Origin: Tachypleus tridentatus | Lineage: Eukaryota; Arthropoda; Merostomata; Xiphosura; Limulidae | Length of the DNA stretch: 64,000 bases | Reading direction: 5' to 3' | Assembly (NCBI RefSeq): GCF_004210375.1 | Contig: NC_134830.1 | Span: 68,488,326-68,552,325 of the forward strand | Shown: positions 1 through 64,000 of the stretch, piece after piece | Numbering within the stretch: position 1 is the stretch's first letter | Layout of the letters: each line of letters begins with the position of its first letter | Translations under genes and position numbers: made by a program | Notes under the pieces: generated by a model | What the model saw: the letters and a program-made list of their open reading frames with translations, nothing else | What the model was told of the DNA's origin: nothing | The model's database searches: none

Positions 1-5
1 GCTGT

Positions 6-115
6 GTGACGGTCAATCTTATTATATGTTGGTAATACAACTGTCTTCTTCCTTGTCTGTTACTGCTAAAATATGGACAGCTAGCACAGACAGCTCTTGA
101 GTAGCGTTGGTTCTT
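6..115 (+). mobile_element. SINE-1 fragment (3' part, old)
   Basis: Diverged copy of the SINE-1 body: GTGACGGTCAATC, then a CTGCTAAAAT...GGACAGCTAGCACAGA block and CTCTTGAGTAGC. It may be cut by the window edge. Confidence 0.6.
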
Positions 116-616
116 CCAGAGTCTTTTCTTTTACCAACTCACTTGAGATCAGGAACAGAAAATTTTATATCATTAATATCTATTTAAGAATGACAAATTT
201 AATATTTCTTACATATTCAGGTTTACCCATGGCAAATATTCACACAAATGACTGTTAATTCTTACTGAAATAATGGGAAGGCTGTGACCTCAATATATCA
301 TCTGACCTGTCTAATATTGGAAGACAATGGGTATCATATATGTACAGGATTACAGCCATGGTAACTCCGGGTAGAACAGGTATCGTCGCCAAATAATGAC
401 AAAGGAATAATGGCAACTAAATCGAAATAAAGTGAACGATACATGAATCCCATGCTATACAAAAAATGGGTAGAATAAAAAAGCGAAAATTTTGAAAATT
501 ATACCTTCAAATAAGAATTCAGAAAACGCGCTATGATTGTATTTATAACACAACTTTTGTATAAAAATAAGACCCGTCAATTGTCATGTAATTTGTTACT
601 GATTCCTTCTTTGCCA

Positions 617-890
617 GGTCTGGCATGGTCAGGTGGTTAAGGCTCTCGACGAGGGTAGCAGGTTCGAATCCCCTCACACCAAACATGCTCACCCTTTCTG
701 CCCTGAGGATGTTATTATGTGATGGTCAATCCCACTATTCATTGGTAAAAGAGTAGCTCAAGAATTGACGATGGGTGGTGATGACCAGCTGTCTTCCCTC
801 TTGTCTTACACTGCTAAATTAAGGACGACTAGCGCAGATAGCTCTCGTGTAAGTTTGCGCAAAATTTCAAACAAACCAAACAAAAACCTT
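617..890 (+). mobile_element. SINE-1, tRNA-derived
   Basis: The tRNA-like head has an A box (TGGTCAGGTGG) and B box (GGTTCGAATCC). The family body (CACACCAAACATGCTC, then GGTAAAAGAGTAGC, ACACTGCTAAATTA) and an A/C-rich tail follow. It lies 0.2 kb upstream of the candidate orphan exon. Confidence 0.85.
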
Positions 891-1067
891 CTTTGCCTAA
901 AAAAATGAGACTGTTTCCATTTTATACAAGTTTTTATAAACAATCTTTTTGCTCTTTACCTGGAGTATTAATATTCTACATTTAAAGAAAATATATTCGC
1001 AACAATACTTTAAAAATTATAATAATTAGCAAATGATTTTTTTTGGTTTTTGTTACATATTATTTAG

Positions 1068-1143
1068 GACAACACTACATCAGAGGGCGACTTTATTAAC
1101 TGAGGAACAATACACATGGTTTGAATTTAGTATCGTGGGCTTG
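1068..1143 (+). CDS. Candidate orphan exon
   Basis: Good acceptor (T-rich tract, ATTTAG) and a consensus donor (TTG before GTAAGT) bound 76 nt. One frame is open throughout and reads TTLHQRATLLTEEQYTWF then EFSIVGL; the other two frames have stops. It lies 3.6 kb upstream of the aladin start codon. It could be an exon of an upstream gene or an untranslated first exon of AAAS. I do not recognise the peptide. Confidence 0.35.
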
Positions 1144-1316
1144 GTAAGTTTTATTTCGTAAGTTTTTCCATTTAGGCGTTTAAAAGAGTACTTCACATTC
1201 AATTGGTGTTCGAAAACATGACACTATAGTTAGTGTTTTTGCTTTGTTGAAACGAGTTAAATCACATTTTCTACCCTACGTGCATTTCAAGTACAACCGT
1301 GTCCCAGTGAGTGTAT

Positions 1317-1557
1317 GTAATACTAATAGTAGACTAGTTGGAGTTAGAGAAGTACAGAGTTCACTTAAGCTAATCGTGCGCGGTCAGATTTTACTCTATC
1401 GTCTGGGTTAGAGATTGTATGTTCATTTTGTCGAAAAGTTTGTTTTTATTATTTTAGATTTTTGTTCACGCATATTTAGCAAACAATTTAAATATTTACG
1501 TGATTAACTCAGGCATCACTGTCACTACTAGTAGTAATTAGGTAATACTAATAGTAG
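1317..1557 (+). repeat. 16-bp direct repeat GTAATACTAATAGTAG
   Basis: Identical 16-mers at 1317-1332 and 1542-1557. The rest of 1144-4731 is AT-rich, with no gene that I can support. Confidence 0.6.
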
Positions 1558-2810
1558 TACTGTTTGTAGCACAACTAATATAACAAAAACACAGACATTG
1601 ACACTTTTAATGTGATAGGAAAAAACTTAAAGGACGGTAGGTGTGATTTAAAACTGGTTCACTAGTGTATGTCATATGGTCATGACAAAATATTTATTAA
1701 TATTTCTGTAATTCATACGTAGCAGCATTTTATATTAATTCACCATTTTCATTGACTTGTTTAAGTGTTGTGTTATGTTGATTTGTGGAGAGAAAGAACT
1801 GTAATATAGTTTCTTTTTCCATAAAAGTAATTATGCCTCTGTATTTCCAATTAAATTTTGGGCAGGTTTAGATATTGCTAATACACTCAGAATTAGAGAT
1901 ATAAAAAAGTATGATTTGGTTATTTAAGTGATGTTTATGGCTTTTCACCAATAAGTATAGGGAGTTTTAGAAACTAATTCAGTATGGCTATGGTTGTCAA
2001 AGCATAATGACAGCTGACAGTACAGTGATAGACTTAAGATATGATAGATTAGATTTCAACCAACAAACTATAAGAAATTATTAGAGAACATTTATGGTTG
2101 TTGCTTCTAAATATGCAGTGTGTTTTAAATTTCATAAACATACTGCAAAATATTTTTATACTGCAAAACATAGTCAAAATGTAATGGCCATGATAGAGAG
2201 TAGCTTTGATGTAGAAAGACTTTTCATTGATATGAAAATAAAATTTTGGGAGTTTCATGGCATTTTTCAGAAGGAGAGAATCCTGAGGTCAGGCAGTTTT
2301 TACATGAGAAGATAGTCTTTTGTTCAATGTTATTAGGAAAACAAGATGATAATGTATTATCAACTCATGATAGTTGTTGAAACAATTCCACCACTTCTAA
2401 ACTTAAATATTTAAATTTGATAAGTCAAAATAAAGAACACTTGTAAAAGAGCGATAAAAATGAAAGTAATGTACTTAAGAACCAAATTTTTTCCAGAATC
2501 GGACATCATTATTAATTCACAGGAATGTGGGATTGGATTATAGTATGAAATGATTTTTGGAACTTGATTTTACCAAACAAAGAGAAATAGAAGAGAAAAT
2601 TTGCATATCAGGTTTAGAATGTTATTGATGTGTTAAATGGCCTTAACAAAGATAAACATTTGATCCTTCAAAACTGTTCTAGTGCATCTTCCCATGTAAA
2701 ATTAAAACTCTCCTTTTTATTTTCATGAAATCATCACCCCCCATCCCTGGTTTAAACTCCTATGTTGGTGTTGAACAGCTAGTTTTCAAAAAGTTTGCAT
2801 GTCAAACCAT

Positions 2811-2882
2811 CATCATACAAATGAAATATTAAAACATCATACAAATGAAATATTAAAACATCATACAAATGAAATATTAAAA
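2811..2882 (+). repeat. 24-bp tandem repeat, three copies
   Basis: The unit starts CATCATACAAATGAAATATT and ends AAAA. Three perfect copies at 2811-2834, 2835-2858 and 2859-2882, upstream of aladin. Confidence 0.9.
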
Positions 2883-4731
2883 TAGATAGCATAGGGAAGT
2901 TTGACAGTGTTATTATAATAATACTATACTATCTGAACAGACTTTCAAGTTTTATTTTTATTCATTCCCTAATGGTTTTCAAACCTTATAAGATAAAATT
3001 ATAATTATTTTTATAAAAGTTTTATTTTACAAAATAAGTTGAATTTATTCAAATTTCAATGTTGTTTGGCTTTAAATGTAAGCTACATGAAGAATATTCA
3101 AAATACTAGGTTTTTACTTTGCCTGAATATGTTTTTACATAATAAATAAATAGTTATCATTGTTCATTTCTGTTTGTTGATTCTAAATGACATTTATAGA
3201 TTGAACACTTCGTTAATGCTGGATATGTACTTATAAGTATGTAAAATAATACTGAATTGTCTCAAAAATGGTTCATAGTATTGTTGGAGCAGGTGTCTGA
3301 TAAGTGAATCAATCTTTTAATTTTTCTAAAACATTTTACAATGCATAAGCTTAATGCATTCTTTTAAAGGTATCAAGTATCCTGTACACCACTGTGCACT
3401 TGTGTGGTGTTTGGATGTTACACATTATACAGTGTAGGTATTACATTATTGTTTCCATGATAACTTAATTTGAAATGCTGTTACCTTGGAAATTAATTAG
3501 GTGTTTTGGTTAAACATGTAGGTTTTTAGAAAATATTTTAAAAATAATTTTTTAAAAGCAGGCACAACCTTTACCCAGTGCATACAAGTCATTATGAAGT
3601 GCTTGTGCAGTAGTTTTAGGAATTATTGCATGTTTGTAGTTGTTGTTTGTATTTCTTAATTTTAAATCAGGAAAATTATAGAATGCATAATCACTTCTGG
3701 TTCTGTTAATTTTATAGTATATATATATATATATCTTCAGTTCATATCTAATAAGTATAGGTTGCAAATAAATCTTTAGTCTGAATTTTGCTGTAATAAA
3801 TTGTAGTGAGTGCATACAAATTTTTTTATTGAGTTTGTCATTTACATTACTATATGTTTAATCTTTTAAGTAGCTAGTTATCACTATAATACTGTTTCTT
3901 TCCTCAGTTTCATAGTTTTTCCAGTTGTTTTTCTTTTCTGTTAGACCATTTTTGAAATGTTATAATTATTTTTGTAGTTTATTACCAACACATTTTGACA
4001 CTCAGGTAAAAAATATGTATGTATTTTTTATTATTATTTGAAGTGTTCTTTTGTCATCAATGTTTTGGTATCATTTCTTCAAAAAGATGTTTTAACTTGA
4101 TAAAATACTGAATTAATGACTTTTAATGTTATAGAATCAAAATCATTTTTTAAATTGATTTTGAATCATGACATGTAATATGAGCTTTGCTTAATTAATT
4201 AGTATTTTATTTAAATTTTTCCTAACCATATCAATTATAATTTCATATGTACTGGGTTAAGAGTAAAAATATTTCTTTCAAGTTGTCATGATCAAATATT
4301 GGTGGCAGTAATTTTTTAAATCTGAATATGAACCCCAAAAACGATGTTTTTACAGAATAGTATAAAATTTAAATTGCTATACAAATTTATTTTTTTGGTC
4401 TTCTGTTTAAATTTTTTGGTAAATGTTGGAAACAGATAAAATCTTGCTCAAAGTTGTTAGGGCACTTTTTTCCATTATTTGTATTTCATTTGTAGAAATC
4501 ATATGACTGCTTAGTAAGAATACCAAGAATATTCTTTTTGCCCCCCCTTTTCTTTTTTACTAAAATGTAACAAAACTTTTCACTCCTTAAATTGTGAAGT
4601 TTATTTTTTATTCATAGAACTAACTTATTGAAGTGGATTCAGTTAGACTTTAAATAAAATGTACTTAAAGTTTTATTCTTTATTCATATGAATATATGTG
4701 TTTTTAAGATATTCGTTTAGAAGTGTACAGA

Positions 4732-4849
4732 ATGTCGTCATTGTCGACATTTCCATCTCCTCCACGTAAAGGCCAAATAACACTGTGAAATTGAAAGCCA
4801 TCTTGTGACGGGTTCGACAGATAGTGATGTTCATCAGTATACTGATCAG
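4732..4849 (+). CDS. AAAS: AAAS coding exon 1 (start codon, frameshifted)
   Basis: ATG at 4732 opens [18 protein letters not shown], matching the human N-terminus MCSLGLFPPPPPRGQVTL. This frame meets TGA at 4786. From 4784, in a different frame, the DNA reads [18 protein letters not shown] and so on, matching human YEHNNELVTGSS. One extra TG in the TGTG run would join the two. The exon ends in CAG before a GCAAGT donor. A weak acceptor-like TTTAG lies 11 nt before the ATG, so the 5' UTR may be split. Confidence 0.85.
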
Positions 4850-7800
4850 GCAAGTTATTGACCTGTGAACATGTCTAATTTCTACATTCAAGCTCATTCA
4901 TATTGGTTGGTTTATTATTAAATATAAGAATGAAAATTAAAGTATGGGGTTTATAGGTACCATACTTAAGTTAAATTTTGATTTCATGATGATGAAAAAC
5001 CCACTTGAAGTAAAATTATATCTCAGGATGGCTGGTAACACTTTTACTAAAATACTTTTATTAAAAGTGTTATTACAAATACCAGCCATCCTGAGAGACA
5101 TAAATTTTGATTTGTTAAAATTGTACAGGAACCTTCAAAATGGCTTTATGAGATTAAAGATTCTTCACCAACTCATGCTAGAAATGAAACCACATTATTT
5201 TGATTAAGATTTAAAACAATGGATCTTGTATTAATGATGATCCAGAGCTCAAAAATGTTGAGGACATTATGCTTAACATATTTGATAACTATATAAAATG
5301 GATAAATGTCTTTGAACTCTTTTGCTGTTAGCAGATTTTCTCAAATTTGTTTAGGAATTGGCTTGTAGTTTCAAGGGTTTGTTGCAGAAATTTTTGTTAT
5401 GAATTTTACATTGAATTTGTCAATTGGAGATTGAGTGTTGATCTGCATGAAGGATTTGGATTTTTTGTTAATCTACATTTTGAATTTAGCATGTTATCTT
5501 CGTGGAGAAATCGTAATATGCTATAGCATAAAAGCGGTAGAGTTTTGAGGCGTGATGTTCTACTTTTTTGTAGATAGTTTTTGGCCTTGAAGTGGAAATA
5601 TTCGAATAAATAATTATGTTGAATTATTTGATTTGCCACCTGATGGGGAAAAAAAAATCCAGTTTTGTGGGACATGGTATTGTGAATGTGGGTAGATAGA
5701 TCATCTTTTAGAGCTTCCTTAGTTTCCTTTGTAGTGATAGAAATATCAGTGTTTTATAAAACACTATAGGCTGATGCTACTTACGGTGAGTTTATAAGTT
5801 TTCTGAAGTCACATTTGTTGTAAGGAATATGAAGATGGTAGACCATAAGTAATGATGGGATGACATATCAAAAAGTAAACTGAAAGTCTAGTGAATCTAT
5901 GTTGTGAATGATAAGGGTTCAGACAGGACCTGAAGCAACTTTTCTTTGTGTTCTTAAATGTTTACCTGATTTGTAATTTGAAGAGGCTTTCTATTATTGT
6001 TTAGAAAAGAATAACTATTTAAAAGATTTGTGTCTTTAAGGTGTACTTTATTTTTTGGAGAATACAAGTTTCTTTTAAATTTTATATTGTGACATGATGG
6101 TTTATTTTAGGTGAGCCAGTATCCCAGAATTGATCTGAGCACAGAAAGTCTGAGACCTTTTGTATGTCGAGAAAATTCTAAGAATGCTTTTATGCATCAT
6201 AATGAATCTGTTGCCAAAAAAATATTTGTTTCATGGTAAGAAATTACTTATATTTACATTTAAATATCAAAATGGTTGATATACACTGCTGGTCAAAATC
6301 TTGAGGCCAATGAACATAAAGAAAAAATATACATTTTGTGTTGTTAGACTCAACCACTTATTTGAGTAGAGCTTTGAAAGATGAAAATAAGAAAAGAGAA
6401 AATAAAAATAAAAAACTTTTTTTAGCATTTAACAGGGAAAATGTAAACACTATGAAATTAGCCTAAATACTAGCTGGTCAAAAGTTTAAGATCATACTGA
6501 AAAGAAGCGTTAATCGCTAAACACGTAACAAAATTTAGTCATTTGTGTTCAAGCATTAGCGTTGTCAACATCTCCCACTGATATCTCCTGTGTTACATTG
6601 GGTAAAAACTTGGCAAAGGCTAAAAAGTTGACAGTTTGAATGTGGCAGAATTGTCATGCTGCGAAAGCAAGGTCTCTATCAACGTGACATCATTGGTGAG
6701 ATTGGGAGTAGTAAAACTGTTGTTGCAAATATCTCAATAGACCCTGAGGGATACAGAATGAGAATTTCAAGTGGTCGCCTCAAGGAAATTTTGCTGGCAT
6801 TGAGCAGGAGGATTCGACGGGTTGTCTGGCAGTACACCAGCCGATTGTCGAACCAGGTTAAGGCCCTTACAGATGCAGAATGCAACTCAAGAACAATAAG
6901 ACGGCATCTATGAGAGAAAGGCTTTAAAAACCGTAAACATCTTCAAAGGTCACACCTCCTTCCACATAATGAAACAGCTCGGTTAAACTTTGCTGAGAGG
7001 CACCAAACATGGGGCGTAGAAAGTTGAAGAAGGTTTTGTTCTCTGATGAGAAAAAATTTAACCTGGATGGTCCAGATGGCTTCCAAGGTTACCTGCATGA
7101 TAAGGATATCCCACCAGAGACATTTTCTACATGACACAGTGGAGGAGGTTCCATCATGATCTGGGGTGCTTTCTTCTTCCATGGAACAATGGAGCTTCAG
7201 ATTATACAGGGGCATCAAACAGCAGCTGGCTACATTGGCATGTTGGAGAGAGCATCCTTACTGACTGAAGGCCCTTGCTTGTGTGGAAATGACTGGATCT
7301 TTCAACAGGACAATGCTGCAATCCACAACGCCTGAAGGACAAAGGATTTTTTCATGACGAATTACGTGATTATTTTGGACCATCCAGCGTGTTCACCGAA
7401 TTGAACCCCATTGAATATGTTTGGGGATGGATGGCAAGGGAAGTCTATAAAAATGGACGTCAATTCCAAACAGTGCCTTGTCTTCGTGAAGCCATCTTCA
7501 CCACTTGGAATAACATTCCAGCCAGCCTTCTGCAAATGCTTATATTGATCACACCAAAGTGAATGTTTGAAGTTATTCGCAATAAGGGCCATGCAACTCA
7601 CTACTGAGACCTCTTGTTGGGCATTTCGTACTCTGTTTAGGACTTCTTTTTGGTATGGTCTTAAACTTTTGACCAGCTAGTATATAGGCTAATTTCAGTG
7701 TTTACATTTTCCCTATTAAGTGCTAAAAAGTTTTTTATTTTTATTTTCCCTTTTCTTATTGTTATCTTTCGAAGCTCTACTCAAATAAGTGGTTGAGTCT

Positions 7801-10800
7801 AACATTGCAAAATGCATATTTTTTCTTTGTTCATTGGCCTTAAGAGTTTGGCCAGCAGTGTACATATTTAAGTCTTGAAATGTATTATTTTTTGTATATA
7901 AATAACACACACCAAGATATTTGTAAGTTTGATAAACTGTATATGTTGCACAGAAATTGTCTTTGTGCCAGGATTCTAATCATTCTATTTATTTGTGATA
8001 TATAATTTGTGACTACTTTAACTTATTACATTATAGGCTTAGCTGTTCATGGTTTTATGATGTATTAGTCAATAACATTAAGAAAATGTTTTCTGATATG
8101 ATACTTACCTCTACTCACAAAATCAGCTATTCTTGTTCAGTGCTGTCTTTTTTATGTAAACTTTTCCTCTATGCATACCAGAGGCCTTCTCTCTCCCATG
8201 TCTCCCCCTCGGTGTGGATTCCTGTACATGGTGAGGGGACCTCCCAGAAAAGGCTCTGTTTTCTCAGTTTACTGCCTCTTGTTTTTTTTTTCCCATGAAT
8301 CCCATTTAGTGGTGAGTGGTGCCTGACCAGATATTCTTTAATTAAAACTCTTTAGTGTACAGTCATATCAACTTGTGCATTATTTTCCATGGTTTTGTTC
8401 ATACTTACCAACAAGATGTGGCATTTCACAAGATCTCTTGAGGAGACATAACATCTCAATATTTTGCTTTATTTACATGCTCATCCTGTATAATAAAACC
8501 CATGCACTCTATGGGTAAAGTAGAAGAGGATTTGTGTCCATCCTTGTCATTTTTCAAGTGAATAACTTGGTATAGTCTACTTTTGAAAATAAAGTTTTGT
8601 AGTAGCCCATTGCACTGTCCCAGGTGATGACATTCTTCCAGACTCTCCATTGTATTGTTGTTCTCCTATTCTTTCCTAGAGTCTTTCCCATTTCCATGTT
8701 ACTGGAATGGTTGATTGTGGAGGCACACCCTCCTGAATGGGTTCCACAGAAAGATGGCTGTAACCATGCAGTTGTGAGGAAGGAAGTGGTGTTCTGCTAA
8801 GTTTATATGAGGTGTGGCCTCCAGAGGAGTTGACTTTGCATATAGAGGGCAGCACTAAACAATTATAGCTAATCTTATGAGATGTTAAGGTCCTATTGGA
8901 AATAGGTTTTCAGTATGGGAAAATTATAACTATGTTGTGGTTGGTTTATAAATCATCTATACAGAGTAAAGAAAAAGAATAATTCAATCAGCACACTTGT
9001 ATTCACAGGTGAAGTTCATTTCTTCTAAATATATATTTTACTGAGTATTATTTAAGTGATAAGTCTTTGTTTTTAAATTGTCAGTTAGTAGAATCTTTTC
9101 AGTTTAATATATATACATATTGTTCCTTTTTTTATAGGCAAGAGCAAGGTGTTAAAGGAGTTCTTGTGGAATTAGCAAATAATGAAAAAGATGATGTTTG
9201 TTAGTATTAATGGTGTTTTTTATGGATTGTTTTTACATATTTCAAAAACATTTTTTATCTTTAATTCTGGGGAATGTTCAGAACCTCAAATTATACAACA
9301 AACACTTATTTTGATGTAATCTGTAAGAATAAATGTGTACTAAAAATCATGTAGAAAATTTTAATTCAAATAAAAAATCACTGTTTAAATAAGTCCAGTT
9401 TTCTCTAAATCGTTTTTCTTTTCTGAGTTGATATGTAAAGTACTGAAGTTTTTTTTTATTCTGTAAATGATGTTACATTTACTAAAAAAATTTTGATGTC
9501 AAATGTTGAAATGCTTAATTTGATTAAACTATGTGCTCATTGGGAAGGTATTATCAGAAAAAATCACTTCTGACTGGTATCAAATGAATCAAACTGATGT
9601 TTAATGAATGTTTCTTGAAGAATACAGAATTTTTTCCATAGTAAATTAAATGAATATGACTAAAACTTAAGTTTTTTACAGCATATAGGTAAAACATTTA
9701 CTTAAGCATATATGGAAATAGAATTAATCTAAATTAAATTTTAAACATTTGGATTTAATATTCAAAAATCTAAGTAATTGAAAAGAGTTTTGTGTTATTT
9801 ATATTATGATTGGTATTTAAGAAACTTTGACATTTTAAGATTCAGATAACTATGGTATAAATGGTTGAGAATATAAAATTATATTTTAATATCTTCATAA
9901 TCAAAGATTACTTCTGTAATACTTAAGAAGTGCATAATATCATAAGTAGGTAAATCAGTTAAGGAAACCTTTATTATACATTTTACTCAGTGACAGAGCA
10001 TGAGCTTTGTTAGTCAAATATCCTGTGTTCAAGTCCTAACCATAAAATTTTTCTTCACTTGTCAAGTTTTTTATTTTAAGTATTTAAAACTATTATAAAA
10101 AACATATTACATTGAATACCTGTTTTCTTTGTTTTTTGTCATACAGATTTGTTTACAACATATAAATTGCTATGTATATATACTTTAAACAAAATGAGTG
10201 AACTGTAACATTTTGTTATATAAATTCTGTAGTAATTTTCTAAGTATTCATGTATACATCAAATAACCATTATACTCAATACGTAGGAAATATTTTAACC
10301 AACTGAAAGTGTTCTGAACATGTGTGATAATTTTAATGCTTGCATTTTGTGTGTTCTCAGATTCATGTAACAGTTATTCTTTTTAGTAAGTTCTTGTGCA
10401 AGAATTACTGCTCAACTTTTACTCAGAACTGTACAGTGGATTGGCTCAATCTATGGTTCATTTTTTCCTCACACATTGGTAAGTTTTTTTCTTTTCTTCT
10501 ATGCAGTTAAAAGTACTTGTGTGATATGCATGACAATGTTGTTTAGAAAGAACTAGGACATCTAATCATACTGTGTCTTGTTTTAATATTTTATATATAT
10601 ATATTTTTTTTTTTTGAGTGTAAATGGGATATCTATTGGTGTTGTTTTAAATGCCTCAGGGTGTGACATGTTGTTGAGAATTGTAATATGTATCATTAGG
10701 AAGTACATTATGGTGTTAAATGTCATTGGGAAATGCAATATTTATCGTAAGTGTCTTGTGGTTTGAAATGGTCTTCAGAAATGATGTAATATTTGTCATT

Positions 10801-13800
10801 GCAAGAGTCTCAATGATATGAAGTATTGTAAAGAAATTGTGTAATATTATTAGAAATATCCCTTCATTTGAAATAGTGGGAAACAATGTAATTGGAAATG
10901 TCTCATGTTTGCTATGTTTTGTGCTGTTCTGTTCTTCTATGTTCTGTGGATTCTAATGTATTTTTCATTTAATCATTGAGAGGACAATTTTGCTGTTACT
11001 CATCATTAATATTTAAAGTATTGGGGTAACTTTTAAATAAAAAAAAAGAGGGTGAGATACAGTGAATTAGTGTTACTAATTTTCTCATCTGAAAGGAACA
11101 CTAAAGGAATAAAATTGTCAAATTTTGTTAAGGAACTAAAATGTAGGAAATCAAGAAAACTGAGCATTGGTACATATTCATTAAGAACAAATATGCTGTT
11201 TTTATCACAAGTTTCATATTACTGAGCATGATAATACACTGAAATAATAATTAATGAATTCAAGTTTCATATCAGTGGTACAACATAATCAGAATAGTTT
11301 ATCTTAATATATATCTTGGATATTTCATGTTCTTATAGTTGTTGGAAGAAGACTTAATAGCCCAGTTTTGTCCAGCCTTGGATTGGTAAGTTTTATTTCA
11401 ATCAGCTTGTTTGTGATTGGTACCTAGGTTTGTAAGTATCACCATTAGCTGTATGATGTATATGATTTTTTAACCTAATAGAACATAAATGTTTGGTGAC
11501 TTCACGTTCAAATTGACAAGTATGCAACTTAAATGTATTTTCATGATTGATTCTTTTAAAGGATTTTGTTCAGATCATTTTTGCTGACTGTAAGTGACTA
11601 TTATTATTGCCATATTTACTGTTTTATTTTTAGGTATCATGGAACAATTCAGGCTTTTGCATGGCATCCTCATACATCCAAATGTGCAGTTGCCTTGCGA
11701 GATGATTCTGTTCGAATTTTTGCCTCTGGAAGTAGAGTTACACCTCTACTAAAGCACAAACAACAGAGAGGTGTGGCTGACATGGCTTGGAAGTGAGTTT
11801 GAACTTTGCACTTGTTTTTGCAATTAATTTTTTGTTCCAGTATTGTTCTTACCAATCACTGTGAAAACTAATACTTAAAATTGCAAATTCTGGATAACTG
11901 TGTTGTTTGAGGTAAAAATTATAAGTTTGTAGTTTGTTTCTACTGGCAGTTTATTAATGACAGATTGTTTTTTTCAGTAAATATTCAATATCATCAGTTC
12001 TTTCCAGAACTCGTATCTTTTATATGGAAGATATCAAAGCTTTCCCCCCTCAGTGTGGATTCCTGTACATGGTGAGGGGACCTCCCAGGGAAGGTTCTGT
12101 TCTTTCAGTTTACCTCTTCTGGGATCTAAACATTAACCTATGTGTTTGCCATGCGTGGCAACCCGTGAAGGGGAGGAGAGGATCCTGGTGGTTGAGGGGG
12201 TCCAACCCTAACATACCACTTTGGCCTTGAATTCCTGTAGATGGGTGGTTTTGGGGTGGGTTCCTTTGGGTCAGTTGGGTGGTTCACTTGGGCTAGGTTG
12301 AACCAAGTACCAGTGTTGGATGTTCTTAACAGGTGTCGTGGACATTGCACCTGATGCTGGTGTTTGTGTATAGTGCTCATGAAACCCTGGCATTGCTGCA
12401 GTGTCCTTGTTTGACATTGTAGTGTGTCCCCTTGTAGGGCTCCATGGTGGGTGGGGTCAGTGGGCACCAAAATTTCCCTTTCTTTATTATGGATACTCCA
12501 ATTAAAAATCTTAATAAAATAGTGAAAAAACAGTCTATAGGTAAACGACCACGTCTTGAAGATTCTGAGCAGCAATCTTCACCATCCGTAGCACCTGTTG
12601 TACCTCATTTTCTTATATTGCACTCACTTTCAGACAAACGTTTAGGGTAAATGTCTCCCTTTTTCATTCAGAAGGAACTAGAGGGACTTTTTGGCTCTCC
12701 AAAGTCGGTAAAAAACCTTTAATGTGGTAACATGTTGGTGGAAACATCCTCATCTCAACACAGTGAACTCTTGTTGCATTCAAAGGCAATTGGGGATATA
12801 CCTATAGAGGTTACACCTCATGCCACTTTGAATTCATCATGAGGAGTTATTGTTGAGAGGGATTTGAGGAACATCCTGGAGTTAGAGATTCTCACTGGTT
12901 TCTCCACCCAAGGAGTTTCTGCAGTGAGGAGTATCTCCACTCGCAAAGATGGAATTATGGTGTCGACCAGTGTCCTCATTCTGACATTTACATCACCACG
13001 TCTGCCTGCCACCATCAAGGCAGGTTATTTTAATTGCAGAGTACGGCCATACATTCCAAACCCTCTCTGATGCTTCCAGAGTCAATGGTTTGGTCACTCA
13101 AAGATGTCATGTTGTGGTTTCTTGATGTGTGCTCTTTGCTGTGGCAAGGACCATGATGCCTATGAGTGTGAAATGGACCCTCATTTCATGAACTGCAATG
13201 GCTCTCACCAGTCCTAATTTCATTCTGGCCCTAAATGGTTAGAAGAAAAAGAAATGCAGCATTTGAAAACAATTCATAACATTACCTATGCTGAAGCTTG
13301 AAAATTGCTCTCCACCATCTCATCTCAGATGCATGCTGCTGCACTTTGTTCCACAGCTACTGTGGGAGTGCAGATAGATCTTTCTGTGTCTCCAAGAGAA
13401 TTGTTCTCCAAACAAATGAAAAGTCTTTTGACATCCATACCTAAAATAGTTGATGAATCACTTATATCTGTCCCCTATATACATTCCACCAAACCCCAAG
13501 ATCCACTTCCTTTGGTTTTAGGTACAGGCATTTCCTCGGATCCATCTTCCTCTCTCACCCCAAGATGCAAAACAATCATTCGTCCATGTTCTCAGTCTCT
13601 GGAATCCCCTTCCAACAGCAAAGACCTGCCCAACCGACCCAGGGCAGGATCCATGGAGGTCGATAGACTTTCCTTGAGTAAGTAAAGTAAGGAAAAAAGA
13701 CATGGTCATAAACAGAAGGGTTCTCCGCCCAATTTGCCTACACGTAAATAAAAATGGTCACCCTAATACAATGGAACTGTTGAGGTTTACGTTCTAATCT

Positions 13801-16800
13801 GGAAGACATCAAAACACTGATTACTTCCTACCATCCTGTTTCTCTCTCCTTACAGGAAAAATTTCTTAAACCTACCGATACAGTCACCTTTTAGCAGTTT
13901 TCTTTATACAGAAATGACAAGCTGTGTGATGGGCGAGTGCATGGAGGGGTGGCACTGTTAGTTGATCAACATGTGCCTACCCTGTCTTTCCCACTCAACA
14001 CCCTTGGAGGCTGTGGCCATTTGTGTTTCCTTGGGTCATACCATCACTGTTTGTTCTTTCTGTCTGTCACCTGGAAAGACATGATCAATCAGACCTTGAT
14101 GCTCTCATTGAACATTTGCTGTCTCCCTTTTTCATCCTGGGGATATATTGAGCAGCAACTACAAACTGCCCTCAATCGTGTACTGAAGTGGACTGGGGCA
14201 AACGGCTTTAATTTTTCTCTCTCTAAAAGTGTTTGCATGCACTTTTGCTGCCAACGGGGTATCCGCCCTGATCCTGAACTCCGTATTGGTGAAGTTTTGC
14301 TGCCAGTGGTCCCTGAGACCAAGTTCTTGGGGCTTATTTTTGACCGTAAGCTGACCTTTATACCACACTTAAAGCAGCTACGGGTCAAATGCACAAGAGC
14401 ACTGAACATCCTCCGTGTCCTCTCTTCTACCAGTTGGGGAGCAGATCGATGTTCAATGTTAAAGGTATATCGTGCTCTTATTTGATCAAAACTTGACTAT
14501 GGATAAATGGTCTATGGCTCTGCCAGACCCTCGGCCTTAAAGATGCTGGACCCCATTCATCACCAAGGACTTTGACTCAGCACTGGGGCTTTCCGCACCT
14601 CTCCATTTCAAAGCTTATACGTTGAATCTCATGAACCTTCTCTGCACCTTCGCCGTTTGCAACTGTTTTTACAATATACTTTGAAACTTCGCTCCTTACC
14701 AAAGTATCCCACCTGGGAATGTGTTTTCCTTCCTCGGTGGGCAGTACTTTTTCAGAACAGACGATCTGTCATTGCTCCGTTTGGCCTTCGCATCCGGGCG
14801 CAATTGGATGAATTGGGTCTGTCCTTGGATAACATTGCAGATTCCACAGGTCAGCCCATCCCACCATGGCTTATTACAGCTCCCAAATGTGACCTTTCTT
14901 TCTGTCACCTAAAAAAGGCAGATACACCAGATTGGAAGTACCGTCTTTTATTTAAAGAACATCTTTCGAACAATCATTCAGTTCCAATTTATACAGATGG
15001 TTCCAAATCAGGTAATACAGTGGGCTGTGCTATGGTTTGCTGTGGTTCAGTAGTTGCATGCAGAATTCCCTCTACAGCTTCTGTGTTCACTGCTGAACTG
15101 TATGCCATATCTCTTGCCCTGGATCATATTGCAGCTGAGCAGTACTCTAACTGTACTATTTATACTGACTCCCTTAGTTCTCTACTGGTCTTGGAATCGC
15201 TACACTTTGACTCACACCCTGTTCTCGCTGATATTCAAAACCGACTGGCCCATTTCTCATTAACAGCTACTTCTATCCAGTTTTCCTGATACCAGGCCAC
15301 GTTGGTATTCCCGGGAATGTGCTTGCAGACATTGCAGCTAAATCTATCTGTTCGGCACTATCACCCCTGTGCCTATTCCGTACATGGACTATGGTCTTGT
15401 CTTCAAGGCTCGGCTCCATGCCAGCTGGCAGTCCACTTGGAGTGAGCAACGTGACAATAAGCTTTTTCAAATAAAACCCTATATTGGACTTTGGCCATCT
15501 AGCTTTCGTAAAGTTCAGAAGGAGGAAGTTGTTCTCACTAGGCTACGCATTGGTCACAGTTTTTTAATTCACCGTTTTCTTTTGTCTGGAACTGATGCAC
15601 CAGTGTGTAGTTTGTGTAACACTCAAATCACTATCAGCCATGTTTTACTTTCTTGCCATCGTTACGATTCTCAATGACGGCAATATTTTAAACATATTTT
15701 TTCCCAGGGTCTATCTGTAACATTGGACAGTGTTATTGGTAATGGTGACACTGCCCACCTTGATAAAGTTTTTAGTTTTTTAATGGCCATTAATCTTTTT
15801 AATCTCATTTAAGTGTTGCATATTTATTCATTACACCTTTTTAATTGTGGTTCCTTTTTTACAGTTTTAATCTCTAGATTTGCACTAAAAAACAACTATA
15901 TTAAGAACTATCTTACAAAATTGTAATTTAAAAACTAATCATTTGTGCTAAGTGTAAATTGTTTTCCTTTGGTAATGACCATGACTTTGTATAAACAGAT
16001 TAAATTATTTACTTTGTATATAGATTTTTCAATGGAAGATACAAGACAAATCTGAATTTTTCTAAGGTTTAGAATGATTTATAAAAGCTATATCAATTTT
16101 GTAATTCCAAAACTTTGATCTAATTTGTTTAGTTCAATTCAGTTTTTCTGTTATGAAACTAAATTCTGGCTGTTTCTAAGTTTATTTCTGTAACTTGCAT
16201 TTTTCATTATCTTTTTATATAGAATATTTAATATTTTTCTACTTTATCATTGTTCTTGCATTATTTGTGACATATCACCTTACTTTTATTTTAGTGTGAT
16301 TCTATATTTTTGCAGTTAATGTTTTTACTTTTGAAACTTTGACTTTTGCAGACTTTTTTGAGTTATGTTTTTAATTATATTTGTATTGTCTTAGACCTTA
16401 CAGTGCCTCATACTTGGCTGTAGCATGTCAAAGTGGTATTCTTCTATGGCAAATTGAACCAACATCTTTAGTGACAAGGTATCTATGCTTGAAAAATTCT
16501 CAAAATAATGTCTCAAACAAATTATTCAAAATATATTTTTTTATCCATTTAGCAGATTTATATTCAATATTACATGTATTTTAAGGTTATATTAAATTTA
16601 CTTTTATACTTGGTCTGTACTAAATACAAATCTGTTCAGCTTTAATCATGGAGCATTATTGATTTAACTATACATTTTAGTGTTTGAGGTATGGTCTGCA
16701 TTTGACAAATTTTCAACTAAATATGGAAATTGTGGAAAACACTTAGACATTTTAGTTTGATTAAAAATTTTTTTGTGAAAATACTCATTGAAATGCATTT

Positions 16801-19800
16801 AATTCTGTTTGTATGAGCTTGGTCATTTTGACCAAACATAAAAATATCTATAATATAACTTTTAATGTGGTACATACATGTTCGTAAATGTGGGCAAGCT
16901 TTTAATAAATTTAACAAGTGTCTCATACACATAAAACCAAGTTTTTTGGTTAAGCATTTTTACTTAGGACTTGTATGAATATGTGGTCAGAATGTTTATT
17001 AGTCCAAGTGCAAAGTGATCTTTATGTTAAAATTGAAAGTACTTTCATTTATCTCAGTTTTCAGATGCTATTTGCATAACCTTTAAAATCTCCAAACTTA
17101 TTTTTAATCTTTTTTCAGCAAAATTTTATATCTTATCTGTTATTTTTCTACCTTAATTCATTACAAACTTAGTTGATTTGACTGATCTTGCAACAACCAC
17201 AAAAAAAAGGCAAATTTAAATTACATGTTTTTGCTTTTTAGTATAACTACAGATTATAACAGAAAACTACAATTACTTATCCTAAATAGCATTGTACTGT
17301 CTAAATTCACACCTTGTGAATTTTTTCGTTGTTTTATCTAACCTAGCAAGTTCCTAATTTTCACATTTTACCTTTATAACAATGAATAAAAAATGTACAT
17401 AAAAAAACAAGAAACTTAATACTTATGTTTGACGTCTTGTTTTTTCTACTGGTCCACCAATCAAACTTAAGCATTCTTTTTTTTCGTAATTCTGGTACTA
17501 ATACATCAAATAATTTCTTAATTCAAGTATGCACTTAAGAATACAAAGTAACAATGTGTATAATAAGCAATGTCCTTTAATTTAACTGGTTTTCTAATTA
17601 AGGCATAAGTGTCTTAAAATATCTGTTAACTACTAAATCTAAATTCAACAATAGGAATTTTTAATCTGTAGGCAAAATGAAATCTCTACTGAGAAAAAGG
17701 TAGCATTATGTTATTTGGTAAATGAAAACTTTCTTTTGGGTGTAAATGATGTAATAGCAAACATTGGAAAACTATTGGCAGTAAATTTGTGAAAGAGAAA
17801 ATGTGATAGAAGGTTAAAACAAGTGAGTCTGACCTTTCAGTTTATATCTGTAAACATGAAAATTGATAGGTATGAAAATGAAACTGTGTCTATAGTAATA
17901 TCTGTACTATAATGCTTCATTTAGGACATCAGAGAGAGATTGGGAAGCCAGAAAGAACAAATGTCACAACATAAAAGGGGAGTTTCAGAATTTATTTGAA
18001 ATATTTCCTTTTGAAATTAAAAATTAAAATTTGCACTGTTATAGGTTTAAGAATTGGTGAACTTTGTGCAATATGTTTTATTTAAATTTCTTAAATAAAC
18101 AACTGGTTTCTGTAGGCCATCTTCCAGTTGCATCACATTTCTCCAGAGGAAAGGCCATGCTCCAGTAACTTCTGTTGCATGGGAACCAGACGGATGTATT
18201 TTGGTTTCTGCATCTGCTGCAGACACATCCATTCTAGTAGGGTCACATTTTAAAAATTTTCTTTTATTCTGTTTTTTTTAGTAGCACATGTCTCAAGTAA
18301 TATTTTAAAATACAGGAAACCATGTAAGGTTATTTTTATTTTTTCTGTGAGAGTTTTCCCGAAGGTTAAAGAGTTTTGAAAAGCCACAAATTGCAAACTT
18401 TACTACACTAGTTGGTGTGTGATTAACAAATTTCCCCAAAGTATTTATTTACTTATTTTTTAATGTAATCTTTAAATAGGTTAGGTTTGGCTTAGTTAAT
18501 ATAAAACTTTGTTTCATTGATAGTGATAAATTGGAAGATAATTTAAGACATTGAACAGTTTGTTTTTTGTAAGTTGTATGATGTGGGTTTATCAACCAAC
18601 TATTTCAAAAGTTCTATTGTCAAAGAAAATCTTTAGATTAATAGTAACAAATACATATAATTGATTTTTACTTCTTAAATGTGATGTAAATCAGTTATAG
18701 TAATGTGAAAATATTTTTTGTAAAATTGAATAAAACAACTTGTTTATTACTCCTTTTAAATATTCTTACACAGCTTTCAAAGGGCAAATGTCTTATAAAT
18801 ATTTTATTTCTCTTTAAAAGCTATGGGATATTGGTGCAGAGTCTTGCACACCCATGCGACGTGTTGGCGGTGGTGGTGTTTCATTCATTCGATGGTCTCC
18901 AGATTGTCAAAGACTTTTTGCTGCAACACCCTCTACACTATTCAGGTATCAGAATTCATAAAATCAAAACAAGATTTTATTACTTAGGTGTATAGTTTTT
19001 AGCATTATCACTGTAAATTATATTGAATGTTTTAAATTGTTACTGTTAATTAATTGTATTACTCTTAATCCATATTGTAGTAAAATAATTTATAAATATA
19101 TAAAGTTGTTATTTAATAATATATATTTTGAGCTTAAGAGGTCTCATTATATTGATTGTCACAAAGTTTGATTACATGACGCAGCTTGACAAGTATTGCT
19201 CAAGCAATCATGGTAAAAAAATTTAAATTATCTCTTTATGCAACGTAAATATATATAAAACAATGTAATACCCTGCAGTATAGATATATATACATGAAAC
19301 AATATAGCTCACCACAATATAAAGTTGCAATAAACAGTATCATTCCATGCAATATATGTAAAATAATGTAATTACCAGTCTTAGAACTTAAACAAGACCT
19401 ATACATTTCCATTGTGATTGCAGTTACTGTAGTTACTTCAAAAAATCCTTTCAATTGTCTAAGGAGATAAAAATAAGAAGTTTAATGGCTAATAAATTGA
19501 AGTCAAGGCCACCTGTGGCTTAACTACTTCCAGCTATTATACAAAAAGTATAATGTCTTCACCCTAACTACTTTTCTATTTTGTCCAAAGTTTAATGTCC
19601 AAACTTTCTAAAATTGTTTTCATCAACTTTAATTCCCTATCATTTAGACCAATTAGGCTACCAAAACAAATTTTCCTTTCTCAAAGCACCTCCACACATA
19701 GAGGAAGCTATCATTAACTTTCTTAGTATTTTATGCCAGTTATTTATTTGTAAATAAATCCAATATTTTTCTCTCTTCAAAATTCATTAATATATTAAGC

Positions 19801-22800
19801 TTGGCAAATTATTGAAAAAAGAAGTTTCATTAACACAGGGTATGCTGACTTAAGTAAATACTTTGTTAGTCAATTGGATTCATCTTCTACATCATGTTTT
19901 CTTAATGTCTGAGGTAGACACAACATTAAAACAACAAATTGTAAAATCTCTCTCTTAAAGTAATTTTCTTGGTTTAACATGGTTTTCAAGCAGTCTCATG
20001 GTGAGCTTGCTGGACTATGAATCTGTGGGTTTGTGGTTCAACTTCTGTATTCTTAAAATTCTGGCTCATTTTTAAATATGTCTTATGTGATCAAACAAGG
20101 ATATCTCAATAGTTAATGGTTGACTTGCTGCCTTTCCTATGATTTTTCAGTCCAAAATTAATTTGCTATGTATAGCCCTTGTGTACCATTTATGAATATC
20201 TCAAACAAACCTGTTCAGAATTCTGGACATAAAAGTTGTGTAGTTTTATTTGCTTTTAGTTGAATGTAGTTTTGAATGGAAAAGTTTAGAAATAAGCTTT
20301 TTTTGTTATTCTGACAAAACACTATTCTCAGTTTTTTAATTATTCATTTTCTAATTTAGAATAAAATAAAAATTTTTATTCCAACTTAAAAATACACTCA
20401 AGAACATTCTGCCTCTGGTAAATTTAGAATATTTTTTAACTCTGTCATGTAATAAGTTTCAAAGTTGAATATTAAATTGTGTAACTGAATTTTGAATATT
20501 GCTTGTATTTCTAGATAATTAGTCACATTCTTGTAAGTATTGTGATTATATGAAATGTACTACTGAAATTATTCATCCAAGAACATAAGGAACAGAGTTT
20601 ATTACTTTAGTAGACTTATGGTGCTTTTGGTATTTTGTTTTACACTTTTTATTTGTGCCTTTCTTACTACATTATCAATATTTGCAGTGTAAATGAAGAA
20701 TACTTTGCTATTGTTAGGAATTAGTGCTATTAGCTAGTCAATGCCTATTTTAATGTTTTTGGAGACCACAGTTTTAAACATTTTTCATAAGTACAAACTG
20801 TTTGCATAGATTTGGTGCATACAAAATCAGCTGAATGCTTTGATTATATAAAGTGTGACCCAAAATAAAACCTACAGTGATTTATCATTCTACCTCTAGT
20901 TTAGAATGTTTTATAATTTTACCAAAAGATAGCTTTGTTAAAACAGTTTCCTCAAACTTTTAGATAAACCTCTTGTATATCCCTGCTATATTTTTTCCCT
21001 CCATTTTCATGATCTTGAGATAATATTCCATCAATGGAATCCTCTCTTCATTGCTTAATTATGATATTCTGAAACAAATCAATATGCATGATACCTTAAA
21101 AGAAAGAAATAATAATGCATGTATTACATGATGTAGAAGTGTCACATAATGCACATACCAACAACTGTGTTTTAACCTTTTCCCTGTAGGCTTTATCCTT
21201 TTGATCAACCATCCAACCACCATGTTACCTTGAAACTATATATGCTGTAATTTTTAATGTTGTAAAGGTGTTTTCAATATATTTAGCAAACTTTTAATAA
21301 CAATTACAAATATTTTGCACACAGAAAAATTAGATTTTTAATTAACTCTGTCAATGCAGGCTTGGTTCCAGGGAACAACCTCATAACCATTTTGTGCTTA
21401 TTATAGTTTTCATGCAATAACTTTTAAATTAAGTGCATCTTCATGAAATTTTGCAAATTATAAGTAAACATTACAAGGCTTTAATAAACGAAATATCAGT
21501 TGTTTTTTTTTACGTTTTAAGATTTCTGAAGTAATGTTTTTCTCATGCCTATTTTCTTTTTGAATGTTCATAATTGAACATGCAAAGTAATTTTAACATT
21601 AAAAATACTTCTATACATCAAAAAAAAAATTATTTCTCACACACAATCTTTATATTCTCCAGATAATTATCAAACCTTTTTAAAAACAATTTTTATTGGC
21701 TATTTTCACTACTGTTTTTATAAACAGGTTGGGTTGATTTGACTGACCTCTTAACCACTATAACAAGTAAGAAATAAATATAAACTGTACTTATTCTTTC
21801 TAGAATGATCACAGATTATAATATGAAGGCACAAATGTTTAAATAACTTAAATCTCATAACATTATACACATACATATTTTTTATGCTTATTATATTGAC
21901 CTTTCAGGTATGCCTGGCTAACATTACAGAATTTGCATTCATGTTACAATATCCAAAAATATAAAACTTTCAAAGTAACCTATTTTAGCTGTGGTTTACA
22001 ACTGGATTTCGGATATGATACGTTATATAGGTATATAACTTATTAATAGGGTCTTAAACTTATTTTTCTTAAAGAATAGAACAGTAAACAAATAATTATA
22101 GCAAATAATTATCTCTTCTCATTATGAGCTCTGTACTTGTTTGCTGCCTGTTGTAGGTTGCTAAGCCTTGTCAAATTTCACATGTGGAAAATGTGAAATG
22201 AAGAAATTTTTAAAGTTTTATATATACGTTTTGAAACAATAAAAATTGTAAATTAGTAATTTAGTACCACAGAATTACAGTATAATTTATCAAGCTTAAT
22301 AACTAAGCTGTATTTGGGTTTAAATATGAAATTTTCAGCTCACTGTCTGACCTTACTGCTTGGAATCAACATGAAAAGAAAGTCTGCTGCATAAATACTT
22401 TGCAGAAACTGAAAAGAACTACACGGGGGATGTTGTGAGCATTCATTTGGTTATGTACATGTTATTTGACAAAGTAGGTGTGCATTAGCAGTATTTTCAA
22501 AAATTGAAGAAGTAGGTAGGGCTACCTTGGTTAATTCAATAAATATATCAATATCTCAGAAAATAGAAAAAAGATAGGAGGTACTTATTTCACATACTAG
22601 CTTATCAATATCATTAGTATGAGTATCTAATTGGTAAGAAACTAAAGATTTTTAATTTGGACATCATAAACTTATAATTTGAGCCAATGTTGCATTCAAG
22701 ATACCATGTAAAACACAAAAATCAATATTTAGGATTTTTAAAAATATTTACTTTTAAATTAACTAATGTATAATACTAAAAGCTGAATTATAATCTACAC

Positions 22801-25800
22801 TCTGATACAAATCTTATCAACGTACATTCACAAAATAGTTGTTCAATAAAAGTTTAACAAATGTGATGACATAGCCTTTGACCTGTGATCCATGTCAATA
22901 AGGTTAAGTATTTGTGTGGGATTATATAGTTAGACTGCAAGGTGATTTTCATGTTAAGATTAAAAATCCTTTTTTTTCTTTTTATTACTATTTCATTTGC
23001 ATTAAATTTCCCAACTGATTTTCAAAATTTATTTTCATTAAAACTATATTAGTTATTTTCTCCACCTACCTCTATGTGGACTCATTCACTGCAGCTGGGC
23101 TTTTTGGATTTATGAATGAGACAAATGACACCATAAAGTTTGTTTTAGTAATACTTATAAGTTTGTAATTTGCATTAAAATTCAAATATGACCTAAAAGA
23201 TGATTCAAATTATACAATTTAAAATGTTGCATGAAAAGTGAAGATTGATAATTTATTTAAATATTTTATTTTGCAATTTAAAAATTAAAACTGGTATGCT
23301 AATAAAATTTGATTTATTAAATACATTTGATGCCAAATTTATTAACATACATTGGCAACAAAGTAATTTCATTAGACTTTGAATGTAACTCTTAAAAAAA
23401 AAAAAAAAGTGTTGTGCACACTTTTTACCCACATAATTTTCAGAGGGTCAGTGTCCAGTACAACAACTGGGCTTAAACATAATACTCTTACTACAGTTTT
23501 TCTTTCCCATTTAATTACAATTTTCAATTGTCTATGTGACCATATCTGTGCTTATATTTAACTTTTTTGATTGTGTACTGTTATTATTACATATTTTTGT
23601 TGTTTTTTTGTCAATAAGATATTGTATGTGAAAGCTGGATTTATTTTTTTATTGATTTCTATATTTTTATTTCTTCACATCATTCTTAGTAATTATGTGC
23701 ACATGTATTTTACCCCCAGTTTGTATTTTTGTTCTTCCTTTTTTTTTATAAACAGTTCAGTATTTAAGTATAAATTAAAATAACTAACAGCTGTTTGGGC
23801 TAATAATTACTAATCATAGTATTCATACCTCATTGAAAAAAGTTTTTAAGAAGTTAACATTCTTCTAAAAAAATGTCAGGGAAGTACTAGATGAAAATAG
23901 TGTTCTGGTTGTGATGATATAATGTTTTTATATATTGAAAGTGGTACCCTTTATTGGAAAGTTTTTTTAAGTACTCCATGTTTTTAGTACTGTATTTACA
24001 AATTACGTCAATAAAGATGTAATCAAACTCTCACATATAGTTCCAGTTAAAGTCACATTTTTCTTGTCAGGAGGGTGCTTTGGTTTAAAATTATTTTCTG
24101 TGATACAGGAATGGTTGTTACTCATACTGTAGTTATTTTGCTAATTCTCTGAATCTTGAACATCCAACGTGTGAAAGTTTTTAATGGATTTTTGTTTGAG
24201 GTGCCATTAAATAGATTGTGCCATATTGTACTTATTTTAGACACACACACACATTCCATTATAGTAAGAAACTTATTTTTGTCACTTCTGTAGTATAATT
24301 TGTCTGAGTAAAAAATTTCTAAAACATTTTGTGAGTGTTGCAACTGATCTTTGTTAGAAACTAACACATTTGTTCATATATATATTATTTTTCTGAGCTC
24401 TCTCAATGATCACTATACAGCGTTCAAGTTACTTTAATGTCTGTTACAAAATTATGACAAAAGTTATTAGAAAATGTTTGTCATGCCTTTTTAAGCTATA
24501 AATGAAAGTTAGTAATACTCTAGTCAATTAGTGATTACTCCACATGTATAACTATTATATATAATATTCCTTTTCTCTGCATGAAAAGAGTAGAACTACA
24601 ACTTTACTTTTCATAACATAAATAGGATATGGGAGACACAAAGTTGGACTTGTGAACGTTGGTCTAATGTAATTGGGCATTGCCAGAATGTGTGCTGGAG
24701 TCCTGATGGTGGTGTACTGTTGTTTACAACATCAGAAGAACCACTGATTTATTCACTGTCCTTTGGGCCAACAGAAAATATTAAACCACATTCAGTAGCA
24801 GGATCCAAGTCTGCCATTCCTGTTGCTGATCTCACACCTATAGATGTGAGTGATGGATCAGAAACCATTAGGTAACATTTAAATTTATATTTCTGCTTTT
24901 CTACAGTAAGAAAGCTTATGTCTTTACTAATTATACAAAACTATGAGAAAAAAGATGCAATAAACATTTCAACAATTAATTTTTAACTCTTTCACTGTGG
25001 TTGAGACATATATTTCCTAGTGCACTGTGAAACCTAAATTTCAGCCACAATGAATGGATTAATAGATTAAATTTCAAATATTTTTATTAACTAATATTAC
25101 ATAATGCACATTTCCAGTCCTTTATATAATTTTTCCTACAAATCCTAAAGGTATTTATGATGGAGAGTATTTTTAACAGATATTAGGATAACTTTAGACT
25201 GCTTCCTTTCATTTGCTCAGTTTAAATTGTTCTTTTGAATTATAGTAGTAAATGTGACATTGATTGCTTATTGGTTACAAACTAGAAAGTATGTATATGT
25301 TCTTAAATTATATTTTCATTGTATAAAAAATTTGACATTTCTATTTAGAATAGTTTCTAAAATATTGGAAAGGATAGGCTTATATAACAAGGTGTTAAAA
25401 ATGTAATATTTCTTTATCTTTTGGTTTAACTCTTACATTACAATGCTCATACAAATGTTCCCAGAAGAGCACTTTCCTATAATTTTGAATTTTTGTATCT
25501 TTATGAATAGAGGATGATCCCCACAAAGAGATTATCAGTTTCAGAGAAATAATGAAGTTTTGATATGTCTGTGTTTTATTGTTTATATAAAAATAAACCT
25601 GGCATATTGAGAGTTATCTATAAAGTGGCAGTGAAAGAATATTTTCTAGAAGTTGTTATATATTTTTGTCAAAAGAGGAAAAGTGTAAAAGTGTGATTAG
25701 GTATTTTCATAAAATTGGGTGATGTACTGATAACTTGATCTAGAATGGAAACTTTATAAATATTTATTGTTTTCGGTAGTGGTAGAATTCTTCATTTCAA

Positions 25801-28800
25801 ATACCATCATTGTTTGCAGTAACATGTCTACATGATTTGACTTTTATTACTAGTTAGGATTTCTCATTTTGTTGAACTTGTTATCTAGTTTTATCTCTAA
25901 ACAAAACATAATTGTTTCTGCTAAGAACTCCAGTTTCTATGTAAAAAATATCTTACAATTTTATATTGTATCTAGAACTGGTGGTCGTGTCCACCAAATG
26001 GTGTGGGATGCTACAGGGGAGAGGTTGGCTGTATCATTTGTGGGTAAGAAATTATGAATAAATTTGTCTGATAAAAAAACTAAGTTTTAAAAGGAGTTAA
26101 AATAACTTTTAAAGCATTTGAGTTAATGCAAAAACTTTGACTACAAATGCATATTAAAAGAAATGACACATTTTGCTAGTGTGGTACATTACAAGACAAC
26201 ACTTCTTCCTTCAATTTCTTTAAAAAATATATTTTGAATATATCATGCTAAAATACCTTGTAAATAGAATTGTCATGTGGGACAACTTAAAAATATTTTT
26301 TCCCTGGTGACTTAACATAAAGTTTATGAACTTAAAACATTAATACCTGGGGTTTGATTCCCCAAAGTAAGCAGAATTTGTATACCTTGTTGCATGGGTT
26401 TACATTAAAAAAAAAAAAAAATACCATACTTAGTGCTAACATCATAATCACATTGAAGTATTCTTGGATATCGCCATAAATTATCTGTTTTTCTGTAAAA
26501 GAATATGAAATGAAATGCAATTCAATAAAAAAAATTTTAAAAGACAACATTATGACTAAGTTATTATGGTAATAGGCAAATACTGCATTAAACTTTATAT
26601 GTTTGGTATAAGATGTGGTTGTTGATTTTCAAAGTTTCTGCATCAAAGTCCTGTAAATACAGGAATTGTGTCAATCAGGATAACTAAAAAAGTGTTTTGT
26701 GAAAGAAAATTACCAGGACATAACATAAATGCATACTATATATATGCTGTTATGCAGCACTAATGTAACCATTGACTTAAACCTGGTTTTTATGTACTCA
26801 GCAAAATGTGAACATAGTGTAATGATGGTGTGTGCTGTCCTACTTTGTTAACAGAAGTTTCGTAATAGATTGGCCTTTATATATTTAAAACCAATACAAA
26901 TAGATTTTATTTATTTTGCTCTAGTGCTTTTATGGAAGCCACTTCTGTAATTCATTTAGAAATTGGGTACAGCTGTTTCAAAAAGACAAATCCAAATCAC
27001 TATGCTCTTGTGAAGTCACCATGATGCACCTTTATTTTTAAGTTAGCAGGATTTTCTGTAAAGTAATGGCTTCAACAGATAAAGAAGCTGAGGACTTTAT
27101 GCAGCTTAAAAAATACTAAATTATGATATAGTTAAATTATTTGAAAGCATTCAATCAAAAAAGGTTTCTGACAATAATTACTAAATGTTTAAATATTAAC
27201 TAGAAAGAGAGGGAGCTCTGATAAATGGATTGATAAAAAAAGAAAATAACACAAACTTTCAGATGATATATTCATGATTTTTGTTAGCTTTGCAAGTCTG
27301 AAAATAAAAAAAAATTTAGCCAGCTAGACTTTGTAGTTTTGTCATACATCAGAAGTAGAAAACTTACTCTATTAGTAGCATTTAAGATAAAAATAATCAT
27401 CAAATGTACACGTAAGTCACAGAATTGTAGATTTGCTTCATGTATTGACAAGTTTTTACTTAAACATCAGGGAGTTTGAATATTTCAATTCCCAAAATAG
27501 AAATTACAACTGGGAGGAAAGGGCAAAAAATTGAAATTTAGGTTAGAAATTTAGTTTCACTTTTCTTACAGATCATTTGTCTGAAACAAATAATAGTAAT
27601 ATATATATACACACACACACATCAAAGTAGGGCTCTAAATTACAACATTTAATTATAGTTTATTTTATAGGTGATTTGCAGAGTAAAGGTACACAGAACT
27701 TTTAAAAACTTAATGTCATTTAACTTCATAAAAGTAATGGCAGTAAAAGAAGTTACTGGGCTAGAAAATATTTTTTTATTTTATCATTTTCTTCTAACAG
27801 TACAAACAAAAGGTTTAGGTTTTGCAATAATAAATAAAATATTATATATTTTTTCCTTAATTTTATTGTAATGGAAAATGTTGAATTTTTTTTCTTTTCA
27901 AGATAATCCTGAACTAATTGCTGTTTTTAGGACTCGTATCAAACCTTTATTGGAGCTAAGCCCTTGGTAAGTACACCAAGAATCATAGCTGGGGGTAATT
28001 GATTGAGATATACTGTAGTAAAGCAGGTTTTATACATATTGTATGTTATAGTTTTTAACCCTTTTACTGTGGCTGCCTTAAACCCATACACTGTACACAG
28101 CACACTTGCATTCAATTGTCAGAGGCACACTGTATCCTACATGGCAAATCAGCAGTCAATGGGTTAATTGGATGATGAATGATGTGAGACATTTTTTGGT
28201 GTGTTTTTTTGCAAAGCATTTGTCATTAAACTTGTAAGAGCTGAGAGTTGTGTGATTCTGAGGAAAATAATATGGGTCATTAACTGGGACTTGATTTACA
28301 GACATGACAGAACTGTTACTATCATATTACTGGATAATTTATATGTAAGTATTTCAAGTCTAGAACGTTTTGTCAGCATTTAAAATTAACAAAGTGAAGG
28401 AGCACAATTCCTCCTTATGAGCCAATGCAAGTTTTCAATTTACCATAATCTAGCTTAAATTAACCATATTTCTTCACTTGTAAGCTGTATTAACTGCATA
28501 TAATGTTTTAAGAAGTCTAAAATAACTACACTGTAAGAAAAAGTTAAATTGAATGCAATGTAATATGTTAGCTTATTTAAAAAAAAACCCTTATAATCCA
28601 TTTTATGTATAAAAATTCTGTAAGAACGTAAATAATTATACAGATTTTCATGAGGTGTGTATTTATAAAGTAGCAGTATTCAACCTGTTCTTGTATAAAT
28701 ATTTATCGGTGTGGTCTGTTCATGTATTATTCAATGTTAGCAAATTTTTGTCTTGTGAGAATTAGAAAAACTAGTGAGTTAGCTATCTCAATGAATATTT

Positions 28801-29676
28801 TGAATAAAATTAATATTTAAAATGAGTATATTTACTGCTATATCTGTGTAGTTTTGGAATGCTAAGTAAATTGTAAACATACTAAAGTAATCTCCATACT
28901 GTTTATTTAAACACTTTGTATTTTAAGTATGAGTTATTCTTATTACATCTAATCTTCTATTGTTTGAAGTTAGGTATTTTATACACAATATTTGCTTTAG
29001 AAAATGAAATTTAAACAGATATTTTCTTTGCTGTTTTTAGTGGATTTATCCGATCTCCAGGGAGAGAAGTTCCTCAACTTCTCTGCTTCCATGACAGCTT
29101 TGAAAGAGGTGCCTTGTTAACTGTGGTAATAATTTTATTGATTTGATATTAACTTCTCCAAGAGACGAAGTCCAAGTTGATCAAAATAAATCTCAAATTA
29201 CTACTTTATAATTGGGTTCCACATGAGGTGCCAGAACAAAAAAAGCTGAACCACATCAAACCTGTTATGAAGTATTTTGTATGCTGCTTAAATTGATTGT
29301 TTTTTGAAGAAAGTGTAAAATATATTAGGATGTACTCTACTGGATACTAAACATTTGTAATTCAGTTGCCTTATACCCAAAGTTGAAGAAACAATGTCAA
29401 ACTCACTCTGAAAAATGGCTTCATTCAGACTATTCTAATATAATGTGCTAACAACTTGTGTTTATATACATATCTACCAATTTTTAAAAGGATGTTTTTC
29501 ACTTGTAGTGCTGGAGTAGTGGAAAAATAAGCAACATTCCACTGTTGTTTGTACCAGTGAAAGCAGCAGCAACAAATGGATTTTCATCTTTTCTTCATTC
29601 AACCCCTTTATACCATAGGGGAATAGGGGAGGTGCCTCGTTCACCTTTTCTGTTTTCAAGTCCTGGTTCTTTGTAA
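4732..29676 (+). CDS. AAAS: Aladin, WD-repeat nucleoporin (14 coding exons; frameshift in exon 1)
   Basis: Spliced gene for aladin, a WD-repeat beta-propeller protein of the nuclear pore complex. In animals it is anchored by the transmembrane nucleoporin NDC1, and loss in humans causes triple A syndrome (family knowledge). Coding exons: 4732-4849, 6111-6235, 9138-9199, 10387-10478, 11339-11385, 11634-11792, 16395-16478, 18116-18236, 18821-18945, 24626-24871, 25976-26043, 27903-27966, 29041-29125, 29509-29676. Phases join at every junction and the total (1564 nt) lacks 2 nt for an open frame of about 521 aa (human 546). Collinear matches to human aladin run from the N-terminal FPxPPRxGQ segment through the WD core ([39 protein letters not shown]) to the C-terminal GKI(S/A)xIPL segment. 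A 2-nt loss near 4783-4787 breaks the frame. Intron 1 uses a GC donor; the other introns are GT-AG. Identity is very sure; whether the allele works is not. Confidence 0.95.
5021..5096. repeat. Long imperfect hairpin
   Basis: TCTCAGGATGGCTGGTA on the left pairs with TACCAGCCATCCTGAGAGA on the right. The inner arms ACACTTTTACTAAAA and TTATTAAAAGTGTTA also pair, with a 9-nt bulge. In aladin intron 1; probably the remnant of an inverted-repeat element. Confidence 0.75.
6111..6235 (+). CDS. AAAS: AAAS coding exon 2
   Basis: Acceptor TTTATTTTAG, donor GTAAGA. Reads [17 protein letters not shown]... to ...[18 protein letters not shown], matching the human segment around AFIHHREQVWKRCINIW. Starts in phase 0 and ends with two bases of the Trp codon. 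An in-frame ATG at 6192 is the first possible downstream start if the exon 1 frameshift is real. Confidence 0.92.
6284..7860 (+). mobile_element. Dead Tc3-like (Tc1/mariner, DD34E) transposon with long inverted repeats
   Basis: Complete element in aladin intron 2, flanked by TA at 6282-6283 and 7861-7862. Terminal inverted repeats of about 220 bp (6284-6507 and 7643-7860) carry two related sites each, an outer GCTGGTCAAAATCTTGAGG and an inner AGCTGGTCAAAAGTTTAAG. That is an IR/DR layout. The transposase spans about 6656-7605: an N-terminal helix-turn-helix ([12 protein letters not shown]), FSDEKKFNL with the first catalytic Asp, QQDNAAIHN with the second, and NPIEYVWG with the Glu 34 residues later. 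Stops at 6911, near 7132 and near 7334, and a frameshift at about 7401, kill it. Confidence 0.88.
6656..7605 (+). pseudogene. Tc3-like transposase pseudogene
   Basis: Broken transposase inside the Tc3-like element. The first 85 codons are open from ATG at 6656, covering the DNA-binding paired-type domain. The catalytic core is then interrupted by stop codons and by loss of one base between SPN and LNPIEY. Family: Tc1/mariner, DD34E spacing counted directly from the QDN Asp to the IEY Glu. Confidence 0.85.
8204..8272 (+). repeat. Fragment of the LINE 5' region
   Basis: About 70 nt (GTGTGGATTCCTGTACATGG and on through ACCTCCCAG) nearly identical to 12041-12110 at the 5' end of the LINE in intron 6. 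The flanking 8090-8890 is richer in G+C than the intron around it and may be older LINE sequence. Confidence 0.6.
9138..9199 (+). CDS. AAAS: AAAS coding exon 3
   Basis: Acceptor TTTTTTTATAG, donor GTTAGT. Completes Trp, then [20 protein letters not shown], matching human RDVGLFGVLNEIANSEEEV. Ends with one T that joins TA of exon 4 to give Leu. Confidence 0.9.
9981..10045 (+). repeat. tRNA-like SINE head, old
   Basis: TTTACTCAGTGACAGAGCATG resembles an A box and TGTGTTCAAGTCCTAACC a B box, at tRNA-like spacing. In aladin intron 3. Not a functional tRNA: no paired acceptor stem is seen. Confidence 0.4.
10387..10478 (+). CDS. AAAS: AAAS coding exon 4
   Basis: Acceptor TTCTTTTTAG, donor GTAAGT. 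Reads [18 protein letters not shown] then [12 protein letters not shown]; the last part matches human SSLHGSLFPHLSL. Ends in phase 0. Confidence 0.9.
10637..10915 (+). repeat. Degenerate minisatellite, unit about 50-55 bp
   Basis: Loosely repeated units around GAAATGATGTAATATTTGTC and GTCTTGTGGTTTGAAATGG, about five or six copies, in aladin intron 4. Copies are strongly diverged. Confidence 0.5.
11339..11385 (+). CDS. AAAS: AAAS coding exon 5
   Basis: Acceptor GTTCTTATAG, donor GTAAGT. Reads [16 protein letters not shown], the counterpart of human LRSEDLIAEFAQVTNW. Ends with two bases of Trp. Confidence 0.88.
11634..11792 (+). CDS. AAAS: AAAS coding exon 6 (first WD repeat)
   Basis: Acceptor TTATTTTTAG, donor GTGAGT. 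Reads [29 protein letters not shown], then [16 protein letters not shown]. This is the best conserved aladin segment (human [36 protein letters not shown]) and starts the beta-propeller. Confidence 0.96.
12488..13690 (+). pseudogene. LINE ORF1 (gag-like, zinc knuckle) pseudogene
   Basis: Nucleic-acid-binding ORF1 of the LINE. Begins [15 protein letters not shown]. The middle reads [18 protein letters not shown] then RPYIPNPL, typical of arthropod gag proteins of this type. Degenerate Cys/His knuckles ([20 protein letters not shown] and following) come after. Several in-frame stops (for example after RPYIPNPL) make it non-functional. Confidence 0.75.
13747..15812 (+). pseudogene. LINE ORF2 (EN-RT-RNase H) pseudogene, internally deleted
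   Basis: The endonuclease N-terminus is kept ([28 protein letters not shown]). The reading jumps from the PFFILGD motif of the endonuclease into [20 protein letters not shown] of the RT, so the endonuclease catalytic core and the RT palm with its YADD box are missing. The RNase H keeps its DGS, the Glu of AELYA and the Asp of TDSL. Premature stops are present at several points. Confidence 0.8.
16395..16478 (+). CDS. AAAS: AAAS coding exon 7
   Basis: Acceptor TGTCTTAG, donor GTATCT. Reads [18 protein letters not shown] then [10 protein letters not shown], matching human [28 protein letters not shown]. Confidence 0.95.
18116..18236 (+). CDS. AAAS: AAAS coding exon 8
   Basis: Acceptor GGTTTCTGTAG, donor GTAGGG. 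Reads [20 protein letters not shown] then [20 protein letters not shown], matching human [24 protein letters not shown]. Ends in phase 0. Confidence 0.94.
18821..18945 (+). CDS. AAAS: AAAS coding exon 9
   Basis: Acceptor TCTCTTTAAAAG, donor GTATCA. Reads [20 protein letters not shown] then [20 protein letters not shown], matching human [29 protein letters not shown]. Confidence 0.94.
18946..24625 (+). other. AAAS intron 9 (5.7 kb), largely featureless
   Basis: AT-rich. Apart from a tRNA-like fragment near 20 kb and scattered TTAACCTTTTCCCTG-like ends (about 21.17 and 21.34 kb) that resemble the MITE-like termini, I see nothing in it. Confidence 0.5.
19987..20050 (+). repeat. tRNA-like SINE head, old
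   Basis: GCAGTCTCATGGTGAGCTTG and GTGGTTCAACTTCTG have the spacing of A and B boxes. In aladin intron 9. No intact cloverleaf. Confidence 0.35.
24626..24871 (+). CDS. AAAS: AAAS coding exon 10
   Basis: The largest exon, after a 5.7 kb intron. Acceptor CATAAATAG, donor GTAACA. Reads [43 protein letters not shown], then [15 protein letters not shown]. Human counterpart: [49 protein letters not shown]. Confidence 0.96.
24983..25062 (+). mobile_element. MITE-like element with TTAA-type inverted ends (80 bp)
   Basis: Begins TTAACTCTTTCACTGTGG and ends CCACAATGAATGGATTAA, an imperfect inverted repeat. The ends resemble those of the 28055-28167 element. Lies in aladin intron 10. Confidence 0.5.
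25976..26043 (+). CDS. AAAS: AAAS coding exon 11
   Basis: Acceptor GTATCTAG, donor GTAAGA. Reads [20 protein letters not shown] then FV, matching human [20 protein letters not shown]. Ends with the first base of an Asp codon. Confidence 0.93.
26320..26405 (+). mobile_element. SINE-2-like fragment, old
   Basis: B-box-like GGGGTTTGATTCCCCAAAGT followed by AAGCAGAATTTGTATACCTTG matches the SINE-2 family loosely. Lies in aladin intron 11. Confidence 0.4.
27903..27966 (+). CDS. AAAS: AAAS coding exon 12
   Basis: Acceptor TTTCTTTTCAAG, donor GTAAGT. Reads [20 protein letters not shown] then P, matching human [20 protein letters not shown]. Confidence 0.92.
28055..28167 (+). mobile_element. MITE-like element with TTAA-type inverted ends (113 bp)
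   Basis: Begins TTAACCCTTTTACTGTGGC and ends GCAGTCAATGGGTTAA, an imperfect inverted repeat. Lies in aladin intron 12. No coding capacity. Confidence 0.5.
29041..29125 (+). CDS. AAAS: AAAS coding exon 13
   Basis: Acceptor TTTGCTGTTTTTAG, donor GTAATA. Reads [20 protein letters not shown] then ERGALLTV, matching human [28 protein letters not shown]. Confidence 0.93.
29509..29676 (+). CDS. AAAS: AAAS last coding exon and stop
   Basis: Acceptor TTTTTCACTTGTAG. Reads [20 protein letters not shown], later [11 protein letters not shown], then TAA at 29674-29676. Human counterpart [20 protein letters not shown]. The tail is shorter than the human one, which runs on with Pro-rich sequence. Confidence 0.94.
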   Translation, partial: CWSSGKISNIPLLFVPVKAAATNGFSSFLHSTPLYHRGIGEVPRSPFLFSSPGSL

Positions 29677-31712
29677 GAAAGGTATGCTTGATACTTGATA
29701 AAATATGAAGTACTTCATTTTGTAGTTTAATCCTGTGTGTTTAATAGCCATGTATAAAAGCTTGATGGTAATACTCTCAATCTCCAACACAAAAGATATA
29801 TAAATTTCAGTATGTTTATTATTTTCCCAACCTTAATTGAATTTTGGGTCCAAAATTTGTGATTCTACAAACAAATGAGTTTGGTATCTGGAGAAAGAAT
29901 TAAGAGATAAGATAAAGAAATTAAGTGAAAAATAAAAAAGTAACCAAACTGCTAATTCTATTGTTAATTTTTATTATACTTTTCCTGATTTCAGTCATAT
30001 ATTAAACCCCACTACATCAAAATAGGCCTGAATTGCTACCCTAATTATAAACATTTTTTAGAGAAACATGTTCTCAAACTTGTAGTTCTCATCTTCTATT
30101 GGCAAACACACTTTTCACAGGCTTGATTCACTCCCATAACCATGCTTCACTCTATGATGTGTATGTTTTATATTACTAAGGTTGTGCAGAAGTGACTTCT
30201 AAAATGCAGTATGGCTCATATTATTTTTCTACTTGCTAAATTTAAATATATTTTGTTAGACTTAAGTGTGACAAAAATTTAAATAGCAATTAATATATAT
30301 ATTTTTCTTACTAGCTTTTTGTATGTTTTGTTTTTAATCCTAATGCATAGGACATAAATGATTTTGTTACAGATTTGTGTGACTACATTTAATATAAAGT
30401 TTTAAGTTGTTGTTTTTTTATAAATAAAGGTGGATTTATCCATTTTTAACTGTGGAAGTATGTAGATATTGATTCAGTATTTTACTTAACTATAAATACA
30501 AAACTATTTTAAGTGGAATATTTACTGTTTTCATTGCATCCCTTTTTTTTTATGCACAGTAAAGTTGTACAAAAATATATACCTGTCATGTTCTTTTTGT
30601 AGATTAGAAGTTTACAAGGTTCTGCAAAGTGTTTTGGATATGGTTAGGGCCAGGCTTTAATATGGCATTAAATGTAAACTGGGTTGAGAAGCTGTATTTT
30701 TTCAGTGTTGTTGAACTTGTACACTTTTGTGAATATAAGTGTTTTTCTTCTCTTTATTAATATAAATAGCATTTGATCTGCTTAAAATATGCTAGAAACT
30801 CTCCACTTAAATTCTGACAAGATAACTTGCACTTAACATTGTATTTTTTTACACTGGAATACAAGCTAAAAAGGTTTTAAAAATTTAGTGATGCACAAAA
30901 CTTAACTATATATATTTATGTAAACAGTGCTGGTTTCTAAATAATACAACCAATTAGACATATTACTATAGCTGGTATACATTAATATATGTAAAAAATG
31001 CATTATGAAAAAAATTATGCTACTGTCATTAAGAAGTATAAGTATTCATCCTTTGATCAGTATTTATACAGTTGTCTCCCGTGGTACACAATATCCAGTA
31101 AGCTTATTCTGAAGATGTCTTTTACTTGTTACCAGACTTTTTCATGTGCATGAATGAAACATTCATATTTGTCACATATGTTGGATGGCTTGTAAAGAAT
31201 ATTTGTCTAATTTTGATAATTTGTCAGCCTGGAAAGAAGGTTCAAGCTTCACCAACTTTCGGGTCCGTATAATACATACTTGTTTCTACTAATAGCCAAA
31301 TAATATTTATGGATGTGAACTAAAATTGATCAAGCACTCTTTATTTAACGTAACAAGGAATGAAAAAAATGCTTGCATGATTTTTAAGATTAATGAGAAC
31401 TTTTTATAATTTAAAATGAAGTGGAGAACTTTGTTTAATACCCTTATTTTACATTTTTTTCTAATTAGAACTGCTAAGTGTTAAACAAGAAACTACATTT
31501 TAAGTTGTTTAATTTCATAATGATTGAGTGTGATGCAAATATCATGATTTTTCTGTTGTAATTTATATGAAGTTTTCGTAATATTGGATACATCAGTTAC
31601 AAACATGAATTCATTATCTTCATTTCTGTGCTAAATAAGTTTGAATAATGTTAGATATATCAATTTGTAAACCTGTGTGTGCTGTTTTTGTTTCATATAT
31701 TTGTTTAATAAA
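29677..31712 (+). other. Probable AAAS 3' UTR with candidate poly(A) signals
   Basis: AT-rich sequence with no convincing coding potential after the aladin stop. AATAAA hexamers lie at about 30423 and at 31707-31712; the second is followed by a T/GT-rich stretch typical of a downstream element. Which one is used cannot be seen from DNA alone. Confidence 0.4.
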
Positions 31713-32224
31713 ATGTGATGTTTTCTTTGTTTGCATATGTTGAAATGTAATTTGTGGATGCATTTGGTAAATTCAGCCTACTTCAAATTAATTTAGAATT
31801 TAATGTATTGGTTTTTAGTAAATATGAGAGTACTAGTTACCTGTGCTATCAACTATTGTTATTTCATGAAATTTGTAAGACAGGTTTTATTATTAAAGAA
31901 ATTAAAAACCTATAATAGGCTTTCTAGGCCTCTTTTGTTCTTATATGAAAGTATTTTCATTAAAATAATAAAAAGAAACATATGAAGTATTTGAAATAAT
32001 TATGGTCTCCCTGTCATACTTGAATTACCAAAATACTTGATTGTTTTCGGTATTCTATTTTCACTTGCATACATGATAAATTTGGCCCTTGTCTATGATG
32101 AAAGTATGCTTTGTTTATTACTGTATTCCTTTGTGATGTTGCATAAACTGCAGATAATCATTTACTTACAGTCTTCCTAACACTTATCAAATTAATTTCT
32201 AAGCAGTAAGGCCTTTTGCTTTTG

Positions 32225-32410
32225 GCAAAAGCAGCCCAGTAGTTAGCATGCCGAAATGTAATTCCATGGTTCGGGGACTCATCATTGATCCCCCAATTGG
32301 CTAGGGGTTGCGTTTGCTAACCGCCTTTCGTCTAGTCTTTCATTTCAAAACTAAAGGCAACTAGCGTAGATAGCCTTGGAATAACTGTGCACAAATTAAA
32401 CAAAACCACA
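32225..32410 (+). mobile_element. SINE-1-related copy, diverged
   Basis: Head-like GCAGCCCAGTAGTTAGCATG and tail block CAACTAGCGTAGATAGC...AAACAAAACC match the family only loosely; the middle is rearranged. Confidence 0.45.
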
Positions 32411-32921
32411 ACTTTTTCATTTTAAAATAAAGTTGGTGTTACGATAAAATTATTTCACTGCATATCCACAGTAAATTATGAATAACTGTGTGACAATGTT
32501 GGTCTGCTTGCCCAAACTAAATGATAGCTTTCAACCTTCTCAAAAGGGTGTACATTCATCCACTGTTTTAATGTGTCAAAACCATAAATATAGTATTTTA
32601 TTGCCCTTTTATAGAGTGGAATACTCCAAATCTGAAACGTTTTCTCCAGACACTAAGTGAGTTCGTTTGTTGTATACGGATCTGGGGTATTTTTGTGATA
32701 CAGCTAACCTGGATTTATTTGTATTTATGTGACTGGTTGAAAGTGTTGTGTTTTGGATAGAATAGATGCTCGATAAAATTCGAGAACATGCTGTACTTTA
32801 GGAAGCTTGTTTATTTTAGGTTATGATGTTTATTGATTTTCGTTAATCAGATATTTGTTTTTGTGTGCGAAACAATTTAGACGAAGTCTTAATTGGACAG
32901 AGATAGAAATGACATAACAGA

Positions 32922-33050
32922 TAAGACCACCAGTGGCACAGCAGAATGTCTGAAGACATACGACGCCAGAAGCCGGGTTTCGATACCCTTGGTGGGCAGA
33001 GCATAGGTAGCCCATTGTATAGCTTTATGCTTAATTATGAACAAAACAAA
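32922..33050 (+). mobile_element. SINE-2, tRNA-derived
   Basis: A second short tRNA-derived family of about 120 bp: CCAGTGGCACAGCAGAATG head, GGGTTTCGATACCC B box, GGTGGGCAGAGC, TAGCCCATTGTATAGCTTTA, and an AACAAAACAAAA tail. Confidence 0.75.
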
Positions 33051-33876
33051 ATTTATCTTATAAATTAATGTTACGAAGCCTACAATGAATAATTATCTGA
33101 TCTGCCAAAGCAGCGTAATAGATCTTTAATATTTGTGCAGTAAATTATATGAAGTTTAGTAATTGGTAATGAATAACTTACAAACATGTATGGAGATATA
33201 AGATTTATGTAACTAAATGATTCACCAATATCAAGTAGTTTGATATTATTAGTGAAGTATTCTTGAATGAATAAAATACAAGCACTGCTTGATTCAAAAT
33301 TATAATGATGCTATTGCAAGGAGATAGAATTTATTTGAACAGCTATAAATATAAATTGCTTAACGGTTTCGTGTTTAGTTTGTTTGTCTCATGATAGCAC
33401 GAGGATCACATATACCCAATCTATGGATACAGCTAGATTGGTAAAAGACACTAGAGATTAGTACAACTTACATGAATAGTTTTGTTGTTAAAACTGCTTT
33501 ATCTTTAGAACTCCAGCAAGAAAAGCCATTCAGTAATTTGAGTGGAAACATTTAAACTTGATTATAGGCAGTTTTCTGTTAGCTTGCAAAGAGGTTTAGT
33601 CAAGATTGTAATAGTTACAATTCTTGAACAGTTTGGTTAAGTAACGCCAGTGGAAGATAAAAGAACAAGTGTTATCAATAACATCCTTTCAGCCCAGAAT
33701 ACAATCCCGGGATTTGAGAAGCACCGTTTAATGGTGTAAGTAGGCCTTAAGGGGCGATGGGGTAAGAAAAGACAGTCTTCATCCTCCCATTATAACATTT
33801 TCTGTTTTGCAAAGTATTTTCCATCGATTCAAATACACAAAATTTCAAATAGAAAACTTGAAGTTCCTTGAGAGTC

Positions 33877-34150
33877 AGGGCCAACATGGCCAGGTGGTTA
33901 AGGTGCTTGACTCATAACCTGAGTGTTGCAGGTTCGAATCTCCGTCACACCGAACATGCTTCCCCTTTCAACTGTAGGGGCGTCATAATGTGATGGTCAA
34001 GAAGTAATGGTAAAAGAGTAGCCCAAGCGTTGGTGGTGGATGATTCTGGCTAGTTGTCATCCCTATAGTCTTACACTGCTAAATTAGGAACGGTTAGCAC
34101 AGATGGCGTTCGTGTAGATTTGCACGAAATTCAAAACAAACCAAATAAAC
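33877..34150 (+). mobile_element. SINE-1, tRNA-derived
   Basis: Near full length: ATGGCCAGGTGGTTAAGG head, B box GGTTCGAATC, GTCACACCGAACATGC, body with TAAAAGAGTAGCCCAAG and the ACACTGCTAAATTAGGAACG block, then an AAACAAACC tail. Confidence 0.88.
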
Positions 34151-34360
34151 ATACCTACATTTAAAACTGTTCTCCGAACATTGCTGATTAAATGCAGATG
34201 GATAATTAATGTTTATGAATTTAACACTTTTATATGAATAACAGACAACTTCATCTCACTGAAATACTTCTGTAATGAGTTGAAAGAATAGGGTGAAATA
34301 TCTTATTAGAGAAAATTACGTTAGAATCACATATTTACATTTAAGTATGTATATCTATAT

Positions 34361-34630
34361 TTGCCACACATGGCCAGGAAGGTGGTTAGGGGACTTGACT
34401 CATAACCTGAGGGTCGCGGGTTCGAATCTGTCACACCGAATATGCTCACCCTTTCAGCCGTGGGGGCGTTATAACGTTACGGTCAAAACGTAATGGTAAA
34501 AGAGTAGCCTAAGCGTTGACGGTGGATGATTATGACTAGCTGTGTTCTCTCTAGTTTTACACTGCTAAATTATGGCTGGCTAGCGCAGATAGCCCTCGTG
34601 TAGCTTTGCGCAAAATTCAAAGACGAATAA
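34361..34630 (+). mobile_element. SINE-1, tRNA-derived
   Basis: Head CACATGGCCAGGAAGGTGG carries a small insertion in the A box. B box GGTTCGAATC is intact and the body and tail are as in other copies. It lies in tandem orientation about 210 bp after the previous copy. Confidence 0.85.
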
Positions 34631-34951
34631 ACTAGCATCTGTATATACACACATTTGCGTGTGTGTACTCAAATACGCACATTAGCATATATGTAAGGCA
34701 GCTACCCGCATACGCACGCTTGTACTTTTTTACACACAAGGATATGTGAACCAAGTACACGTGTGCTTAAGTTCACAATTTACGTTAATCGTAATTCTTC
34801 CAGAAAACGGCTTTTCTAAGGGTGCCACACTTATCTAGAGTGTTTGTTTTTACAAAATGGTCTTATGCAGAACTGGACAAAACTTTGCTCTCTTTCTCGC
34901 ATACTTGTAAACGTGTTTACAACTGATCTTGTCTCACGTAAATACACACAA

Positions 34952-35070
34952 CAAACTTTTACTTATTTTCTATCCTGAAGCGAAACCTGGCCTGTTTGAA
35001 GTTTATAGACCCAATTATGGTGACAGAAAATGCAAAATTATTAATGTCAAAATTACTGATAGTTGTACAC
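34952..35070 (+). repeat. Duplicated exon-like block, copy 1 (degenerate)
   Basis: Shares about 120 nt with 40218-40340. It reads PEAKPGLFEVYRPNYGDRKC then KIINVKITDSC, but runs into TAG soon after and has no GT donor at the place where copy 2 has one. The homology also covers T-rich sequence upstream of the putative acceptor. Confidence 0.45.
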
Positions 35071-35497
35071 TTATAATATAGGTATGCTCAGTACAGATAT
35101 GTTACTTTCTTATTAATTTGGATCATTTACGTATTTATTCGAAAATGTGTCATTTTTAACGTTCTTTGAGAATTATCTAGTCTTTCTAGTTGAATAGTTT
35201 TTTTTTTCTTTTCATTGAAATACTTTTTGTTTTAATCCCGAAATGTTTTGTCTTTCAAACTTAATACAAAAATGGATTATGATTTTTGAAGAAACACCAG
35301 CCACAGCTACACTTGTACGTTTCACATAAAATGACATCAAATTCTATGCAAAATGAATAACGTAATAGTTCTAGTAATAATCATAAAATGTAATCAAATA
35401 ATTAAATGCATTCTTTAAAACAACAAATGTTGAATGTTTAGATTAACTTGTAGAGTATATTGGTGATTAGGTAGAAATTCGTAAAAAGACCAGAAGA

Positions 35498-35527
35498 ATT
35501 GAGTTAATATATATATATATATATATA
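35498..35527. repeat. (TA)n microsatellite
   Basis: A TA run of about 20-25 nt in AT-rich intergenic DNA. Similar short TA runs lie at 3718-3733 and 40200-40217, the last directly next to exon-like copy 2. Confidence 0.8.
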
Positions 35528-36402
35528 AATGATCAGGCATTTCATCACAAGCGTTTTAACAGTTTTCATTGTTAGTACGAATTTATTACTCAACACAGTA
35601 GATAATGATTCATTCTTATTCAATATAGTTATCATTGTTGTTGCTGCAATGTTTTGTGTGCACTCACATAATCTTAATGTATGTGCTTATTAAATGACTT
35701 TTAATGGGCTCTCTCTACACACTTCAGTAACTTACCCTCTGTATCTTCTTTCTCTGTATTATTGTTTATTATTTGCCAATATCAAACACTAAAAACAAAA
35801 CTCCAAAAATACGAGTATTTTTTTATTTCAGAAACTTTTGGAAAGCAGTTTATGTAAATTTTAATTTTTATCAGCCCTTTTAATCAAACTTGGCAACAAC
35901 TATGTTGGAAGTTTGTTGTTGTTTTTTAAACTTACACTGTCGGTGATTATCCAGCTCACAATACTGAAGTAATGAACTGGAAAAGTTTTATTCTTTCACA
36001 CGTCTGTTTTGAAAAATAGTACCACCACCACCACCCCCAACCAAAAAAGAAATAAGTGGCGAATAAAGTACATTCATTACTATTGTACTGTGCTATTAAC
36101 AATAAACGTTACTTTGATAGTTAGTATAACGCATTATATCTTAAATCTGTCCGTAAAAATTGTATAAACATTGAGAAAAATCTGTGTTATGAAAGCTATC
36201 GGACTGTTGTTTCTTTGTTTTTGTTTTGTGATTTATTTATGTATTTTTGAACCGTTGTAGTTTTATTGTATCATCAGGATAGGGATAGTGAAAAAGCATC
36301 CAAAAAACTCACCATAGTCACCGTAAATAAATTCCTTTTTCAAGGAATATACAAGGCTAAGCAGAAGTTGACTATTGAAATAATATATTTGCTTTTGTTT
36401 TT

Positions 36403-36608
36403 ATGAATTTCGCGCAAAGCTACGCGAGGGCTATCTGCGCTAGCTGTCCCTAATTTAACAGTGTAAGACTAGAAGGAAGGCAGCTGATCATCACTACCCA
36501 CCTCCAACTTTTGGGCTACTCTTTTACCAACGAATAATGGGATTGACCGTAACATTATAACGTTCCCTCGGATTACTAGTTCAGTGCCTTAACCACTTGG
36601 CCATGCCA
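36403..36608 (-). mobile_element. SINE-1, minus strand, head partly lost
   Basis: Reads tail first on the + strand (AATTTCGCGCAAAGCTACGC, GCTAGCTGTCCCTAA), then body and CTTAACCACTTGGCCATGCC. The B-box region is deleted. Confidence 0.82.
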
Positions 36609-37102
36609 AAATAATATATTAGAAAAAGTAATGAAATACAGTAATGACGTTTTCAATTCTAAAAGTGTGCGAGAAGAATATGAAAATTACTCCAAATCAT
36701 GACAAAAAAGTTATTTCCTTGCCAATCATATGTAAAATGCAAAATAACTGAAATTGAACAAGAAACAAAAAACGGAATAATTCTAAAAATAAAATATAAA
36801 CACATAACTACATTATTTGTAAAGTCATTTAGCGATTAGTTCCGACGCTTTAACAAACTATTATTCAAATTTTGTCAACGCTGCATTTATTTCTTATGTG
36901 AAACTGAATTTATTTATATTTATTATAATGTAAGTTTTCAGTAGAAAACTTTATTTGTAAAAAAACCCAATAAAAAAACAATCCAATTTCTCCAACTATC
37001 TGTTTGGTTTATGTTAATACAACATTAATTCAAAACATGATGTTCTATTTGAATTTTCTTTCAAAATTTACGTAGCTAAAGATTTCTGTTTTCACTAAAT
37101 AG

Positions 37103-37345
37103 TGGCCCGGCATGGCCAGGTGGTTAAGGTACTCGATTCGTAATTTGAGGGTCGCCCCTTTTAGTCGTGGGGGCGTTATAATGTGACGGTCAATCCCACT
37201 ATTCGTTGGTAAAAGAGCATTCTAAAAGTTGGCAGTGGGTGGTGATGACTAGCTGCCTTCCCTGTAGTCCTACACTGCTAAATTAGGGACGGCTAGTGCA
37301 GATAGCCCTCGTGTAGATTTGCGCGAAATTCAAAACAAACACTAA
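37103..37345 (+). mobile_element. SINE-1 with B box deleted
   Basis: Clean GGCCCGGCATGGCCAGGTGG head runs to TTTGAGGGTCGCC, then jumps into CCTTTTAGTCGTGGGGGCG. The roughly 40-bp piece with the RNA polymerase III B box is missing. Body and tail are intact. Confidence 0.85.
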
Positions 37346-38434
37346 GTCGTCTCCCTGTTTAAGTTTTCAAACAGTGGACTGAATGCAGAAATTTAAAGAA
37401 CTGCTTCCAATAAAATTATGAAATATAAACAGGTTTTTTATTGTGTGTCGTTAGATGCAGATTCTTCCATTTACATGATACTGAAGTTCTAACAGAGGTG
37501 TCTCTAGGCGCTAGCACATAGGGCCCATGCTTGAATTCTATTTAACATTCTCCCTCATCCATCGTTGGTGTCTTTAAAAATCTGAATATAAAAACCATGA
37601 TCGATGTCATATGTCATTTTCTTGTCTGTTGGCCTGAATCCCGAACATTTTAAGCACCTAGCGACGCCTTTGAGACTTAGTATGTTCGTAAAGGTTACAT
37701 TTAGCTATATCAAGAGATTTTAAATTTTTGAATTTGTAATGTTTTTATTATACTGATAGTTGGTATATTAACAGATTTATTCAAAGAAATTGTTTCTTGG
37801 TCAGTTATACTCTTTCTCATTTTTGTTTCTCGATCTCCACTCCCAAGACATTATACTATTTTATATAAATACAAGATTTTGGGCCCAGTATCTTAAGTTC
37901 GAAATAAGTTTATCATTAGTGATTTAGTTTTACATAATTTTATAAGTGTATTTGGTAAAGTCTAAATTATTTTTTCATACTTTTTCACTGAAGTAAAGCA
38001 TATTTGAATAAAATACCATCATTGAGAAACTTCGTGCATTATCCATAAGGACATATTTGGTGTTTTCCGAAAAAAGAAATTAAATATCTCATTTTGTTTA
38101 ATTTTAAAATTTTCATTTATCATTAATATAATATCCCCATAAGTTTGAGCAGAATAACATTATACCTTTAAAAATTGTTAAAATAGTCCAACAATAAAGA
38201 TAAAATTACTAAGTTGTGTGTTGTCGTTTATAAACATTCGCTTTATGTTTATTTATTGTCACAGTGAAGCGAGTTTTCTATTTTAACAACTTTCACCATT
38301 TCTCGACATTTAATGATCTTAAATCATGCATTGAAAGCTTATGTTCCCAAAAAATAAGGAAGACTTAATTGGATATTTTTGGGGTTTAACGAGATTTTAT
38401 TACAATAAAAATATAGTCGAGTCATAAATATATT

Positions 38435-38555
38435 TTTATTTTTACAGAGCAAAGTTATACAATGATATGCGCTCTGTAAACCATGGGTTATCGACCTTCG
38501 TATTTTAGCGTCGTAAGCTCCCAACTTCACTACTGAACCGTTGGGGTTTTATAAA
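38435..38555 (-). mobile_element. SINE-2, minus strand
   Basis: Reverse-oriented: AGAGCAAAGTTATACAATG, GGGTTATCGACC, GCGTCGTAAGCTCCC, CACTACTGAACCGTTGGGG. Confidence 0.6.
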
Positions 38556-40217
38556 TTACAGATTGTTACTTTAATTTTATATTTGTTTTCCAGTAATTGA
38601 CGCAATTTTTTTTATCGATGTAATCTTACATGAGTGGATTAGCTGGCCTTAGTGGCCAAGTAATAATAATAACAATTCAAAGACTGACACTTGAATTTTG
38701 CTGGAAATACTGAAATTTATTGTCTTATGTTTGTAAGAACGTTGCGTATCAAGTATGGTTGTAAATATAGTTTTCTCAATAATATGTATAAATTCACACA
38801 AAATGTCTATATGAATGCAATGGGTATAACAATGAGTTGGTACTAGCTATGCATTTCAACGTTTGTGAACGTAATTTTAAACTGTAGTGTTCACATTGCG
38901 TATCACAAACTGCGAGACTACTGTTTTTGTGCGCTAAAATTAATTCTCAATTCCTCCGTTTTACAGAAAAACAATATGACTAATAGAAAGAAGTGTTATA
39001 ATTATAACTGCTCTGATCATGTTGTGGAATGGCGCAAGTTATATCTGCATCTAATAAGTATGTAGGACATCGTCTTCTAGCTTTTCCTACTGTACTTCGT
39101 TGGGTAATTGTACTAAAATTATATAGCTCTAATGCTTCAACCTTTAGTAAATGCTAAGTTGAGTATTGTAGGAAAAACTTCAATAATCTAATAGTGAACT
39201 AGTGTGTTTTTAGTGTCTATTGACCTGCTTCACGATGTTTTTAAAAATAAATATTTTTATCCTATATTATTACTGTGTTTTTCTCACGACGAACATTGCG
39301 TAAATTCTTAGTTTATTTTACTTGTTTCATTTTGATATTAGTCTAATTGCGTAACAGAAAATGAATACAGATATAGAAACTACTATCTTAAGACTTGGTG
39401 TATTTACATACAACATATTTATGTTATGTTTTAGCTTTATATTGTAGTTCATGTGTGTCGAAGATGGTACACCTGACATAATTATTAAAAGATTTAATTA
39501 CTAGAAATTATGATAAGTAAAGAGCGTTCTTATTATAACACTGTTTTATCACATCAAAGATAAGTTATGGAAATTTTCAAAAAACCCTTATCTCACTAAG
39601 CAGGAGGTAACTGGAATTTTTGTATGATTATGATTACTTAACATTTTGGAAAGAAGAATAACAACTCAAAGTTGAATTTCAAGTTCGAAGGTGTTCCTCT
39701 CAGGAAAAACAACACTTTTCCCAAGCCACAAGAATGTACTTTGAAGTAAAAGTTGATATTCACAAAACATTTTAGAATTCCAGACTTTCGAGAAAAATCA
39801 ACTTCTTAGTACTACACAACTGTTTATTAGAGTCAGTCAAGACTTGTTCTTTTAGAATTTGGCTTTTAAAACGATTAAATAATAAACAGGGAATCTGACC
39901 ACTGTGATAAAATATATTGTCATTTCATAGATGAATAAGTTTTATATAACCCTACATGTTGTTGTTGTTTTGTTTCCTCAAGCACTATGTAAATAAATCT
40001 TTTAACAGTATAATCGTAAAAAACAATTTTCTCTACTTTGAAAATATAAACTCAAGATTTTATTAAGCACTAAAACTCTTAAAATACATGTTTATTTAGT
40101 GCAAACCTGGCCCCATATTGAAAACTAACTATATCTAAACTAGATTAATATAAATAATAATAACCGGTACCTGGTTCATTATGACTAATCTCGTCATAAG
40201 TATATATATATATATAT

Positions 40218-40340
40218 CAAACTTTTATTTTATTTTCTGTCCTGAAGCGAAACTTGGCCTGTTTGAAGTTTATAGACCTATTTATGGTGAGATAAAATGC
40301 AAAGTTGTTGATTTTAGAATTACTGATAGCTGTATCGTTG
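40218..40340 (+). repeat. Duplicated exon-like block, copy 2 (with donor)
   Basis: Reads AKLGLFEVYRPIYGEIKC then KVVDFRITDSCIV, followed directly by GTAAGT. A T-rich tract and CCTGAAG acceptor give a 92-nt candidate exon at 40248-40339. Most differences from copy 1 are substitutions without indels in the frame. It could be a duplicated exon of an unrecognised gene or a dispersed repeat. Confidence 0.4.
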
Positions 40341-41304
40341 TAAGTGTAATATGCGTGTACTTTGTCTATGGACGCTGTTAAATGCGCTGTATTATTATTC
40401 ATCTAAATCACCGACGTTAAAAATGTGTGTGATATGCAAAGAAACTGAAAAGTTTGTTTTTTTTAGGCTCCTTGATATTTTCTAAGCCTAACAACATTCG
40501 AATTAACAAACAAAAGATAAACTCCTGATCGCTACAAGCACTGTAGCTTTTCTCTTTTCAAAATACATTGTATCGAATGGACAAATATCTGTATTACACA
40601 GAAAGGCAACATTATGCAACCTAAAGCCATATTATCGTCTGAACGCGATATTTTATTCAATACTATTTTTATCTCTGTTGTGATTGGTTCTACAAAATGA
40701 ACTAAGCAGAGTTTTAATCAGAAGGTTTCACTTACGATCAAGATAGTACACTGTAAAAGACTTGTGAAAATATGTTGAACAAACCAACAAAAATGTCAAC
40801 TTATTTCATCTTTTTTATTAGGAGATTAACGTTTGGTTGTCTGTTGTAGAGCACAAAACTGCACAATCGAAGACCGATTTTTAGCGTTATAACATGAGCT
40901 GTTAACATTTCCACACTACTCATTAGTACATTGAGAACTGTACACCAGTCTAATAGAATTAAATGTGTACTAAAAAGGTAATATAGGGTCTGATAAATAG
41001 TTTCACTTTGTGAACATTACCATTTTATTTTTATATACCTCTTAACACTTAAATGAGGAAGTATGTTCATTTACCACACATGAGATTTGAAATATTTCAT
41101 TTCCATTACATAGTCGCAATTATTTCGAATCAAAGCTGGAAACTGAATGTTCTTTTCACTCACGTAATCCATGAAACGACCATTATTAATTTATCTTCAA
41201 GATATTTACTATGATGCAATCCCATGGTTAAAATACCTTCCATTAATATAGTTTTGTTTTGCTTTCATCATTTGTACAAAAGTATTCGAATTAAATTTGG
41301 TTAT

Positions 41305-41893
41305 TTTATTCACATTATATTAACTTCTAGCATTTATTAAGTTGCTCTTTAAGTTAGACCTGAACTTTTAAGACTTTGGAATGTGTATATTAATAAGGTT
41401 ATAAAATACAAACGTTAAACTTGAAGTATTCTCACGAGCCATTAGGTTCATAATGTAGAAAAAAGTTCCTTTTTGAAGTAAATAAACCACTGTACTCTTT
41501 GGCTTCAGTACTTTCTAATACACTTAATTGTGCTTAGGTGACAAGAAATGTTTTTGTTCATCTATGAGGTGTAATCGTTAAACAAACTGGTGTTGACACA
41601 AAAGTTGTTTTCGAATTTTATCATTAAAATTTTTTAAAATTAATTTTTCGTTATTACAATGACAGAGCGTTCTTTTCGTGATGGCTAGCATAAAGCAGTT
41701 TGTAATACCCAACGGCATACTCACTTTACATGAGTTTTTAGAAAACATTCAAAAATTCTATCCTCCGAATACGTGATCATGTATATTTTTAGTTGTTTAA
41801 CTCATAGACTATGTTGAATCATCAATTTGAATGTCTTTTTAATGATTGCTGGACACTGGCCAGTCTTTGGAAGCAGAAAACTGTATTACTTTC
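41305..41893 (-). other. Probable 3' UTR of the secreted-protein gene
   Basis: Downstream of the TGA on the minus strand there is no coding signal. The first good AATAAA hexamer is at 41310-41305, about 590 nt after the stop. The poly(A) choice is inferred. Confidence 0.4.
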
Positions 41894-44579
41894 TCAACCC
41901 GATCTGTTAAAAAGGTTCGGACGAGGACGATTTCCAAACAATGTCGGTCGCTTTCTTTTACGGAACAAACCTGAAAACCTACTACTTTCTGTTGTTGTGG
42001 TTGTTGGATCTTTTGTTGCAGCTTGTGGCTCTTCTTCCTCGAAGTCACCGTTTTCTTTTACAGCTTCTGTTATTGCTGCAATTTGAGTTTCTTTCAATAA
42101 TGGAAAAAGTGTCGTAGTTGTGGCTAATGTGGAAATTAAAGTTTTTATTTTGTCTTCCTCCTCTTCATCGCCTTTTTTTTCGTCAGGTTTTTCTCTTTCA
42201 ACTTTATCGTCTTTCTCTTTAGATTTTCTTTCCGCCCCTTTTTCACTCACTTCAAAGTTTCCTTCATCACCTGTTTTATCCTCTTTCTCTTCATATTCGT
42301 CTCTTTTCACCGTTTCAAACTTTTCTTCTTTAGATTTTCTTTCTTCATTTGCTCCATTCTCTTTCTCTTCAAATTCTTTTTTCTTCACTACTTCAAGATC
42401 TTCCTTTTTAGGTTTTTCTTCATTGGATTCTCTTTCTTGTTTTGCACCGTGATTTAGCCTGTTTCTTCCTCTTCGGAGAAATGGAAGACGAGGTCGACTT
42501 CTGGAGCGACCAAATATAGTATTAGGTCGAATATGAAGAGTGGCAGTGGCTGACGTTGACGTCGTAATTTCGCCATTGAAATGCGATCCTGAAGTTTCTG
42601 TAATAGGAGATTCACTCTGACTGTTTTCAAAACGTCTTATTGTAGTAGATGGTAAAGTTTCTGTAAAGGTAGTGCTTGATATGGTTGTCGTTTCTTCTCC
42701 ACTATTTTTCTTCTCGTCTTCAGTTTTACTAAATATTCCAAATCGATTTCTGGTATTAAATGATGGACGCCGACGACTAACTCCAAAGCTAGTTCTTCTG
42801 TTCCCAAGCCGAGATTTAAATCTTGAGTTCCTAGATGTTGTTGTGGTGGTTGATACAGTTGTTATTTCTTTGTTTTCATTTGTTTCTTGGTTCGTAATTG
42901 ACGTAGTTAATGCCGATATCGGGGGTTTACGTGATCGGAAAAATCCCGGAATCCTTCTTGGTCCAAATCTTCGACGACTGCTATAAAGGGTTGGAGCAGC
43001 TTCTGTTGTTGCAATAATATTCTCTGTTGTTGTAGGTTCTAAAGCTGCCTTCACTTCCACTGAGGATTCGTTTTGCCTCGCAAGAGAATCACTCTTGACT
43101 TCGATAATTTCATTGCTTTTAACTACAGTGCTGGCATTATTATTCACAGAATCTAATATATCAAATTCGGCTGATGAGTCGCCTGATAAAGGACTTGTTG
43201 CAACATCATGGTTACTGAAACTCTTATGTTTCTTATGCTCGACAGAACTAACCGTAACTAATGACGACAATCTCTGTCTCTTACTAGAATAATAGTCTGG
43301 AGTTAAAGGAAAGTGTGGTACGTTGTTTCCATAGCGATATACATTAGATATTGGAATAATAGGTGAAGAAGAATCTTTATCAACTTTCGATGGCGGAATA
43401 TTTTTCAAAGTTAGTGTTTCAGGCTGTTGTTGAAGAGAATGGTCTTTATGAATAGAAATTTCCGGAAAATCATTGTTTATGACATCAATAGATGCATTTC
43501 CTTTTCCTTTAGCTTTGATCTTTTTTTCATCTTTTAGAGAAATGTTATTTTGAGTTTTTGTTTGATCATAATTTTCTAGGTTAGGAACCTCATCGAATTT
43601 GAGAGATGTGTTGGTCTTGTTGCTTGAACCTTCAACGTCATCATAGTAGTAGTAGTAATAGACTACATATTCATTATCACTATTCGATTTATCATTAGCA
43701 GGGATACCTTTACCATGTTCAATTTCTGAGGCTGGAGCTTTCTGAATCACAGATTGTAATTGAGGCTGAAGAGAACCAAACAGTTTATCTTGGAATATAA
43801 CATCTGTGGTAGGAGAGGGTAAAAATGCATGAGAACTAGATGTGTCCTGATTCGTTTGTGATGGCAGTGACACATGGCTTTGAACTGGGCTAATTATAGC
43901 TAGTTGGCCATTTATTTTAACTGTTTGAGAGGTTTTATACGGTTGATGGTTACTGATCTGATCTAAGCTCCAAGACTGGCGTTGTTTGGAGTGCAAGAAG
44001 TGTGGATTTAGAATTTTTTCTGAAGGATTTTCTTGAACTGAAAGTTGGTGGTGAGGTTTTTCTGGAAAAATATTTTGTTGGAGATGTGTGTGAGAGGAAG
44101 GTTTTGATGGCACCTGATATTGAAGAAGTTTCTGACTTGAGGTTTCTGGTGGGTCAGATCGAATAGGTTGGATAGGAAGTTGGTACTGCGCACGAATATT
44201 AAACTGCTGACGTAGTTCAGTTTGAGTTCCTTCCTGGGAACTTGATGGGTTTCCGGCTTGAACATTAGATGGTTGTCTCCACTTTTGTTGCTGAGATTGA
44301 GGAGGCAGAGGAAAACGGTACTGTTTCAGTGGCAATCCTGATTGTTCTTTTGGTTGTTCCTTTCTGTACAGTAAATGTTGAAAAGGTTGTTCCCGTTCTT
44401 GACTAAAAGAATACAAAAGTTTGTTTTGTTGAGAGGGCTTGTTTTTAGTTGGAAGTGGTTTTACGTAGACTTGATATTTTTCTGAAGGCGAGGGTGATGA
44501 CTGTCTTCTGCTTCTTATATTTTGTTCACCAGATCCGATATGAATAATAAAGATCAGCAACACTAGCACGAAATGTGAT
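41894..44579 (-). CDS. Coding exon 2 of the secreted Arg/Phe-module protein
   Basis: Open for 2.69 kb from the acceptor at 44580 to TGA. It starts with one base of Arg, then SHFVLVLLIFIIHIGSGEQ. The leader in this exon lacks its own ATG; the first codon of the long open stretch is GTG, which argues for an upstream start exon. The last residues are RPNLFNRSG. Confidence 0.85.
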
Positions 44580-47500
44580 CTGTTTAAATAGATATGAAAA
44601 GTGTTAATACGTCGAGAAACGAATTATACATATAGAAATAGATATAATAAGCGTTAATATGTGGAGAAACGTATCATTAAATGTAAGGTCTTTTTATAAT
44701 AAAACATTTTGTTTTGCCTACCATTATTTTCTTTCAAAAAGAACACGTGTGCTTTAAAAAACAAGTCAAATTTATCTTGTACATATATTGAAGGCCCGGC
44801 ATGGCCAAGCGTGTTAAGGCGTGCGACTCGTAATCTGAGGGTCGCGGGTTCGTATCCCCGTCGCGCCAAACATGCTCGCCCTTTCAGCCGTGGGGGCGTT
44901 ATAATGTGACGGTCATTATTTGTTGGTAAAAGAGTAACCCAAGAGTTGGCGGTGGGTGGTGATGACTAGCTGCTAAATTAGGGACGGCTAGCACAGATAG
45001 CCCTCGAGTAGCTTTGTGCGAAATTCAAAAACAAACATATATTGAAGAATTCATAGGAAACAAATTCCATCTTGAGTAGACAAAATAAAGAATTTAGATA
45101 AAAACCTAACATGCGATTATTTTTCGAGATTCACAAAAATCTTTGATACAAGACGACGGTTTATCTGTTTCTTAGTTTAATTTTGCGTAGTCATTCTAAG
45201 ACTATCTGCTCTAGCCGTCCTTAAGTAAGATGTGAGACTATTGAAAAGTAGCCAGCTAACGTCACCCACTGCCAACTCGTGGCTTTCTTTATGTCAACGA
45301 ATAGTGGAATTCATCGTAATTTTATAATGCCCCATTGCTGAAAGGACGAACATATTCAAACCCATTATCCACGATTTGACTCGAGTGCCCTAATCATCAG
45401 GCCATACCTGTGATAATAGAAATGACGGTAAAAATTATACATTTATGCTGTTTTTGACAAGCCTAAGGTACATAATAATAAAATTCCAATGATAAACTGT
45501 ATCTGAAGCTTTCTCGATTCAAAATCTGTCGTTTGGACTTGGATAAGAATATTATACATTTTATCTTTAATAGAGTGTAACCAATATATTTAATGTTGTA
45601 GGTTTTAACTTTAGTTTGTTTATTTGTAGTAAAGCATAGGGCTACACAAGGGGCTGTTTGTTTGTTTTTGAATCGCACAAAGCTACACGAGGGCTATCTG
45701 CGCTAGCCGTCCCTAATTTAACAGTGTAAGACGATAGGAAAAGTTACTAGTCATCACCATCCACCGCCAACTCTTGGGCTACTCTTTTACCAACGAATAG
45801 TGGGATTGACTGTTACATTATAAGGCCCCTACGGCTGAAAGGGCGAGCATGTTTGGTGTGACGGGGATTCGAACTCGCAACCCTCAGGTTACGAGCCGAG
45901 CACTTTAATCACCTGCCATTCCAGGCCACAAGGGGCTGTCTTTGCCCTTCTCACCAAGGGTATTTAAATCCGAATGTTAATGTTAAAACTCAACTTACTT
46001 GCGCTGAACCATCACGGGATGCAGATTTTAGGGTAATAAGTGTGATTCTACAAAAAGCACGGAACCATGACTGATTAGTATAAAATATTTTTCTCCTTAA
46101 CTGTGCAAGACAGTATTTCTAAATTTCTTTTTTACGACATCTATGTAATTTTTCTGGTCAACTTATCACTCTGGCATTTGTAAATGTGAAATTGAACTGA
46201 GTGTATGAATTTTTGAATTCAGACCCATTTTTAGTAAAATAAAAGCTTACGTGTTGATAGTATGGTAGTATCTAATAATATATAATTCATATTCGATATT
46301 GTGCAATATTTTTTATATATGTTTAATAGCCGAGTAAATTATCGCAAACTTGGGGATTTCATTTTTGACGAATAGCGAGCCGGGTGTAACTTAATGGTTA
46401 GCATATTAAGCTGCAGAAGTAAAAGTTTAATGTTTGAGTCCCGACATATCGCTGAAAACATTCTCCACATTCAGCTGTAGGGTGTCAACATGTGACAGTC
46501 AATACCGATATTTGGTGAAGAGTAGCCTTATAGGTGGTAGATGTTGATGATTGATTGGTCTTCCCTTTTCAGTAGATCTAAACAAAATAAATAAAAAATT
46601 GGGAATTTTAAAACTTGCAAATATGGACCGTAAACGAATTAAGGAAAGAGTATTTTTAAGCTTGTTTCCTTATTTTTGTCAAGATCTCTAATTGCAGATT
46701 TTTAATTTTTTGTTTATATTACTTGTTGTCTTTTTATGTTCAACTTTGGGCAAAAGATTATTTAATATAGTAGCTAGCTTTTTACATTGTAATGATAATA
46801 AACGTAGCTAGTACCTAGCTGATACGGTTCATGATGATTTACTGTAGTTATTGGCTATTTGATCACATTAGTTCGAGATGTAAATTGTTAAACTGCAACT
46901 GGATATTGTCATGGAGATTTGTTAGAGAACATAGTGAGCATTTATAGTTCCTATGTAACTAAGTTATTTGTATATAATGCATATTAATGATCAAATAGAT
47001 GCCCCCATTAAGTGCGTATAAAATTTTATTAATAAAAATGAAGTCTTAAAACAAAACATTTACGTCTAAACATCGCTTTAAACCATCTTCGTGTCTTCCA
47101 AAGTAATTTTTCTACAAATGTGTATAATAAAATTTAATATTATGTGTATTTATTTTTATACCCCTTTACTTTATATATAGTATAGGGGTCGACTCCCTAA
47201 AGACATCAATTGTACAGGGTACAAAACATTGAGTATCTACATTTTACAGTCATAGTCCGATTTCATCCTGTACTTAGGCTTTTTGATGCAACACCAGATG
47301 TTCGTAAAAAAGCTAACTTTAAGGGGTAATGATATCACTGTTTACAATAGAATTGTGATGTATTTTCGCTTATGTAAAATATGGAAGAAACAAATAGAGT
47401 TTTCAATACTCCTTTTCACAGTACCTTATTTAATGTTCTACAAAAGAGAATGATAATAATAAATTCATGCAGGCCGTTTTCAGAGTTTATTATTTTCCTT

Positions 47501-50500
47501 ATAAGCCTGGCATACATACTTTCACGTCCATTTGTATGTGTACAGTCTTAGCATTCAACAGTAAATGTTTTGAAGTGTTGCTTAAACCGAATCTTTACTG
47601 TTTAATGTGCCTTTTATTATGGTTTTGTGCAATTTCTTACGATCTTTATTAAGAATCACCATCGTAGTTTACGATAGGAGGTGAATATGCTAGAAACTCA
47701 GGGTGTCTGACTTTGCTGTTTTGATCGTGCATCACATTAGGTATTATTCAAGTTGAATTTCTAAATTGCAAATTGACAACCAGTAAGTTATGTTCTTTAA
47801 AGACCCGGATAAATAACTACGAGAGGCGTAATGTATTAATTAAACTGCACATTTTACTACTCAATGTGTCAATAAAGCTGTCCATAAATTGTACTTTGCA
47901 GCTTTTAAAAAGGATGACGAACTTAATTCATGACCAAAGTAACAAATACGTTTATTTTTAGTTTACTATTTTCCCGCAAGGCCCGACATGGCGAAGCGTG
48001 TTAAGGCGTGCGACTCGTAATCCGAGAGTCGCGGGTTCGCATCTCGGTGGCACCAGAATATGCTCGCCCTTTCAGCCGTGGGGGCGTTATAATGTAACGG
48101 TCAATCCCACTATTCGTTGGTAAAAGAGTAGCCCAAGAGTTGGCGGTGGGTGGTGATGGCTAGCTTCCTTCCCTCTAGTCTTACACTGCTAAATTAGGGA
48201 CGGCTAGCACAGATAACCCTCGAGTAGCTTTGTGCGAAATTTCAAAAACAAACAAACATTTTCCCGCAAAGCTACGCAGTGGGCTATAAGTGCTCTGTCT
48301 ATCGTGAGGAATCGTATCCTTGATTTTAAACATCGGGACAGTAGATGCAGTAAGAGCCGTAATTCTTTTATTTTATGCATACGATGGTGGTTGTAAACGT
48401 TTTTATACCTATTAAACATTGTCCTATTAAACCTTTGTCCTTGGTAGTTTGTCGTATTTAAGTTCAGCGTACGTGGTTATTTTCTTTTAAAAAAGGGAGC
48501 ATTGAAACTGGAAAATCTTCTTTGAGCGTCAAGATAAATATCGGTCACAAAGTTCCGTTATATCGTTTCAGCTACATAGAAGTACATGTTTCAGCAACAG
48601 TATAGTCATACAAAATATCTTTCAAGAAGTATGAGTCAAAATGTCTTGCATGTTCATAAGCTCCTTAATGTAGGTTAATTAGATGCTGTAGGCCTAACTA
48701 GTTCGTGTCATGAACACAAAACATAACTTTACTGGCCTTTGTTGTTGCTAGTTGCTAACAAAATACTCCTTCGAAATAAGATAGGAAAATTTTTGTGAGA
48801 AGGGTCAAAGATCGAAAGACATGTTGCATTTACATGACACACTTTCCACGGACAAATCATTGTTAATGAGGGGGAAAAAATATTTAGAATGTCAGGGTAA
48901 TGCTTATGCTTAATCTGTATGATAGATGTTCAACTTATTTTACTTGAGAGGTTTTGTAATTTTATACGAATTAACAAAAACACATTTTAACATTATGTAA
49001 GTTGAACACGATTTTAAGTTTGTATGGATGACGTGTGTCTTGAAATAGAATTTCATCTGTTAATGAAATCATATATACTGTGTTAAAACAACTGAGGAAG
49101 TTAAATCTATCAGTAAAAGTTAATAATTTCACACCCAAACGTTGTTTCTTTCTTATATATGGCTATCTTTCATTAGGTTCAAGTTATGTTCAGTGTTGTT
49201 TGCTTGTTTAAGAGCAAAGCCATAGTGGTCTATCTGCTATGTTCACAGCGGGGAATCGAGTTTTGTATTTTAGCATTGTTAGTTCGTAAACTTACCACTG
49301 TTCCCCTGGGGAAATTGTGTTCAGCATAATTTTGAGATAAAAATAGCAAGAAATAAAAATTAATGCCACTTTCACTCTAATTATTCATCAACCATTACAT
49401 ATTTTTAGGCATTTTCTTTCTTTCTCTTATTGGCCTGGAGTGCCCTTGTAATTAAGGCACTCGAGTCACAATCTGATGGTCAAAGGTTCGAACCTTTTCA
49501 TCATATATGGTCGTCCTTTCAGCTACGGGAAAGTTACAATGTAACGGTCAATACAGTTATTCGTTGTTGAAAAGTAGCTGATGGTGAATGGTACTGTCTG
49601 TCTGTCTTCTCTCTCATCTGTTACTTCAAAAATCAGAGGCGCCAAACACAGACAGCTCTCGAGTAGCTTTTCGCGAAACAACACAAAGAAAAACAAACTT
49701 ACTGTTATCCAGTTTACCAACAAGACTGTTCATTTAAGATAAAAACGAAGGTGAGAGTAGAACAGATCACATATTGCTCAAATAGTGGGAGGGTTTGATT
49801 CATCCAACTACACACAAAAAAAAAAAGATCTGACTTTGTCTACGGGGTCCTGGTTTGGCGTCCTTGCCTCGTTTCTTTGTATCTATGATCAGCAACTATA
49901 GGTGACTTGTTCGTATTTATTCTTCCGTGTAATAATCCACCATGTTATAAAATAAAAAAAAACTTTGGCAGGTTGAAATAAACAACCTTCTCTTCACAAC
50001 TTTTAAGCCCTTTATTATGCCAATAAATAATAAAATTCAAGGTTAAGAAATATAAAAAAACCTTCTGTCTGCCCCATTTTTCCTAAAACTTCGGACGAAA
50101 ACTAATGATTCGCTTTAGTTAGCCTAATACAATCCCATTAGGGGTTTACACGAATCACTGAATTTGCAAAATGAATAAAAAGTAAAAACATTTATCTCAG
50201 ACTCCCGACAATTATTACCAAAAAAAATATTGGACTTCCCCTGCCCATGACTATTTGTAAATAAGCCTGATTGTCTCACCCAGTTTGTACCATCTTTTTG
50301 TTATTCCAGGTAAGTAACTTAACATGAAATTAGATGACACCCTGGTAGCTAATGTTTAACATGGTTAATCACATGTTAATCGAAAACATTGGTTGTGAAA
50401 TGACAAATTTTTACAGAACACTGAGTAACAAATTTTAGTCTATAATTTTCAAGTACTTTTACTTAATTTTGGATTTATTTTTCACCTGTGAATAAACCTT

Positions 50501-53500
50501 CCTTCAATACACAATAGTTACTTACAATTCAGATTAACCTCTAATTCGAGTTTGAGTATTTTTGTGGTTTGTTAGAGTTCACTTATTACATCTATTCTCT
50601 GCGATCATGTAAAAAGCTCTAGTGTGGTGGAACAAAATGTAATGTTGCAAAACAGCATCATTTTCTTATGCTTATAGATGCTTAAGTTGCATGAACAGTG
50701 TAGCAGAAGTCAAGTTCAATTGCATCAACAAACTGAGGTTCTCGTTAGAAATGGCTGGAGAAGACCAAACTAATAAATCCCCTAACAGGTACCCATCATG
50801 CCTTAATCAAACTTCACTGTTGTCTATATACCAAACTAACATGTCCCCCCCCCCAAGAATTATAAAAAAGTGATACTGACTAAAAAATTTATAATATTAC
50901 AAAATTCGGATTGAGAATATTTAGAACTAACTAGTTTACTAAAACATCATATTGGAAGAGTTTTAATTACAGCAATTCATTCCTCTTTAACAAAAGTAAA
51001 ATTCGAACTCGTTATGTACGCAAGTTACTTTTTCTTGATCGACGACCTGTAGTATGGAGATATAGAAAAAGGTTACTTCGCACATGCGCAATGCAAAAGA
51101 GCAAAAAGTTTAGTTGTATGCACTGGCTAAGAATTAAAAACGGAAGGCAAAGTTTATGAGTGATTAGTCCATTCTTGTTTGATTTGAACTAGAAATGTAG
51201 TTTGACTTATATTCATGATTGTAAATTTAGAGTTCGTTTTTATACATTATACAACACAATTAAAGATGCTAATTTTCACAAAGCATACTTAAATACAGTT
51301 TGTTCTTTTATAACTTTTAAAATGACGAAAAATCGAAATCGTCTTACTTGAGAGAAGGCTTAGACAGAAAAGACTTGGAGTATACTTGAAAGGTGTTCTT
51401 AATGGAATGCATCTGTCTAGAAAGTGCAGACTTTTTTCATACTGTTGTTTCAAACTTTTTTATTAGGGAATCTCAGATTATGTAAAATATAAATAATAAT
51501 TTCATTTAGATGTTGTATGTATATTAAAAATGTTATTTTATGTTTTTTTTTGTCCACTAATCAGTTCTTTACAGTTTTAAGCAAACTGAGTTTATTTGAC
51601 TGTTGTACGTATTTTTAAAACGATTACAGGTCAGAATATTACATAACATATTCAGCTTTACGTTAATTTTTTTACCCGAAGTGGAAGCCTAATGTAAAAA
51701 TCTCTAATCTGTTATAATAATACTCCGTTTTTTCAGTCCAGAAAATGCGCAGTTACATTATTATCTAAATGCGAAAACGCATGCATTTCATTTTAACGAA
51801 TGTAAACACAAGAAAGATATAAATATATCTTAGTAGACATTTTGTACAATAACGCATTAAAAGCTTATAAAAGCTCTAAAGAAAGGTTTAAGAGACGAAG
51901 TTTATCGACTAATATTAACAAGTACGTTTTATGCCAAAAATACATTAAAACACAAAAAATCAGTCAAGCTACAAGCCAGGTGTTTGGGCCGCTTGACTTG
52001 CGATCTGAAGGTCACGATTTCAAATCTCCATCACACCAAACATGATCGCCCTTTCAGCCGTGAGGGCGTTATAATAATCGGTCAATCCCATTATTCGTTG
52101 GTAAACGAGTCGCCCAGGAATTTACATGGGTGGTGATGACATACTGCCTTCCCTCTAATCTTACACTGCTAAATTATGGATGGCTAGCGCAAATAGTCCT
52201 GGTGTAGCTTTGCAAAAAATTCAAAAAAGAAAAGAAACAAACAGTCAAGTCACTGCAGCTGGAATTCAGACTTTAGTGAAAACAGCCAAACACGGCAAGA
52301 TGTTTATTGACAAATACAAGAATTTAGTAACAACACTGAGAAGGTTCTTTCTAACACCAGTTTTTTACACATAATATTACAAAAACTGTATAGCTTCTTA
52401 CTAGTAAGCGCAATACGACATATAACGTATCTGAATGGTCGTCAGAATCTAGAGAAACGTCTTCCAAAGAATAACTCGGATCGACTGGACTTGTTGCATA
52501 ATCTGTTCCTATAAAAGCCACAGTAAGAAACGAGATTCCAAATTTCATACAGTTGAAACATTCGAACACGACAGAAACTTGAAAGAGGCCAATGAAGCTC
52601 AGAATGACAATACAATTTTATTGAACGTTCGAGGTGAATACCACATACGTTAGAAAGGCGTTATGCCATCAAAGTTGTGTGAATAGTTATGTTACCTCAA
52701 AAGTTTTAGAACATCTCACACACCGATTCTGAACAAACTTTTCATGTTTTAGTTGACTGTATATATTACAACCTTATACACCAGAAGCGAGTGTTCAGAC
52801 TGTCTGAATTACTCGTTTGTTTCAGAAAAAAAATCTTCCACATCAAACAAGTACAACATATTCGGCTCACAAGTTACCTGCTCACTATAGTCATTTTATT
52901 ATTATCCCGATTCAAAAGGGACAGGGACAATAACATTTCAGTAATTAGAAGTAGGGTAGTGCCCTATAAAAGAATAATGTTTAAACGCACTTAAAACGGC
53001 ATTGCTCCAGTTATGTATGTATGGATGTGAGGTAGATAAACGCAGCACACTTCGTATTTCAGCAGGCATTTTGAAACCAGAATTTATTTGTTTGCTTTTC
53101 AAATTTCGCGCAAAGATACGCGAGGGCTATCTGCGCTAATCGTCCCTAATTTAGCAGTGTAAGACTAGAGGGAAAGCAGCTGGTCATCATCACCCACCAA
53201 CAACTTTTGGGCTACTTTTTTACTAACGAATAGTGGGATTGACCACCACATTATAGTGCCCTCACGGCTGAAAGGGCGAGCACGTTTGGTGTGACGAGGC
53301 TTCGAATCCGCTATTCTCAGATTACGAGACCATGCTGGGCCAAGCAGAATTTTCAGAAAAAGGGTTCGTCTCATCCAAGAAGTTATCTGTCACCACGTAA
53401 TATAAAGGTAGAATAATCGAAAGAAGCTGTGCCCGAACGTTTTCTTATGTTTGTCAAATGACTTGTTGACAGTGATACCTATTGGGCTGCTGAGTAGCAA

Positions 53501-56500
53501 TATGCAATCTCAGAAGATAAGTTTGTATGTTTGTTTTTTGAATTTCAAGCGAAGCTGCACGAGGGCTATCTGTGCTAGACGTCCCTAATTTAGCAGTGTT
53601 AGACTATAGGGAAGGCAGCTAGTCATCACCGCCCACCGCCAACTCTTGGGCTACTCTTTTACCAACGAATAGTGGGATTGATCGTCACATTATAACGCCC
53701 CCACGGATCAAAGGGCGAGCATGTTTGGTGCAACGGACATTCAAACTCGCGACCCTCAAATTACGAGTCGAACGCCTTAACCCACCTTGCTATGCCGGGC
53801 CATCTCAGGAGATACTGGGAGAAAGAGTCTTGTGACATCCGAGTGTCCCTTGTCGTGCTGCACTGAAACTGTAACACCTTTTCAATTAATCCTTTTGACA
53901 TAGCTATATCATGAATACAACTTACGTAAGAATCACTGACACACTTGTCCATTTGATGGTACAGTTATTATCTTTCGCTGTTTTGATCCTACGAATTTCC
54001 GAATCGGAGCAAACATCTTTCTAGTACACTAGAGACTCGTTTTACCAAATATCATTGAAATATTATGATTAAAATTGAAATTAGATCAATAAACTCAATT
54101 CAAATAGTATATTACGAGAGTGTAAAAAGTTGTATCTGTTGTTATAGCAACCAACTATGGTTTCAGTTTTCTAAATGTCATTAATGTTGTATTTCAAGTG
54201 ATAACACAATATAATGTTTATCCATGCATCATGTTTTAAAAGATTTTTTGATAACAAAATTTTCATTTTTCAATCAAAATTGATATTGAAACAGGTAGCT
54301 ATGACACCTTTATATTTTTGAATATCACGAAAAACGTGACCACTTGTGATTAGTAAAACAGGCAGATCTGAATGGTAGGTGTATTCATCTTTCTAATGAT
54401 ATATAATGTACCCATATTAGAGATAAAGAAATTAAACTTGAAAGAATCCAATCCTTGTTGCACGTCTCTAGTGATTTTACAAAGTTAGAAAGCATTGATT
54501 AAGCATAAACACCGGTTTTAAGTTAAAGAAAAAACTAGTTTTCTTTTTTAAAGTTTTGGACTGGATAATTTTATGAAGGATTAAGTTGATGTTGGCTTTC
54601 GATTTTATTGTGAAATTACATTTTATATCCATATATAAAAATTACAGACTAAGAACTTTGCATTAAAACTATTTTGAATCCTCATCAAGTTGTCACAGTC
54701 CATGTCGCCGCGTCAGGTCATATTCTATTGAATGATAGTGCATCCTTATAAAAGCCATGCAGCTTCCATTGAAAAGGACTCCATTATAAGGCTGGCACGT
54801 TCAAAATACAACTCTAGTTGATGATAGCTTTCCATAATACATCTAATGTGCAAAAATGACAATTTTTCAGCTCCCGTCTAATCACACAGAATTCCATAGG
54901 AGTTGCATCTGATACATGTTATTCCACTGCGTTTGTCACATGACTTATTAATTTTATTCAAAATCAGTTTAATATAACTTACTCAATCCTCTGTATAGGA
55001 TGTTACTGTAGAAATGAGTAGATACGGTGTCGTCCTATCATTTTGTGGAGATGATATTTTTAAACATGTTTACGAAGATTTGACATTCATTACGATATAT
55101 TTTAATCAAACTGTCTTTTAAATTACCAGAACAAGTGTCGTAATGCCAAGTCTCAATACTCTAACTGCCATTGTTCACGAGGTATGGCGTGACTATATCA
55201 TGAAATGAACAATATCTTGCTCGCTCTTATTTGTTTCAGAATTTTGGGCAAAGTTACACAAGAGCTATTAGGTTGTCCAGAAATAAATGTCGGAATTCTC
55301 ACGATGATATTTAGAAGCTCATTATTGAGTAACTTATTGTTGGCTGGTTGGTTTAATCCAACGTTTTTCGCTTACAAGGTGTCTTAATTGTCTGCTGTTT
55401 CAACTCTACTTAGAGTAAATTTCACAACCACCAAGACAGCATGGACAAGAAGGACTTTCGTTTGATTTTCTTCTATGACTTCAAACTTGGACGAAAAGAT
55501 ACCGAAACTACACGGAACATCAACCAGGCATTCGGCCATGGATCTGTTACTGAACGTACAGTTCAACATTGATTTCAAAGGTTTTGACATGGAGATGAAA
55601 ACACATTAAGGGAAGCAGTTAAGACAGACCCTCGTACAACAGTACGTGAGCTTGCAGAAAAGCTAGGCACAAGCAAATCAAGCATTGCAAACTATTTTAG
55701 TGCGATTAGGAAGACAAAAAAGTTGGATAAGTGGGTTCCACATGAGCTTACTGAAAATCAACAAAATCGGCGTTATGAGACCTGTCAAGAATGACGCTCC
55801 AAAAATTGAACGAATTGGAATCGAGGTTCTGCCTCATCCACTTCATTCCCCAGACATTTCCCCAACAGATTTTCATTTTTCAAACACTTTGACAACTTTC
55901 TGAATAATAAACGCTTTCAAAACGAAGTGGATGCAGAAGAATCTATCGGGGAGTTTATTGGCCATAGAAACTTTGATTTCTACAGCAAGGGCATAAACAG
56001 CATCATTACACGTTAGCAAAATTGTGTTGAAGTAAATCGTGCTTATTTTGATTAAAGCATGTTTTACAACACTGGCTTATACTTTTCCAAACTTCGTAGT
56101 TTAAAAACGACGTTTATTTCTTGACGGCTTATTATTTGAGCAGTGCCTTCCATAACTCTCAGCTCGTAATGTAAATGTAAGGCTAGTACATAGTAGACAC
56201 CGTCAACTTTTAGGCTACTGTTATGTGGTAGAATACTATAATCCAACTGCCACTCTTATAGGGCAACACGACCTGAAAGTACGGAGGACATTTTGGTAGT
56301 GAACTATAAATACTGGGATTAAGTCTATAGTTTCTTAAGTAATGTAAAATAAAATAAAATTCCCATTTAAAAATACGCCAATCTTTTCGTTTGATATTTT
56401 TCTTCTAACTTTTATTTCATTACTAATGCACGTGGCCGTATGGTCCAAACAACAATAATAATAAAACATGAAATGTACAAAAATAGTGTAAATAAATTTA

Positions 56501-59500
56501 ATGTTAGACATAAAATATTTTATCCAACTGAACCAAGAATGAATTATAGTGTTGATAACAATCCCTAACAGGTGGTTTTTCCGCATGGTTCAATGCCATT
56601 AAACCTAAACAGCAATTGAAGGGGTTTGAAATTTGCAAACCTCAACTATCATATATAGCTTCAAAAGTAACAACATAACCGTTATTGATTTATGACTCTT
56701 CCGTAAAAGTTTGTTTGCTAAGTACAAACGGACATAAGGGGCTGCCCGTGTTGTTCGAGCAAGGAATATTAAAACTCAGTTTTTATCGCTGAGTTACTGG
56801 AGTAGGATGGGGAAGAGTCGTCATAGCACATCGAAGTGGCTTGACATTCTTCGTGACACCTACCCTCAGTGAAAAGCTGAGAGTTGATTTGTTACTCTAG
56901 TTTTTAATTGAGTATTTGGATCACAGTAGTACATACCGTGAGATTAAAATGTGCAGCATACGTTTGATATTAGTGTGCTTAAAATGTAAATGGTTCTAAG
57001 TAAACTAATTCCCATCATTTAAAAATGAAAATCACTGAGTTTGCTTTATTTAAATAAAGTAGCTTTCAGCAAAAAACTGATGCAGAAGAACAGAACTTAA
57101 CGTAAAAATTAATAAAAGTTAGAAACTGTCCTCCTCGTAAAACACTGGACAATTAGAAATACGGAAAATTGATGTATGAACCATCAGCTGCAGAGACAAA
57201 AAAGAAGACAGTGAAAGTTGAATACATTTATAAACAAATAGCTGTGATATCTTAAACGTATTGTGTACGCTGATATGGTAATAACTGTGGTTCAATCATG
57301 AAATTAGCTCTTCGATCTGCAATTCCAAGCCACTTTTGACTAAGCTTACTAGCACGTAAATACTTCTTTAAATCTGGATACACCACTTGCCCCGTTTTGT
57401 GTTCTCTAGTTCCTTATCCAAACACTTAGTGACCAAATGATTGTCTAACAAAAACTATAGTTAGACTGTATACGATTCCTGATGTTTTGTTTGTTCTCTT
57501 GTTGAATTTCGCGCAGTTACTCGAGAGCTATCTGCGTGAGTAACAGAACAGATGTAATGCAGCTAGTTAAACCCATTTACTACTAACTCGTGGGGTCCCC
57601 CGTTAATACATCGGTAAGTCTACGGACTTATAACACTGAAATCAGGGGTTCGATTTCCCTTGGTGGACTCAGCAGCTAGCCCGATGTGGCTTTGCTATAA
57701 TAACACACACTAACTCGTAGGATACTCTACTTGTAAGCGTGATTTCATCATCATCTATGTAACGCAAAATGTGGAAGATTTGTGAAAAAAGTGATACACA
57801 AAACACGACTGATTTATAAACTCAAAAGGACAGAGATTTGTACTGCGTTTGTACATGCGTATTCAGTCGATGTTGTTAGTTGAAGTGTTAATATTAGTCC
57901 CAACGTTATAAACAGAGATGATGTCGCAATAATATAGTGTTTTTATACCATTTCATGGCAGATTTCGAAAGAATAAAATTACCATCACTGCTTTATCTCC
58001 AACAAAGAGTATATCAAATCCAAAAGGCTCTGACAATATACAAATGTGTTAACCAACTCGCTTTATATACCATGTGTTCAGTGTTATTATGTGAACGCTT
58101 ACATTTAATAATAATTCAAGTACATAGGAAACCAATGCTGTGGGTAGCTGAATGCAGAATAAAGTCCTCATTAATTTATAGCTCACCCCACTTCCTATAA
58201 TGGTTCAGAGGTAAGTCTGAGTGCTTATAATGATATAAATCGAGCTTCTTTACCCGTGGTGGGGATACCACAAATAGCCCTTTTTGTAGTTTTTTTGATT
58301 AATAAGAAATAAACAATCAAACGTTCATTTCTAACCATATTTAACTGGTATATTGCAAATTAATTACAAAACACTGATCCAGTTGAAAGGAAACTGGGAG
58401 AAATCGTCATTCCCATTGCTAAAATAATTAAAATTCGTTTTCCATATTAACAAATATGCAGGGGTTACGTTTCGGCTGTTACAATAGAGAAACATGCGTG
58501 TACCAACAATCGTACTTATCTCCACCGACCGTTAGAAAAGTTGATTTTTAGTTTTCTGTCAGTGGGTCTTTTGTTAATTATTATTGTTAAATATTAATTT
58601 TGATCTAATCTGTGACTCATCAATAAGGTAATAAAGTTCACGGTATTTTAAGATATGTGGGTTATAATGTATATTAATACAGTTTCTTCTTCTGTGGAGG
58701 GCATTATATTGTGAAAGGCAATCGGTCCACTGATGTGTAACGCTTACGTTGTCTTCCTTGTAGTCTATCACTTCAAAATCAGGCAGAGCTGGCGCAGATC
58801 ACCTTCGAGTAGATTTGAGCGAACTTCAATAAATCGCAGCAAATAGTCCTCTTCTTAAGTAGTTACAATTCAGGCACTGCTATATAATAGTATACACAGT
58901 TAAAATTTTGTTAAATCCTTGCCATGCCTTTATTAGGCACATATGGTCGGTGCTTTGGAACTCCAGTTTCAAGTGGCACCAGCGGATGAGAACTAGCGAT
59001 CTTTTTCCCAGGACGAGATGCCAGTCCATCAAAGGTTAGCCACCAGCTGGGTATGATGGGAAACTGAGGTTAAGTGTCTTAATCAAGTATACAACAACAT
59101 GACACGAGCTAATTTTCATCGCGCAACTATCCACCTGCGAGTTCCAGGCGCGTAAGAACGGAAGATAATGGAAACAGAAGACAGAATGAAACATTACATA
59201 CTGCTATGGAAATATAAAATATTCTAAAGTGCAATAATTCGCAAATTAAAGAATCACTAATACGTTCATTATAACTAAAATACTCTGCTCATAAAGTGAA
59301 ATACTATCCATCATTAATTCCTATTTATTAGTCTGATTGATTTGTTTGTTTTTCGAATTTCATGCAAAGCTACTCGAGGACTATCTGCGCTAGCTGTCCC
59401 TAATTTAGCAGTGTAAGACTAGAGGGAAGGCAACTAGTCATCTCTACCCACCGCTGACTCTTGGGCTACTCTTTTACCAACGAATAGTGGAATTGACCGT

Positions 59501-60628
59501 CACATTATGACGCTTCCCAGGCTGAAAGGGCGATCATGTTTGGTGCGACCAGGATTCGAACCCGCTAATTACGAGTCGAACGCCTTAACACACTAGGCCA
59601 GTCTGATTAATAGCCTTACCACTGTTCCGACTTTATATAATGACTACAATTTCAGATCAACGTACAGTCTTTAATGTATTCACATAACACCATCACTTTT
59701 CTCATAAGCCTGGATTTAGTAACTTTTTAATATTTTTTTCAGTTTTTAAGAGCAAAAAATAACGTAATATTTTCATGGTAACGTGCTTACTTTATTATTT
59801 TAATATATAACAGAACAAATAACATAAATAAACAAACAAAAACATAGTGTGTCTGCAAAAGCAATGTAAAATAATAAATATTGTGTGACTTAAAATATGA
59901 TGTTCTTACTGGTTAAACAATTCACTACTATATTGCCTGGCACGAGAGAGTACCAGAGCTCATAAGCCTATTGGTCGTCCTATTTACTTGTGATCAGACT
60001 CTAGTACGACCCTTGTTTCTGAGAAGTGACTTTTTTACTGTATTCCAAGTTTCTCATCAACCACAAACGATTTTGACCCCGAGACCTCTTGCATGTCCTT
60101 CTTTTGAGCTAAAGGATTTTCTCATCATTAGTTATTAGTATGAAGTTTTTAAACTTAAACTACCACCGGGACCAGCATGGCCAAGCGTGTTAAGGCGTTC
60201 GACTCGTAATCGGAGGATCGCGGGTTCGAAACCCGGTCGCACAAAACATGCTCGCCCTTTCAACCATGGAGGCGTTATAATGTGACGGTCAATCCCACTA
60301 TTCGTTGATAAAAGAGTTGGCGGTGGGTGGTGATGACTAGCTGCTTTCCCTCTAGTCTTACACTGCTAAATTAGGGACGGCTAGCGCAGATAGCCCTCGA
60401 GTAGCTTTGCGCGAAATTAAAAAACAAACTACCACCACACAGGCATGTAAGCGCACCATTAAACTGTTTGTTTTTACAATGAAACCTTTAATTTCGTTAT
60501 CCGTTTTCATAATTTCTACTAATGTGTGTTTGACTCGTATTTAATATATCGCTTGCAGTTTTTAAGCTATACAACAGTTTCCTAATCAAGTCAAAATTTA
60601 AATTTATCAATGCTTACCTGAGCCACAT
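41894..60628 (-). CDS. Secreted cysteine-free Q/P-, S/T- and Arg/Phe-rich protein, about 898 aa, two coding exons
   Basis: Minus-strand gene. Exon 1 codes ATGTGGCTCAG (60628-60618) before a GTAAGC donor. Exon 2 runs from 44579 to TGA at 41894-41896 after a TTTAAACAG acceptor. Joined, they begin MWLRSHFVLVLLIFIIHIG, a clear signal peptide with likely cleavage near GSG-EQ, then a dibasic RSRRQ site. Residues 30-300 are Gln/Pro/Ser-rich. A run of six Tyr followed by Asp-Asp lies near 311-318. Four Arg/Phe/Gly-rich modules lie near 538-557, 588-620, 687-713 and 870-897, separated by Thr/Ser-rich linkers. Residues 715-815 are Lys/Glu-rich and charged. There is no cysteine, no transmembrane segment after the signal and no folded domain I recognise. 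Similar low-complexity modules occur in arthropod cuticle or matrix proteins, but I see no chitin-binding domain, so that role is only a guess. Alternative: more 3' exons beyond the window's clear signals. Confidence 0.8.
44794..45034 (+). mobile_element. SINE-1 with perfect target-site duplication
   Basis: Flanked by a 13-bp direct repeat ACATATATTGAAG (44781-44793 and 45035-45047). Head GCCCGGCATGGCCAAGCGTG, B box GGTTCGTATCC. A short internal deletion removes part of the body around CTAGCTGC. Confidence 0.9.
45163..45413 (-). mobile_element. SINE-1, minus strand, diverged
   Basis: Recognisable blocks in reverse: CTAGCCGTCC, CACCCACTGCCAACTCGTGG, GAATAGTGGAATTCATCG, CGAGTGCCCTAATCATCAGG. 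It is much older than its neighbours. Confidence 0.7.
45658..45926 (-). mobile_element. SINE-1, minus strand, with target-site duplication
   Basis: Near full length. Flanked by the 13-bp direct repeat CACAAGGGGCTGT (45645-45657 and 45927-45939). Confidence 0.9.
46374..46590 (+). mobile_element. SINE-1-related copy, diverged
   Basis: Head GAGCCGGGTGTAACTTAATGG and a B-box-like TTTGAGTCCCG. The body (TGTGACAGTCAATACC, GAAGAGTAGCC) is shortened and mutated. Confidence 0.55.
47979..48256 (+). mobile_element. SINE-1, young-looking
   Basis: Head GCCCGACATGGCGAAGCGTG, B box GGTTCGCATC, full body and an AAACAAACAAAC tail. One of the best preserved copies. Confidence 0.9.
48262..48345 (-). mobile_element. 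SINE-2, minus strand, partial
   Basis: CGCAAAGCTACGCAGTGGGC then GAGGAATCGTATCC corresponds to the reversed SINE-2 tail and B box. It directly follows a SINE-1 tail. Confidence 0.5.
49192..49312 (-). mobile_element. SINE-2, minus strand
   Basis: AAGAGCAAAGCCATAGTGG, CACAGCGGGGAATCGAG, AACTTACCACTGTTCCCCTG: reversed tail, B box and head. Confidence 0.65.
49430..49700 (+). mobile_element. SINE-1, diverged
   Basis: Head TTGGCCTGGAGTGCCC...TAATTAAGGCACTCG, B box GGTTCGAACC, body with TGTAACGGTCAATACAG and tail AACACAAAGAAAAACAAAC. Confidence 0.75.
51968..52235 (+). mobile_element. SINE-1, tRNA-derived
   Basis: Head AAGCCAGGTGTTTGGGCCGC, decayed B box, body CACACCAAACATGATCGCCC through TAAATTATGGATGGCTAGCG, A-rich tail. 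Confidence 0.82.
52402..52548 (-). CDS. Possible first exon of a small secreted peptide
   Basis: Minus-strand ATG at 52548 opens MKFGISFLTVAFIGTDYA, a signal-peptide-like start. An acidic Ser/Asp-rich segment (YSLEDVSLDSDDHSD) follows, then LYVVLRLL, and a GTAAGA donor in phase 0 after 49 codons. It sits inside the 16 kb intron of the secreted-protein gene in the same orientation. No second exon was found and the family is unknown. Confidence 0.25.
53087..53342 (-). mobile_element. SINE-1, minus strand
   Basis: Tail TTTGTTTGCTTTTCAAATTT, body through CTCACGGCTGAAAGGGCGAG, head ending CCATGCTGGGCC; the anticodon-arm part is deleted. Confidence 0.87.
53520..53801 (-). mobile_element. SINE-1, minus strand, with target-site duplication
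   Basis: Near full length in reverse. Flanked by ATCTCAGAAGATA (53507-53519) and ATCTCAGGAGATA (53802-53814), a 12-of-13 direct repeat. Confidence 0.9.
55268..56131 (+). mobile_element. mariner remnant with internal deletion, nested in a SINE
   Basis: The 5' end TTAGGTTGTCCAGAAATAAA and the reversed 3' end (near 56107-56131) are mariner-type inverted repeats, with TA at the insertion point. The transposase starts at 55441 (MDKKDFRLIFFYDFKLGRKD), keeps LREAVKTDPRTTVRELAEKL and LDKWVPHELTENQQNRRYE. It then skips the first two catalytic Asp blocks and resumes at HSPDISPTDFHFSNTL near the third Asp and the C-terminus. Stop codons occur in the DNA-binding part. It cannot be active. Confidence 0.85.
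55441..56015 (+). pseudogene. mariner transposase pseudogene
   Basis: SETMAR/mariner-type transposase with the HTH region, the conserved WVPHELTENQ linker and a C-terminal SPDISPTDFHF block. The central catalytic domain is deleted and two stops lie in the first 60 codons. Confidence 0.8.
56705..56815 (-). mobile_element. SINE-2, minus strand, diverged
   Basis: GTTTGTTTGCTAAGTACAAAC...AAGGGGCTGCCCGTGTTG, GAGCAAGGAATATTAAAACTC and CGCTGAGTTACTGG fit a reversed SINE-2. Confidence 0.5.
57485..57760 (-). mobile_element. SINE-1, minus strand, split by a SINE-2
   Basis: Left part 57485-57591 reads the reversed tail and body to ACTAACTCGT. The same ten bases recur at 57709-57718 after the SINE-2, and the body continues (GGATACTCTACTTGTAAGCG). 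Confidence 0.7.
57592..57708 (+). mobile_element. SINE-2 inserted into a SINE-1
   Basis: GGGGTCCCCCGTTAATACATC head, GGGTTCGATTTCCC B box, TGGCTTTGCTATAATAACAC tail. Flanked by the ten-base duplication ACTAACTCGT of SINE-1 sequence. Confidence 0.8.
58196..58300 (+). mobile_element. SINE-2, diverged
   Basis: TATAATGGTTCAGAGGTAAG head, AGCTTCTTTACCCGTGGTGG in place of the B box, ACAAATAGCCC tail. Confidence 0.5.
58640..58830 (+). mobile_element. SINE-1 body, old and partial
   Basis: Partial and diverged: GGAGGGCATTATATTGTGAA, CTTCCTTGTAGTCTATCAC, AGAGCTGGCGCAGATCACC, TTCGAGTAGATTTGAGCGAA. Confidence 0.55.
58920..59160. repeat. Unclassified repeat-like block
   Basis: Richer in G+C than its neighbours, with CCAGGACGAGATGCCAGTCC and GGTTAGCCACCAGCTGGGTA, a wording that I associate with dispersed invertebrate repeats. 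No second copy in the window. Confidence 0.3.
59339..59599 (-). mobile_element. SINE-1, minus strand, with target-site duplication
   Basis: Near full length in reverse. Flanked by a 9-bp direct repeat AGTCTGATT (59330-59338 and 59600-59608). Confidence 0.88.
60168..60425 (+). mobile_element. SINE-1, with perfect target-site duplication
   Basis: Head GGACCAGCATGGCCAAGCG, B box GGTTCGAAACC. Flanked by the 11-bp direct repeat AAACTACCACC (60157-60167 and 60426-60436). Inserted 190 bp downstream of the 11-nt start exon of the minus-strand gene, in its intron. Confidence 0.92.
60618..60628 (-). CDS. Coding exon 1 (11 nt) of the secreted Arg/Phe-module protein
   Basis: On the minus strand ATGTGGCTCAG is followed by GTAAGC. 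It ends in phase 2; AG plus A from the 44579 exon makes Arg. The joined start gives a hydrophobic leader, whereas exon 2 alone has no ATG in front of the hydrophobic stretch. Confidence 0.75.
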
Positions 60629-60735
60629 ATCTCACAGCGGTCCTTAAAAACCAATTGGTCTACCGGTGACAAACGCGAACTGAACCCGAGGCTGTTAACC
60701 CACGAGACACGAGATGAAGACAAGCGAAGTAAGCC
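60629..60735 (-). other. 5' UTR of the secreted Arg/Phe-module protein gene
   Basis: Sequence between the predicted transcription start, about 30 nt after the TATA box, and the ATG at 60628. It is richer in G+C than its surroundings. The exact start is inferred only from the TATA spacing. Confidence 0.5.
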
Positions 60736-60756
60736 GTGAAGCAGAGGGGGGCGCAG

Positions 60757-60763
60757 TTTTATA
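60757..60763 (-). promoter_or_regulatory. TATA box (TATAAAA) of the secreted-protein gene
   Basis: TATAAAA on the minus strand, followed about 30 nt later by CA-containing initiator-like sequence near 60725-60740 and then the 11-nt coding exon. Its spacing and the locally raised G+C make it a good core promoter. Confidence 0.6.
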
Positions 60764-60996
60764 TCATTGTTAGTGACCTCGTTTCGCCCCGTTTTTCAGA
60801 AAGGTGTAGCCACGTGCTCCGACTCTCTGCGGTGTTTATAGTTGCGTTAAAAGATAGAAAACATTACACCTAGAACTCACGAAGTCCGATGTTGAATATA
60901 TTACGTCCTTTAAGTTTTGAAGCTATGTACAACAATACTATAAAATCTACACCCGGATTGAGATCATACGATTTGAAAATATAGAAGTTTGTTTAC

Positions 60997-61091
60997 CTAT
61001 TTTTAAGGGAGTTTTCCAAAGCTTCTGCTTCATCCGTATTCCACTCTTCAGCAGATACAGATGACGTAGCAGAAACAACAAAAATTTTCAT
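60997..61091 (-). CDS. Possible short first exon, minus strand
   Basis: On the minus strand ATG at 61091 opens MKIFVVSATSSVSAEEW then NTDEAEALENSLKNR up to a GTAAAC donor. It is open, acidic and ends in phase 2, the same phase as the 60618 exon, so it could be an alternative first exon of the same gene or a chance ORF. The leader is short and weakly hydrophobic. Confidence 0.25.
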
Positions 61092-61624
61092 GAATAGTGA
61101 CACAAATATAGTGCATTCACTCTTCTCATTGGTGGTGGAAAGTTTATCTCTTGTAATATGGTAATTTTAAGAGCCCAAAAAAACAAATAAGTAAGGTATA
61201 TATAAATGACTTTAAGCGCCATTTTCTTTTAACTTGAGAATATCCAGTTCAAATAGTATTCTAGGAATAATTTCTTTCTGAGAAACAAACTTATCTAAAC
61301 CACCATTCTATAGCTAATTAACATTAATTTTCTCTCAAAGTAAGCTGCGTCCCTAGTGTGGAACCAAAAAAATCAACTTGGTGATGAATATAATCACTAT
61401 TGAATTTTTTAAGGACTCATTTATAAAGCTTAGAATGCATTGCTTAAACACTTCTGTACCCTTGCCTGTTTGTAACGATATTTTAGGCTAATATTATTAG
61501 AAAATGTCCATTTAATTTAAAGGCATAAGGTGTTTTCGTTCGTAACATAAAACACAACCTGATGTTTAAGACTCAAAACGTTGACTTTAGTGATTAAGTA
61601 CAATTATTTTGAAGTTTTACCTAT

Positions 61625-61695
61625 TTAAAATTCCCTTTGGTGGACACAGCAGATTGCCCGTTGTGGCTTTGTTATAAGAAGAATACACACACACA
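61625..61695 (+). mobile_element. SINE-2, 3' half only
   Basis: TTCCCTTTGGTGGACACAGC, GATTGCCCGTTGTGGCTTTG, ACACACACAC tail. The head is missing. Confidence 0.55.
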
Positions 61696-61924
61696 TCCAT
61701 TTAAAAACTGCATTTGTTGCTAGCTTTAGGCATGTGCATCATTATATGATTACCAGTTGAAGGCTCTCGTTTATGCTGTCAGAAATGTTTTGAATGGAAT
61801 TTCAAAAGCTTGCAGTCTAATTTATGCATGCTTATGAAATATCAGGTTCATGGGTATGTCTCATTTTAGTTCGTTTTGTAGAAAAGAGAATAAAACTCAC
61901 TTTTTCTCAGTTTCTCAGGGATAG

Positions 61925-62045
61925 CCCTCCTCCCCAGTGACACAGCGGTACGTTTGCAGACTTACAACACTAGAATCCGGATTTCGATACCCGTGATAGG
62001 CGGAGCACGGGTGGCCCATGGTGTTGCTTCAAACATTTTTTTCAG
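61925..62045 (+). mobile_element. SINE-2, near complete
   Basis: CCCCAGTGACACAGCGGTAC head, CGGATTTCGATACCCG B box, GGCGGAGCACGGGTGGCCC body. Confidence 0.7.
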
Positions 62046-62778
62046 GGGTTGGTGGAGACATCCTATATGTTTACTATCGATAAGACTTTAGTGAAAGTAT
62101 ACCACACTTTTTTATATTCATCTCAAAGTGAGATCTGACTAACTAACTAACTCTGAACTTTGATTCTCCAATATGGCATAAAAATAGCATTCTTCGGCAA
62201 AAATATTTACTTAGAGAAACAAATAGATTTTATCTTGGTGTGCCTTTTTTAGGATAAATTCCACTGTTCTAACATACCGATTTTGGGGCAGGGATAATAC
62301 TACCTGAATGTTATATTAACAGTGCCCTTTAATTGGTTTATCCCACAACTTATTTCTGCTTAAAAAAAAAAGGTCCGAAGTGCATAGTCATATTTACAGC
62401 CCAATGCTTTTGAGGGTTCTGCGATAACGTGAATACGTTTTCTAATAATTTTGTTTTATTTTCAACAACATTATTCTATAAGTCTTTTATGTTTCAAGTT
62501 GTGGAAACAAAAGGCGGAAGACTTTTGAAACGTCGTCCTCTACACTTGTATCTCCACAACAGGCAGTTGCTGTACGTTCTACAAAGTTTAATCATGAATA
62601 CTCTTCCTGAACAGTCTATCAAAGCAAGCAGCTAGTTCATAGCATCTACCGACGTTGTTTGACCTACTCTTGTTTGATTAGTTAGCGGAATTTGAGCGTT
62701 ATCCTTATAAAGCGTTCATGGTTCCAAAGTGTTGAGCGAGATTTAATATATTTATTTTTTTGTTTTTTACGGTAACAG

Positions 62779-62834
62779 GACAGGAATACTTGGTGATGCT
62801 CGACCTGAAAGTTACTACGGTAACGCCCATTATT
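62779..62834 (+). CDS. Candidate orphan exon of a gene running right
   Basis: A strong pyrimidine tract and AACAG acceptor precede 56 nt that read RTGILGDARPESYYGNAHY (first Arg shared with the previous exon), then a perfect GTAAGT donor. Codon content and splice sites look real. It lies 2 kb beyond the minus-strand promoter, so it would belong to a separate + strand gene. The family is not recognised. Confidence 0.4.
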
Positions 62835-63301
62835 GTAAGTCTTTATATTTTAACTTCCAAAACAATTTTGTCTATCACTACTAGATGTTGTCAGAGGTAT
62901 GCCACGTGTCTTGTTTAATGATTCTACGCCTATCCATTTCCAAAGCATTGCATAATAAACAAACAAAGTTCTAGACACCAACATAGCATGGTACCGTCTC
63001 GTGTTAAGCTTTTCTCTAACTTTATCGTGTTGTCGCGAAACGTGATAATCAGGTTCTTCAGAAGTCACTGATTCGAAAACATGTGTGAAATATAACAGAA
63101 GCTTATTTTTGTTCATTTGGTTGGGACTACACACGTTATTTCTTCGTATATTTATTACCAAAATCAGTTGTTCGTGTAATAACAAACTCATGAGTGTTTT
63201 TATATTACGGGAAAACATAAACACGTTACTTATGCATAAAACAAGTACATTTCACCTTCGTCATGTATTACAGAAAAACAATGTTATATGCTTTACCCTA
63301 A

Positions 63302-63578
63302 CTCTGGCCCGGCATGGCCAGGTGGGTTAAGGCGTTCGCCTCTTAATCTAAGAGTCGCGGGTTCGAATTCAGGTCGCACCAAATATGGGCGCCCCTTTTA
63401 GCCGTCGGGGCATTATAATGTGACGGTCAATCCCAATATTTGTTACTAAAAGAGTAGCCCAAGAGTTGGCGATGGGTTGTGATGACAAGCTGCCTTCCCT
63501 CTATTCTTACACTGCTAAATTAGGGACGGCTAGGGCAGATAGCTCTCATGTAGCTTTGCGCGAAGTTAAAAAAAAACA
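63302..63578 (+). mobile_element. SINE-1, with perfect target-site duplication
   Basis: Head GGCCCGGCATGGCCAGGTGG, B box GGTTCGAATTC. Flanked by the 11-bp direct repeat CTTTACCCTAA (63291-63301 and 63579-63589). Confidence 0.92.
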
Positions 63579-63692
63579 CTTTACCCTAATTATTAAAAAC
63601 AAAACAGGCGAGTGCTAATTATCAATATTCAAAGCAGATGTCTTCAAACTTCAGTTTTTCTGACCTCCCACTTGCCATCCTGAAGGTTGTAT

Positions 63693-63780
63693 CTGATTCT
63701 CCTTCTGATGGTTGACTCCACGTATCTATTGCTGTTTCTGATTCTCCGTCTGATGGTCGACTCCATGTATCTGTTGGTGG
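63693..63780 (+). repeat. 45-bp direct repeat, two copies
   Basis: CTGATTCTCCTTCTGATGG (63693) and CTGATTCTCCGTCTGATGG (63738) start two copies that run through GACTCCAYGTATCTRTTG. Confidence 0.8.
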
Positions 63781-64000
63781 TCGAGATGTCTACATTAGTC
63801 TTTATCTTAAGTTGTATGATGTTTTATTTAATACACTTTCGTCAGAGTGTGACCTGTGTTTGAATATAATCATTTTGAACCAACCGAATTTCTTTGAATT
63901 CCTTATCCAGCTACTTAATATAGTAGTATATATTTTAGATTATTTTAGTTGAATGTACAAAATGTTCAGCTCTGATTACACCCTTTTTTGTCATTTCTGA

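Follow-up and report, generated by a model that had tools for sequence, protein, structure and literature searches.

The aladins of human and Xenopus (7r5j and 7wkk) are the closest known counterparts of the present locus: the protein obtained when the two frames of its first exon are read through aligns with both of them over nearly the full length, and the N-terminal pattern MxSLxxFPxPPxxGQxTL is common to human aladin and to this read-through product. Unlike the known aladins, the gene of the horseshoe crab Tachypleus tridentatus has its exon 1 spread over two frames in the assembly, and its protein is 6 residues shorter than the human one, directly past residue 420. We analysed a window of 64,000 nucleotides around it (C6:68488326-68552325) and searched the genome of 2,167,478,450 bases in 205 contigs. 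Most probably this split exon is either an artefact or a private mutation of an ordinary kind that affects a conserved gene, and no new mechanism is required by anything found.

A conserved aladin gene with a break in exon 1

Aladin (AAAS) exon 1 occupies positions 4732-4849 of the forward strand, where 18 residues are read from the ATG at 4732 before a premature TGA (4786-4788), and a second frame runs without a stop for 22 residues between 4784 and the donor that follows 4849, the two readings having the bases TG in common; the start, the stop and the second frame lie where the preliminary description had placed them. With the TGA at 4786 the gene does not show the single open frame from start to stop of a functional protein-coding gene. 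It comprises 14 exons on the + strand, from 4732 to 29676 (Table 1), and the phases are consistent at 13 of 13 junctions if exon 1 is reckoned two bases longer. The acceptors all end in AG; the donor is GC in intron 1 (GCAAGT, 4850-4855) and GT in the other 12 introns. Each of exons 2-14 is open and in phase, in agreement with the earlier claim that these 13 are intact.

Table 1. Positions in the window of the aladin exons and of the features of the exon 1 break
Feature	Positions	Strand	Remark
Aladin exon 1, first frame	4732..4785	+	18 residues
Aladin exon 1, second frame	4784..4849	+	22 residues; ends at GC donor CAG/gcaagt
Premature TGA stop	4786..4788	+	in frame with the ATG at 4732
Frame break	4783..4787	+	two bases missing relative to aladin; placed only to within this stretch
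Aladin exon 2	6111..6235	+	
First in-frame ATG past the break	6192..6194	+	T at -3; 454-aa ORF
Aladin exon 3	9138..9199	+	
Aladin exon 4	10387..10478	+	
Aladin exon 5	11339..11385	+	
Aladin exon 6	11634..11792	+	
Aladin exon 7	16395..16478	+	
Aladin exon 8	18116..18236	+	
Aladin exon 9	18821..18945	+	
Aladin exon 10	24626..24871	+	
Aladin exon 11	25976..26043	+	
Aladin exon 12	27903..27966	+	
Aladin exon 13	29041..29125	+	
Aladin exon 14	29509..29676	+	including stop codon

That both frames code for consecutive parts of human aladin, as had been suggested, is confirmed by scores, random draws and phmmer. The first 18 residues are the sole stretch in the window to score at least 60 against human residues 1-18 (six frames, 127,894 positions). 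For the 11 residues past the break, compared with human residues 19-29, the score is 24; among 127,936 window positions 2 reach this value, one of them precisely where it is expected, and random draws reach it 3 times in 200,000. The human letters used for this scoring agree with 7r5j. Identity to the human protein amounts to 11/18 before the break and 6/11 after it. With the joined 40 residues of exon 1, phmmer returns aladin 7r5j as the best match (E 7.6e-4), the remaining two matches up to E 10 being unrelated (E 0.51 and 1.7). The whole joined protein (521 aa) begins its alignment to 7r5j at residue 1, its residues 1-483 matching residues 1-489 (E 2.1e-142, phmmer 478.8 bits), and this alignment is ungapped at the break, as is that to Xenopus aladin 7wkk (469.5 bits by phmmer); against the human sequence, 244 of 522 aligned positions are identical. 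The Pfam family Beta-prop_Aladin (PF25460) matches residues 136-478 of the joined protein with 492.1 bits against a cut-off of 171.1, and the features of an aladin nucleoporin, namely the seven-bladed propeller and a near full-length similarity that includes the N-terminus, are both present. In a more distant protein that also goes by the name Aladin (9sob chain 4), the letters CEI stand at the position of the break, within a stretch of 2.6 bits that is not significant.

Two lost bases are favoured over one gained base because the alignment is ungapped at the break, and the same read-through alignment bears out the two-base break originally proposed within the conserved N-terminus. Judged from the letters, the break would be a loss of two bases, placed to within 4783-4787. 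The slippage of a TG unit that had been offered as its cause has fared less well than the loss itself: TGTG is present at the break, and, because it is frequent across the exons (15 in 1,564 bases), it is no special slippage site, so slippage is conceivable rather than indicated.

Several further features of the window were noted. Intron 2 of the gene contains transposase remains with a weak DDE_3 match under the Pfam cut-off (7293-7559), and intron 6 an open frame resembling a retrotransposon (14576-15286), whose RNase H match falls just under the Pfam cut-off and which sits in a GC-richer stretch (0.43 over 12001-16000). On the - strand, positions 41894-44623 form a 909-codon open frame, of low complexity by eye and with no Pfam match. 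An open frame at 55588-55794 with helix-turn-helix matches, HTH_24 just above its cut-off, is perhaps a transposase fragment, and a borderline Rfam tRNA match at 60177-60237 (29.8 bits against a cut-off of 29, where ARAGORN finds none) perhaps represents a tRNA-derived SINE.

A single locus and the expected consequences of the lesion, if real

Searched with the joined protein, the genome yielded 19 matches: 15 correspond to exons in the window, and the remaining 4 have weak scores (E 0.057, 0.24, 2.4 and 8.1). The DNA of exon 1 matches the genome once, at its own position. Horseshoe crabs have duplicated genomes, according to PMC7815833 and PMC7210998. In this genome neither a second aladin copy nor an alternative haplotype was found by the joined-protein and exon 1 DNA searches, which does not fit a redundant duplicate losing its function, and, with aladin found at one locus, there is no duplicate to make up for the loss. 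Among viral contigs nothing was found with the exon 1 DNA pattern, and the exon 10 protein query gave 3 stretches by pattern, none of them confirmed; in prokaryote genomes the same protein query gave 91 such stretches, again with none confirmed. A search of the literature for papers naming both aladin and Limulus gave a single one, on lectins to judge by its title.

The same genome carries coagulogen, which is not known outside horseshoe crabs and so supports a horseshoe crab as the source. Pfam Coagulin has 19 matches in the genome among those listed and no match in 14 control genomes, a control that says little, the named ones being prokaryotes. Two coagulogen exons agree with 1aoc, from Tachypleus tridentatus, at 48/51 and 47/47 aligned residues. 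The classical coagulogen is located at C11:9.02 Mb, and lower-scoring coagulin-domain matches at C7:19216972-20544518, C7:29071508-29076037 and C11:42928882-42964722 suggest a wider coagulogen-like family.

If the lesion is real, ribosomes starting at 4732 would halt after 18 codons, with the stop at codon 19, and nonsense-mediated decay is to be expected, because 13 exon junctions lie 3' of that stop. Along the spliced message past the stop, the out-of-frame ATGs 4827, 6164 and 6184 precede the ATG at 6192 in exon 2, which is indeed the next in frame, as first described; because of these three preceding ATGs and the T at -3, the 454-aa protein opened there would at most be produced inefficiently. 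With the exon 2 acceptor as partner, the 13 GT/GC donors in 4736-4859 all lead to ORFs that do not exceed 20 residues. Since no exon 1 donor joined to exon 2 rescues the frame and 6192 stands behind three out-of-frame ATGs, the allele, if real, would amount almost to a null: the loss of the N-terminus claimed at the outset holds, but as part of a nearly complete loss and not of a clean N-terminal truncation. If real and also fixed, the lesion would provide a natural test of the role of the conserved aladin N-terminus, no second copy having been found in the genome.

Origin of the break

The assembly shows an indel-error signature in at least one repeat array. On C8, eight near-identical Hsp70 copies are split at the same place, alongside an intact copy and another that has decayed and contains many stops; the eight are intronless, lie ~8.8 kb apart in a tandem array (L029-L036, C8:132821672-132867561 and C8:133773603-133793067) and are adjoined by the intact copy. 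Seven of the eight split copies were read, and all seven show a run of four A, against five in the intact copy. Some copies carry further single-base indels inside the reading frame, at differing places and mostly in homopolymers. Aligned over 4.26 kb, three of them (L031, L032 and L033) display 9 indel events, 2 being end effects and 7 internal, and 2 substitution columns, which arise from the alignment of one indel region; pairwise blastn among the three finds 0 mismatches in all 3 pairs, with 4, 5 and 8 gaps. Such an excess of indels far above substitutions is the signature of a noisy long-read consensus, and the array is either a real shared pseudogene array or an assembly artefact.

Outside C8, no abutting matches in differing frames occur among the 56 Hsp70 exon matches listed (14,058 nt; 73 of 98 candidates scored) or the 86 myosin exon matches listed (16,917 nt; 65 of 349 candidates scored). 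These 142 listed matches, 30,975 nt, are without visible frame break by a test that is insensitive near exon ends, the aladin halves themselves scoring just E 5e-6 and 0.88. The closest neighbours in differing frames among the listed matches are two pairs 151 bases apart, and these gaps are taken as introns.

From this material it seems rather probable that the two-base break was left in the assembly as a consensus error. The animal's DNA would then have an intact exon 1, from which full-length aladin of ~521 residues would be made, and the type of error seen in the Hsp70 array may have acted also at aladin exon 1. That a conserved gene found once carries one lesion and is otherwise free of decay speaks for such an error, although a recent allele would look alike, and so do the indel-dominated differences in another part of the same assembly (Hsp70, C8). 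However, the Hsp70 indels sit in a near-identical repeat array, where polishing is hardest, and they are mostly single-base and homopolymeric, whereas the aladin break is of two bases and outside a homopolymer; the frame is kept across the A7 run of exon 2, and the 909-codon open frame of the window is unbroken, which also argue against an error. The unlike character of the two-base event, along with the listed conserved exon matches elsewhere (30,975 nt) that lack a visible frame break, favours instead a real and recent loss-of-function allele in the population, which the assembly took from one haplotype and from which little protein would be made; we regard it as a serious, if tentative, possibility. 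Heterozygosity of T. tridentatus is ~0.65% (PMC6390705). Aaas-null mice are viable with infertile females (PMC13137949), so that a heterozygous null could be tolerated. Against a segregating allele, one haplotype is present in the genome, where the exon 1 DNA matches once. We place the error before the allele because of the Hsp70 signature, as weighed against the unbroken listed exons and the homopolymer contrast, and this is a judgement with no computation behind it. The choice that had been put forward, between an assembly error and a recent or polymorphic mutation, is itself supported.

It is improbable that the break is both real and fixed and that the sole aladin gene is expressed through a frameshift at CTG_TGA or in an N-terminally shortened form, in which case the animal would live without the conserved N-terminus of aladin. 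Taken separately, a fixed loss of the normal N-terminus, with aladin started at ATG 6192 or at a downstream near-cognate codon and the beta-propeller still made, is distinctly improbable. It would leave intact a propeller that comprises residues 136-478 of the joined protein, the ATG at 6192 does open a 454-aa ORF, and in the modelled Xenopus structure the contacts with NDC1 and Nup155 are on the propeller (PMC9061766), but both flanks of the break still match human aladin (11/18 and 6/11), which long disuse would have decayed, and the three out-of-frame ATGs ahead of 6192, as well as its T at -3, stand against its use. Hardly credible is a programmed ribosomal frameshift at CTG_TGA_A linking both frames, even though the first frame ends in UGA like antizyme +1 sites and the next is open at once. 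UCC_UGA is the shift site of most antizymes in the recoding review PMC5009743, the first 300,000 of whose 475,107 characters gave no CTG UGA in a term search, and CTG_TGA_A is not among the published +1 shift sites with which it was compared (UCC_UGA, CCC_UGA, GCG_UGA_C, CUU_AGG_C, CUU_AGU_U and GCG_AGU_U). Compared with 300 shuffles, the RNA beyond the site does not fold more strongly (z = 0.24, pseudoknots left out), and shifting by +1 would cost a residue at a point where the human and Xenopus alignments are ungapped; neither a known shift site nor a downstream structure beyond chance, as in an antizyme-type +1 gene, was found. A hidden splice event that removes the break appears just as far-fetched: a donor-like GT exists at 4766 (CAC/gtaaag), but against such an event stands the failure of all 13 donors when joined to the exon 2 acceptor.

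Comparison with known systems

The locus is mostly a caution that aladin gene models in this assembly may lose exon 1. The human AAAS exon 1 variant c.43C>A, first called p.Gln15Lys, affects the same conserved N-terminal stretch and leads to a truncated product (PMC13137949); it acts via splicing, whereas the horseshoe crab lesion is a frame break. With the gene-breaking indel errors known from long-read assemblies (e.g. PMC12007338) the locus shares the lone break, the otherwise intact gene and the indel-dominated differences elsewhere, and it differs from the typical errors of this kind in that its break is of two bases and outside a homopolymer, which makes it a less typical case.
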